From: Fasciolopsis buskii
Taxonomy: Eukaryota; Platyhelminthes; Trematoda; Plagiorchiida; Fasciolidae
Direction: 5' to 3'
Length of the DNA: 64,000 bases
NCBI GenBank assembly: GCA_008360955.1
Contig: LUCM01005836.1
Coordinates: forward strand, 1-64,000
Shown: positions 1-64,000 of the stretch, piece after piece
How the letters are laid out: every line of letters starts with the position of its first letter
Numbering within the stretch: the first letter of the stretch is position 1
The notes under the pieces: generated by a model
Told to the model about the DNA's origin: nothing
The model's database searches: none
What the model saw: only the letters and a program-made list of their open reading frames with translations
Program-made: the position numbers and the translations under genes

Positions 1-1390
1 AAGCTTTGCGGAGCCTTGCGCTTAGGTCAAAGCAGTCATTCATTTGTTGTCGTTATCATAAAAATCATTTTGGCAAGAGCTAGGGGGGCGCGTAGACGCA
101 GCCAAACAGAAGGCCTTCATTGCCCATCTTCAGCTTCTAACCAAACGCAATACTTGGATTGTGTCTTAGCCATGGACATACCTGGCACAAAAGTAGCTGG
201 TATTAGATTTCTCTGACGATATATAAGGCACCCACTCCACGCCGGCTCCCGGCTTCTTACCTGAAGGATTTATTAACCGCCGGATTTATTATTAAGGCAG
301 TTGTCAGCGGTGGGTTATTTAGCCACGTCTACGGTGCGAGTAAGTATGGAAATCAAAGTTCGACAAGAAGAAGTGTGGAGAAGGCGAACATATTGAATTT
401 TACTTTAACATGGAGCGTGCATTCAACATAGGTAGCGAAAATTTCTTGAGAGCCTTTCCGCTGATGGGTTGTCATGGTGATTGAAGCTCGCGTTTCTTTG
501 TTTGATTGACCGTCTTGGGGAGAGTCAACTTTCTTAATTTCAACCAATTTTGTTTCATTAGGGGCCTCCTTTATCTGGAGGTGGTGCTGATCCGTACAGT
601 TGACGTTTTTAGGTGGGTTTGCCAGGGTCCTTCAAGTGATGTCGCGGGATGTCACCATTCTCGCCATCGTCTACCTTACATTCAGAAGTGGAGGCAGTCT
701 AAGGAGTCGTGAGCCGCAGTCGTTTGCTGAGTGGCCGGAAATGAAAGAGCTGGAAGCATCTAAGTCGAATGTTATTTTATATGCTAGCGGTGTACTTAGC
801 TCTAGTTTGGGCAACGTTTCCATGCAAATCCAAGGTTAATGATCGGGGACGTCTTTCTACTTCGTGTATAATATTATAGTCGATGAGGTTTTCAAACTTG
901 CTTCGTTTTGAATGTGTTCTGTCGGTAAAGATTTTAATGTTCTTGAAAGGCCTATCTGTTAATAAACTGCTTTGCTGTCATACCTTCAGAAAATTTAAAT
1001 AGCGAGGGTCATTCACACCGCTGCGAATTTTTCCGCAGCATCTAGCGTGCAAATTTTTTATCAGCGACAGCCGTTTGCCAAGCTCTGTAGCGATGGAATC
1101 TGAATAGCAGCAAGTTATGTAGGGATTCTGAAGACTTCCTAAAATGTTGAGCCGTTGAGATAGTCGTGACACTATACCTTTTATTAAATGAACTTGATTT
1201 TGGAAGGCGATGATCTTTTCTTTCAAGGCCAGCGGTCTTCATGCTGGCTATGTGGCACACGTCGACGAGAGCCACCGAGCAAGAGGTAACCTCCTGAAGG
1301 ACCTTATTGCTCAAAGTGCCACTCGTCGCAACCGCTTGTAAGTGTGGGTCTTGCAATGCACTTAACATAAGCGTATACCGATATTACACA
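1..1390. other. No recognisable gene
   Basis: All six frames hold only short interrupted frames (longest 108 codons, minus strand 1042-1368), with no motif I recognise. The stretch precedes a Penelope-like fragment and could contain its decayed upstream RT part, but I could not read RT motifs in it. Confidence 0.5.
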
Positions 1391-2290
1391 CGCTGCACAC
1401 ATTCAGCAAGGCCCACCCGAATGTCCAAAATACATCTAAAAATGGAAGAAAACGACATGACAACGTACCTGGATTTTTGCCTAATTCGTCGACTGGATGG
1501 CTTCGTACGGTTATCCGAGCACGGGAATGCCACGTGGAACGTACAGTATATGTACTTCAACAGTTTCGTGCCTCTTAAAGTAAAACGAAACCTAATGCAC
1601 TGCCTAGTCAATGGGACACGAAAAATCTGTACTTGGGATGCGTTAGAGAAAGGGCTTACCTTACGGAATGCATTCCGGAAGAACGGCTACTTGAACGTTC
1701 CAGTGGCAAAACATATGGGACAAGGTGAAGGAAGGCTTAAAAATGCAATTGTAGAAAGAAAAGCCTCGTATCTCAGTGTCATTCAAGAGTGACATTCCGG
1801 CAAACGCTATCTATCACAGATTGTCCGGAGCTGTCGACAAGATGTTCCGCGAAGGAAAACTGCAAATCCTGTTTAAATCAAAGCCAATCGTTCAATCACG
1901 CCCAAAAGATAGTGTATTGGATACTATCGTCTCACTCTATGTTCACCCAATTACCTGTTCCTCTGGGCAGCGTACTTTGGCCGTACATCCCGACGCCTAT
2001 CCGAACGGATTCGTGAATACCACCCGGCCTAGTTAAACACAGAAACCATTAAAACTTTCACCAGCGCTGTGCGTTCAGACTTGGCTGATTCCAAACACGC
2101 ATTGACAGTCGCTGAATTTTTCAGAATAGGCAGAAAAGTCCTGCAGTTGGTTATCAAGACTGATGAAGTCCGGGTCCCATCTACATTTGAGGCCGTATGC
2201 ATTCGTCTCTGAGACTTCCAGTGTGTACCAAAAAGCAGTTTGTTCAAACAATGAAGCTTTTCTGGCCCATTCTGCATCCCCGAATACCCA
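1390..2290 (+). mobile_element. Penelope-like element fragment (RT C-terminus plus GIY-YIG endonuclease)
   Basis: This is a decayed 3' part of a Penelope-like retroelement, a class whose single ORF joins a reverse transcriptase to a GIY-YIG nuclease. From about 1397 the frame reads THSARPTRMSKIH, followed by YLDFCLIRRLDG, which matches the end of the RT thumb and linker in fluke elements as I remember them. It continues in a second frame from about 1776 (DIPANAIYHRLSGAV). A third frame at 1973-2040 reads YFGRTSRRLSERIREYHPA and then a stop. This is the GIY-YIG core, with the second Y of the usual YIGRT motif followed by F. The tail at about 2190-2280 (KKQFVQTMKLFWP) matches the usual C-terminus. 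At least two frameshifts and two stops make it a pseudogene. RT palm motifs are absent, so the copy is 5' truncated. Confidence 0.75.
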
Positions 2291-2294
2291 TCGA

Positions 2295-3470
2295 ATCCCT
2301 TACGGACCACGGTCATGGGTGTGAATCAAAACCCTCCAGACCCATAATCTTGACCATCACCTGTTTCACGTACGCAAGAGTGGACGTACTTTGACGACTA
2401 GAAGTGCAACCAAACGTCTCCTCTTATTTATAGTAGATCATGCATAACGTCAATCACCGTCATGATTGCGAATAACAGAAAACGAGTTCTTTCGTCGCAC
2501 TGTTTTTTCTCAATGTGCGAGTAGTCACTTGCTTATTAAGAATTTACGCGGCGCCCGCCGACATCAGGTGGCATTTTCTGCAATGTCCGTTTGCTTCTAC
2601 CACAATTTTCATCTGTTAGCCTATGGTAGGGCCACCCTCTATTCCAATGGTACGCTCTCGGTGACAACGATCGCAAACGTGAAAACACCTATTTCCTTGT
2701 GTGTTTGAGCCTGAGAGTCTTCAAGTAAAACCAGGATGAGTTGGGTGAATTGGTGAGGCTCGAAACAAAATATCCCACTCTTCAGAAAAATAACGCCAGC
2801 AACACTAAGCTGTCTAAGCTAAGCTTAGACACTGGCGGAGAATGCAAGAATGTATTGGCCTTCCTCAGGATACTTCGGTCTCCTGGGTGCCTATGAGCTG
2901 TTTGTAATACGGCAAACCCCAAGAGACCTGTCCAAGGACCGCTTTCAGTCGTGACTTAAGCTGGGTGTCCTGGGTAAGGAGTGAGTTTAGCGCACTCAAC
3001 ATTCCACAACATCTTGGCTCCCGGTTCTTCTTCAGTAATATCTGCCTCTTGCCTCAGACGATGCCTTCCTGTATGTTACAGTGTTGCGGCTATTTTTGCT
3101 GCAAGTGCGGTCGACTAACTGTTGCATCATTCGCACGCTGGTTTCATCAATACAATCGCCAACTATTTTTCAATCATTCAGCTTTAATAATGACCCCTTT
3201 CTTTCTTCGAGATTCTTTATGGACTCAGCGGAGTTTAACAGGCTGGCCAAGTTCAAAATCAATATCCCAATTGCCCAACTCTTTAAATAATAACTCTGGG
3301 TTAGTTAACGGTTCTGGTGCAACAGATACCAACTAAATTTTTCCTCGGCCGGGATAAGACGCCGGAAATACTTTCTCCACATTGAGACAACCATAACTGT
3401 GCTATACTCATTTTTTACTGGCCTCGGTCAACCTACTACACTGGTCTCCCCGATTTTAAACAAGTCAATC
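2295..3470. other. No recognisable gene
   Basis: Only short frames occur here, the longest 123 codons at 2965-3336 on the plus strand (cysteine-rich, with no family I recognise). A small imperfect palindrome (aagctgtctaagctaagctt) lies near 2810-2830. Part of the end of this stretch may be the decayed endonuclease of the family J element that follows. Confidence 0.45.
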
Positions 3471-3479
3471 ACTCTCAAT

Positions 3480-5930
3480 GCCTCAGGCGCCACTGCCTGA
3501 TCTTTCAACAGCATGCGAAAAGCATTTATGGCGATCTGTCCACTGCAACTATCTATTCACCATCAAGTATCTTTCCCTTCCATTTTGGCCTTAGTATTTC
3601 ACGGCAACTCCGTCTAAGCTCATTGGGTATTTATCGTCACCCGACCCCCAGAAAATGGCACTTCACAACCTATAATTTTTATTCGCATGATCAACCCAAG
3701 GTCGGATTAGGTTTCTTTTTGTCTCCATCTCAAGTCCCTTTTTGCAAGCCACCGAGGTTCCAAGCTGAGACCCATACCAGACTAATTTCCCTGCACTGTG
3801 TCAGATCCTGAATGGGAGCCAAGTGGCAAGCACCCGTCATGCCAACCTGGGCCTTGGAGGATGCAACAGTTATCGTTCACCGCAAAAACCAATTTAACAA
3901 TGTCATTGATCCACCAGGTTAACGGAGAGTTCACGAAAAGTCAATAGTGGCTGCATAAATTCATCGTTACCACTGGAGGGACCTGCAAAACCCTCCATCT
4001 CTATGGCCTATAATGACCAGATCGTAACAGTGAAATGGCAGCATTGTAAATACCCTCGATTAGACTAAACACGGTAACTACCGGGACCTTCACATCGTTA
4101 CTGAATTGAAAACATCATGTGTTTCTTCAAAACATCGCGAACATAAATTAGTATCTTGGCCATTCCAAACTCCATAACGTCCACACAGTTGCCCACTGGT
4201 TCCCTAGGCCTGTTTACGGAAGGTTTCTGCTTGCCATTGACAGCTCATCATTGACAATTTTGCTGAAACGCGGGGCATTAAAAACTAACATATAGCATTT
4301 GGCCGTTTCCTTGTCTTGGCAGTTCTCGCATGGTTAACTAAAACTCTAGAAGCTGTAATGGACCACAAAAGCAAAGAGCAGGAGCTGAAGGCTGTAAACC
4401 AGCCGAACCCGAAAGCAACACTGGCAAGACTGCTTAAACGCAGAACTACGTATGGGTCCTTGGCTACTCAAGTCCCGTTTTTATGTAAACTACCAACAGG
4501 AGATTGCATAGTCATTTGGTGAATTCTTTGCCTCTGCTCTGGTAAACGATAACAATCACTCCACCCCATGCCACTTTGGACCTGATTCATTATCCCAGGC
4601 CGCCTTTGCATTAGGTGTGAGCGATATCCCAATTTTAATAGCAAACACCTTCAACTTGTCCATTCAGCGCTGCACATTCCCGTCACATTGGAAAACCTCT
4701 GTGATAATACCCTTTCACAAAAAGGGTGCACGCCATGACCCTGAAAACCACGGCCCAATAAACCACACTCCTATAGTACCCAGGACCTTGGGACTTCTGA
4801 TTAAGTATAGTCTTACAGCCTAACTTCTGGAACAAACTTAATAACTGTGGCAGCATAGTTTCCTGCGTAAGCAATCCTGCGCTACTTGCATGACTGACTG
4901 CCCGAACGCTATCACTGAGGTCCTGGGCACTTGGAGGTTATTTATATTAATCTTTTTAGACATGACGAAGACTCGATAGAGTATTCTACCCTAGGTTGCT
5001 AAGTAAAATGGCATCCTACGGTATTGTTGATCCAACGCTGTCGTGGTTTTCATTTTGCTTTCATTTGGAAAGCAGTGCAAGTAAATGGCTTAATATCTGA
5101 ACCTAGATTAGTGTCCAGCGGTGTAACCAAAGGCAGCGCCCTGGGCCCTCTACATTTTTTGTTTTACGTTAATGATGCTTTCGAGCTTAGTCGAAACGGA
5201 ACTCCGTTTCTGTTCGTAGACGACATCAAAATTGTGTACACCTTTCGTTCTGAGGCTTTGGAATCTACCATAAGAAACATGTCGCAGGACTTAGCGTTAC
5301 TCAACTCCTGGGAAAACAACTGGAAGATGAAATTCTCCGCTGAAAAATGCAGCATCATAGGGCACAAAGTTGTTATACCCCCAGGAGAATTCAGGCTCGG
5401 AACAGAAACCATCCCCGTTACCTGCCAAGTTCGCGACCTGAGCCTAAGTTATTCCTGGAACTTAAACTTCTCGGGGCATGCTCTCACACAAGTAGGGCTG
5501 TTATACCGATTCCGAAATTGAACGAAAGAAAACTACATCTTTTTATGAACCACGCTAGACCCATTCTGGAGTACTGCTCACTAGTGTGCACTAACGACTC
5601 AATGCGGCACAGTGGCGACTGAAAACGCCCAGCGTGCATTTATAAAAGGGTTGAATGGCTACTCTACAAACTTAAATTACATGGAATGCTGTGATTCGCT
5701 GAAATTAGATCCCTTGTGGCTCCGACACAGAAACGTAAACTTGGTACTGTTCGACAATATTTTCACAGGAGGCAGCTGCGTTTCTGCACCTCGTATTAGA
5801 AAATCACTCCCATACTCTCTCCGAAGTGCTGATTCCGCTATAACTCTTCCAGTTCCAAAGACTTCCGTTGGAGCCAACTTCTTTATTGTCAGATATTCAT
5901 CAACATGAAACAAACTCTCCCAATAGTTGC
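3480..5930 (+). mobile_element. Family J non-LTR retrotransposon (jockey/CR1-like), EN remnant to RT C-terminus
   Basis: This is a decayed LINE that codes for APE endonuclease and reverse transcriptase. Weak EN remnants include GIYRHPTP near 3630 and DQIVTVKWQ near 4015. The linker (SKEQELKAVN, then TQVPFLCKLPTGD) runs at 4370-4510. The RT N-terminus reads FPSHWKTSVIIPFHKKGAR at 4675-4730. The frame from 5024 holds SSGVTKGSALGPL (motif B) and FVDD at 5213-5224, the catalytic FADD with A changed to V, then the thumb (KMKFSAEKCSIIGH). A frameshift at about 5520 leads to RPILEYCSLV. Another near 5612 leads to the last part (ENAQRAF, LDPLWLRHRN) ending at 5908. Motif A (the fDxxkAFD region) is missing or badly decayed between 4,880 and 5,000. 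Several frameshifts rule out function. Confidence 0.85.
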
Positions 5931-5934
5931 GCAC

Positions 5935-8165
5935 TTTGTCGCCATTATCAATCGCATTTAAAAGCGAAGAACGTAGAGTAGTTACTGTACCCTTTCTTTA
6001 ATCTTTATCACCCATACCCACTTGAGGATCGAGTTTATGAAACTGGATTGGGCTTCTGAAAAAAGCATTGATGTAACCTTTTCCTTCATTGCGGAAAGGA
6101 AAGCAAATCTCCCTACTCATATCATATAGGAACTAACCTAGTCTCTTCCACTTCAAACAGAGCTCCAACACCAGAGCATGCTACTTAGTTACGTGTAGTG
6201 CCACGTCGGATGCATCCCACCGTTTCTTTGCCTAAAAAACGGTACCTCTCGCTTAATAGTCTGACTTCATATCCATACTTCTTATCGTTCTAACTGCCTA
6301 TAAGGTTGCTCACCCATAGCTCTCTCTCACCCACCCACCTTACTAATTCCAACACTATCGCCAAAACGGCGTGGCAACCATAACCCGCAATCGTATTCTA
6401 AAATAAAAAAACATTCGCTCTCATCCTCACCCTAAGTTTCATCAACTCGTCCGCCCAAGCAAATGACACTGGCCAGTAGAAATCACCTTGTTTCTGAAGC
6501 ACACAAACGGTACCCTCCAGACGATATAAAGTCAACATCTTTGATTTTTCTTTTTCACTCCTCATCGTCATCTCTGTCCATTTTAGACAATTCAGACCTC
6601 ATACTGTCTCCACGAACCTAGAGACCTACGTGGTATCTTCTCTTTCCATAGTCACCGTTTTCATCTATCATAAATACAGGCCTCGACCATGTCTCGTTTC
6701 GGAAGGCGCGGCTTCCTAGAGTGGAATATATATTTCATGATTTCCACGCTGAATTTATTCAATCCCTAGTGCATCTATATTTATAGCACGTTCATTATTA
6801 TTACTGGCAGCATTTGCTCCCTGTCCGTCCTACCAAATGCCGGTTTATCCTCTTTACTCATAGCGTAGACGATCCACACACTGATTAGCCTGCCCATCTC
6901 TTTAAAAATTTATATATGTAAAAGAAAACCCGCATTGCTCAGCCACCATCTATATATTTTGAATTGCACTATGCGCTCGTTCTCTAAGTTATTCGTAAAA
7001 TTGATCGCTTCCTAATCCGCAGCTGGCAGCCAGGCCAGACTGCCGTCCGTCTTTTTTCTCTCAAGAGAGAGAGAAAAATTCTGTTTGCATCGAAACACTT
7101 ACCCATGTTCTGGCGATTATCCGATCCTGGAAAGACGATGTCTCCCTTACCCTACCATATTTGAATTCCGTCCTCCAAACCACGAGTACACTGATTTTAC
7201 CACAACAGCGCGGGGCGCGGTCATATACATCGCTTTGGCCGGCACACATCGGGTGGGCAGCTCGACTGCAGCGGTGTGTGGGTGCAACTAGGTTGTCGGA
7301 TTACACCTCCTGCGTTCACCCTCTAACAGTGTTTTCAGGTTTGGTGGCCAGCATTCGGTAAGCCTCAAACACTAGCACTTTTGTAGCAACCAACACTCTA
7401 GCTCATGCGTTCGCGTGCACCATTTTGTACTGGCTCCCTCTTGACATTCGGAAACAGCTGAGGACCGTCATTTTTCATCAACCTCTATTCTGGTTTGCGG
7501 AATCCGGTAATAGACCAACGCTCTTGGCAACAGTTCTCCACAGGAATCCACTAGATGTTGCCTCAATTGATTCCGGTTCTCCTTCTTTGTTTCCAACCCC
7601 ACCTTTTTCTCTGGACCAAGCTGAAATTCATGGACTCAAAATTGAACAAAACGAACTTCACTTATTAGTCTTACTATTGCACATTTCCCATCCCGTGTCG
7701 CCGCTTTCCTTGCTCAACGGGCTGCGCTTTCAGATTTTTGCGTTTTCCACTGCTTCGTATGATATCCAGTCCGGTTCTTCAGTCATCTCCATTCCGTTAT
7801 CACATCCATTCTGATCCTAATCTCCACCGTATAACTCACTTTGATTTTCGACCAACTGGCGGCGACAGCCATTGCCTTCAAGCCATAATTTGTGCCCGCG
7901 ATTCACACGTTTGATGCATTCGAACTGTATTGCTCGCAGTGAAGGACTGGTAATCAGCCACAAAAAATCTTTGCGAATCTTTATCTAGCTCTGATTCACA
8001 ACTCGGAATCTCGTGCTCAGCAAATCACATTGCCCGTTATGATCTTATGAGCGGGAATGCATTGCGTTTTATGTTTGGTTTCTGTTTTCCTCGTCTGCAG
8101 TGTCTTATTCGCACAATTTTGACCTTTCTTTGCGCATAACTCTCGAACGTCGAGAAATATACATT
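5935..8165. other. No recognisable gene; includes a sequence shared with 22.3 kb
   Basis: No coding sequence is supported. A frame at 7425-7814 (129 codons, plus) has no recognised relative. The interval at 7215-7340 resembles the minus strand near 22,320-22,450 (see that entry), which suggests a shared interspersed repeat. Confidence 0.4.
7215..7345 (+). repeat. Diverged interspersed repeat shared with 22.3-22.5 kb
   Basis: The blocks CATCG, GGCCGGCACACATCGGG, GGCAGCTCGACTGCAGC, GTGTG and TGCGTTCA occur here. They recur in the same order, with substitutions, on the minus strand near 22,340-22,450. I estimate about 70 to 75 percent identity by eye over some 110 bases. No coding capacity is evident. 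It could be a SINE or an LTR/UTR fragment of a common retroelement. Confidence 0.4.
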
Positions 8166-8166
8166 A

Positions 8167-8167
<1 letters not shown>

Positions 8168-8212
<45 letters not shown>
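8168..8212. repeat. (ATT)n microsatellite
   Basis: Some 14 uninterrupted TTA/ATT units are visible. A long run of isoleucine codons in the overlapping frame is a consequence of the repeat, not a protein signal. Confidence 0.95.
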
Positions 8213-11200
8213 GAACTTAAGCTTATGTGAAACAAACTGTGAAATTCATTTTGTCAGGTTGCTCGAGGATACAGAAAATTACCGCGCGGTGTTAAATATA
8301 TTTGGGCATGTGTACGATAACACCTACAGATATACACATGGCGATGGTTTACGTTTTGGATATATACGTATCCTATTGATATAGACTGCATTAAAAGCAG
8401 CTAACTGACTGACTTCTATCGTGGAGCACTGTAAACCAATGATCCTTGGAATACTGGTGTTATTTTGATCGGCTTACTTGGATCTTTGAACGCATCATCT
8501 CAGTCTTTCTCTAACCATTTGCACGACCACTCCCAAATCGCCCATTTAGCATGCAACAACTAGGGGATGGAAGCCAATTACTAGTAGAGAACCCTTTGTA
8601 GAACAACAGGTCGGTTTACCGTGGGCACTTTTCATGTTCAGCCGTTTATGAACTGATGTCGTCATCAGCTGACAAATGGCACTTCATATTTGATTGCAGA
8701 ATTTTGGTGCTCTTACGTTTGTCTGGAATTTTGACATGAAAATTGGACGATTTTAAGCGCAACTTACTGCCTCTTCGTATTGTTTCGGTTTCCGCAGTGA
8801 TTGTTCATTTTTGCAAGGCAAGGCGAAGTACACACCGTAAGATTTCATTCTTTGGCTGGGATCGCGAACCTGTTATTATTTACCCCAAGAAAAATTCATT
8901 CCTCTTTCACTGCATTTTGCCCTTAGCAACATCCACATGGATTATTATGGCTACATGTATAAACCTAGGAAATAACTATTGCCCGAAAGCTTCTCTCTTC
9001 AGACTTCAAGCGCCACGTTTGTGGATGATTCGGGTGCCACTTTCGTGCTGCTTTGTGCAACGTTGACGTGACCAGCTTTGCTGAAAGAACAGAGCAATAA
9101 CAGACAAGGAAATTATACAGCCTTCTTTACGCTGATGGGCATACCGTTGGGCTGGAAGCAGTGGAATGCTGATAGTCACAGTATGGCTGACTGCTGATGT
9201 CAAGTTTTGCATAAGAAGTAAAATTGTGAAACGATTCACAATGTGATATCATCACTCAACTTGCCGGTAAACAACCACGGAGGCCCTGCACAGCTATTTC
9301 ATCCTTGTTAGGAATCATCAGCAGCGCATGTTCACCTAGCTTGAACAGGTATGTGAACCCAGGGCGAAGGATTTGGAGTCGCACGCCTTAGACGGTACGC
9401 AACTGGGCAGGTCCTCATCGGTTTTTTAAATTCACGCCATGACGCTGCACCTACCAGTCGAATGCCTGCAAGGAAACGGGCAGCCAGCACACATAATCAC
9501 CTGGTGTTTGCGTCTATACCCAATGACGACAGGAGGATACCTAATTACATGTCTTCTTACTCATGTGGTTCTGGAAGACGAATGCCTTGGTTGAGGAGTT
9601 TTGCTGGTTTGCTCTCGGCAGGCGGGAAGCTAGAAGAACTATAGTGTTTTTCTTAAGAAAATGAAAGATGAGTCATATGATTACCTTTAACGGTTTTCTT
9701 CGGGGTCCATGACGTGATTTGCCTTGGAAGATTCATTGAAGTCCTCGAGCATTCGTTGGGACTGCACAGTTCGCTCATAATTGTTTAAAATACCTTTTCC
9801 ATCCGGTTATGATATACATTCACCAAGTGTTTTGGGTAACCTAACTACGAAGTTTCGAGTGTGCCCGTGGAGATGACCGTCCCTAATCAGACGCTTAGCG
9901 CAAGTTATATCGTTTTTGGCCACAGCACGCCATCCAGTCATGTAAGCCATAATTGACCAGGCACATACACCGGCTGGTCACCTAGAAGTTCACCGTCAGT
10001 GTGCATCGGAAACGGACTTATCCATTCATAGTAAAAAATAACTTGTCGCGATCTCCCACTGTGCAACTTAAAAATAAATATCACGCGGTCAGCGTGAAGG
10101 AGTGACGATCATTTACACCACATTTCACCCACATGACATTTTCCCACTTTTTTGACGGCCGGTGGAATTCAAGTGCTTTTCAGTAAAACGACGTACCGAG
10201 TTTACAACGTTCGGCGACGACGGCCAGGTCACAACCAATCAGCACAGCACTGCTTGAACATTAGCTGGAAAATAGTGCATATTTCATCCGAAATGGCCTT
10301 CCATTTACAGCGCGGTTGCCAACTGGACGTGCAAAACTGGCATCCCAGTACTTGACTCCTGTGTGCATCTTGGCCTCGGCGGTCCAATCCACAGTCTAAA
10401 GGAAAATTTATGCGGCCATAATGTTTGGACTTCGGACGCACTGCCGGATTTTTGCGTGTGCTTTATTCGAGAAAGCCACCACCCTGTCCATCGACACTTG
10501 CACAAGTATATCTTGAAAAATTTGAGCACAAAATTGAATATTGCCAACTGCCTGTTCTTAGCCGCACAGTTTAGTGAACCTTTGTACGATCAACTGGCGG
10601 TGTTCTTCTATGTAATCAAGTTAATGCATGGCGCTTTTCTCGCTGAACCAAATCCACGCAGAAGCAAACAACTGGAGAACTTTTTGCACATATTTCTTCC
10701 GGAATGCACCTCAGGAACGCCGCTCATACATACAGCCAAAATTGTCAGAACCCGAAACACTTCCGTCCGTCACTGTCATCAGCCTTCCACATACCCAAGG
10801 AAAATCGCAATCAAAACCCCTCTGATGGGCTGAAAAGTGTTCGCTGTCTCTCAGCAACAGGCCCGTAAAGCGCATTGCTTTTCCTGGTTTCCCAAAACTT
10901 TACCATATCGCCAGCACTTCTTACATAACACGGAGAATTATATTTATTTAGTCAGTGGAAGGAGGTTCGATAATTTACGTGCTCCACGTTTTGAAAGATA
11001 TTTCTCTTCTATGGTACCCCTTTGACAGCTGGACCTAAAATCGATATCCATTCTTGGAATACTGACAATTGTTAGGAAAACTTGATGCGCACTTAAGCTT
11101 CTCCCTCCTACGGCAGACCGTGAGGCTTAGTTTGTTTAACCACGATATTGGCTGGGACATCTGCAATGAAACAACATATAAAATAACTTTCCATGGATTC

Positions 11201-14200
11201 TCTGCTGCCAGAGGAAAATGCCACCAGTCAACCGTAACGCCAATTCAACACTGCAGTCAGCCAAATGGTCCCAGTTTGGATGGTTTATACGGAACATAGT
11301 AAAGTCCTTTTAGGAAAACTTGGGTGCTTGCTTTTAACTTTTATTTATATTATCCAGATTTGTTTTTATTAATTTTCGACAATTTCGTAGCACCTCATGG
11401 TCAATGACACTGCAAGTATTCTGGAACTGTGCAAAAAATTATTACAGTAATAGTAGTTTGTGAGCTAGGATGTGCCACAGCTTCTGTGATGAGCCTCGGG
11501 ACAAACCCACCGTCGGCGTGCACTCGAAGTTTAACGTCACCATTGGGTAAAAAGATGTGCGTTTCCATCGCTCATTCTATGGTCTTCTAGTCCAAAACGG
11601 ATGGCTTTGCCGGTAACCTCACCTTTTTTCACTGTCCGCCTTGGAGATCTCGGCGGAGGGCAGGTCATTAGGTAATTCAGGATAGACTTGCTTATATAAT
11701 CTTGACGCTGCTGTTGACGCCTCCAATGATTAACGTAACTGCAACGCCGATTGATGCGCGGCAGAAGGCTCGCTCACTGCAAGACCCAAAGCTGTTTACA
11801 ACAAACGTTTATTAACAAATTAGAATTGACTGCTGAATTCTTTCACTGCATTTTGTGCGGATGTGTTTCTGTGTGGAAAGCCAAAATTACACATGGTCTT
11901 TATCAAAAAACAACTCTAACCTTTTTCTTGTGCCGGCTCCTCTAACCAGAAATTGTACATGCTGCTGGTTGATTCGTCCACGCAAATACCGCAAAACCAC
12001 GAAAACTGACCAATGTTATTCTCGAAGAGGTTGCACCCGGATGCCCAAAATTATGGTAATTCGGGTAAATTTGAAACGAATATAACAATCAAGTTGAAAG
12101 ACGGCAAAAAACGTGGCTAAGCACGTGGCAATGACAAGACTAACGATTTTTATGCAATACCTATGCGCAACTCTTACAATTACGTTGCAGCGAACATTTC
12201 CATTATAGCAACGTCGCTTACAGTAATATACTATCACACAAGTAAGACTCGTTATTAGGAACAGTTGCTTATACATACAACAGAAAAATTACAAGAACGA
12301 TACCAGTAGCACAGCAACTTTTCTAGCGGGCAAACATAAGCCAGTCAGAAGAATGAATAATCTTCACAATTAGAATTCGTCAGCCAAAACGAGGCACACC
12401 ACAAACCTGGAAACCTAAATCATCATGTTTTCCCATTCTATACGACAGTTGTAAACTTCGGCTACATTGGTCAAAAAGTGAAATCAGTGGGATTTTGTGT
12501 TTCAGCCTGGGATGAAAAGCAAATACCGGAAATGTTCAACTGATTATTTTTCGTCATCTGTTTCAAAGTCCCTCACAGTATGACGCTACTTTAGAAAGCG
12601 GTACCCAGTAAACTATTCCGGGGCATTGTTACACCTGCTGTCCTGACTGGAACGGGGATATGTGACGCAACGACAGGAGGAGGTTGTTTAAGACACAACA
12701 AAAGTGAATGTCCATCATGCTGTCAGTTATCATGTTGAGGTTTGGCATTTGCAGGCATTGAAAGTTTAGATGATGAAAAGTTCCGCATGTCCATTCAGTG
12801 AGAGTCTTAGTTGCATTGCTTTTGCCCAGTCGCAAAGATTCGCCAAGCTTTGAATATCTAATGAGAATGACGGCGTAGCTTGGATAGCCCTTTCGTTAAG
12901 CGGTGACGGTGATCAAACGGAGAGTGGAATGTGGCCAATGACATGCGGAAGGCCGCCGGTAAACGGTTATGGGGTGATGGTAGCAGGACTTTGGTTACGT
13001 GCGTTTCGGGTCTCCAGAGAGCTATCATGAAATGGCCAGCAGGAAGAGACTTTTGGTACAGGTGGTATATGTGACTAGTTTCTCATCGGCTTAGGGCCTA
13101 CGAATTGCACAGCTCAGTCGGTCCAAGATTGCATTTACCTTTGTGGTAAAATCCTACCTGACAGACATTTGATGGCCCCGATTTCATCGATTCCACAAAG
13201 TAGCCAACGCACTGACTACACGATAATTTGGTCAGCAGCAGAAGAACCCTGATAAATAATTGATTCCCCGGCCCGTTTGTGGAATTAGCCCACCTTTTGG
13301 GCTGACTGCACATGTGACTGCAGTGGGTCCAGTAACAAGCAACCATCGGTTTTATTTACCTGGATTAACGGATAATTGAAACAAAAAACTGGGTCGAGGA
13401 CGGCAGAGTGGGTTAGATGCTAGGACTGGGGCTACCACAGATGATCACAAAGTGCTTAAAAGAGATATTCATAAAAATGCTGGCGTCTTAACTCCGAATT
13501 GTAACTGGACGTTTGCAACTCGCATCACCTTGTAGTTTCCACGAGCACAAGTGATTAATTGGGAAAGAAGTGGCAGCATTTGTGATAAATACAAGCGCGC
13601 TCGCCAGGTAAGCGTAAGGACAGAAGAGGCAATTCTAAAATTAGAGGGTTGAAGTGGTGAAATATATTTGGACAGTCAGATTTACTAATGTCGCAGGTTT
13701 ACCCACAGCCTAAGCTGAATCCGTATCTACCAAACGGCGCTGTACGGGCTTTCCTCTGCGGGGTTAGGTGTGGGCTGATGACATACTTATCAATTTTTAA
13801 GGGTAGCCCAAGCTTTTGCTGCCAAAGTTGGCTTTTTGGTTGCTGGATCCAAGCTGATCTTTTTCTGCTCAAGCTGACCGGTTAGGCCCATATATTTTGC
13901 TTTCGTTGATCCTTTGCCAGGCGTTATTTTTTCCAGTGTTACATTTTTTCGCAGATGCCGAGGCGGTTTGTTTTCCCATATACGGAGATGCCTAGGTGTA
14001 TATGCCAGTCGTCTGGAGGTTTGCTCATACAGGCCGAAGTAAGCTAGAGTTGGGATAGGCAGACATATTTCTTTGAGGAAATCTCGGATAAGTTGTCCTG
14101 GGATGAGAAGACCACAGAGACAAAAATCGGTCGCGGCATTACCTGTCCCAAAGTTTGGAACCATTGTGCTATCGCACTAGGTAAGTAAAGGAGGGATCCT

Positions 14201-15125
14201 TGTGGTAGGTGGCCCGGGAACAGGCGAAGACGAAAATAAATAGAACGTCCCGCGCTCAAACCTGCCATAGAAATTGACAATCCTTTGTCATGACGGACTA
14301 AAATAGTGTCGCTGTCGACTCACATAAGGATTCTAAATTCCCTAATTTGATGGCTTTAAACAACTTTGTACGCCCAGGCCTCGGAACCCACTGGTTGCAT
14401 ATAAGAATGGGACCTGTAACGTGCAACAGTTCCCGGACTTTCTTTATGTGGACCACTGTGGACGACGATTAGAGGCGCAAATAATGGGCAGTTAATTATG
14501 AAGAGTAACATTTAATAATGCGAGGTTTCCTCTGATGCATGTTCCCCTTACGCCCATTGTCACTATAAACTCAGTCTTTTGAAGGGAAAAAGGCTGGGTT
14601 TTCAAACTTGGGTCCAGAACGTAAACTGCCACCAACAATAATATTATCATGGAATAGTAACGTTGTTCTTGCAAGTCGATGGCGCGGATTAAAATTCCTA
14701 CACTGGATCATACATATTAGTTTTGTTTGAATTTTCATCAGCCGTTTGACAAGTGCGCGGTGGACGATTTAATTGCGAGTCTGCCATTTTCTTATGGAGA
14801 AACAAGCTGAGAAGCGGTTTTCTAGATTTGGTCCGCCGTGGGTTTAAAAATGACTTAGTTTTCTCGGGCACAGCCTACGTTTGCACTCAGAGGCATAACG
14901 TGAGCAATTTGATGTTTCTAAAAGTTGAATCTACGAAGGTACTTCGGGCAAAATGGGGAATTTTTCTACCGATGTTGGCAATTTGATTTCCAGTTTTAAA
15001 GGATTCTATCGGTTTGGTGCACCTGAGGCCATGAACACAGTTTACTGGCTACAAACCGCATCATTCATTCGTTAGCTTTTGTTTTAAGGCTCACTTGACC
15101 TTGGGTTATTTGAGAGATAACAAAG
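8213..15125. other. Long stretch without identified genes
   Basis: Frames up to 156 codons occur (10363-10833 plus; 13790-14164 minus, 124 codons), but none shows a domain I recognise or a convincing splice context. Composition alternates between AT-rich and balanced segments, as in old decayed repeats. It may hold ancient LINE or Penelope debris that only a profile search would reveal. Confidence 0.4.
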
Positions 15126-15129
15126 CTTA

Positions 15130-15720
15130 CAGGGTTGATCCAAGAGTTATAATCGATTTTTGTTACCAGCGAGTACGTAAGTAACACCGCTGCTAATACC
15201 GTTGAAGACGGCAATAACGTAAAAAAGAACTAGCCGCGGACCGCGTACATTGCATTGGATTGCTCCACTAGTCACTGAACTGAGATTGACAATGAGGTCA
15301 TTTACTTGTGCCGTTTCATTTTTAAATGAAACGTATGAAGTTCACTGAGAAGACAGGGTTAGACGTCTCGTGGGATTTGACCCTACTTATCAACCTACTT
15401 TGAGATACCTTGTCAGAAGCTTTCGGTATGTCTAAGTAAAATGTTATCACCAACATTCTGATATAAGGGCCACTGTCAATGGATTCAAGCGGTGAGCCAT
15501 TTAGTTAGTGGAAAAGTCCCTTTGGAGGAAACCATTTTGGCTAGTGTTTACTAGCTTGTTTACTGCAAGATATGTCGTCAGCGTCCTTTTGATGGAATCC
15601 TCTGAGATTCAGGTGATATTAGAGGATCGCTAGTTGATCGATATTTGGCTGAGTCAAATCATGCGCGGTTTTACTTGTAGGGGTTATGACAGGCGTTTCT
15701 CACTCGGAAGGAAAAACACC
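15130..15720 (-). mobile_element. Family J-like LINE reverse transcriptase remnant, minus strand
   Basis: Read on the minus strand, about 15,449 to 15,377 encodes FYLDIPKASDKVSQSRLI. This corresponds to RT motif A (FDxxKAFDxVSHxxLL), with the first catalytic Asp kept and the AFD block changed to ASD. About 15,250 to 15,150 then gives GPRLVLFYVIAVFNGISSGV and YVLAGNKN, where a working enzyme has GPLLFLxYVNDL and the FADD motif. The catalytic Asp pair is therefore lost (AGNK). Several stops lie between the pieces. Upstream (15,450-15,720) and downstream segments are too decayed to assign. Confidence 0.6.
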
Positions 15721-15724
15721 GCAA

Positions 15725-18700
15725 TTGATATAAAGTTTGGAAGTTTTCTCTAACAGTTGAATTGCCTTCCGAAACTGGTGGCAAGATAGGTGGAGTCGAT
15801 TAATCCGGTCCATGGTGGCGGTTAACTACTCTTTTGCCAAATAGATCGTCGTAAATTTTTCCGAGGCCCAACAGGACGGGAATGAATTTGAAAGGTTACT
15901 TCTAGTTGATGGAACTGAGGAGAAGAGTCGCTAAATGTCTCAGAGGTCCTAAAGGTTGTTGAGATACGCTTTTACAGGTCGTGGCACGCTCTCGATTTCG
16001 TTAATTTCTCCAGATCTGCTAGTGGTTTAGGTTGACTGGGAGCATGCCTGTTCTGTTTCACTAAAATGTTTGAAGGCGATTGGTTATTTGGAACAAATTA
16101 AACTTTATAATTTTAAGGAAGTCTCCCTAGAGATCAGTCATCTTGCAGCCTATCGGTTGTGCTTGTTTTTTAGTAGATATCTGGGATCCAAGCAGAAATG
16201 GGGACAAAGCATCAGCTGCCGGTGGGAGACTTGGTCATCAGAGTTGTTGATTTACTTCAGTGTACGAGTTTTGCAAGGGAAGGGAAGTGGGCAAGGCTAG
16301 GCTTTGAGCGTGGTACCCATTATCCTGCGGATTTATACTATAAGATAAATAGATAGACGGTGAAAGGTATGAAGTTATTTATGTGGAATATAGAAGGTGG
16401 TGTACATTTTCATGGTTGAATGGGGAGGACGGGTGGGAAGCAAACATACATAAAGACGAAAACTTGGGGCTCAACAAGATTGGGAGCTTTAAATCCAAAG
16501 CCACCAGAGGCGCAGTGGGCGCACTTTGTTTACGGCAGTCAGGACCCGCAGTATATTTACCGATAGTCTGAATGGAGTGCGAGTTGTGGGGAAAATTAGA
16601 AAGATGGAAGAGCGGGATCTCTAATCGTGATGGCAAATCATGAGATCAGGGCTGGCGGTAACTTGCCAACCTCGCTGCCGCTTTGGGGAAACTTAAATGC
16701 GAAGTTGGTTCAGTTGTGCCCGTTTGGGATGAAATGGAGCACCTAGGTTTTGAAAGCATTGCTGCAGCCACAGTAGCCGTCCTATGGCTTGACAAATGAG
16801 CGGAAGTGGATGGTAGCACAAAAATCCACTGCGCTGCTGAAGGTTTGCGAATAGCCGCGAGTTTTCTTTCATGTTTACTAACTGATGCTCCAATAAATTT
16901 TGGTGGTAAGAGAGTGAGGCTTTTCTCATGGTTGAGTGGGTTATAGTAGGGCTGTTTATCTACGTCCATAGTCGCTGGCAGTGTTCCGCAGTGAACGCAA
17001 CCCCGTCATAGTTTACTCGAAACGTCACTACCAAAACTTTTCTGGGGTCACTTTACGTTGACCGTACTCGTCATGTGGCAGCGTATGTCATGCGCAGTAA
17101 AATAAATTTGATCAGGCTGGGTGTGGTTTCAGAATTTGTGCAGCTACACTGCTAGCTTACACTGGAGCGTCTGGACAGGACGCGTGCACCCGTGGTGTTC
17201 TATTGCCACTACGGGCCAGTGACAGCAAATTGGTCGACTGGGACGAATTCTTACCCACAGGAAAAGCTAGAGTGTTCCTTATCGGTCGGGATACTTTTCT
17301 TTGGAGAGATGGTTTACCAAGGTTTATTTAAATGGTCTTAGATAGGGTCTTTTGAGTACGTTTTGGCCGCTTTTGCTGGACGCACAAGCCAGCGAATCGT
17401 TGGGAGACTCGAAGAGTATTCAACACGGGTAGTCTGAAAATCTCTTGCGGAGCCTCGTACAGCAGCAGGTGTGATAGTGCATGCTGCGAGCATTTAGTGC
17501 GGTGGATTTATTCGACCGCAGTGCACGTTTATTCTGGACTTCAACGACAAGAGAGCACTTGGCACTAACATCACATCCAAAGGGTTCCGAATATGATTAC
17601 ATCCATGTTTCTGGTGCCTTTGGATGGATTACAGGGACCGGTTAAGCCATTTGGCTCGGAAGTACTAACCAGAGGAGAGATTTCTGAGAAAGCGTTCTTC
17701 ACTATCCTGGCGCGCAAACGAGACAATAATAACAAAAGCACGATAAGTGGTTCCATTTTGTCCGTTATTTGTAATCTTCTAGTAACTGGTTGACGGGTTA
17801 AACACCACTGTCACTATTGGGTCAAACAACCGGCGGTAATTGCCTGCCCAAGTAGCCCATTTAGAGTATGTGTAACTCTGCTAAGCGCAGGTCCGGCGCA
17901 ACCAACTTTGTTGATGCTGATTGTAAATGGTTACCGATTTATCCAGGAGATCGAGATGGCCAATCACAGCGCGCCTGGATTGGCTACAGAAATGTTACTA
18001 GTGACCCAAATGTCAGCCATCTGGCATCGACGGCGATGAGCATCAATAAGGAGACGACAAATGTAGTCAGCTGTTGTAATCTATATACAGCCTTACTTCA
18101 GAATTAATAACGAAATGCAGGAACTTAATTCTAGAAGCATTTGACATCACTCCCTACATACAGTGGTCTTTGTCGTCCAGCCCACCGAAATATACTTGGT
18201 CGAATCAGCCTTCCACCGAATTTTACCGCCTGCCATATTAGTGGGCACAATGCAGTGGCAACAGCGTTTTAGAAAGCAGACAACTATCTTCGTAGTTTTT
18301 ATTCATAGTGTTATGCAGGAGTCTCGATTGCAAAGCTTAACGGCACCTTTTACTGGAATACAGGTTTGGCCTCTTGTATAATAACTGAAAGAGTCTAAAG
18401 TACCGTGATGCCCACGGTCTATTTTTAGGATTTGAGATGGAAAATCATTTGATTAAATTTATCACTGGTGACCGCAATACAAACCTCGATAATTAACGAA
18501 TGGTGGTGGAAAGTGAACCATGTGATAGAAAACAGTTTAACTGTCTCCCGTGGTACCAAACAAAAGTAAACCGAAAGGGTTTATTTCACAAGACAACGCC
18601 TTCATTTTTCTATAGCGAAACATGCAGTGCCTTTAGCCTTTAACTGACAGAACCTGCTTTACTTAAGCGCCGGCGTTCTTCCATATGTCCTCCTGAAGAC

Positions 18701-18925
18701 CCTTTTTAGTTTGCCTGCAAATGTAACGGAATGCTATCGCCTCCCTCTTCACCACATTTGTAAATCCATAGGTGCTCGATGAGATTTGTGCGTTGCCTTT
18801 TTCCAGACTATTCGTCATCTTATTCGGTCTCCCAGTATTTTCTACTTCACAGACTTGAAACATTTGGTTGTCCCAGGCTTTTATCAGCATGGTAGTCTGA
18901 TTACTTTAATAACCAAATCCAGTGA
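15725..18925. other. No recognisable gene
   Basis: Frames of 60 to 107 codons occur on both strands (for example 16646-16969 minus) without recognised motifs. No RNA gene or clear repeat was seen. Confidence 0.4.
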
Positions 18926-18929
18926 ACGC

Positions 18930-19950
18930 GAATGGACGGTAGAACTTCGAAACCATTGATTAACAAATCAGGAGTGCTGCAGGGAGCTGTTCTTTTACCG
19001 TTTCTCTTCTCTACCTACATCAGTAATATCCACTAGTTCCCCTTGTTATCTGTTTAGGTGTGCTGATAATGTTGCCCTCTCTCAGGCCGTTTCGATAATC
19101 CATGATTTTGAAAGATTTTCTAGCAACCTATCTTTTGTTTATGATTCCTCTGCACGGGTTGGTTTAAATCTCAACACATCTAAATGTTTCCAATGTCTGC
19201 TCTCTCTCTCGATCAGCCTACCCACCCGAAACGTCTTACGTCAACTCAAAACCCCGTACTGGGATTGATTCTGTGAAATATCTAGGAATTGCTATTGACA
19301 AAAATCTAAATCAGCACTATCACATTTCTTTCTGTGTAAAGAATCCGCCGATTGTCATCTCAAATCAGGAAGCTTCGACACCACAGGGCACCATTTCCCG
19401 ATGTAAATACTAAGGTGTCTTTCCAATCCTTCTTCACTGTTCTCCCTTTTTCCGAGATTACCTAGAAGAGACTCTAAAATTCTACGCCGGGGTAGCAGAT
19501 TATTAGCCATGTTTCTTTCATACTACTAACTGTGTTGTCCTCCAGTCTGTGTAATCGGGGCTTATAAGTGTGTGAGAAATTTGCTTACAAAATTGTTTCA
19601 GGTTCCACGCACACAGTGCGAAACGATATTTCAACGTGCATCTCTGATATTTCAGGACGAACTGCGTTTCGTTTCTTACTTTCTAGAATCAATCTGTGAA
19701 AACTCGACTGTTCCATATTTGGCAAGCATTTTGACAAACCGTCAATTTGTTTTAGAAGAATTCCTTGTCAACGCATCATAACATGGTCAGATTATTCCCC
19801 GCGTGGTTTTTTCACAATATTACCAGATGATGGATGTACCTTTTTCCTACTTTAATTTTTATTCTGCCGTCTTTTGAATGATGTGAGGCATTACTATTTG
19901 TACGTAAATTCCATATAGTACAATAAGTTACAATAAAATTAAGCTCCTGA
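18930..19950 (+). mobile_element. Family J2 non-LTR retrotransposon (jockey/CR1-like) RT fragment with 3' end
   Basis: Fragments in changing frames follow the usual RT order. KSGVLQGAVLLPFLFSTYIS (motif B and C approach) lies at 18,965-19,025. CADNVALSQAV lies at 19059-19091, where an active enzyme has (F/Y)ADD; the second Asp is Asn here. VGLNLNTSKCFQCLL lies at 19,155-19,205 and YLGIAIDKNLN near 19,280. The C-terminal frame at 19572-19781 ends in VPYLASILTNRQFVLEEF. After the stop, a short A-rich 3' tail with tandem TACAATAA-type units ends near 19,945. Many frameshifts and stops are present. Confidence 0.8.
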
Positions 19951-20004
19951 CCCGCTTGTCGCTTTGACTTCCTAAACTTTCTAACCAACGCAGCAGATCG
20001 GAGT

Positions 20005-20840
20005 ATGCATTTTAGAGTCGTTTACCCGCATGCGTCTGAGGAATTAAACTGTATCACTCATTTGCGTCTCATATATAAGGTAAACTCCTTCGACACAATT
20101 AGTTCTCCACTTTCATGGCTATCGTCCTTCCTAACCCAAGGATCACAGATGGTGCACATAGACGGCATCAACTTTAATCCCATAACTATTACGGGTGGCG
20201 TTGCATAGGGTAGCGTAATACATTCCCCATTATTTCCTATGCATAATAATGACCAACTAAATTCATTATCCCACGGTGTCCCTTTTCTGTTTGCCGATGA
20301 GATAAGAAGGGCTTATCCAATTAGGCCCAGTGAAGTTGGTACTGCGGTCAGAGAAATCTGTGCCGACTAACCTGATTTGGACGGTTGGCCTACCGCCCGG
20401 ATGCTGAGCTTCTGCGCCGACAACGGCCAGATGCATACAGGTGTACATAGCTGACGGTTCAATTTTACTACAAGATCTGTCGTATGCAGATCTATAATTC
20501 GTGACCTCGGTCCCAACTTTTCAGCTCCTCTAAATATCTCAGAGCATGCAGTTTTTCGGTTTTCCTTTTTTGTGCAACGACTGTCCGACAGCACCCTCCA
20601 CATTCACAAACACGTTGAACCACTCCTGGCGACCAAACACTAGGTTAGTCAACTGCACTAAATTACCAAGGAGGCTGTTCAGTCCCAAATAGGGGCACTT
20701 TGGCTACGCCGCCCGGCGGTTAGCCCGGCTAGTTTACGTAACGGGGTGAGTACGCCTCTCTTCTCCACCGAGCCACCAGCATTCTATTTTCTAGCCTTTA
20801 TCCTCACAGTCTTAGGTCTCTAGGACTCTACACGGAAAGT
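20005..20840 (+). mobile_element. Family J non-LTR retrotransposon RT fragment
   Basis: A second LINE remnant follows directly in the same orientation. FDTISSPLSWLSSFLTQGSQ at 20,088-20,150 covers RT motif A and the following helix. GVPFLFADEIRRAYPIRPSE at 20,275-20,335 contains the catalytic box as FADE (20290-20301), with the second Asp replaced by Glu. DLGPNFSAPLNISEHAV then spans 20,504-20,555 and LWLRRPAVSPASLR lies near 20,700. It resembles the copy at 3.5-5.9 kb more than its neighbour at 18.9 kb. Stops and frameshifts are common. Confidence 0.75.
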
Positions 20841-20844
20841 GTCA

Positions 20845-22850
20845 AGTCGGTTCTAAGGTAGCATTTCTTTCTCGTTGTTTACTCCAAACTTTGCAACGAA
20901 CATTCCATTAACGTCGACCACGTGCAGGAGCAATCCAATTTTGTGACTGCCAAAAGTTCTCACCTAATTGCCATTCAGGTCCATCAACTATCCAAAACCC
21001 GTAGCCCAGAAGCTAGTGCTTTTCATTCAACGGTCATCTTCTGAAACCTAACGTGAGGACTTTTCCATCCCTAAAATCCGCGCCGTTTCATTTGTCTTCA
21101 TACACGCTCACATTGAAGCCCACACATAGCTGCTCGAGTGATTGGGTCAATTAACCTTCTTTGTTTTTCATATCCATTCGCCTACAAGCCCGATTTTACT
21201 GCCTCGTCATTTTAGAAAAGCATTTAATCATTCCCATTACAATGACCAATTTATCTAATGTCTAAACTCCTAACCACTGATATACGCTATGGATGGCATA
21301 GCCTTAAACCTCATTAGCCACGTTCAGTATCAATTTGCTCCTCCTCTTACTGTTCCACTTATCTTAAACATCAATCAGAATATCCGCGATCCGCTTCTTA
21401 TTTCTCGTATTTCACTCTAAATGCAAACACAGTGATATCGCACCAGAAATCCACCATTCATGCTCTAACTTTCATATTGCATATTCCTGTTCACCACGAA
21501 TCCAAATGGGCTAAATAACTAAGTTTACTATTCCAGGTCGAACTAAAAACGTCTGCATTCTAGATTTTGCCGAAGCAAGGGGATAATGTTTACACGCATG
21601 ATTCGATAATAGCAATTAGCGCACTCCGCCCCAAGTCCATTCCAAACTAGAAGCAGCGTGATGTGATTTCCAACTTCAACGTGCCTAAGACAGATGCACC
21701 TTTCTGAATACACAACTTGACCTGGCACCCTGAGTTCGACTAACCCGCCCATCTACAAGAGAACCCACATGTCAGAACACCAATCCGGTTATGGCCAAAA
21801 CGCCTGATATCCCCTTCAATTCCCCCCTGGAGCCTATTATTCTTCCTGCGACCCTGAAGCGAACTGATCGCAACAGAAATGTAAGACCGACATTCTTACC
21901 GCGGATCTCGTATTCCGTTTGCCTGCCCTTAACCGACGGGGCTAAATTTACGTCATTCTTACTGGAATCCATGCGACTGCAATACAGACAACCCTGACAC
22001 TTGAACGTTACAAGAAAAAAATTGAAAGCGGTAAAAGAATGAGTATAGCTGAATACTAACGTGCGAAAAAAGCGTACGTGAGCTACGCACAAGTGGCGAC
22101 TAAGCTGGGCGGCCCAGTTTTGGTTGAACAAGCAATCAGGAGGAAAAAATCCATAATCCGCCATAGGGGCCTCCTCATAGAAGACCGCCGGTAAAGGGCT
22201 TCCAATGGGACCATAATGAAGAAGCCGGAAAATGGCGGATGCCTTGGTATCGCTCGCCGATGGGAAAAAACGAACCATGCCTTTGGTTGTCCCGTGGGTG
22301 TCGTTGGTTGGAAGCTGACCGTGTGCGGACAACGAAACTGGAAATCATCACTAGGAGCTGAACGCAAAAGATGTGATCCCCCGGCCCAGCTGTGCTCGCA
22401 CACTGCTGCACCCGATCTGCCAGCCCGATGTACGCCGGTCGAAACGATGGATCTGACTGCGTCACACACTTGGGTCTCGCCATCGTCCAGATTCTTCGTC
22501 AGGCGGGGTTGAAGATGAGTATCTGACCTCGGGTTCTCCTCGTTCTGTGGTGTGTGCACGATGTAAACCACGGGAATGGTGGTTGTCGAGCTGGAGTCAG
22601 TAAGGCTGCCTTGATAGCAGGGCTTGTCCAAAAGGGGTAAAACAAAAGCAAACTTGTGAAAACGGTGTTTGTGAGCACCGGTGGGTGTTAGACTTCGTGG
22701 CGAGCACGTAAAAACGTTCGGTACTTCACTTGCCGGTGTATCAAGGGACGACATGTCCATCGGTGCATGAATTATTGCGACAAAAGTCATTCTGTTAAGT
22801 ACGGCTGTGCTCTTACGACGGGAGAGTACATAGCCATCTGATCTAAGCAT
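20845..22850. other. No recognisable gene
   Basis: A 186-codon minus frame (21772-22332) has no recognised motif and partly overlaps a shared repeat at 22.3 kb. The minus frame 22083-22973 (296 codons) starts in the C-terminal tail of a retroelement polyprotein and then appears to run on through noncoding element sequence. Confidence 0.4.
22320..22460 (-). repeat. Diverged interspersed repeat shared with 7.2 kb
   Basis: The minus strand carries the same ordered blocks seen at 7215-7345 (GACCGGCGTACATCGGGCTG, GTGCAGCAGTGTG, TTTTGCGTTCA). Here it lies downstream of the end of the CsRn1-like pol. It could therefore be part of that element's 3' noncoding or LTR sequence, with a solo or truncated relative at 7.2 kb. 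Confidence 0.35.
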
Positions 22851-25140
22851 AGTAACAAATTCAGAAAAACAAACGGGTCGCCTTACCTTGCGGCCGCTAC
22901 GGCTGCTTCGCATATGCGGCTCGTCCGGCGCGATGAATGATGCTGTGCCTCTGGCAACACCGTAGGTCTCCATGGGCAGCGCCGGTAATGGCTGGACTCC
23001 AACAGGACTGTGGGACTCAAGATGTGAGAGGGACTGTCGTTAAATCCGCATTAAACAATGGCAGGTATGATACGACCGATGAACACCGTGCCGTGTCGAT
23101 CGATAAGGTTCAAAATGAATAGTTTGGGACCGTGTCTTACCATGCAAAACGGGCCGGCACACGGTTTTAGTGGTGGTCTAAAACCGTCAACATGCAAGAA
23201 AACGTGAGTTGAAGTATTCATTGCGTTTTGAATTTAGCCAGAAGGTGGTTGGTCCCGCGGTGCATTAGCATGGAGCGTTTGCATTTGTTGTGCAAGATGT
23301 TAAGCATAGACATCGTAGCCACAACCGGGTGGGGGTGGTGGTTCAACGCCAGAAATTCGGTGTAACAGTGAGCTGCTGGAAAAGTCAGCCTTGGATGAAC
23401 TTGCGATAATTCGCAAAGAATTGTATTCTGCGACGCTGTGATAGGTACGACCTCTAAGTTTAAGGAGCTGTCTCGTCGAAGTTTGCCGATATCAGGATCC
23501 ATCAATTGGGCCTGTACCATCACATCGAGGTCCATGTTCGGTGTTGGAGACAAACGAAGCTGGTGTATACGAGAAAGTGCATCAGCAACGGATTTATCTG
23601 CCCTAGTGGCATGTCATATATCCACATTGAACTGTGAAACAAAGTCTAAGCGGCGTATCTCACGTGGCGAGTACCGGTCAGAGGCTGAATGAAGCGCATA
23701 TGCCAGGGGTTTGTGATCTGTGAACACCTTGATTGGGCGACCCTCTTATGCTTTCCTCAAGTGTCGGAGAGCTAGGTAGAGGACGAGCAACGCCTTACCA
23801 ACCGTGCTGTATCTAGACTCCGCCGGCTGCAGCCACTTGGAAAAGAATTCCAAAGGTTTCCGAGAATCTTCAGTGTACTGCTGAATTACAGCTCCGACTG
23901 CAATGTTTGAGTCGTCGGTTATCAAAGATATGGGTACTCTCAGGTCAGGATGTGCGAGTAGCGCTATTTTGGTGATAGCATCCGTAATGGAAATGAAGGC
24001 CTGTTCCGCCGCCTCGGGGAATGCGAACTTGCGCTTAGCTCCCATAACAGATCTGTAAGGGGGGTAATTGCTTCTGCGAAATTAGGAATAAAACGCTGAG
24101 AGATGTTAACTAGGCCAACAAGTTGCCGTAACTGCCGATAAGAATGAGGCTCCGAGTAGTCCCGAATAGCGGTGACCTTATCTGACAATTAGCCATATCC
24201 GAGGACGAAACGATGTGCCCTAGGATTGTGACACTAGGTTTTCCAAGCTCATATTTTGAAGCGTTCATCGTGACGCCATGTTTGTCGAGGCGGTCGAACA
24301 GAGCGCGCAGTTGAGCGGAGTGTTGCTCCTTCGAGTGGGTAGATACTAAGGTATCGTCTGGGTACATATGACTTTTCTCTAGTCCGCGTGTGACCTCGTG
24401 CGTAAATTTTTGGATGGTTTGAGCTGCATCGATGTGACAGGAAGGCGTCCTTACGAACGCGAACAGTCCGAAAGGTGTGGTCACTACCGTTTTTGGTATG
24501 TCTTTCTCCTCTACGGGGATTTGATTGTGTACTCGAACTAAGTCTACGCAGCTGAAAATCTTGCAACCGGAAAGAGAAGAAGTGAGGTCTTGCATATGAG
24601 GAATCAGGTACCTATCGGGAACGGTGACCCTGTTGAATGCTCCCCAGTCCCTACACGATCGTCAATCGCAATAGGACTTCGGGTACATGCGAAGCGGAGA
24701 GGCACAAGAACTATTGGTAGGTCGGATGCTGCCCAGTTCCAACATGTAGTCGAACTCTGCCTTGGATAGGCGAAACTTGTCAGGAGCTAGGCGACGAGGC
24801 CTGGTAAATGTTTGGGTTCCTGTGGTTTCTATACGGTGGGTTACCTTAGTAGTAGGTTTCAACTCCGTGGAAATGACACCATACTTATTAAGAAAAGAAG
24901 TGACGCAAGCAACACGAGCCCAAAACTGCTGATAGAAAAACGAAGCCAGTAAAAAGCAACGAGCAAAATCAATTCGCAAGCACGGTAAAAAATGCAACGG
25001 TGATATGTAACCTTGAAGCAAAGGCAAACAGGGCGTCAGCAAAAGCAGTATAGACCCAAAAGACCAGATAATCACGTCGGGCTCACAAATTTGTCGAACC
25101 GATTTTCCTAACGCAAATCTTGTACTCCGTTTCCACATCC
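22850..25140 (-). mobile_element. CsRn1-like Ty3/gypsy LTR retrotransposon, decayed pol
   Basis: Minus-strand order is pol-like. The pre-RT segment at 24,840-24,690 reads ETTGTQTFTRPRRLAPDKF and LGSIRPTNSS. RT starts near 24,650 (VTVPDRYLIPHMQDL) and continues with GCKIFSCVDLVRVHNQIPVE, where V-D is the first catalytic Asp. The YxDD box is YPDD (24353-24364). The connection domain runs to 24,110. RNase H lies at 24,045-23,640 (LITDDSNIAVGAV, FTDHKPLAYAL, RADKSVADALSRI). The integrase catalytic core is missing. After about 23,218 the sequence jumps to the integrase C-terminal GPY/F module (GPFCMVRHGPK, 23,160-23,053), then a C-terminal tail with SSRSGRKVRRPVC (about 22,920-22,880). Stops, frameshifts and the IN deletion make it inactive. 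I did not identify LTRs, gag or a primer-binding site. Confidence 0.85.
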
Positions 25141-25439
25141 TAAAACCTTTTTGACTATTTGTGCGTCACTCTTACTCGACGCGTAACGATTGCAATACTG
25201 GCAGCAATGACACTCGACTGGGGAAACGCGTAGACAGTCGGAAGTGGTGAATGGTTAAGTATATTTTGAATAGGAGCGTGCGAGCGAAACGTGCTTGAGC
25301 AGCGCGCAGGAGGCGATCGCATTTGGCGGCCAACACTCGGCTATCCGGAAAGACAAACCCTTGTTCCGCTACAGTGCTTAAATCTGTGTGATCAGCATTT
25401 ATTTGCATCTGATAAATTTGCCCATTAATTTCCTTCTAA

Positions 25440-25700
25440 TCCCAGGCATCCTCTGCACAACGCTCTTTCAAATAAACGTTCTCATATATAAACGATCCGC
25501 TTTTCGTTCCGTACCATCTAGAATCAATGCCTAAGGTAACTTTCATATCCCATATATCAAAAGTATTTTGACAAACCGTGACCTTGCTTTAGCCGAATTC
25601 CTGAAAAACCTATCGCAGTTTGGTATTTATATTCCTCAAAGAGTCTTTGCATATATTTACAAAGTGGCGAGTGAAAATTCTTTATTCTATTCTATTTTTA
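25440..25700 (+). mobile_element. 3' end of a family J2 LINE
   Basis: Interrupted plus frames read KTYRSLVFIFLKESLHIF and KWRVKILYSILF. They resemble the C-terminal residues and the short T-rich 3' tail (TTCTATTCTATTTTTA) of jockey/CR1-like elements such as the one ending near 19.9 kb. The match is short and decayed. Confidence 0.4.
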
Positions 25701-25704
25701 GCCT

Positions 25705-28040
25705 CACGATTTCGGGCTGAAATGCAACATTATCATTTGAACGCAAAACGGCAAGCAATACGATGTAATACAACGTGCGTCTAGATCATCTGGGACATGT
25801 TACCTGCCGGTTCCAAAATTAGGTCCTGCCTGAAATTAGGGGGGGGGGGGTACCAAATAATGCTTAACGACTTGGGTATTGGCCAGTCGGTGGCACGCAG
25901 CGAGGAGGGTGCTAACGGGGCTATGGATGATGTGCACGTAAATCACTATCCAAGGAGTTAGTAAGGCAGAAATTCTTTAGTAACAGGCTAGTAAATATAA
26001 GGACTTGGCTGTCTGAAGATTCGGTATATGGAGCGCAGTTCCTTTTAGGAAGGCCCCGTGACGAAGGCGCCACGCGACGTTTCCCGAGTAAGCGCAACGC
26101 GCGCAAATTTTGGACAATTATTCGATTGTCTCTCACCATATTTCATTTTGAATGCGAAGGCCTGCCGCCCGCAGTATTACCACTAACTTTTCCTTTAGCA
26201 AGACCCATTAAGATGAGCTTGAAAGAAGTGAATGCTCATTTGCGGTTCACTGCATGGAAAGAATTTTGAACTCCCAAATGGCATGGACCAAAGCTTGCCA
26301 TCTGAGAAATGCACTGAATTTATTCACTCTCTTCCGCCGGAAGAAGCTGAGATGCCTCTAGCTGTAGAAACATAGGGGAGCAAGAAAGTAAGTGGTTCAA
26401 AAACCAGCTAATAAGATGTTGCGCTGGTAAGTCATGGAACAAAACTGATCTGGACTGAACTCTACCTGACCTGCATCGGCAATATATTTGAAGGCCACCT
26501 AGAGGGCTGTTCGGTTTCAAGAAAGCCTAGGGCATTAGAAAAACGACGGCTGCATTTTCGAAATTTTGTCACTTGGTTTGCCGTATTTTGCTTCACCATA
26601 CCCTCAAATATAAAAGCTGCAATTCGCAGAATCCTTAAACTTCACAGACTTTACTGACTCGTTGAGTTCTTCTGTTAAACATGTTCTGTGCGTGGGATGC
26701 TCTTGCATTGGAAGGAAACGTGCAGTTCCTGCAGCTAAGCTGATTACTTCAGACCTGTGATCTCCTTCGCAGGGACCGTTATTGACCGACTAATTATGGC
26801 TGGTATTATTCGTTCATGATGTCATTTGAGTTTCTAGACGAGAACCAGGATAGTGCAAGATTTGAAATGTTGGAAATTTTCAAGGAGTGCCAAATAAACA
26901 CATTAAGTCATGAGCGCTTATGTGTGCAGCTGAAGCGTCTGTATGATAAGGTGATCACCTATAATTTTGTTTCCTGTTAAAAATGTTTTTCAGCGTCAAT
27001 TTTTTCCGATTTACCTGACCGCTTGCTCTGTGTAGACAGTGCTGCGGGATTGCCGTGTGTTAAGCGCGTCCAACGCTGCGTTTTTCTACTTCAAAAATCG
27101 GTCCGTTTCTCGCTGCTCTGTTTGACATTCTTTTAGTCTGTGCTTAAGTCGCGCAATCTTTGTCAAAAAAGTCCATAAATTTCCCCAACAACTAAGAATT
27201 CTTGTTGTGGTTTATCACATTGAATTTTTCCTGGCAGAGTGGGTTCCCAGTGGCTTCCGCTGTCATACGTTTTTACGTCTGGTGTTTTTTTGCTGGTGTG
27301 AATTTGTGTCGTTTTCATTAGTGGCTGCCATTATCTAAGCCGAACTTTGGTCATGCCCCGAGTGTCGGAAAACTGCGGAAATCGCGCTGTCAACGGCGTT
27401 GCTAGCACTGTGTGGGAGCATTAGGCGGACGTGAAGTAATGTGGTATACCAACGGAGCTTTTCGCTGTTTATCGACAACATGAGTGGGTGGCGTGGATCT
27501 ACTGAAGGTGCAATATCGCCGCCAGACAGGCATACGAAATGACAATTTTCCGGGAGACTCACAAACAGTTAAGCTCATTTTGCAGGACTGAGTAGGCAGT
27601 ACCCTGCACACAAAAGAAAACGTACATACCCGGAGTGCTTTAAAGTCCGACAGTGAACATCGAAAACGTGATGCCAAAAGATGGGCAAGCTAGTAAAACG
27701 TAGGACCGAAGTTGTCGGCTGCCAGTTTCCATAACGAGGACAAATGTGCGAACTAGGTGCGCTAACAACCCGAAGGCAATTTAAACTGCAAACGTTGCAA
27801 TCGAGAGTAAATGAATGTACACATTTGCACCTATGCACATATGCACATATATATTTCTGTGTTTACGTACGTACATATGGCCAAAATTGAACCACCATCA
27901 CTTTTCTATCAGATTTATTCCGAATGCAGGTCAATCGTTACTAAATTACGATGATATTTTCCGCAAAATGACACGTTTATCAAGTCTGAGTTAGAAAGAT
28001 CCTCCGGCATCATCACGCCGCCAAAGTCACTGTGGAGAGC
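25705..28040. other. No recognisable gene
   Basis: Minus-strand frames of 75 to 91 codons at 27335-27838 overlap in three registers and show no family motif. A run of 12 G at 25839-25850 is the only notable simple repeat. No exon or RNA gene was recognised. Confidence 0.4.
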
Positions 28041-28044
28041 TCAA

Positions 28045-28397
28045 TGCTTTATCAGGAATGATAGCCGAAACAGCACACTAGTAGTCAGTTACGATCGAAG
28101 GATAGATCGTTTCACGCATTTATAGGACTATCCACTCTCATGCATAGATGAGTTAATCGAAGGGATTCGCGATTTAAAGTGCACGGTGCACCAAACTTGA
28201 AGAGCGCCTACCACCAGATACCGACTAAAGAATGAGAAGCATTATACCGCATTCGGGGCCATTGGTGAACTGTATCACTTGCCGCATCCCACTGGGCGCG
28301 AAAAATGGATTGGTGTTTTCAACGTGAAATCGATGTTATCATAACCAAAAGACAATTGCATGGGGTATTTGCCATAAGGCGACATGGCTATCTGCGT
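28045..28397 (+). repeat. Inverted repeat arm (pairs with 29528-29880)
   Basis: This 353-base RT segment is repeated almost perfectly in reverse orientation 1.1 kb downstream. Base i pairs with 57925 - i. One visible difference is atttatagg against atttaaagg. Identity stops sharply after TCTGCGT at 28397. Confidence 0.9.
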
Positions 28398-29003
28398 GGC
28401 CACGGCGGAATTTCTAGAATCGCGAAGAAATGTAGTCCTGCACCCAACAAAACAAAGTGCATTATATGCACTCGGGAAACCAGGGAGAGTATAACCAATG
28501 AAACAACCACCGCCATATGAATTGAAAATATAATAACGTGTAATAAATTATTTAGTGTACCATTCTCAATGGGTATCACACTCTTTAGATGAAAACAGTC
28601 CCCCTTCTACCGAGTGATGCTTTAGTATTACTCAAGAATCTGAAACTTCAGTTGGAGAACGCCGTCTCACATAGTGGTACAAACAGATGCATCAAACATC
28701 GCCATCGCGGTCTGCCTGAACCCGAACGGTAATATTTTTCTCGGGACGGTGTCTCCAACGGAAACACGTCCCTCTCAAATCGAAAAAGAGGTATATGGTA
28801 GTGATGAAACCTAGGAGGAATGGAAAGTTGCTAGCCGGAGTACACTCAAAACTAGTGACGGACCAGAGATAAGTATCGTTCATTTCTGACAAAACGCACA
28901 AGCTGGGATACTGAACTACCATGTGTTGCCCCAGGCACGGAAGTCACGTCGGTAAGAATTTTGCATCGTTTCTGCTGATTTACTTCTCACCCCGACCAGA
29001 AAG
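28045..29003 (+). mobile_element. Ty3/gypsy RT-RNase H fragment (Mag/Gulliver-like), plus strand
   Basis: The plus strand reads RRIDRFTHL and DYPLSCIDELIEGIRDLK (28,096-28,180), the conserved block before the RT palm. A shifted frame gives KRQLHGVFA at 28,343-28,375, where the YxDD-containing strand should follow but is scrambled. RNase H follows at 28,676-28,810 (VVQTDASNIAIAVCLNPNG, then SPTETRPSQIEKEVYG), with the first catalytic Asp of TDAS kept. TSDGPEIS near 28,852 corresponds to the usual VTDQRSVS block. The family looks the same as the element at 33.7-36.2 kb. It is a frameshifted fragment without gag, protease or integrase. Confidence 0.75.
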
Positions 29004-29472
29004 ATGGGTAACAAGAGCGGTACATTTTGTCACAGTTCGTAATGTGACGTTCCTGAGGGCAGAAAATCAGCCACTTCTCAGTGTATGTGATGAAATGGGA
29101 GCACTTTGCGCATACGCATAGATCTCGAAGAATCTCTTGCATCTACCTTTAGAAAGAAAGTTTATCTTAGGGTCTTTGGTGAGTTTTCTTGTTTTCCTGT
29201 TGCGTATGCCCGTCCGGTTGCACCTACTCCTAATGTAATCAAGCGCATGATTGACCTCTGCTATCAATGGTATGCTTTTTACATATATTCCGGCGGTGAT
29301 TCGTCGATCATGTCCCATAAACAGGAATTTTCTCCACGACGAAAGTTGCCACCATTAGCACAAACCCGTGCAACCCTCAGCTGTGAGGGGAAAGTCGAAC
29401 TTCTGACCGGAGGTGATCAATTGGATTAAACATCTGCCACCGAAAGGCTAAACGGCAACTTGCTCTCGTGCT
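29004..29472. other. Spacer between inverted gypsy fragments
   Basis: A 107-codon plus frame (29106-29429) and an overlapping minus frame have no recognised relative. It may be retroelement sequence too decayed to name. Confidence 0.35.
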
Positions 29473-29473
29473 T

Positions 29474-29880
29474 CTTTCTGATCGAGGTGAGAAGTAAATC
29501 AGCAGAAACGATGCGAAATTCTTACCGACGCAGATAGCCATGTCGCCTTATGGCAAATACCCCATGCAATTGTCTTTTGGTTATGATAACATCGATTTCA
29601 CGTTGAAAACACCAATCCATTTTTCGCGCCCAGTGGGATGCGGCAAGTGATACAGTTTACCAATGGCCCCGAATGCGGTATAATGCTTCTCATTCTTTAG
29701 TCGGTATCTGGTGGTAGGCGCTCTTCAAGTTTGGTGCACCGTGCACTTTAAATCGCGAATCCCTTCGATTAACTCATCTATGCATGAGAGTGGATAGTCC
29801 TTTAAATGCGTGAAACGATCTATCCTTCGATCGTAACTGACTACTAGTGTGCTGTTTCGGCTATCTTTCCTGATGAATGC
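29474..29880 (-). mobile_element. Inverted, internally deleted copy of the 28.0 kb gypsy fragment
   Basis: On the minus strand 29,880 to 29,528 matches 28045-28397. The next bases (29,527 to 29,474) match 28,950-29,003. The copy therefore lacks 28398-28949 (552 bases, the RNase H region). The break has the trinucleotide CGT at both ends of the deleted interval (28395-28397 and 28947-28949), consistent with a microhomology deletion. Beyond 29,474 similarity fades. Confidence 0.85.
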
Positions 29881-29884
29881 TTGA

Positions 29885-32435
29885 AACTCAAGTGAGTTTC
29901 CGATGCTATCGGGGTCGTATTGACCATGTCTTTACCATGCTGTTAATTTTAGAATGGTTACGTTCCATCGTCGCAAGATCACTGTCTTCATTGGTGGTAA
30001 CGTGACATTCGATTCATGCGCAAAACATATCCCGTTCACCTTAACCTATTCTATGTACTGAACCCTGAGTCCTAGTGCCTTCCCCCGAGCCCTTGGTTTA
30101 CCTACAAAATTCTTCCACATTATACTACCAATAGTTCGAACGCGGCGCTGTTCAAACCGAAAGTGTTCTGGCACTTTTCCTCAACGGTCATGTTTTTGAG
30201 TCATGTAGCAGACGGTCGCACCTTAGATCGATAACCAAATGTCAGACCGACGGTACAGATGCCTTATCTTGGTGAATGTCAGTTGAGACTTTTGTATGCG
30301 CGAAGGCACTTCACCCGATATACAACTGCCTCTTGAAATACAATTATCCAGGTAAAAACTCATCTCTCCCACTCAACAGTTCCCTTGCTCCAACCGACGT
30401 AGAACATTGACTAGAGGGACCTTACTCTGAGCCTTTGACCAAATAGTCCAATCCCCAAGACATTAAAACGATCTGAGGATCGTGTAACCTAATGGGGACC
30501 GGTGAATGATTCCTCAGTTCATACAGTCTTTCGATGGAGTTGAGCATCCTGGATGTCTGGTATATCCTTCCACAGGCCGGGGAGTGTACAACTATACTTT
30601 GTACTGCGCCTATGGTTTTTTTGGAATCAGGGTTTAGCTATCTTCCCTAGACTGTTTACCAATGACCGATCAATCAGTAGACAGCCCCGGGCATTCCTCT
30701 TCGTCCTCGCTAACGGGAACTCCCACAAGGAAACAGCGAGTAGAGGTTCCGCGACAAAGTTCGTCTGGGAGGCTTAGTCATTTGAAAGCACTTAGTGGCG
30801 TTAAAAGCGAGTAGCCAACTCGGACCTTGACGCATCCCTGACCATGCTTAGGCATTTGGAGGAAAATACCTGGCCGTATTTCGCGTCAATTCACCATGAA
30901 TGTTAGTGTCCGCCAGGCTTACCACTCATCGTTTCTCTTCAACTTTGGAATTGAGATGACATGATGATTGCGTTATCCCCATATGAGATCAGTGACATCT
31001 ATACTTGTTCGCGCAGGCGATTAATCCAGATTATGAAGTTGCGCTTCTGGGCCAAGTTCTATTTAGAGGGTAAATATTTATCGGTCGTATGAACGACATT
31101 GTACCTGTGTGAGGAACTGTTTCAGGACTGGATTGCGTCAAAACTAAGCTGAGTTCTCGCAGAAGGACGGCGTCGCGAACCGGCAAACGAATATTAGTAG
31201 AGCAGAGAAAAGAGCCATTGGCTAAGCTTTAATCGACAGCAAATTAGGCATGCAGCCGAAATAAAGGAAATAATCACAACATTATTGTTTATGAAAAAGA
31301 TGAATTTGCATACGACAGATGATGATCTCCACCCATGAATTATAATCCGTGACGTTCAATTACTTGCAAAACTCCACGGATAGGTTGCGGTGGTTATGTC
31401 CAAACAAAGGAACACCAGGGGTATTGTGAGTATAAAAACATAAGCCTGCAGTGAGCCATGCTATTTATCAACAATGGATAGGGCACAAAGCACTATGAAA
31501 TAGGTTGTAGAAGTGGAGAATGATAAGGTCGCCGGTTCAACTTCGCTCACTATCAATCTAATTCCCCATTTGTCAGCCCTTAATTGACTGCAGTAGTCTT
31601 CTTAAAATGGTGTACACTGCTCATTGTTTAATAAAGGAAGTGAAGAAAAATACCAATGGGGACGATTTTGCATTATTCCCCTCGGTTTCTTGTAGTTTCT
31701 AGGAACGTCCTTGAGAATGTGAGTCTTGAAAGGTTTCTAGGTTGAAGCTGCGTGCCACCCGATGACGCAAAAAGACGGTCGGACGCGTTATTGCTGCCCT
31801 AAGAGATTTTCCGCGGGCGGTTTCCTGTGGACATCAGGGTCGTGGGAGACTTCGGCTAGTTTATCATCGGAAATACTCTGCGCAAAATTCAAAGGTAGCA
31901 ATTGAAAAACTACCGTAGAACTTAATTCAGGGACAGCCGTGTAGTTATCGCAAGCAGCAGGTGCCAAGTTTCATAACGAAACAATTTTTATGACAAACTG
32001 AGTCATACTCGAGCATAAATCTGGTCCAAGTCAAACAGTTTTGCCTCTTTGGCTAGAGGATCGTACTCGAGATATGGGTTCCGATCTTTCAGTAACACTC
32101 ACTTAGAATTCAGGGTTCCAACAGTGATACGACAGTTATGAAGAAATAAACATTCGTGGTGCGTTGCGTTCGTTGCCGCGCAAAGCAAAGAACGCATGGA
32201 GAGGAGTGCGTTGGGAAGATATGCTTCCCATCTTCGAATTTCGAGACATGGGCACTTCAGGGCCAGAGTGACGGATTTCCGAATCGTACCTATTACACTT
32301 CGGACGTGTCCACTGCACTGGGTTTGTACGCAGTATTACAACTGACAGCTATACCCTTTCCGTTGAAAAATGTGCGAAGTACTTCTGACATAAAAGTGCC
32401 GCGATCCGAATCATCATAATTGTCATCCAGCGTTA
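29885..32435. other. No recognisable gene
   Basis: Only short frames are present, the longest 87 codons at 32156-32419. No domain, RNA gene or clear repeat was recognised. Confidence 0.4.
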
Positions 32436-32439
32436 GACA

Positions 32440-33541
32440 GCAAGGTGAGCCTAATTGACCCCTGCCTTTTCCGCAGAGTTGCGTGTTTCTATAAAAGCAA
32501 TGAATATTCAAGGGGAACAGGGAATGGACCTACGCAGGCGGGAAACTATAAGAATGATGCAGTCGCCAACACACGGAACACATTCTAACTGTACAAATGC
32601 ACTCTTTCAGTCATTTAGACTGAATAGAAAATAACCACGATCGCCACTGTTCACGGTTCACTGCCATACCTTTCAACGTCTCCAGCCAGCCAGTTGACGA
32701 GTCTTTCAAACCCAAATCACGAAGACGTGAGACACCTACTTTACTTAAGTTTCCTGTTCATTTTCTCAATCTACTTTGTTACATCATCTGCTGACCTCCA
32801 CGTGGGCTCTTCCACTCCGCATCTGGAACGCAAAATAAGGCACGGTATGGTAGACGAGTGTTCGCCATACCCAACACGTGACCCAAACAGTGACGTCTAC
32901 TAAGTTTCATACGCTGAAACAAGGTATTCTCAGAATTGGCACCTAGTAATAGACACCTGACCTATACATTAATCACCTACCCACTCCATTCAATCCTAGC
33001 GAAACTACGTAGACATCGGTGATGGAAAACCTGCAAGCGACGAACATCTGCCGCACACATACTCCATGTCTCGCAACCGTACAACAGAACTGAGTGCACC
33101 GCGGCACAGTACACACGACCTTTCGTTTTCAGTGAGGTATCAGGCCGACGCCACAAGTGCTTAAGTCCAGCGTAAGCTGCTCGAGCCTTCGATATACATG
33201 TGTTTGCCTCCACAGCCGAGCAACCATCGCTCGGCAGGCAGTTGCCACTGTTAGTGGAACTCCGACCGTATGCGGACAGGCATACCAGAAGTGGTGAGCA
33301 AATAAAACTGTCAATAACAAAGGATGTAGAAATACTGGAACAGTGAAAGGCAAAGAAAGTGTTGGAATTCGTCAGTGATTGTGAGCAAGAACATACTGCG
33401 TGTGACAAATGGTAGTCATCCTTTGAGGTTCCAGTTGAGTCCCTCTTAGGACTAGGTCACCTTCGGAGTGGTACATATGGTGATTTGAAAGACTGATTTC
33501 ATTCCCACACAAATTTGACAGCGGAGTATCATGCCTTTTAC
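32440..33541 (-). mobile_element. Family R LINE (RTE-like) 3' fragment, minus strand
   Basis: The minus frame 33408-32977 (143 codons) contains CISKARAAYAGLKHLWRRPD, then GRVYCAAVHSVLLYGCETW and RRLQVFHHRCLRSFARIEW. This is the region after the RT thumb in fluke RTE-like elements. The final part (about 32,900-32,690) carries the usual GHVL...LPY and EWKSPRGGQQM segment with frameshifts. The 3' noncoding tail runs to about 32,440 (rc of GGCAGG...GGGTCAATTAGG). EN and RT are absent. The segment 32727-33541 is nearly identical, inverted, to 52825-53639. Below 32727 the two diverge. Confidence 0.85.
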
Positions 33542-33677
33542 TTCTTTGGTAGAAAACGGGAGGTTAACCTCCGGACAAAATGAAGCACAAGCGACTTGGG
33601 CGTGGCGTAAGGGCGCATAGGGTCTGTGTAAATCGAGGGATCCGGAAGTGAATGCATAAACATGTCAAGATAGGGCA

Positions 33678-36183
33678 TCATCTAGTGTTGTCACTTCTTT
33701 TTAGGTTGACGGTGTCGTACCGAAGTGTAGTTTCAGGCGTCATCGTTGCATCCTTTTTGATGTTACTCCTCCATTGGTTTCCAGACATGAATATCGTCGG
33801 CCGTTGATCCGTCACTGGCCAAAAGTGGTTATCAGTCGGAAATTGGTGCCGCTTTTTCAACGCCTTTCTTTTCCACTACAGAATATCGCTTCTCGATGGG
33901 AGTCAGGATTCCAGAGAAAAAACCACCGGTGTATCCTTCTGAATGAAGTTAGCCATAGTTGCAATGTTTGATGCACCGGGTTCATTGGTTACCTTCAGCT
34001 CGTTTTCTAGCTCGTATACTGGTTCAAAACAATCTGCAACGAACGCAGACAACAGGAGTATACGGTTTGTAGTAAGCGAATTTATTAAAAAAAATACATT
34101 TTTACTGCCCACGCCTGTGTATTAAGATCTCAGCGAGGGATAGCTGTTTGGAAAGTTCTAACCTTTCAGGATCTGGTCTAAGAAGATCCTTCGAGACTTC
34201 GAATCCCGAAATCTTCATTGTGCTCACAAACATTATACTTTTTGTTAAATAGTATTTCATTGATAGGAATCGATGCAAGTTCTGGTCATGTATCTCAGAT
34301 TCGTGATCGCAGATCATAATGTAATCAACATAGGCAAAAACGCCTAGCAGCCGTTTCTTATTACTTATATCATCCATCATTCCTTAGAAGCATGTGACGT
34401 GATTGATAACGCTGACAGGTGTGCGACAAAACTGGTGCGGAGCCCTGTAAGCCTAAAACGCAGTATACTTTCCTTCTTCCATTCTAGTGGGAATCTGATG
34501 GTAAGGGCTCTTTGAATCGAGCGCATTAAGTATCTCGTACTTAACTTTTCGAGGTCAATTGGTCCTCTCTTCTCATTACTATATTTTGCATGCGGATGGA
34601 TGAACAAGATTTTCCCGAAAGTACATGACAGGTTTCGTGGTTATTGCCGCTCTTCAGATATGCGTACCCGGTATTCTTCTGTCCAACCATCTCTATATTA
34701 GTGTAGTACTTTTGTAGTTTCTCACTAGGTTTTCATTTGAATCGTTAGGAGTGTGAATGGATGATAAGTGCGTTCAAGAATCACATCGTGATTCGTCCAT
34801 TGGTTCTTTATTGAAAAGAAATATTCACCCGGGGAGCTGTATCAAGTTATAGTTTGACTGTGGTCGGTAACCATGTCTTTTTGCGGCATCCGTTGGATGT
34901 TTTTAGCACTTGAGCTCTCCATTGAAGGGTCAGTAATACGTGCACCTAACCGTTTCGGTGTTGCTGTTCAAGTGAATAACTTGCCTTGCGCCGGATGCTG
35001 CCGGGGCTTTGTGGCTGTGGGCTGACAATTCGGCACTAAGTATTCATAAGGAGACTGAAGCATTGATTGCGCAGCAGCGAGACCACAGATGGAGGACGCA
35101 GATTTGTCCGTTTCAGAAGTATCTCCATCGGTTTGTGGCCAAGCAGTGCGTCGGTGCACAGCCTCGCTGTCACGAATAGTTTGCCGCGTTTAGCAATGAT
35201 TTCTTTGTTTGTGGTTGCAACAATGATGCCCGCGTTCGATGCTTGTTAACGATGTGGACGCCATCGTAATACGAATTTGGGGTGGTTCAACTTTCCAGCG
35301 ATGTTTCTGAATGGGGTCGTGGGATATATAGCTTACTGAGCAGCCTGTGTTGATGAAGCAGATGAAGCAGCGGGACTTTTTTCACGTTGACCGGGTAACT
35401 GCTTTTGGACAAGCAGTACGGAGAAGCAGCAAACAATTCCGATGTCAGAGTAAAATGCGAAGCGAATGCAACTCATCTATTAGCCGTTGATGCTCGACGT
35501 AGCTTTTGATGATGTCCCTTTTTACCACAGCCCTTGCACGTAGCGTCCCAAGCAGGGTATTTCTGCCGAGTATGGCAACCAAAACCGCAAAAATAACAGA
35601 GCGTCGCCAGTGGTGCAGACGGGATCTTCAACCTCTTCGGTATTATGCGGGCTTGCCATATCGTCAGGTCCGTTGGAACAAGATGTTATTGTCACGCTAT
35701 TCCGATTAGCTAGTGTTTTTTTGGCAACGTCCTGTGTTTTCGATAACTCAAAGGCTCTCTGTAGGTCAAATTTTCTTTTCGAGAAGCCTGTGGCCTGTGG
35801 TCAGACTGTACCCTGAGTGTGAATGCATCTGAAACTAGCCCCTAGCAGTGCACTTACGTTGAAACAGGTTTACAATCGCAGTCTTTAACCAGATGCAATA
35901 ACTGCTCCGGAAAGTGATCGAGACTCCATCCTCTTGGATAGTAGCTGGTAAGACTTGTCTGAATAAAATTGAGCTTTTCCGCTTATTACAGCGATGGTCA
36001 AAAGCTTGAACGACACCTTCAAAAGTGACATTCTCTAACGTATTGATAAACACGGAGCCAAAAATTGATTAGTGTTTAATTATTGGGATTTAAGGCCTCG
36101 ATAGTGAAGAGAGTCCAGTGATCCACAGCGCCTGGGGAATTAGGGTCAACATCGAATCTTCCCGATATGAGGTCCTCGTCCAT
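33678..36183 (-). mobile_element. Ty3/gypsy LTR retrotransposon (Mag/Gulliver-like), gag-PR-RT-RNH remnant
   Basis: The minus strand shows a gag start ATG at 36183-36181 (MDEDLISGRFDVDPNSPGA). Gag continues as VTFEGVVQAFDHRCNKRKS (about 36,030). A zinc knuckle follows, CKGCGKKGHHQK near 35,550-35,515. The protease reads INTGCSVSYIS around 35,360, where the active site should be DTG, so the catalytic Asp is Asn. LCTDALLGHKP lies near 35,140 and PQPQSPGSIRR/CQPTATKPRQ near 35,010. RT is frameshifted at 34,610-34,100 (LGVFAYVDYIMICDHES, with YVDD changed to YVDY; ISGFEVSKDLLRPDPERL). RNase H follows to 33,680 (NHFWPVTDQRPTIFMSGN). The order is collinear for one element. Integrase and LTRs were not found. 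Many stops make it inactive. Confidence 0.8.
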
Positions 36184-36189
36184 TTTGAT

Positions 36190-36780
36190 GGTTAGTCTAT
36201 TAAGTTGTGAATCCGCAAACCTACCGGAATAAAGCTGAAATGAAAAAGCTTCTGAATAAGTTTTAATCGATTAACCAATTCGGACGTACGACTAGAATAA
36301 TGGAATTTATGTGTGAAAGCGAAGAATCTGAATGCGGCAGACGATGAACTTCCCATATGATTTACAGCCTCTAAAAATGAATGTTTGAAATGGAGAAGGC
36401 TTCAAGCGCACATTTGCAACCCGCCAGCTGATGGTATTTCAAATGATTTTTTTTATCAAATATGCGGAAACTGAATGGCGTTTACCGACTTGAAACATTT
36501 GTAGTGTATCACTTTCGTATCGACCAGTGGGATCACGCAAAACGTCGCGGGAACTAGTGGTTCCATAGGTTTATCTGATGACGGGTCTGGTCGATTTAGA
36601 CACCGAGTGGTCTCATACCGACGAAGGAATCAAGGATTCCCAAGGTGACCAATGAATTCAATGTGGAAAGAGGCAGAAGCGCTCATGTGGTGAACTATAC
36701 ACATTGTTTTTTTCTTTACTCCTACCCGCTCATTGTTTTCATTCGCCTTGGTTCCAGTTGAATATAGTCTTTATTTAGAT
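36190..36780. other. No recognisable gene
   Basis: This lies between the gag start of the gypsy element and a LINE fragment. It may contain the element's 5' leader. A (T)n stretch lies near 36,447. No coding feature is supported. Confidence 0.35.
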
Positions 36781-36782
36781 TT

Positions 36783-37580
36783 GTGCAGAATATATGCAAT
36801 CTATACAGTAGTTATCGAGGAGGAAGTAATTTGGACGCATTACTTAGGCCTAAATGTTCACTTCATTGGGCCCCCTTCGATTCCCGCACTTTGGGCCAGA
36901 CAGGGCAACAAGCTATCTTAGCAAGGACTCTTGAAACTTTTAGAATGTATATTGCGTCTCCGAAACGTGCATACAAGGTCAGGCTATGAGGTGCGAATAC
37001 GGCGTCTCGCTTCACTCTTCGCATTCTAGGTGATTTTGTTCCGAGCCCTAATGCTCAGGCCGATATTAGGATTTCTCAGAACGTGCAGTTCGAACGTGTA
37101 TTGTTGGACTGTGTCTCAGTCAACAGTCGTTTGTATGCAGATCAATTGAACGGTTCTGCATGTGTCAATAACAGTCGACTGAGGCGTCGTTATCTCTTCA
37201 TCGTATCTGTACATGCGCCTAGTGGTTGTAGCTCTCCTGAAATGAAAGATTAGTTCTACCGAGACTTGTCCTGGTTATTTCGAAGTGTGCGTTCAACAGA
37301 CGTTGTGGTCGTTGCTGATAATTTTAATGCCTAACTTGGCTAATTCATCGGCGTAAAACGGTGTATTGGAGACCCTGTTTCTAGCTCCACTGGTCGCACC
37401 GACATCGGTAACCACCTCACTCGAGTTTATTCTGGCCACAGACTGTCTCTGGTGAATACGATTTTTTTCATAAAAAGCGACTTTGTTCAACCTGGCATCC
37501 TCCCTCGTCTTCACATTGTAGAACTAATATCGATCACATTGCCATTGCAGATTGCTGATAATTGTATTCCACACCTGTGG
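36783..37580 (+). mobile_element. Family R LINE (RTE-like) endonuclease domain fragment
   Basis: Plus-strand frames follow APE endonuclease order. FDSRTLGQTGQQAILARTLE at 36,876-36,935 corresponds to FNVRTL..GQQ.. near the N-terminus. DCVSVNSRLYADQLNGS lies at 37,110-37,160. RRRYLFIVSVHAPSGCSSPE at 37,180-37,240 holds the usual YAP as HAP. RSVRSTDVVVVADNFNA follows at 37,280-37,330, where GDFN has become DNFN, so the active-site region is altered. A further stretch matches the cleavage loop (HRLSLVNT, near 37,440). It ends near 37,560 before the H of the SDH motif. RT does not follow in this orientation. Confidence 0.8.
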
Positions 37581-37639
37581 ACTCAATTCATCCTTTCGTT
37601 GAAGGTCGCCTCTGTTTGCTCTTAGTCATTCTGATTTGA

Positions 37640-38890
37640 CAGGACTTGACAGCACGATCTCCACTGTTCATGGTTTACTGCCATGTTCTTCAGTGGTCGA
37701 TCGACCTTCCGGATCCCAAACATGAAGACTCGAAACACCCTTAAGTTTGCTGTGCCACGTCATCCGTTGACTTCCACTATGTTTCTTATATTCCTTGGGG
37801 AGAATGAAAGATAAGGTACGCAACGCATGGTCCAGCCAACGAGCTGGATATTCTATCAAAATATGTTCTGAACCAGCATTCCATACTAGCTTCCAAATGC
37901 CTTAGTATGGTCAGGAATGAGTGTCTGAGGCTCCGGATCGGCTATTCGAGCCCTGAACACCTCAAGAAATGGTCCTAAATAACTAGCGTATCACATAGCC
38001 TCTGCTGAGGATGTTCTCCACTGCCTTCCCGTGGCAGATGTGTTCCTACCGAAGTGTGAGGATGAGAGCGAACCGCCGGTGCCTTCCACCGGGTTGAACG
38101 GATTTCGGTTAAAGCCTGATTCCAAACTATCTCCATGCAACCTACAAAGCGTACGGCAGTACGCACACTGGGATCTGTGAAAGAGGGGTATACTGGAGAT
38201 CCGAGATGTCTGGTCGCATCCGATCGGCGACTGAACTGAATAATCAGTCACCGGACCCTCAGATCATTTTAATGTCTTGTAGTTTGGACCATTAGGTCAG
38301 AGGCTCGGAGTAAGGTCCCTTTAGTCAACCTTCCACTTTGGTTTGGTCAGCTGTCTGGTATCAAGCTCATTGAAGAATGATGGATCCCCGTAGGTTGCCG
38401 AAGACGTAGAGGTGGGAAAAGGAAGAAATAACATGCATAATGAACTGGGCACTTTGTTTTTCTTCCCTCTTCCCCGCCCATTGTTTTCATTCTTCGCCGT
38501 GGTGGCATATGATCTGTATTCAAATTTATGCAAAATTTAGTATATATGAACAACCTACATATTGCTTTCGCGGTCACTCCGTGCAATCCTGAGGATAATA
38601 CGCGAAAGTCGAAGCTGAGCTGGTAGTTATCCTCAGCACACAAACCCTGTACTTCACAGGATACAACAGAACCGAGCGTATACCGGCAAATCACAAGTAC
38701 TTCAGGCCAGTATACACCGCTCGAGTGATGAAGGTACTACGCTCACCTATCAAACCCTGCTGCGGTCCTCGGTGAAGCAGATGCCGCAGTATATGAAGCG
38801 CTCTACAGTGATTAGTTCCTCGCGCTTCATTACTAATTTCCATACTGCTGCCTCGTGAACGCACAGTTGCGGCAGGAATCAAACTTACAG
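37640..38890 (-). mobile_element. Family R LINE C-terminal and 3' end remnants, minus strand
   Basis: On the minus strand ITRAVYTGLKYL and IRSVLLYPVKY at 38,730-38,640 recall the ARAAYAGLKHLW...RSVLLYGCETW block, with the motif damaged. At 37,860-37,650 HSGSQRMTWHSKLKGVSS and GRSTTEEHGSKP match the final C-terminal segment, followed by the start of the 3' tail (CATGAACAGTGGAGATCGTG). The middle (38,000-38,550) is not readable. This may be one decayed element or two pieces. Confidence 0.6.
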
Positions 38891-38927
38891 TTATCTAATT
38901 AGGATGCAAAGAATTGCCGACCACGTC

Positions 38928-40583
38928 GCAGCAGTTTCACGACAGTTTACAAGGAAGCGCTTGGGAAGGAAAGCCAACCACACGTATGGTGCTGTCGCTG
39001 TTTTTCCGTGGTCGATTATTCAATGAACATGGTTTGCTCTGTTCAGGATTGACCCCCAGTTTGAAGATCAACCTCCCACCAGTCACTCATGATCGCGCCA
39101 GGTCACATGAAACTATTCCCCAAAGTTCTTGCCAGTGTGAAACCTTTTTCAGCATTTTTAGTTTGGTTTGTTTCAGAGCGCTTGTACGTCAATACGCTTC
39201 ATTGATTTATCCCAAACCAAATTGTTCGGCCTGTCATCTTAGTGTTGAAATAAATGCTAGATATCTGGGCTTCACCTAAGTACTCGAACCACATCAGCTA
39301 TGTGAATGACAGGCCAGATTTCTTCAAAGTCGAGGCTGCATCGACCAGATTTTCACTCTTCGGAAGGTACTCGGGCGAAGTCGTGTGCCTGTTCGAATCC
39401 GCGGACCATGCGCAACGTGCACTGGACAAACTCTCGAGGGCTACAGCTCTATTTGGCATGTGCTTTGCACCTTCAACGTGTAAAGTGCTGTTGCAGGACT
39501 GGACGACGTTAGTACTGAACTTGATTCGCAATGGAGAAGAACTAACGGTTGTAGACCGTTTCGGCTGCTTTGGCAGCTGCGTGTCGAAGGATGGTAACAC
39601 GGGATTGATACATGCGACACATTTGTTAATCAAATTTAGTTTCGGCCGGCCAATTGATCTAGGCACGTAAACCAGCGTTGGACGTGGATTGGTGCTCATG
39701 GGTACTGCGTGCTGAGTTACTGCTGCTCACTGACCGAAAATTCTAATACGAGTGTCAAATTCTACCACAGAATGGATTTACTACGTTGTTTGATTGCCTG
39801 TACCGAGATATAACAGGGTGGCATTTCATCAAAATAGTTAACCCATAGCAGAGCATGGTGGGGGTGAGCACACGAATATCCTAGGCTCGAGCTACGTACG
39901 CTAAACTGAAGCATTTGTGGCATCGGCCTGATATTTCCTTGAAGTTGGAAAGTCGTGTTTACTGTGCCGCAGTGCACTCGGTTCTGTTATACGATTGCGA
40001 GGGGAAGATGTTCGTCGCCTGGAGGTTTTCGATCATCGATGTCTGTGTAGTATCGCGAAGAGTGGACGGACTGATCGCGAGAGCAATGCGCTTGTTACGA
40101 ATCTAGTATTAAGTGCCGATTCTGAGAACACTATCTCAGCGCATGAATCCCAGTAAACCACGTTGGTTGGGTCACGTGTTGCGTAAGGCGGATACTCGTC
40201 TACCATACCGCACCCTATTTTGTGTTACTCTCACAGAGTGGAAGAACTCATGTGGAGGTCAGCGGATGACGTGGCAAACTTAGATAAAGTAGATTTCTCA
40301 AGTCTTCGTAGTTGGGGCCCGAAAGACCCGTCGACTAGCTGGCTGGAGATACTGACGAACATGGCAGTGAACCGTGAACAGTGACGACCGTGTTGTCATT
40401 TTCTGTCGAATCAGAACAATTGAAGAAGTGCATTTTCACAATTAGATTGTAATTCATGTGTTAGCTACTGTGACACCTCTTTTCCCGTCGGTGTATGTCC
40501 ACCTCCTGTTCTGCCTGCATATTTACTCTTTCTATAGGAATAAGCAACTTTGGGGAAAAGGCAAGGGTCAGTGTCGTTTGTCC
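38928..40583 (+). repeat. Left arm of a 1.66 kb inverted repeat; internally deleted family R LINE
   Basis: Base i pairs with 83244 - i in 42661-44316. The arms look essentially identical by eye apart from a few changes at the outermost 30 bases and one near 40570. The first 350 bases are not LINE coding. From about 39,310 a frameshifted SRGCIDQIFTLRKVL (RT) jumps straight to VVCLFESADHAQRALDKLS, so the RT palm with its YADD motif is deleted. GKELTVVDRF-type and KHLWHRPDISLKLESRVYC segments, a decayed LLYDCE block, the C-terminal GHVLRKADTRLPYRTLF region and the 3' tail follow to 40583. It is non-autonomous. Confidence 0.9.
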
Positions 40584-41445
40584 TTTCGTTTAACTTTGAT
40601 TAACAGTGACAACGGCCTAGAAACGTTCTTGCTCATCAATATCGTCTGTCTTATTTCGTTATTATTTTTTAGATTTTTATCACTTCGTAATAGAGTATTC
40701 GAACACAATCCAGAATTAGTTGAGTTTATTTTGCGTTTGTTCTATGTTTTTGTATCTAGTTTACCGGTACTCTGATTAATCAGAATACCAACTTTTGTTA
40801 TGCTTTGAGTATCACTTCTGCTGCATCTGCGACGTAATAGAATGGGATTAGATTTTCGCACGCTGCATTATTTTGTTAGCTCTGGATCCTGTGGAATGTT
40901 GATTTTTATCGATGACATCCATGAAACTGGTATCCTTTTAGGATCTTATCGCGCCGATGCAAAGCAGAGAATCCTGACTTTCGATCACGGTAACTACAGT
41001 TTAACTACCGGAAATTTGTCGGCTTTTCAAAATTCTGAGATAACATAAAATAACTTCCAATGGTAAGGTAGTAAAAAAAGCCGAACAGAATGGTGTTAAG
41101 CTAGTGATGACGTAATAAGCGTCAAATGATTTTTTCCGGTATTAGGTGGACAGAAGATACTTCGTGTCACTGATGGTGCTCTGCTTAGAGATATTTTATT
41201 TACTAATTATCCTCCTTTATGGATGTCGGCAGATACTTTTATTTCCTAAGCCATAATTCCCTGCATCTGTAATGAGGTTATCTTCAATAGTCCCTTTTCA
41301 CGGTTGCGTGTCTTGTCGATGGCAGTCGAAATAGGCTCGCAACTTAAATGTTGTTTGCAGTCTCGTAAAAACGAATCGACAAACCAATGTGTCATTGTTC
41401 ATTTCTTCAGATAGGCTATTGCCCTTCTATTTGTTCTTTTTTCAG
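40584..41445. other. Spacer upstream of the CAP-G exon; no exon recognised
   Basis: This part of the inverted-repeat loop is AT-rich, intron-like sequence. A 68-codon frame at 40842-41048 is followed by a possible donor (cacg/gtaact near 40,989), but its translation does not resemble the CAP-G N-terminus. The preceding coding exon may lie upstream of the whole repeat. Confidence 0.4.
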
Positions 41446-41649
41446 TCTCGGTTCGTATACTTCGCAGACGAGTTCTTCGAACTTTGCCGCTACAGTCTGG
41501 TCTCCAGCGAGCGTTCTCCCTACCGTGAGCGAACAATCGATTTTATCACAAAGTTCGCTCTTTTCTGTGGAAAATCCGATGCGAATGACGAAACAAGCGA
41601 TACACTGAACAACCGGTTACTTTTGAAATTGTTTCTTTTCTGTGTGAAG
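41446..41649 (+). CDS. NCAPG: CAP-G (condensin I subunit) exon a, N-terminal HEAT region
   Basis: CAP-G is the HEAT-repeat subunit of condensin I. It helps compact and segregate mitotic chromosomes by binding DNA together with the kleisin CAP-H. This 204-base, 68-codon exon has a strong acceptor (ttctttttt cag at 41443-41445) and a donor (aag/gtattg at 41650), phase 0 at both ends. The translation has FADEFFELCRYSLVSSE, ERTIDFITKFALF, an acidic DANDETSD loop and LLLKLFLFCVK. These align in order with the vertebrate block around residues 45-110 (a VFHEEF...LKY, ERVIEF..KF, acidic loop, LLNYLFTFLLK pattern). No stop is present. The exon sits in the loop of a near-perfect 1.66 kb inverted repeat. 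Assignment is by remembered family pattern together with the three exons downstream. Confidence 0.9.
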
Positions 41650-42660
41650 GTATTGTTTTTTAACTACTAACCTTATCTTGCAATCGTTGTCAACCGTTCA
41701 AACTTTTTCTTGCAATTGTCAAATGTCTCCTTGTTTGAATATATATATATATATATATGTATATAAGGGCCCATTTCATCGGGCGCAGTATTGATGAGTA
41801 GCCGCGAATAAGATGGGTCCAAGCCCACTAAATAAGCGGGTGCGGTCAAGCAGCGGAATTATCGAGGTGAGGGTGGGTTTTCGCTTAGAAAATCATCTTG
41901 CCAAAGCGTGCCAGAAATCTGGTGTTGCCACTAAGGCGTGGAGGGCACTATCTACCAGATAATTGAAGCCATCAGCCATGGTCCTGTTCCACTCATCCGT
42001 GAAGCATTTCCGTAGGAGGCACGTGAACCGAATCGTTGACTTGACTGGAACAAATCTACTGTCTAATAGATCTTCCACGGTTACACAACAGTTGAATAAA
42101 CAAGCCTACTCTGGATTGGACGACGGAGTAGTACAACAGCTCATGGAACGACTATGGCACCGGACAACCGATAATTTGATGAATGAATCCGGAAGAGCTG
42201 ACAAGTGTGATGAACTCTACACAAGCATCCGTTTTTCCTTTTCATTTACTCATTGTTTGTGATTTTTCAGCATTGTCCCAATGAGACAAATTAGCACGAT
42301 TGAGTAGATGCATCCCGTAGCCCTTAGGACTCATCGCACTGAAGAGAAGAGCGAAAATCATGAAGAAACATGAAATTATATTAGATCTCAACAGATTATT
42401 TGACAGCGAATTACCACTTTCGTGTTCTGGCATGGATAAGCATATTTAAATCCATCGGGAACTGATTTCACACATTCAATAACTGAACATCAGAAGTAGC
42501 TCTACGGAGGTTTCCCGGTTGTTTTCTTTAGTAAACATGATATCAGCGAATACCGTCTTCTCCACGACTTCCCCTGAGAATGGGCTAAGACGTAGGAAAG
42601 CGCAGTACTTAAGTAATAATTAATGTGCGGTTCCTTACCGTCATTCAGTGTTAAATACCA
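41650..42660. other. Intronic spacer with (AT)n
   Basis: This is the beginning of the 4.2 kb CAP-G intron. It contains an (AT)n run (about 41,739-41,758) and a 99-codon plus frame at 41963-42262 with no recognised relative. It ends at the right arm of the inverted repeat. Confidence 0.5.
41739..41758. repeat. (AT)n microsatellite
   Basis: About ten AT units are followed by gtatataa. It lies 90 bases after the donor of the CAP-G exon. Confidence 0.9.
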
Positions 42661-44316
42661 GGACAAGCGACACTGACCCTTGCCTTTTCCCCAAAGTTGC
42701 TTATTCCTATAGAAAGAGTAAATATGCAGGCAGAACAGGAGGTGGACATACACCGACGGGAAAAGAGGTGTCACAGTAGCTAACACATGAATTACAATCT
42801 AATTGTGAAAATGCACTTCTTCAATTGTTCTGATTCGACAGAAAATGACAACACGGTCGTCACTGTTCACGGTTCACTGCCATGTTCGTCAGTATCTCCA
42901 GCCAGCTAGTCGACGGGTCTTTCGGGCCCCAACTACGAAGACTTGAGAAATCTACTTTATCTAAGTTTGCCACGTCATCCGCTGACCTCCACATGAGTTC
43001 TTCCACTCTGTGAGAGTAACACAAAATAGGGTGCGGTATGGTAGACGAGTATCCGCCTTACGCAACACGTGACCCAACCAACGTGGTTTACTGGGATTCA
43101 TGCGCTGAGATAGTGTTCTCAGAATCGGCACTTAATACTAGATTCGTAACAAGCGCATTGCTCTCGCGATCAGTCCGTCCACTCTTCGCGATACTACACA
43201 GACATCGATGATCGAAAACCTCCAGGCGACGAACATCTTCCCCTCGCAATCGTATAACAGAACCGAGTGCACTGCGGCACAGTAAACACGACTTTCCAAC
43301 TTCAAGGAAATATCAGGCCGATGCCACAAATGCTTCAGTTTAGCGTACGTAGCTCGAGCCTAGGATATTCGTGTGCTCACCCCCACCATGCTCTGCTATG
43401 GGTTAACTATTTTGATGAAATGCCACCCTGTTATATCTCGGTACAGGCAATCAAACAACGTAGTAAATCCATTCTGTGGTAGAATTTGACACTCGTATTA
43501 GAATTTTCGGTCAGTGAGCAGCAGTAACTCAGCACGCAGTACCCATGAGCACCAATCCACGTCCAACGCTGGTTTACGTGCCTAGATCAATTGGCCGGCC
43601 GAAACTAAATTTGATTAACAAATGTGTCGCATGTATCAATCCCGTGTTACCATCCTTCGACACGCAGCTGCCAAAGCAGCCGAAACGGTCTACAACCGTT
43701 AGTTCTTCTCCATTGCGAATCAAGTTCAGTACTAACGTCGTCCAGTCCTGCAACAGCACTTTACACGTTGAAGGTGCAAAGCACATGCCAAATAGAGCTG
43801 TAGCCCTCGAGAGTTTGTCCAGTGCACGTTGCGCATGGTCCGCGGATTCGAACAGGCACACGACTTCGCCCGAGTACCTTCCGAAGAGTGAAAATCTGGT
43901 CGATGCAGCCTCGACTTTGAAGAAATCTGGCCTGTCATTCACATAGCTGATGTGGTTCGAGTACTTAGGTGAAGCCCAGATATCTAGCATTTATTTCAAC
44001 ACTAAGATGACAGGCCGAACAATTTGGTTTGGGATAAATCAATGAAGCGTATTGACGTACAAGCGCTCTGAAACAAACCAAACTAAAAATGCTGAAAAAG
44101 GTTTCACACTGGCAAGAACTTTGGGGAATAGTTTCATGTGACCTGGCGCGATCATGAGTGACTGGTGGGAGGTTGATCTTCAAACTGGGGGTCAATCCTG
44201 AACAGAGCAAACCATGTTCATTGAATAATCGACCACGGAAAAACAGCGACAGCACCATACGTGTGGTTGACTTTCCTTCCCAAGCGCTTCCTTGTAAACT
44301 GCCGTGAAGCTGCTTG
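42661..44316 (-). repeat. Right arm of the 1.66 kb inverted repeat; internally deleted family R LINE
   Basis: This is the mirror copy of 38928-40583 (base i pairs with 83244 - i), lying within the intron between the first two CAP-G exons found. It has the same LINE fragment with the same RT palm deletion and the same 350 noncoding bases at its outer end. Both the inner (42661) and outer (about 44316) limits correspond exactly to those of the left arm. No target-site duplication was evident by eye. Confidence 0.9.
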
Positions 44317-44319
44317 CGA

Positions 44320-44695
44320 GCAGTCTAATACGAAAGCAGGTCTATGGCCGGTCTGACTATCTCGAGGGCCATTTCGGTTATGGCTGTATCGAGGGATGGA
44401 TTTGCAGTACCGCAATTGCACAGCAATATGTTGCTGAGCGATGGGAACTCTTTGGAAATATATGCCTGGGGAATAATGAGGGATTATGTGCGCAATTTGT
44501 GAAGCTTGTCCCCGTTGTCTGTTCGTTGGTTACGCAAGGCTCAATATTCACCTGTACTGCATCATGATGCACTGCGTTTTCGCTTTTGTGACTTAAAGTC
44601 ATGCGCCACCGCTGCAGTGTCGGAGTGTTTGCTTCTGTGAACAGTAGCGACGAGTTTGTCATAAATGTCTTTTTGCATGGTAACGTTGCAGCCTG
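44320..44695. other. Intronic sequence, nothing recognised
   Basis: Overlapping frames on both strands (44304-44567 plus, 44378-44662 minus) lack recognisable motifs. Confidence 0.4.
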
Positions 44696-44699
44696 TTTT

Positions 44700-45453
44700 A
44701 GGCCTATAATTAGTTGACTAGTAATTTGGGCTTAATACGGCTATCCTTGCAAAGGTAGACTGGTTCCTGTATTCTTACGACGCATAAGCGACCGTTAACC
44801 GGGATCCAATCTTGCAGGTCTGCTTTAGCCTTCTCATTTAACCCTTCCTATTCCGCGTTGACCCGGAGCTTGAGCTGCTTCGTCTCCGGAAACGTGCAGG
44901 AAACATTTGGCGAGACATTATTCATAGTTAGTTGAATTATTCTGCTACACGAATCCTGGGTTCCTATTTCACTTACGCAGCAGTCGTCGATCAGACGTGA
45001 GCCCGTCGTCAAAGCTGAACATATCTGATGGCCATCCAGCCTTAGAGTACACACATTGAAGAAACCGAGTTTCAGAGGCTGACAAGGCCCTAGAAAACAT
45101 GACCTAGCAGACTGAAAGCCATTTACTATACTATTTGACAACCTGCAGTTATCGTGGGGGCGCAATGGGTAGGCGGAGCGATCAAAGAGGGCGTTTGGGG
45201 ACATAAGACAGCATGAATAAAAAGGAAGCAACTCTGAACACATGGAAAGTTTCTCAAATCTTCTGTCTATAACGGTCAAATTTCGGAACCGTTTACCAGT
45301 GTCGATCTCACTGCTGTCACGTATGCTCCACCTTTGGTTGAGGATCGGATACCGCGCCGACTCCACAAATGTCTTACTTTGGGGAAAGCAATCCAATCTC
45401 TTGCATGGGTGATGATATTTCACCCAGTATATGCCCATCAGCTCGTTTATCAA
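44700..45453 (-). mobile_element. Family R LINE 5' region and endonuclease N-terminus, minus strand
   Basis: The 201-codon minus frame (45453-44848) enters EN at about 45,075 with LKLGFFNVCTLRLDGHQICS. It continues with DDCCVSEIGTQDS, the position of the DVCCVSETRIQD block that carries a catalytic Glu, here followed by I. Beyond a break near 44,850 the minus strand resumes with ADLQDWIPVNGRLCVVRI at 44,795-44,745, the next EN block. The upstream half of the frame (45,450-45,090) includes a sequence repeated at 46.4 and 60.9 kb and is probably the element's 5' leader. RT is not present on the same side, so this is a 3' truncated or rearranged copy. Confidence 0.8.
45240..45365 (-). repeat. Inverted repeat arm upstream of the CAP-G second exon (pairs with 46373-46498)
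   Basis: The minus strand (cagtgagatcgacactggta and onwards) matches 46,415-46,498 on the plus strand with substitutions. Base i pairs roughly with 91738 - i. I estimate about 80 percent identity. It belongs to the leader of the family R element. A related sequence lies at 60,880-60,960. Confidence 0.7.
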
Positions 45454-45856
45454 AGTATTTCAGCAGATTCGTTTCGGTAATTCGATGGAATGACATGGTG
45501 AATATCATACCAAGCTAAAGAAACTTCTAAGATCCAATGTTCCTTCGCTAATTCTCTTACAGTCTGTGTGAATCTTTAAATCCATGTCTAACTGATACTT
45601 CCTTCAATTGGCCGTAGTTTTTTGAATTCTGGCTGGGATTAGACGGGTTTGGTTTGGGCGAGATTCTCATCTCCCATGCTCAGTTGTCCTAAATGAACTT
45701 ATGATTATCTAATAATATCGTGTGCTGTGGAAACAGTCGTTCATTGGGTCACGTCTAGAGGGTTTCGAGTTTATTTCCATTTTTAGATTTCTATTCTTAT
45801 CACCCAACTTTCCGCAATGATAGTTTTCTGCAATCCCCTGATCAATACTTTCACAG

Positions 45857-46006
45857 TACAACGAGTGCCCCAATCCAGCGGTACGTTTCCGTTGCATGCA
45901 AATCATTCAAAAACTGCTGGAAGGAATTGGTGATAATGGAGTGATGCCGGACGAATTGTACACCAGTTTGCAAAGTGTTCTGCTTCGCCGCGTACAAGAT
46001 ACCAAA
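45857..46006 (+). CDS. NCAPG: CAP-G (condensin I subunit) exon b
   Basis: The 150-base exon encodes 50 residues in phase 0, with acceptor tttcacag (ends 45856) and donor accaaa/gtaagt (46007). It reads YNECPNPAVRFRCMQIIQKL, then a short acidic loop, MPDELYTSLQSVLLRRVQDT and K. It joins exon a in frame, so ...FLFCVK runs into YNECPNPAVRFRC, exactly as vertebrate CAP-G runs from the FLLK helix through a short linker into an AVRFRV helix. The repeat that follows (DELYTSLQSVLLRRVQD) corresponds to a DVFDKINKAMLIRLKD pattern in human CAP-G. Skipping the exon would keep the frame. The ORF is too short to be noticed without the splice context. Confidence 0.9.
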
Positions 46007-46372
46007 GTAAGTGCAATTGTTTATTGGATGAAATTCTGTATGCCTGTCGTCGCTCGCATTTTGTGAGTAGACTAAGCTTTTTGATGACTTACAACGTGAT
46101 GTGAATGATAAAGTGGAATATGAGCGATTCGTTTTAGTCTTCTGCTAGTTTGGGTGCATCCGGTGGAATATCAGAGAAACTGTAACGAACTTGTATTTAT
46201 GCAGGTAGGGTCTCATGTAACTGTTTTACATTATCCGCGTAGCTTTAAGATTCCATAGGCGGATGTGATTTCCAAACTGATTTGATTTAGTTTGTTTGCA
46301 AGTTACTCTGCGTTTTTTTCATAGTTCGTAGTTCACTGAAGGCTTAATAAGCATTTGTCTGTCTGAAATTTT

Positions 46373-46498
46373 TAGCTTCGGTGCTGTATCCGGTTCTTAA
46401 TCAAAAGTGGACTATACGCTACGGCAGTGAGATCGATCCTGGTAAACGGTTCCGAAATTTGACTGTTATAGACAGATGTGAAAAAACTTTAAATGTTT
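46373..46498 (+). repeat. Inverted repeat arm downstream of the CAP-G second exon
   Basis: Partner of 45240-45365. It contains ggtaaacggttccgaaattt at 46441-46460, present in reverse complement at 45278-45297. It is part of another family R leader fragment and lies 370 bases after the exon b donor. Confidence 0.7.
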
Positions 46499-46559
46499 GA
46501 GCATCGTTGTTTCTGTAGTAAAAGTAGAATGCCACGGGAGGATTTTATGAGCAACTCAG

Positions 46560-46870
46560 AGGTTAGGTAAAGGATTCAACCTTTAGAACAGGCACCGAAT
46601 CAGAATGGGTAAATGTGGTTGGGACATGTTTTGCGTATGTCCACAGAACGACTGCGCCGTTGTATGCTGTTCTCCGGGGCCGTTAGCGGTTGGAAGATGG
46701 GTTGAGGTGGCCCGTAGATGATAACCATAATCAGCGAACTGGTTCGTGTATGTCGAGTTAGACTGCCGGGTTGGGATTTTCACGAGCTCCAACGGATGAT
46801 TGAAGACATTGGAAGATGTGGCTGAACGCCGCAGTCAGTGGCGTTCTTGCATTCGATGTCTTTTCTTTTC
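46560..46870 (+). mobile_element. Family R LINE C-terminal end, plus strand
   Basis: The plus strand reads LGHVLRMSTERLRRCMLFSG at 46,615-46,675, then SELVRVCRVRLPGWDFHEL near 46,735-46,790 and ERRSQWRSCI at 46,825-46,855. This is the closing segment of the RTE-like polyprotein (GHVLRM...RLPRR.LF...NRSQWRSCC). The subfamily differs from the 53 kb copy, with one internal stop. Confidence 0.8.
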
Positions 46871-47099
46871 TTTACAATTCTTCGATCTATTGTTTTGCAG
46901 TCGATCTCTTAGCAATTCTCGTTCTGTTTTGAATAGAGTACGGAATCGGCCCCATGTTTGTGCGAGGTTTATGGTTGTAACACTTGAACTGATTTGTTTT
47001 CCTTAGGGCATTGGACATAATGGTTGTGATGATTCCTGGTTAAGTCATACCCTAACCAGCGCGTCACTTGTTGTAACAGGCCACCTGACACTTACCCGA

Positions 47100-47400
47100 A
47101 TAGCTACGGGAGGGGCTGACGCTGAGAGTCAGCTAAATTGTGCCTGGAGGTGCTCCACCCAGTGTACAAGATGGTGCTGCAGGTTATAGATAGGCGAACA
47201 GTCAGCTTCACAAATCTTTTCGCCCAAGCCCAATGCTTTCCTGTCAGTTGCTCGGATGAGATGAAACAACTTGCAAGCATTTTCCATCTCTATAGTTCGT
47301 TGAGACCACCAGATCTCGCGATCTCTACGCAAGCTTCCATTGAGTTAACATCTCATTGCGAGCCGTGCTTCATTATGCTCGATAACAGCCGGGATGGACT
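47100..47400 (-). mobile_element. Family R LINE linker between EN and RT, minus strand
   Basis: The minus frame 47332-47129 reads RRDREIWWSQRTIEMENACK, then LFHLIRATDRKALGLGEKI and VHWVEHLQAQFS. This matches the basic linker before the RT (DREIWWTQKAKEMEEA...KLFxLIR...RWxEHFxxQFS). Flanking sequence is decayed. Confidence 0.8.
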
Positions 47401-47601
47401 GGGGTGCATAAAGAAGGCGTAGAGACTCAGCAGAAATCCAGGGTCACAACACGACGGGTGGAACCACAAGTACCTAAGCCAACAGTGTGCATGATATCCT
47501 TAATAAATGACTAGTGCTCATTGATGCTTTGAGGTGGGGGCAAACCTAGCTTTTCAGCCAGTGCGCTTTGAAAGATTGGTAAGGCGCATTGGACCAGATT
47601 C

Positions 47602-47963
47602 ATCATCATCGTTCAGCCTTAAACAGCAAGGCAGGCCCCACTGACCGCCGCCTCTTCCACAAAGGCAAATGTTTCTAAAAAGAGTGGAAATCCAAGGGGA
47701 ACAGGGAGTGGACCTGCACGCACAGGAAAAGATCAGATGCCGAAGCGGAAAACACACGGATCACAGTCTAACTGTACAAACGCACCTTCTCAATCATTTT
47801 GATTCGTTAAAAAATGACAACACGATCGCCACTGTTCACGGTTCACTGCCATATCCTTCAGTGTCTCCGGCCAGCTAGCTAGTTGATGGGTCTTCCGAAC
47901 CCCAATCACGAGGACGTGAGACACCTACTTTACTTAAGTTTCTTGTTCATTTTCTCAATCATT
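47602..47963 (-). mobile_element. Family R LINE 3' end, inverted twin of 53592-53953
   Basis: This minus-strand 3' noncoding tail begins (5' on plus) with atcatcatcgttcagcc, the complement of the terminal GATGATGAT. Base i pairs with 101555 - i in 53592-53953. The two are identical in all parts I compared apart from one base near 47942 (cttg against cctg). Similarity ends abruptly at 47963 (aatc/atttt). Confidence 0.9.
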
Positions 47964-50335
47964 TTAGTGATAGATGGAAACTCACTGTCTCATTGCTGTC
48001 TATCACTTGATAGGGCTTTTTGTGGTTCTGTGCCACTCCAAGTTTCAGGTTCATAGTTGCTGATCTCCTCCATCTGCATAGTGGGTCCCAAAGGTATGCG
48101 GTATTCCTCTTCCATCCCACTCATGGGCGAAGCATGTCACAAAGTAACAATGCGTAACGCTCATATGAAGATCAGCTATAATCATGATTGCATGGCGTCG
48201 TTGCATTATCGATGACTCGGTCCGTAATAGGTCTTATTCAAGGATGAACCTGTAGCCTTTGGGCAACCAAGTGCTATCTGTAGGGCGGCAGAATCATTTC
48301 AGGCGAGTAAGTGGCTCTTTTAAGAAACCTTGCCAGTTCAGTGGAACACGAACTTTCGGGGATTTCGTGGCCATTTCACATGCACATCAGATTAACCAAG
48401 ACTAGAGGAGCATTAGATATGTGTGGTAATATCTCTTGTGGAATACATTCACTGCAAAAGTGAAACTTCGCACGTACAGAGAACTGTTGACTGCTATTCC
48501 TCCATGTGATTGCAGGAAGATCTTCCTCCAAGTCTTGAGAACATTTCGCATTTGGGTCCACTAGGATGCCATATGCAGGGAATTCAACGGCCGTGTGGCT
48601 TAATACGTCTTAGTCAACTTTGTTGTGCATTCTCAACAAGGCGACCTCGTCAGCCTATTCGGAATAAAATGTCACTCGATAGTGATTCCCTTCGGGAAAG
48701 ATCTTAGACTACGGAATGGATAATGATTAGAAAGATAAGGCATCCTTGTTGAACATTTTGTGTTGCGTTTCCCAGTTAAGCTAATCGAGACGGCACTGAA
48801 GCACAAGACGTCAACACTAGATGTCATACAATAGCACAGTAACCGACGCAATCGGACTCCGTAGCGTACGAACACCGATTGAGTTAGGCGTCGGTGCGTC
48901 TCACATAATGAGGGATCCGTAGCCCCTAGATGCGCAGTAGCATGAACTCTACGATCCAGTGGGACACTAACACCGATGCTGGAGACGGCCATATGTGCTT
49001 GAGCCTTCAAGCCCCGTATTTGCACAACCGAATGGAATGAATCAGGTGCCCTTTAAATGGATAGTCAAAGTTTGTGACCGTAAAAGCCAGGTAACATTGC
49101 TCCGACCTCCCCACCCTCCTTGAAGTTTGCTGGTAGTGCTTTCAAAATAGAAACGCACTTCTTCAACGACTAAAAACCATTCCTATATAATATATATGTA
49201 CTATATTCGTACGTGTTACCGAAATTCATGCAGCAGGCGTCATATGAACACGTTCCACCCCAATAAAGAAGCAGCACAAAGAAACATGCTGGATTTTGTA
49301 CCATTTTATCCAGTGGGAATTCGCGAATCTTCTGGATAATAAACCGTAAGCTTTGGCGTTATCTACCCATTTTCGCCACCGCTTTTGTATTTCGACCACG
49401 ATGCATTTCAAGCCCGCTCGGGAAAACGAAGTGAGACTTGCCGATGACAGCCTGACGCATGTATTGCTAAAAATGGAGCATCAATAATCATTAGCAGTTG
49501 AGGGGCCCGCCGGTAGCCGTCAGTAATTTTTCCGTAATTTTGATTTGCTATCCAGCAACTTGATTATGGAATTGTTTTCACCTCATGCTCCATGAAGTAT
49601 TCGAATTTCTGCATCAGAATCTATTGCTTAGGTGCTCATTGAATTATCGCATTGTAGTTTCATAAGATTTTACTGTTTCCCGTTCACTACTTCGCAGCCA
49701 CGATAACAACATACGCGAATAACCCAGCGCGCTTTGGTGTAAGTCAAGATCCTTCTCAAACGAAAATTTTCCTATTCGTGGTCAACCATAATCATCAGAC
49801 TCCAGTAGAAAAAAATCCTGATCAATAAGTAATTATCTTCATCATATAAATACAGGCGTAATCATGGGTAGAATACTCAATAAAGTAAAGGCTTCTGTTG
49901 CACAAACAATTGCACTATCATTTATGAACACCATCTGGGATAAATTCTAAATCTCTTCTAAAATCGTTTACGGAATTTTCATGCTCCATTAAGCTATCCT
50001 TATTCACGTTTAGACGAGTTTACGTTAACAACCAAAATCACCCATGTTTAACTATCTTTTATTTCGACCTACGGGGAAATGTGTTAAGGGAAATTTGTTA
50101 TTAAATTCATGTGAATTAGTTTTTTTCTTACTCCGTAAGCACTGAAAATGCGGACATTGACAAAGCAAATTTATGGATGCATCACAGTCGGCGATATAAG
50201 GAACAGAAGCCATGAACTATGTCACTACGTTTATTGTGGGTTCCCGACTCAGACTAGGGCTCGTCAAACGTGAATGAATGGAGTCGCTAATTACGTCGAC
50301 TTTGATGTGTTATCCATCTGTCCATCTCCATTCTA
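47964..50335. other. Intronic sequence without recognised features
   Basis: This is the middle of the 10.3 kb CAP-G intron. A 117-codon minus frame (49025-48672) is not convincingly related to any family. AT-rich sequence with a short TATATAATATATATG run lies near 49,183-49,199. Confidence 0.4.
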
Positions 50336-50339
50336 GGTC

Positions 50340-50583
50340 TTGGGTTTTGTTAAGGTGGCGTAATGTTTATCAGTTTTGACCTGTCTATTAAACGAATTGC
50401 TGAAGTGAAGCGCTTCGAGAATCCAGTGCCCTCTCTTCTGTATGTCCGGGCGACCAGCCTTGCGTCCTTGATGTTTTCCTCGTGACCCGTTTGTTCCCTC
50501 TCTTTTATTCCATCTGTCTCTTCTGTCTCCAACCCAATCTCTTTGCCCCATCTACCTACGCACAATGTCCTTTCTGATAACAC
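50340..50583 (-). mobile_element. Penelope-like element GIY-YIG tail, minus strand
   Basis: Two overlapping minus frames split a GIY-YIG-like C-terminus. One reads VGRWGKEIG, then GHEENIKDARLVARTYRREG. The other continues HWILEALHFSNSFNRQVKTD and KHYATL. This corresponds to the W/N-H-x-DWEN..VLGR....RREFLEALH...INRHIDxxxxYxxL pattern at the end of Penelope-like ORFs. One frameshift separates the two halves. It probably belongs to the element whose RT lies at 54.9-55.3 kb in the same orientation, with the family R LINE lying between. Confidence 0.65.
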
Positions 50584-50659
50584 GTCCGATAGTCGGGACG
50601 GTTCATTGCCAAGGCGTGTAGTAGGTGGTTTTCAGTCTGTTAGCTCACATTTTCTCAAG

Positions 50660-52820
50660 CCTCGCTAGCCTGTGAATCTCGTTTCCTTCAGTTTGCGCAC
50701 TTTGATGCAGGCTGGCCAACAGACGTGTTTGGCCCTGACAGTGGACTCACTTTCGATTGATGTCTGCTGCGTCAGTGAAACGCGAATTCGTGATTCAAGC
50801 AGAATAATTCAACTAACTGCGCCAAATGTCTCATCAGGATATTTGCTTCCCAATTCAGGAGACGAAGTAGTTCAAGTTGGGGCTGAACGCCAGCTTAGAC
50901 CAACCTCCAAACTAAAGGATCAGATTTACTTCGTCGGCCATCTACTCATTAGAGTTCCGGGAATGACTGAATCTTCGGCTTGAGATGAGTCGCCCTGTTA
51001 TAGCGCGTCGGACCACTGAAGCTGTCACAACCCGAGCGATGGCTTGCGTACGGGAAGAACAGTTGTATTAAACGTAAATTATATGTCATCTCGACATACG
51101 CCCCAACAGCCTACAGCACTGACACGCAAAAAACGAGTTGTATGACGAATTCGTAACTTTTGTTCGAAAGAACAAAGGTTCTGATATTGCAGTGGTAGCA
51201 GAGATAGGCTTCTCCAGTTTTGTGCAGCCAATCGTTTGTTCTTGTCTGGTGCGAATCTTCGACACAATTTGCGTTTCACAGCGGCATGGTGCTCTAACTC
51301 GACGGGTAATCTGAGGCAGATCGACCGTATCGCGGTAGGCTAACGTTGGCGCGGTTCTGTCCAGAACTGTAGATCGTACTGGACCACGTACCTCGAGTCG
51401 GACCGTGCGTTAGTTTCAATGCGAGTTTTGCTGCAGCTCAACGGCCGTCGACGCAGGCCACAAACCCGACTGGCCGTCGAAAGTCTGTCTGGTTCGGCTG
51501 TTCGCAACAGCTATGAGCAGAAACTGTCCTAGGAATTAAGCACTTTGTTGACCAGCAATGTAGACGAGCAGTGGGATCAAATTCAGCAGGCGATGCATTT
51601 GGCAGCAGATTTCGCCTGTTACGCTAGATCTAGCTTTCATCAACGACACTGAATCTCGCAAGGGTCGCTGGATTTGAAGGGGTAGCAGTCAAAGACTGTT
51701 GAAGCTTATACTCGACAGCGTTGGGCGGCGAACTTCGGTTAGTGAAGTCGTGTGCGATATGAATGGAGGAGTCATCCATGGTAGACAACAAGGACTGATC
51801 CGTTGGGCAGAGCACTTCAAGGATCAGTTTAGCTGACCACTCGCTGACCTATTTTGTCTGTCGTCTGGAGCTGCAAATCCTTGGGAGGTGTCACTTGATC
51901 CCCCAACGGAAGTGGAAGTGCAGTCCAATATTCAGCTTCTGCAGAGTTGAAAAGCAGTCGGTCCCGACGACCTTCCTCCAGTTCTTTTCAAACTTGGTGG
52001 GGATGCTCTAGTGAAATCACTTACCTCCTTGCTTCGTGATATTTGGGTCTAGGAACGTATTCCGTTATCGTGGAGTGAGTCATTGATTGTACTCATTTTC
52101 AAGAAGGGCAATCGGAGTGACTGCGGCAATCATCGGGTATTAGTTTTATTCCGATAGTTACAAAGGTGTTAGCTTCGATAATGCTACTTTGTTTGACACC
52201 GATTCGCGAGAGTAATATCCGCGAACAACAAGCCGGATTTCGGCCAGGTCGAGGTTGCATCGACCAAATATTCACTCTTCGACAGGTACTCGAAACGCGC
52301 CACACGCAACGCCGCCCTACGATCGTAGTCTTCCTCGACTTGAAAGGTGCTTTCGACTCCGTGGATCGACCGGCACTACTCAGTGCTCTCCACCGGAAGG
52401 GTATGCCAACTAAAATTGTGAACCTGTTGCGAGCATTGTATTGGCCTGCCTTTGGTCGCGTTAGGGTACACTGTGATTTGTTACGTTCATTCGAAACGGC
52501 TAGTGGCGTTCGACAAGGGTATCCCATCTCCATTCTTTTTAAAATTCGTTATGGACGAGGTGATGGAAGATGCTTTAGGAGGTCTCCGGGATGTAGAAGT
52601 CGAACTGGGAAGTGGAGGAAAGCTATACGACCTAGATTACGCAGACGACGTCGTGTGCCTGTTCGAGTCTGCGGACCATGTACAACGGGCACTAGGTGGA
52701 CTGTCGAGATCGGTTGCTCGGTTTGGCATGTGCTTTGCACCTCCAAAGTGCAAAATACTGTTACAGGACTAAACGACAGCAGCGCCGAATTGGATACTGG
52801 ATGAAGAGGAACTAACGATT
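50660..52820 (+). mobile_element. Family R LINE (RTE-like): EN start, linker and well-preserved RT
   Basis: The plus strand starts EN at 50,690 (FSLRTLMQAGQQTCLALTVD, then DVCCVSETRIRDSSRIIQL with the catalytic E). It passes through a decayed EN body, then the linker (RQQGLIRWAEHFKDQFS near 51,785; AVGPDDLPPVLFKLGGDALV near 51,957). RT reads LIVLIFKKGNRSDCGNH (about 52,086), QAGFRPGRGCIDQIF (52,230), FLDLKGAFDSVDRPALLSAL (52,330; motif A Asp kept), ASGVRQGYPIS (52,500), one frameshift near 52,535, and LDYADDVVCLFESADH with intact YADD at 52638-52649, then FAPPKCKILLQD. After a stop near 52,770 ELTI follows at 52,811-52,820. There the frame meets a GTAAGT sequence and family coding sequence resumes only at 53,119. 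Confidence 0.9.
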
Positions 52821-53118
52821 GTAAGTAAAAGGCATGATACTCCGCTGTCAAATTTGTGTGGGAATGAAATCAGTCTTTCAAATCACCATATGTACCACTC
52901 CGAAGGTGACCTAGTCCTAAGAGGGACTCAACTGGAACCTCAAAGGATGACTACCATTTGTCACACGCAGTATGTTCTTGCTCACAATCACTGACGAATT
53001 CCAACACTTTCTTTGCCTTTCACTGTTCCAGTATTTCTACATCCTTTGTTATTGACAGTTTTATTTGCTCACCACTTCTGGTATGCCTGTTTGCATACGG
53101 TCGGAGTTCCACTAACAG
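52821..53118 (+). other. 298-base insert in the LINE with GT...AG ends
   Basis: Between ...ELTI (ending 52820) and GNCLPSDGCSAVEANTCISK (from about 53,120) the normal family sequence (about six codons, VDRFCYL) is replaced by 298 bases. They begin GTAAGTAAAAGG and end CCACTAACAG. The same insert, from its fifth base on, forms the 5' end of the inverted copy ending at 33541. It could be a captured intron-like sequence, a small insertion, or the 5' end of a chimeric element. Direct joining at GT/AG would leave the downstream frame shifted by one base. Confidence 0.55.
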
Positions 53119-53953
53119 TGGCAACTGCCTGCCGAGCGATGGTTGCTCGGCTGTGGAGGCAAACACATGTATATCGAAGGCTCGAGCAGCTTACGCTGGA
53201 CTTAAGCACTTGTGGCGTCGGCCTGATACCTCACTGAAAACGAAAGGTCGTGTGTACTGTGCCGCGGTGCACTCAGTTCTGTTGTACGGTTGCGAGACAT
53301 GGAGTATGTGTGCGGCAGATGTTCGTCGCTTGCAGGTTTTCCATCACCGATGTCTACGTAGTTTCGCTAGGATTGAATGGAGTGGGTAGGTGATTAATGT
53401 ATAGGTCAGGTGTCTATTACTAGGTGCCAATTCTGAGAATACCTTGTTTCAGCGTATGAAACTTAGTAGACGTCACTGTTTGGGTCACGTGTTGGGTATG
53501 GCGAACACTCGTCTACCATACCGTGCCTTATTTTGCGTTCCAGATGCGGAGTGGAAGAGCCCACGTGGAGGTCAGCAGATGATGTAACAAAGTAGATTGA
53601 GAAAATGAACAGGAAACTTAAGTAAAGTAGGTGTCTCACGTCCTCGTGATTGGGGTTCGGAAGACCCATCAACTAGCTAGCTGGCCGGAGACACTGAAGG
53701 ATATGGCAGTGAACCGTGAACAGTGGCGATCGTGTTGTCATTTTTTAACGAATCAAAATGATTGAGAAGGTGCGTTTGTACAGTTAGACTGTGATCCGTG
53801 TGTTTTCCGCTTCGGCATCTGATCTTTTCCTGTGCGTGCAGGTCCACTCCCTGTTCCCCTTGGATTTCCACTCTTTTTAGAAACATTTGCCTTTGTGGAA
53901 GAGGCGGCGGTCAGTGGGGCCTGCCTTGCTGTTTAAGGCTGAACGATGATGTT
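53119..53953 (+). mobile_element. Family R LINE C-terminal domain and 3' tail
   Basis: The frame gives CISKARAAYAGLKHLWRRPD, GRVYCAAVHSVLLYGCETW, RRLQVFHHRCLRSFARIEW and a stop at 53,387. The last segment in shifted frames (GHVLGMANTRLPYRALFCV, EWKSPRGGQQMM) runs at 53,480-53,585, followed by the 3' tail with AACAGTGGCGATCGTGTTGT (about 53,720) and the end near GAACGATGATG at 53,950. Its 5' half (to 53639) is almost identical to 33541-32727 inverted. Its 3' part (from 53592) is identical to 47963-47602 inverted. It is therefore mosaic relative to both. Confidence 0.9.
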
Positions 53954-54875
53954 ATTGATCCGACTGTGTACGGTGGTTCCATATTTGTAGGGCTTCGTTA
54001 TTTTCGTCTTGTTGGTTGTGAAATTTTTTTGCCTGTTTCACGATTTCATTTTTTATCACACCCGAGGCATCGGTTGTCGCATACTACCTCTCACTTGTCG
54101 TTCTGATCGAGCGGATCTCTTTTATCGAATAGAGCGAACCGGGTGCAGGTTAGTTGGTTGGCGTTATTGATGTCGAATGGTTTTAGATTGCTTTCGTGCG
54201 CTTCCGATATTTCTCGTAAGTATGAGGATTTGACGATCAATTTGGTAATCTTGCTGTCGTTTTTCCTTAGCGAATACATGCGTTGGATAAGAGATTTTGG
54301 GTTTCTGTTAGCCGTGAGTGACTTAGCAATCTAGGTTGCTGTTGTTTCCGTAGGTACTGCATACTACATGGTGTCAGCCCGATGTGACGAATCGTGCACG
54401 CGACTTCTCAGTGGGTGGGTTTGAAGGCTGTGTTTAACATTAAATTTGCGCTCCGTTGTCATTGTTCTTCTACAGAGTATTGTCTCTATGCTCCCGTTTG
54501 GTTACCTCATGAGAAACAATTGCGTCGAATCATTCCCTTCCTTACTGGGTAAGATTATGCTGAGCACTGACCTGTTTAATTGGTGGTGTAATTAGACCAG
54601 CGGTGACCAGGCTGATAATGTAGTGGCTGTCAGACGTGAAAGGCGGATGTTCGAACTCTCTCGCCGCCGGTGGACTTTCCCACTTGGCAGCCCTGTTTGG
54701 CCGTGGTCCTCTGTCTGAAAAAATGATGTACATGGTTATTTCATTGGTAAAAAACAAGCAAGAAATAAAGGTTCCTCCTTTTGCAACACGACTAGCTTGT
54801 CGTGGAAGTATCGGTCTCACAAACATGAACGGCTTGTTTCAAATCCCCTTATCTCAAATTGCCCCTTGGTTGCGT
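53954..54875. other. Intronic sequence, probably decayed Penelope-like element
   Basis: Minus frames 54826-54542 and 54279-54091 lie where the RT C-terminal half of the Penelope-like element at 55 kb would be expected, but they show no motif I can match with confidence. Confidence 0.35.
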
Positions 54876-54879
54876 CAGC

Positions 54880-55324
54880 TTACAGGCTTGGCGGTGGTGA
54901 TCCTATGAGCGCTCTTAATATCTGTTTGTATATTGATCCTTGCAATTGTAGATATGATTCCATGCATATTTCCACCATCCTCCTGATATCATTTGTGGAT
55001 ATCGCTGTTCTGCTTGGCAAGTTGAAGTCCCTTTCCATAATGCGATGGATACTGTCTAGTGGCATTTGCCTCGGAATATTTGTGAGCAACCATGTGCTAT
55101 CGAATGAGAACATGATTTCGTTGGTTTCTCACCCGAAGTTTTTTTATTTGCTCCAGGAGCGTGCTAAAACTCTTCGTGTCGTTCTGGTCCTTTGGTAGGC
55201 ATGTGTATGGGACGAAAATTTGCTTGGCTGGCTGATAGTTTGGTACTGCTGTTGATGCCACGATGGGTCTAGGTGTAACTTTCGGCTTGTTAGCTTCAGG
55301 AAGTTTATAAATTATAAGAATCAA
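54880..55324 (-). mobile_element. Penelope-like reverse transcriptase fragment, minus strand
   Basis: Two minus frames split one RT. Frame 55324-55097 reads IYKLPEANKPKVTPRPIVAS, then PNYQPAKQI and PYTCLPKDQND, matching the RLYGLPKxHKxxxPLRPIVAS block and the region after it. Frame 55113-54880 reads MFSFDSTWLLTNIPRQMPLD, matching motif A (SFDVxSLFTNIP, with the catalytic Asp kept), and continues RRMVEICMESYLQLQGSIYK, then RALIGSPPPSL, matching the RGTPMGSPxS motif B. YVDD is not found. A frameshift near 55,105 and later stops inactivate it. Confidence 0.8.
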
Positions 55325-56355
55325 TCTATTTGAGGGCTTTATTTATTTTTATTGTTCTCCGCGGGTTTTGTTTTGTTTAATGTGTCCGTCTTTTGTTGAT
55401 TTTGGCTCGAAGTTCTTTGTTCGGATTTTTTTGTCACTTCCTGGTAGGTCTGGCTGTCGCTGAGTAATGTTCTCATCTAGTATTTGGTCTCATCTTGCAC
55501 TGCTGCTAAATTATATATATATATGTTATATATATATATATATATATATATATACCGTATTCGCGCTAAGATTGTCTCCTTTTGCGATGCCTATTTTCCC
55601 ACTCCTTGTTTTACGTTTCTTAGTTTCTTTTTCATTTTTACAGAAACCCTTAATCCAAGACATTTTGATTGTACACGACTCCTTGCTGTCGTCCGCTTCG
55701 TTGCCTCGTTTGACCTCTTGCAAACTTGTGTAATTCTGTTCCACTCTAAGTTTATGAATTCCCCTGTAGTGGACCCTGATGTCCGATTGACATGCTCCTT
55801 CTATTGCATACAGAGGTGAAGCATGTCATAAAAGATGTAAGATGCTTCAGTCACGCACGGAATGGAGCTTTTTTTCTTTTCCTTTTCTGGGTTGCGTTCA
55901 GTGCTTGTCTATCTGGCTCGCCAGCAAATGTTATCCTCGAATCTTCAATCGCTATCACGCCGTTTATGTTGTTCAGAATGCTTTTCGATGGCAGTTCCTT
56001 TTAAGCTTCCTATCCTTAAGATTGGCGCTCTGCCGTTGCAGATCCGTTCCTTAAGGTACGAATTCAGTCCGTCACTCCGAAACTCTTGTAAACAAAACTG
56101 AAACACTCAGTCGTTCATACCAGGAGTTATTCAGAAGCTGGCACCTGTGACGTTTTCAAGTGAACTAGAGTCTGTGACATAACTACCTCTTTCTTGCCAT
56201 ATGAGTGACTTTTGCGAAAAACGCTAAAGCTGATCTGAGGATACTATAGAACTTCCTAATTCTTCTTTATCTGGAGAACGTATTTTTATTACTTTTTGGT
56301 CATGCTTTATGAGTTTAACATGAGCGTTCGTTTCAATATACTTTGTTCTTACTAG
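55325..56355. other. End of the 10.3 kb CAP-G intron
   Basis: T-rich intronic sequence with an (AT)n run at 55,512-55,553. The frames that read as YIYIYI come from that repeat. The 3' end carries the acceptor ttcttactag at 56346-56355. Confidence 0.6.
55512..55553. repeat. (AT)n microsatellite
   Basis: Two blocks of TA/AT units are separated by GTTA. About 20 units in all. Confidence 0.9.
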
Positions 56356-56665
56356 TCCACCGTTCGCGTGCAAGCCATACATGCATTGTCCCGCATGCAG
56401 GACCCGACCGATGCAGAATGCCGAGCTGTGGAAACATTCCTGTGGCTTGCCCGCCACGATCCCACCGCCGATGTTCGGAGAGCGGCTTTAGCAGCCATGG
56501 TGTTAACTACGCGCACACTGCCAAGCCTTATCGAGCGTTGCCGTGATGTATCCGACAGTGTTCGTCGCACGGCCTACAAGATACTGGCTACGCGTGGTGT
56601 TCTTCGTCCGCTTTCTATCGCTAAACGTATCCGAGTCCTGCAAGATGGTCTCACTGATCGATCAG
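56356..56665 (+). CDS. NCAPG: CAP-G (condensin I subunit) exon c, HEAT repeats
   Basis: The 310-base exon begins in phase 0 after cttactag and ends with atcag/gtaagt (donor at 56666), leaving one base for the next codon. Translation starts STVRVQAIHALSRMQDPTD and continues ECRAVETFLWLARHDPTADV, RRAALAAMVLTTRTLPSLIE, RCRDVSDSVRRTAYKILATR, GVLRPLSIAKRIRVLQDGLT and DRS. The pattern VRxQAxxALSRxQDP...DEC, followed by PxVRRAxLxxxxxxxxTLP, RxxDVxxxVRxxAYxxL and LSIAxRxxxLQxGLxDRS, is the best-conserved part of the CAP-G HEAT array. It joins exon b as ...LLRRVQDTK/STVRVQA, like RLKDKIPNVRIQA in human CAP-G. This is the strongest evidence for the gene's identity. Confidence 0.97.
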
Positions 56666-57117
56666 GTAAGTAAATGTCGACAGCTTTTCTCGTTGTTCTC
56701 AGGCATTTTATCACTTTCATCGTGGACGCATACGAAGAAAATAGCAGGTTACAACGGTCTATTGCTCACTTCTGGATAATCGAATGGTCTTAAATTTCAG
56801 GTCTAATCTTTTGAAGCTTTATGTAGTTCTGGATTTTCAAGATCATGGTTGCCATTCCCCCCATGTTAGGCCCCAGTGATTGCTGGAGATTTATCTCCCG
56901 CTGAACTTATGGATGGAGCATATAACCGAAAGTCAGGGTAAATAAAGTATAGTAGGGAATCGGTCCGCGGTTCTCAGCTCATTTTATCACAGAGCGGTAA
57001 TGGCGAAGTCTTTGCAGTGCTTGTTATCTTCAGGGCACAAAGTTCGATCCCTACACCTGTCAGCCACATTAGAAGTAGTTAACACTCCACTGTTGCTCTG
57101 TTGGCCATCACTTTGAA
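56666..57117. other. CAP-G intron, first part
   Basis: No coding feature. A segment near 57,000-57,060 (gcggtaatggcg...gttcgatccc) superficially recalls a tRNA-like or SINE-like sequence but does not fold as a tRNA by eye. Confidence 0.5.
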
Positions 57118-57365
57118 CAGTGAACAGTGGAGACCATGTTGTCATTTTCTGTCCAATCAGAATGATTGAAAAGTACGTCTATATAGTTAGACTGCCCCGT
57201 ATGTTAGCTACGGCAGCACTCTTATCGCTCTCCTTCTTTTTGTCCGCTCCCTGTTCCGCTTGCATATTCACTCTTTTTACAGAAACATATAACTCTAGGG
57301 AAAAGGTAGCGACCAGTGGGGCTTGCATCGCTGTTTACCCCTGAACAATGATGATGATGACGATC
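57118..57365 (+). mobile_element. Family R LINE 3' tail
   Basis: Sequence from cagtgaacagtggagaccat through gtccaatcagaatgattgaa, ttagactg and gcttgcatattcactc to aacaatgatgatgatgacg. It matches the 3' noncoding end of the family R copies at 53.7-53.95 and 40.4-40.58 kb, with the terminal GATGATGATG kept. It is a severely 5' truncated insertion in the 1.3 kb intron. Confidence 0.85.
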
Positions 57366-57964
57366 GCAGTGGGAATTTGATAACCACATTTAGCGACAGT
57401 CCATATGATCCATCAGTTGTAATTGAGTGAAAAGTCAATGCAAATGTGTTTTGCTGATGTATCCTCCTGACTTCCATAATATCATCTCTAGAATATTTCA
57501 ATACATTGAAAATACTGTTATTCCTTACTCGATATCAATATTTGGCTGTCTTACGTACGTGACGGAAAATATTTGACCATAGTACTTTGCACTATGCCTG
57601 AAGTGTTCGGAAATGTTATCCGACAGGGTTAGTTAGATCTTCGTTTTCACAGGTGTAAATTGCGAAGCATTATTTACGCGCCTGTATCACAAGTTGCACT
57701 GCCCGTATGTGCTTTACGCAGAAGTATGCTCTCTAGGTACTGTGAGAAAAAGACTCCCACCATATTCCGGCTAGAAGTGGCAGCTCCAAAATATTTTTAA
57801 AATGGTGCTGATCCTGATACATTTCTAGATCATTTTTTGCCCCATTTTCTTTTGCAGTAAATGAGCTATATCGTTTCTCTGTTTTCCCTTAATCTACGAA
57901 CCTTTTTGATTTCACAATCCGCTTTTTTGTTTCATTCTTTCATTCCCCGCCCCCTCCCAATTAG
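57366..57964. other. CAP-G intron, last part
   Basis: T-rich sequence ending in a strong polypyrimidine tract (ccccgccccctcccaattag, 57945-57964), which is the acceptor of the next exon. Confidence 0.6.
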
Positions 57965-58169
57965 CTGAAGTGAGGCAAGCTGCTCAAGAACTCGTCATCT
58001 CCTGGTTCAAAGCGACCGAAAATGATCCAGTGAAACTGTTACGTCGACTGGACACCGAGGGTGTGCCTGAGACGAGCCAACTCATGTTAGACAATCTTTT
58101 TTCTGTATTGTCAAAGTCTGAGTTCAGTGCCATGGTTCAGGCCTGGGCGACAAATTATTTAAACGAAGA
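57965..58169 (+). CDS. NCAPG: CAP-G (condensin I subunit) exon d
   Basis: The exon starts in phase 1: the leftover G of exon c plus CT makes Ala, so the join reads DGLTDRS/AEVRQAAQELV. It continues SWFKATENDPVKLLRRLDTE, GVPETSQLMLDNLFSVLSKS and EFSAMVQAWATNYLNE. This corresponds to the CAP-G segment with VKQAMQKHLL..W, ILELLHRLDVE and VLNALFS. The donor is most likely gaaga/gtacgt (gt at 58170-58171). An alternative at 58174 (tac/gtctgc) is weaker. With the preferred donor the exon is 205 bases and the next one would start in phase 2. I could not find the next exon (expected to carry an LTPExALYW-like motif) in the remaining window. Confidence 0.93.
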
Positions 58170-58171
58170 GT

Positions 58172-59431
58172 ACGTCTGCATTTTCGCGGTTGTTTCGTTT
58201 ATTCATGGGTGTGAGATATATTCTAAAGTACTTATGCTCATGACTTTGTGAAAAACCACCCGCGAACTTGACGGTGTAAATAAGGAGTTGAATCCTGTTA
58301 TTTTGAGTTGATATCGGTTTGATCGACTTTGCGCCTGAGTCTGGTAGAACTGTCTCATTCGTTATCGGTGGTTGCGCGACGACGGACCGTACTAAACAAA
58401 TCACAATTGGTACACAACCGAGAATCCAGTCCCATGATGTCACAGCGATGACTCAAGACTGTAAGATCAGATGGAGACCATGTTTCGTAATTGGGTGCCG
58501 GCTACTAGCTGACAGTGGCCTGATTAGGTAATAATGTGGACATGCTAACTATGGATGTCATATCGTGCACTGTGCCAAGCAGTCAAACCGAGCGGTTCGG
58601 ATTCTGCAACAAAACTTCATGAACTTGATCAAATACATCAAATGGGGGCGCACTTTCTTTTACCTTCAAAAAAGGTTAGCTAGAAAAAAGCAGGATGAAT
58701 CATGCGAATGCTTCCAAGTTAACGGATTGTCATGCACTTGCCTTTAGTCGATTCCAAAAATATAGCAACGAAGACCTATTGTTGATCAGCAATGAGTTTG
58801 AATTAATTTCTCAGCGGCAGATCTCTTCAATTCCGGATGGCTTTTGCGGCGGTATACAGCTTTTTTCAACCACTGAATGCCGGCCCGATAAAAACAGCGC
58901 CAAATCAACTGTCCTGGTTGAGCGTAATGGCAACGTCGATGTCAGGTCTCTACAACAAATGGCATATCTGAATGCGTTGCAGCCGAAGCTGCTTCCGGTG
59001 ATTTCTTTTTCTTCCAATTCAGGTACTGCGGATGTTTTACTGTACACCAGTAGCAGCGGAGGACAAAATTCCTTGAACTAATCGGTTAAACATGGGACCG
59101 TAAAAAAGGTGGCTTAAGAAAATTCTACATTTTCGGTGTTCCTGGCTAAACTGCATTTCCGCTTCGCATACTCAGAGAAAGTATTACATTGTGTGTTCCT
59201 TTTAGGTGTCTTTGTTCCTGCTTCTCAATGAAACGAAAGTGCAACAACATTCCTCAGGAAGTAGGTTGCGGCCAACAGAGGGTTGTCAAGTGGTGGCATT
59301 GACCCGAAGTGGAAGAATTCAAACTCGCAACCCCATGTCCAAACGCCACGACCTGATGAGTTCGATCGCCGACAGACTTCTCTCTTCAAAATGACGGTGG
59401 TTCGCAACAGAAAGAGAACGTTGACTCACCA

Positions 59432-59468
<37 letters not shown>

Positions 59469-60820
59469 TATAAAGCATCGCCGATTGAGAAGTATTCAAA
59501 AATTTCGACTGTTACTAACCTTTAAGTCCCTAGTACTTGCCAGAAGTAAAGCATCAGCAAACAAGGTAACTTTATTTAATGGTTTTTCTCCTGTTATACT
59601 TCTGCTGACTGAAATAATGCCAATTAAAAAAGAGGGACTTTGGATTCCTAGGTAAACGTGCCTGAACGAGAGTAATCGAACTCCACAGGAGCATGAAAAC
59701 TTCACAATCGCTTTTGGAAGGTTCAAGGTTTATTCTATTTTGAATTCATAAATTATGAACCCCACTTGTCAAGAAAAAGCACTTATTTTATCCAGTATCC
59801 CGCCGATTACGCATGCATTTACAAGCTGCAGACAGCTTCATTCGTTAATTGAGCTATTTTGCGTAAACTGGAGTCAAACATCAAAGGTCGATCACGAAAA
59901 GAAAAATTTAATTGCTTGGGGTACGAGTTTATGCTGCCTTTCTTATACTTGTCCAAGTCGTTCACTGTCACACGAAAAAAATTGGAAAATTCTTATCAAC
60001 GGATCAAAAGTGAATGCACTCCGGAGAGAGGGAATTTCGTCGTTGGGGCAACGGAGGTGTTCCCTTCAAACTCAGAAAATGACCTATAGGAAAAAGAGTA
60101 GTGTCTCCGAATAAAGTTCCGTGTTTCACTCTACCAGGACTTTGAACATGTTTTAATAAATAAGATGGCTTTCATTCAGCCCGATGTTTTTTCGGACAAA
60201 AAGACACTTGGGTGGAGAGTATGCTTCATATAAAATCCCACCCCGGCTGGAATCGTGACTCTATACAAAATACGTTTCATGTTGTGGAGTGATAAAGAAA
60301 GGAGGTATCTTCCCAGCGGACACTGGCCTAGAAATTTGAAAACTTGAAGCATAAAGTAAAAGCAATTACCCCATAGGGGTATTCAGTGCCACATCAAAAT
60401 GACCCAAACATTGTTGAGCGGCAGTGGCAAGTCTATTGATGACCACCGTTTAATGGCGCCAATTAATATAGCGCTGTTGTTCATCACAAGATCGCGATGC
60501 CTCCTGGTTAAGATACACACAGGTGGTTCAAATGGGATATGCACTAAACACGAAATCTGTTTGTTCAGGAGATAAGTTAAGAGCCGCGGCCAGTTATGAA
60601 ATAGAATCGTCACTCGTTCCTGAATAAAATGAATATGACATTTGGCAACACAATGCTGCTGCCAGCGTGAGCGGTAATTAGTCAAAAGCCGTTTTTTTAT
60701 GAGTTTCGGCAAGATTTGCATACATAAACAGCGGTATCCAGTACCTCAAGTCTACCACGTGAGCTGCTCACAAATTATCACACGGTATTCTACCAATACT
60801 GCGAAAACAATGATGCTCAA
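58172..60820. other. Probable CAP-G intron; no exon recognised
   Basis: The longest frame is 58695-59081 plus (128 codons, with LDVRSLQQ-like NVDVRSLQQMAYLNALQPKL). It has fair composition, but I do not recognise it and it does not match CAP-G downstream of exon d. It could be part of an unknown repeat or a true but unfamiliar exon. A 119-codon frame at 59755-60114 is likewise unassigned. An (AT)n run lies at 59,434-59,464. Confidence 0.35.
59434..59464. repeat. (AT)n microsatellite
   Basis: About 15 AT units, followed by aatatata. It produces the YIYIYI run in an overlapping frame. Confidence 0.9.
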
Positions 60821-60965
60821 ACACCCAAGGTATTCGCACATCTTCCATCTTCAACGTCCACGTGTCAAAATCGTATATCCCCAACGATCTCACTGCTGCT
60901 GTGTATACTCCAACTTTGACCGAGAAAACGGGTATGAAGCAGACACCGCAGATGTCTCGATTTCA
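60820..60965 (-). repeat. Family R leader-like repeat, third copy
   Basis: Contains tctcactgctg..gtgtatactccaactttgaccgag and gacaccgcagatgtctcg, similar to 45,306-45,375 (ctcactgctgtcacgtatgctccacctttgg and gactccacaaatgtctta). Same orientation as the copy at 45.3 kb and opposite to that at 46.4 kb. The match is diverged. Confidence 0.5.
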
Positions 60966-60984
60966 GGGATTCCAAACAAGCCTT

Positions 60985-62860
60985 CTATATGCAAGAAGAC
61001 GTCTTATCGGATATACGGCCACCTCGTGAGATGCAACTACTCAAGTGACTATATCTACCCAATTCACCCAATTCAACCCGGTAACAGAATTTGACTCCAC
61101 GGAAGTGTAAACCGCATCTCAAAAAATATCTTCGACTGTTCGCACAAAGTTTGGATGAATGAAATAAATTTTTCAGGCACAAAATTCAGTGAGATGCAGG
61201 GCCACCGAATGGCACGGTTGACTGAATCAAACGCCGATTTCAAATCAAGAAAAACGGAAATCGTGGGTCTTCGGAAGATATGTTCATGTTCTATCTGTCG
61301 TAAAGTAGAAACTTGCTCAATACAACCCGACCCGGTTGGAAACCGGCCTGATTCTCACGCGTACACCGTTCGTGGGTACTAGATAATAGATGATAGAGCC
61401 CACACCATCATCGTTCAGCGTTACATAGCAAGGCAAGCCTCACTGATCGCTGTCTTTTCCCCAGAGTTACAAGAGTGCATGAGTAGTTCGCATGTAATGA
61501 CCGCCAATCTAATTCCTCCAAATTTTTTTTTATCGTGATCTATCACTCCGTGTAAATAGGTACAACCAACCATTCAAACAAATCCACAAGAATCTCTTCT
61601 GCTATGCACATTAAACACAGGAGTATTATTAACGTTGCCACCATACCTAGAGAATTATGTAGAAAGCTCGCCTGCGTTGTGCCCTTTCAGAAAACCCATC
61701 TCTCTGATTACCTCGTCCCCTTTTGAAGACCTGTTATTCAATTGCAGGCATAAGTAGAAGGCCCACTATAACCGTGCGCTACAAAAACTACTCCCTTAAC
61801 TGTGTGACTCTCCTGAGAAAGAATAAGAATGTCGTCGAAATCCTTGATCGAGCCGCCTACACTCGGCTTCCGCGGATCTGTAGCCATAATCATTCGGTAA
61901 ATGTTGTGGCTAATGCCGATAGTCACAGTCTTTTCCGTTTCTCTATATTTCCCTATCCACCAATGCTTCCGGCCATTTCACAGTCTGCTAGTCAGTTAAC
62001 GTCTCAGGAAGTTACGCGTCTCATTGTACGTTGCATCCGGATCTCCAAACATTCAACGAAGTACTTAAAGTCAAGGAGATTCATCACATCTGAGGTTTAT
62101 ATGGCCTGGAATCCAGTGTGGCAGTTCCAGTTTAATGCAAGACTACTTTGATCTGTTCCCATTGTTCGACCGGATCATGAGCATCTCGTTGTGATAACAA
62201 CCGCGTTGAAAGTTCCGTTCGGAACCGAAATCGGCGATTATCACCTACAATCAATTGTGCAGGACGTATGGTTTTCGTGCTCGTGTGATCACAGACTAGG
62301 TACAAACAACAGCGAGCCAAGACCAAAGTATGATCCGAGTCCGTAGATGGAGACCAGAATGGTCGCCAATCCTCGACATATCCACACCAACGGTGATCAA
62401 TGACCATGTGATCAATTCGAGTCCAACTCTGTGAAGACAAAGGAAGTGCCAGGTGAATCATTGTCGTTTTCACGATATAATTTGGCGTTCATCAGAAGCA
62501 ATCTTTGATTAGAACAAACTTGGATGAAGCATTCATCGTTGTCGGTGCGACTAGCGGGAACAGAAAAGACAACAACGTCCATTAAATGTACACCTCGGGG
62601 AAATCGGAATAAGTCCCGGTAGAACACGTTTGGATTCGGCAGCGATGCAATCAATAGGCGCATACACAGGTACGACGAGCAAACAACGACGCGTCAGTCG
62701 ATTGCTACCGATACGTACAGAATCGTCCAACCGAACTGCGAACAAACGACTGTTGATTGGAGTCCTGCAACCGCATTTGGCATTTCGGCGGTACACTCAT
62801 CTCAAATCTATCTACATCGTCGAGTCAGTGGTTGAACGTACTTGGGTGTCCACTGAGTAG
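60985..62860 (-). mobile_element. Family R LINE, EN and part of RT, minus strand
   Basis: The minus strand EN begins near 62,770 with CRTPINSRLFAVRLDDSVRI and RCLLVVPVYAPIDC. It continues in a second frame as GVHLMDVVVFSVPASRTDND, then a third frame reading SQSWTRIDHMVIDHRWCGYV and DSDHTLVLARCC (62,440-62,320), which has the W-T-Q-I-D-H and SDH active-site blocks. Further downstream RT is readable at 61,385-61,185: ENQAGFQPGR, then SVFLDLKSAFDSVNRAI. A damaged piece follows (VPEKFISFIQTLCANSR-like, to about 61,100). A 3' tail-like CATCATCGTTCAGCGTTACA at 61,407-61,426 lies inside this interval and may mark an inserted second copy. All frames are interrupted. Confidence 0.8.
61400..61490 (-). 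mobile_element. Family R LINE 3' tail, very short
   Basis: accatcatcgttcagcgtta through gcaaggcaagcctcactgat and ttttccccagagttac is the reverse complement of the family's terminal bases (gtaactctggggaaaa...aacgatgatgg). Only about 90 bases are present, lying between the EN (62.1 kb) and RT (61.4 kb) of the flanking copy. Confidence 0.75.
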
Positions 62861-62939
62861 AACAGCGGTGCCCACGTAGCCTAAATGACAGTTTCAATGA
62901 TACTATTCTTATGGGATTATAAGAGGACTGGCAATGTCA

Positions 62940-63830
62940 TCTTGATCACAAAGTTGAAGAGAAGTGGCGGCAATCCTGTCGAATCATACTTCCCGTGGTG
63001 AAATCAGGTGAGGCATGGCCATAAGTATGAACTCGGGTTTGACTATTCGCATACACAAATCGGATAAGTGAATTGAACTTCTCGGACACATGCAAACGAG
63101 AGACAGCGCCACAAAATCGCGCGATCGTTTGAGTTGACCGCCACTTTGAGATCGAGAAAGGTAGAACGTGGGTCAACGGAAGATGTGCCTGCGTCCTCAG
63201 ATCTGTTGCGAGGTGAAGATTTGATCAGTGCCATTCCAATAAGCTGCGGAACTAGCCTGATTCTTGCGCCAGTATTTTTAGCGACTGTTAGGTGATCGGC
63301 GGTGAACAATGCCCGCGAGTATTTTGGATGCAATACTTACAAAACTTATTACTCTGTGGTTCTTGTGAGTGCTTGTCAGCTGGTAATCTGAGTCCAAAGT
63401 TGTGGACGTGAATTTCGACTTCAAGTGAGCCGGTATCGGTTTTTATAATGTAAGTTAGCATTCACCAGAAACAGTCTGTGATCAGAGCAAACTTGGATGA
63501 GGCAAACATCGTGGCTGGTGCGATGCGTTTTTCTCCTCCGCCTGGTGAGCAAGTCGATTTTTAAAATCAGCAACGCCCACAACGTTCGTCTACCGTACAC
63601 TTCACAGTGTTTGACGCTGTGCGCCGCAGTCAGTGGACTAGTACGCGGATAGGATTAACAAAAGGCGACATGTTAGTCGACCGCTGTTGACACGTGCAGA
63701 ACCGTTAAACCGAACTACACACAGATGACCGTTGACTTTTATCCCGAATAAGGTTGATTCTAGGCTACGAAATATGACCATAAAAGTTGAATCTTGTACA
63801 AAAATTTTGATTGCGATGCTATTGGACAAT
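62940..63830 (-). mobile_element. Second family R LINE, EN and RT pieces, minus strand
   Basis: Minus frame 63829-63638 reads GIKVNGHLCVVRFNGSARVN, then SGRLTCRLLLILSAY. This is the same EN block as at 62.77 kb, and decayed EN sequence continues to about 63,430. RT-like sequence follows at 63,280-63,080 as TSSVDPRSTFLDLKVAVNSN, then DRAILWRCLS. This is motif A (FLDLKxAFDSxDR) with AFDS changed to AVNS, so that region is degenerate. It lies just upstream of, and in the same orientation as, the copy at 62.86 kb, giving two EN-RT sets in tandem. Both are inactive. Confidence 0.7.
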
Positions 63831-64000
63831 AAATTTTACTTGCAGCATGATCGATTTCGGATGTTTCGAATGTTTTAGTCAAGGCAGATTGTTTTCCTGT
63901 GATTGAGCGTGCAGACATTGAAGCCAATCAGGTGAAGTGAGCTCTTGGGCCTAAATAGTGCTTCTTCCTCTTCCACTAATACTTCCATAGGATGAAGTCT

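What the first reader, a model, noticed from the sequence alone, without database searches (positions are those of the whole stretch)
38928..44316. CAP-G exon in the loop of a near-perfect 1.66 kb inverted repeat
The 204-base exon at 41446-41649 lies almost at the centre of symmetry (41622) of two arms that look essentially identical (38928-40583, 42661-44316). If both arms are intronic, the pre-mRNA could form a very long duplex around this exon. Long complementary intronic repeats are known to favour exon circularisation, exon skipping or editing. The exon is phase 0/0, so skipping would remove 68 residues in frame. The right arm is certainly in the intron. The left arm is intronic only if the previous exon lies upstream of 38.9 kb, which I could not show.
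Basis: partly seen in the sequence, partly recalled or inferred. Interest (0 to 1): 0.8.

Follow-up and report, generated by a model that had tools for sequence, protein, structure and literature searches.

The report
Giant intronic hairpin around fluke exon
In the genome of an intestinal fluke, one small exon of a chromosome-condensing gene sits between two almost identical, oppositely oriented 1.66-kb stretches of old transposon-containing DNA, a layout that in other animals can make an exon form a circle or be skipped; whether it does so here has not been tested.

Summary
Arms 38930-40584 and 42660-44314 are reverse complements over 1655 bp without gaps and with 4 mismatches; the inner 1602 bp are identical. 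Both arms are therefore intronic (introns of 14,495 and 4,207 nt), and no coding exon is supported between left arm and exon 2. The host is inferred to be Fasciolopsis buskii. The arms carry an old broken non-LTR retrotransposon fragment; among scored matches the full arm occurs only at these two places. So one old insertion was later copied or homogenised. Mismatches cluster at arm ends here and in a second fluke inverted repeat, but not in two others examined; this fits, without proving, arm-to-arm gene conversion. Random placement would enclose an exon about 29% of the time, so the layout is no sign of selection. Back-splicing or in-frame skipping of exon 2 is a sound prediction from known rules, but no RNA evidence was available. 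New member of a known kind.

The parts
26816..26950 (+). CAP-G coding exon 1 (ends LYDK, phase 0, donor gtgatc)
   Evidence: 8 of 8 flatworm N-termini have their best window hit here, E 4e-12 to 1.6e-6; borders
38930..40584 (+). left arm of the inverted repeat, in intron 1
39309..40573 (+). old non-LTR retrotransposon fragment in the left arm (broken by an insert at about 39602-39857)
   Evidence: matches to window copies and genome copies (query 382-446, 450-680, 931-1646)
39602..39857 (+). 256-bp insert with a 95% copy at C1623:124614-124869
41446..41649 (+). CAP-G exon 2 (68 codons, phase 0/0), in the loop
42660..44314 (-). right arm of the inverted repeat, in intron 2
45857..46006 (+). CAP-G exon 3 (50 codons)
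56356..56665 (+). CAP-G exon 4

Best explanation
A genuine inverted duplication inside the CAP-G (condensin subunit 3) gene of Fasciolopsis buskii, one arm in intron 1 and one in intron 2. An old broken non-LTR retrotransposon fragment plus about 380 bp beside it exists twice in opposite orientation. Most likely arm-to-arm gene conversion keeps the 1.6-kb cores identical and leaves diverged rims; a single very recent copying event is the next best reading. In the pre-mRNA the arms can pair into a very long hairpin that brings the acceptor and donor of exon 2 together within a 2.1-kb loop. By the rules known in nematodes and mammals this should raise back-splicing of exon 2 (a 204-nt circle) and in-frame skipping of exon 2 (68 residues), most likely as low-level by-products rather than a selected function. 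SHOWN: the repeat, arm identity, intron positions (by homology), retrotransposon content, end-clustering of mismatches. INFERRED: gene conversion, duplex formation in the cell, back-splicing and skipping.
For: Arms 1655 bp, 4 mismatches, core 0/1602. Exon 1 at 26816-26950; 24 of 50 homologues have an exon 1 match, all 24 also have exon 2, 23 of them colinear and 1 (P0045, a cestode) with about 10 extra residues between. Among the 76 scored genome matches only the two arms span the full query; the others are partial, 70-87% identical apart from one 256-bp piece at 95% (40 of 9676 first-look candidates scored). 3 of 4 mismatches lie within 14 bp of an arm end; C6620 repeat: 4 of 6. Outer rim 3/45 against core 0/1602, Fisher p 1.9e-5. 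Fold: 1652/1655 mirror pairs. Of 24 inverted pairs listed in the contig it is the only one around exon 2 alone and the strongest around exon 2. Precedents: intronic complementary matches promote both back-splicing and skipping in C. elegans (PMC8330042, abstract and one results section); circRNA loci are associated with young transposons (PMC8516420, abstract and one section); 2636 circRNAs in Schistosoma japonicum as cited in a review (PMC13029200, section read).
Against: No RNA data. Two other near-identical inverted pairs of the contig show no end-clustering (1 of 6 mismatches within 14 bp of an end; 1 of 3). The rim borders were drawn at the mismatches, so the Fisher p is optimistic. Similarity past the inner edge is weak (p 0.01) and absent past the outer edge (p 0.51); longer flanks show none. 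The left tail alone is not significantly like the retrotransposon end (p 0.28-0.50) while the right one partly is (p 0.008-0.10), which also suits a recent copy of the right arm into intron 1. In the cell, fast splicing and helicases may keep the arms from pairing.
Confidence: 0.55

Rival explanations
1. A single very recent inverted copy: the right arm was copied into intron 1 by template switching or break repair, with no later gene conversion; the repeat is young and without function.
For: Near-identity; with the rate 1.73e-9 per site per year quoted in PMC8519440 (passage) 4/1655 gives 0.70 Myr and 0/1602 an upper limit of 0.54 Myr. The retrotransposon end is recognisable past the edge only on the right (p 0.008-0.10 against 0.28-0.50 on the left), as if the left arm were the copy.
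Against: 3 of 4 mismatches sit within 14 bp of an arm end, which plain ageing after one clean copying event does not explain.
Confidence: 0.27
2. Assembly artefact: one arm was wrongly placed a second time.
For: This assembly holds near-exact direct copies on both sides of N runs, four such pairs in the stretches looked at.
Against: The repeat touches no N run, has a non-repeated 2.1-kb loop, mismatches near the arm ends and diverged flanks. A missed-hairpin read would give arms without such a loop (established knowledge, recalled).
Confidence: 0.12
3. A DNA transposon with very long terminal inverted repeats.
For: Long, near-identical inverted ends.
Against: No target-site duplication beyond two out-of-register 6-mers; the loop holds a conserved CAP-G exon; no further copy of the outer 380 bp among scored matches.
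Confidence: 0.02

Closest known systems
Reverse complementary matches in introns flanking circularised exons, e.g. zip-2 of C. elegans (PMC8330042)
   Same: Complementary sequences in the introns on both sides of an exon; expected to promote both back-splicing and skipping.
   Different: The zip-2 matches are 7 and 13 nt and were tested by deletion; here the arms are 1655 bp and no RNA was tested.
Transposon pairs around circRNA exons in mammals (PMC8516420)
   Same: Transposon-derived complementary pairs in flanking introns.
   Different: There the pairs are mostly young separate insertions; here one old insertion lies inside a near-identical inverted duplication that also includes about 380 bp of other DNA.
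Long nearly perfect inverted repeats of Caenorhabditis, actively maintained (PMC1803023; abstract and passages)
   Same: Long near-perfect arms; gene conversion proposed as the cause.
   Different: Those lie in and between paralogous gene pairs and are shown across three species; this one is intronic, flanks one exon, and no relative's intron DNA could be compared.

Membership tests
circRNA-promoting intronic complementary pair | complementary sequences in both introns that flank the exon | tested here: met
   arms in introns 1 and 2, intron positions by homology
circRNA-promoting intronic complementary pair | a circular RNA joining 41649 to 41446 | not testable with these tools
   no RNA reads held
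circRNA-promoting intronic complementary pair | loss of circle or skipped product when one arm is removed | not testable with these tools
   needs an experiment
gene-conversion-maintained inverted repeat | near-identical core with differences confined to the ends of homology | tested here: met
   3 of 4 mismatches within 14 bp of an arm end and core 0/1602; seen in 2 of 4 near-identical inverted pairs examined
gene-conversion-maintained inverted repeat | repeat shared with related species, arms more alike within than between species | not testable with these tools
   no relative's genome held for this window (statement)
DNA transposon with long terminal inverted repeats | target-site duplication at the outer ends | tested here: not met
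   only two out-of-register 6-mers
DNA transposon with long terminal inverted repeats | several genomic copies with the same ends | tested here: inconclusive
   no third copy of the outer part, but only 40 of 9676 candidates were scored; the separate query for it did not complete
two independent retrotransposon insertions in opposite orientation | arms differ about as much from each other as from other copies | tested here: not met
   arms 99.8% alike, other genome copies 70-87%
gap-adjacent assembly duplication | copies abut a run of N | tested here: not met

The most novel reading that the evidence does not exclude
The hairpin is old, kept near-perfect by arm-to-arm gene conversion since before Fasciola and Fasciolopsis parted, and it steadily diverts a share of CAP-G transcripts into an exon 2 circle and an in-frame isoform lacking 68 residues of the N-terminal part, so that condensin supply is set by a self-renewing intronic duplex.
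Probability: 0.06. Interest if true: 0.65.

Novelty: new member of a known kind. Interest (0 to 1): 0.33.

Why it matters
If the duplex forms, it is an extreme natural test of intron pairing: arms over a hundred times longer than the 7- and 13-nt matches of nematode zip-2, around one in-frame exon of a core mitotic gene. It would show how far intron pairing can go before normal splicing suffers, and it offers a checkable case of inverted-repeat homogenisation in flukes. The search also places the N-terminal exons that the deposited F. buskii protein model lacks.

Tried and rejected
Rejected: it matches 0 of 50 homologues at E 1e-3, and homologues join exon 1 to exon 2 directly.

Insertion signatures: no target-site duplication for either arm; two out-of-register 6-mers for the whole. 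Extended homology in longer flanks: none (p 0.90 and 0.47).

Editing: the deaminase domain of ADAR (PF02137) gave no match in the genome, but no control genome gave one either, so this says nothing. Paper search ADAR + RNA editing + schistosom: 20 papers, 8 listed, none to the point by title. Flatworm + circRNA + introns + inverted repeats: 0 papers in the held library. Circular RNA + trematode: 26 papers, 15 listed, none on intron pairing by title.

Uniqueness of the outer 380 bp: its own genome query (window 38850-39300) was sent 13 times and never answered. It therefore rests (40 of 9676 candidates scored) and on a local search of the 344,536 bases then held. Queries for the 256-bp insert, the loop (72) and PF00035 (73) were also unanswered.

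Frequency of such repeats: the sample is small: contig C3447 (113 kb), 200 kb of C1078 (0 inverted pairs of at least 150 bp and 93%), and 9 kb of C6620 chosen because an inverted pair showed; C3447 gave 9 inverted rows, several of them one repeat.

Full report
Observation. The two segments align as reverse complements over 1655 bp without gaps, 38930-40584 against 42660-44314, with mismatches only at 38935, 38942, 38974 and 40577 (also found). The core of 1602 bp is identical. The loop, 40585-42659, is 2075 nt and holds exon 2, 861 nt from the left arm and 1010 nt from the right arm.

Host and gene. CAP-G exons led to flatworm homologues. P0008, named Condensin complex subunit 3 of Fasciolopsis buskii, is 100% identical over the stretch it shares (57% of the query) and comes from a contig of 113,103 bp; the window's own contig C3447 is 113,103 bp. 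The window is therefore taken to be F. buskii, by inference. P0008 aligns from exon 3 (45896) to 113087 near the end of the contig; it starts inside exon 3 and lacks exons 1 and 2.

Is the left arm intronic? The N-termini of 8 flatworm homologues all have their best window hit at about 26834-26953 (E 4e-12 to 1.6e-6). The frame ends LYDK at a phase-0 border followed by gtgatc, a GT donor but not a strong one. F. gigantica and F. hepatica read ..SLYDKSRFTHFADEFFELC... Of 50 homologues fetched match exons 1 and 2 (23 colinear; one cestode protein has about 10 extra residues), 8 match exon 2 without exon 1, 10 match exon 3 only (8 of them fungal, 2 fluke models cut at the N-terminus, P0008 and P0030), and 8 match none at E 1e-3; none has exons 1 and 3 without 2. 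Hence the left arm is in intron 1 (26951-41445) and the right arm in intron 2 (41650-45856). This is homology evidence, not transcript evidence; an untranslated upstream exon cannot be excluded.

What the arms are. The left arm carries, in sense, segments of a non-LTR retrotransposon with other copies in the window at 69-83% identity and in the genome at 70-87%; a reverse transcriptase domain lies in the window copy at 52166-52804. A 256-bp insert has one 95% copy on another contig. About 380 bp at the outer end matched nothing else, with the limit that 40 of 9676 candidates were scored. Both arms share all of this, so the retrotransposon inserted once, long ago, and the pair arose by later copying or was homogenised later. 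Elsewhere the family looks recently active: 47604-47960 and 53595-53951 are 99.7% identical.

Why the arms are identical. Three of four mismatches lie within 14 bp of an arm end; for the outer 45 bp against the core, Fisher p is 1.9e-5, optimistic because the rim was drawn at the mismatches. Past the inner edge 14 of 23 bases still match (gapped shuffles p 0.01); past the outer edge there is no similarity (p 0.51). A second N-free inverted repeat, C6620:484300-488926, has 1.6-kb arms with 4 of 6 mismatches within 14 bp of an end in one alignment (BLAST counts 8 mismatches and 3 gaps over 1632 bp). Two other pairs show 1 of 6 and 1 of 3. Diverged rims round an identical core are what gene conversion leaves when it cannot reach the ends of homology; that is my inference. 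A recent copy of the right arm into intron 1 remains open, since the retrotransposon end is recognisable only on the right. With the rate 1.73e-9 per site per year quoted in PMC8519440, 4/1655 gives 0.70 Myr and 0/1602 an upper limit of 0.54 Myr.

Artefact check. Four near-exact direct pairs in the stretches looked at lie on both sides of N runs and look artefactual. The repeat studied here touches no N run. Without reads an artefact cannot be excluded.

RNA consequences. A minimum-energy fold of 38800-44450 (-4034 kcal/mol) pairs 1652 of 1655 left-arm bases with the mirror base; this follows from the sequence and says nothing of kinetics. Of 24 inverted pairs listed in the contig, this is the only one around exon 2 alone; a 93% pair of 1.1 kb, 19 kb apart, encloses exons 2 and 3. 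In C. elegans, deletion of such intronic matches reduced both the circle and the skipped product (PMC8330042), and a review reports circRNAs in S. japonicum (PMC13029200). Hence the prediction of a 204-nt exon 2 circle and an in-frame skipped mRNA. The same repeat placed at random with intronic arms in this gene would enclose an exon in 29% of cases, so the layout is no evidence of selection.

Verdict. Observation confirmed, the key gap closed by homology, mechanism inferred, RNA outcome untested: a strong example of a known kind.

Noticed in passing
window 26816-26950, 41446-41649, 45857-46006: The deposited F. buskii CAP-G protein (P0008) lacks exons 1 and 2 and the start of exon 3, which the window holds.
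   Followed up: yes
window 28051-28397 and 29528-29877: Another near-identical inverted pair (about 350 bp, 98-99%), both arms inside CAP-G intron 1.
   Followed up: partly
window 32428-33543 and 52823-53941: A 93% inverted pair of retrotransposon copies, 1.1 kb, enclosing CAP-G exons 2 and 3.
   Followed up: no
window 47604-47960 and 53595-53951: Two 99.7% identical inverted 3' ends of the non-LTR retrotransposon, suggesting recent activity of the family.
   Followed up: no
C3447:59052-62765 and 88888-92601 (first arm in the window): A 3.7-kb inverted pair at 99.8% around CAP-G exons 6-9; the right arm abuts an N run and parts recur on the contig.
   Followed up: partly
C3447:91672-94101 and 100624-102892: 100% identical direct copies on either side of N runs, probably assembly artefacts.
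   Followed up: partly
L014 2301-3929 and 5296-6927 (C6620:484300-488926): An N-free inverted repeat with 1.6-kb arms, a retrotransposon fragment inside, and mismatches clustered at arm ends.
   Followed up: partly
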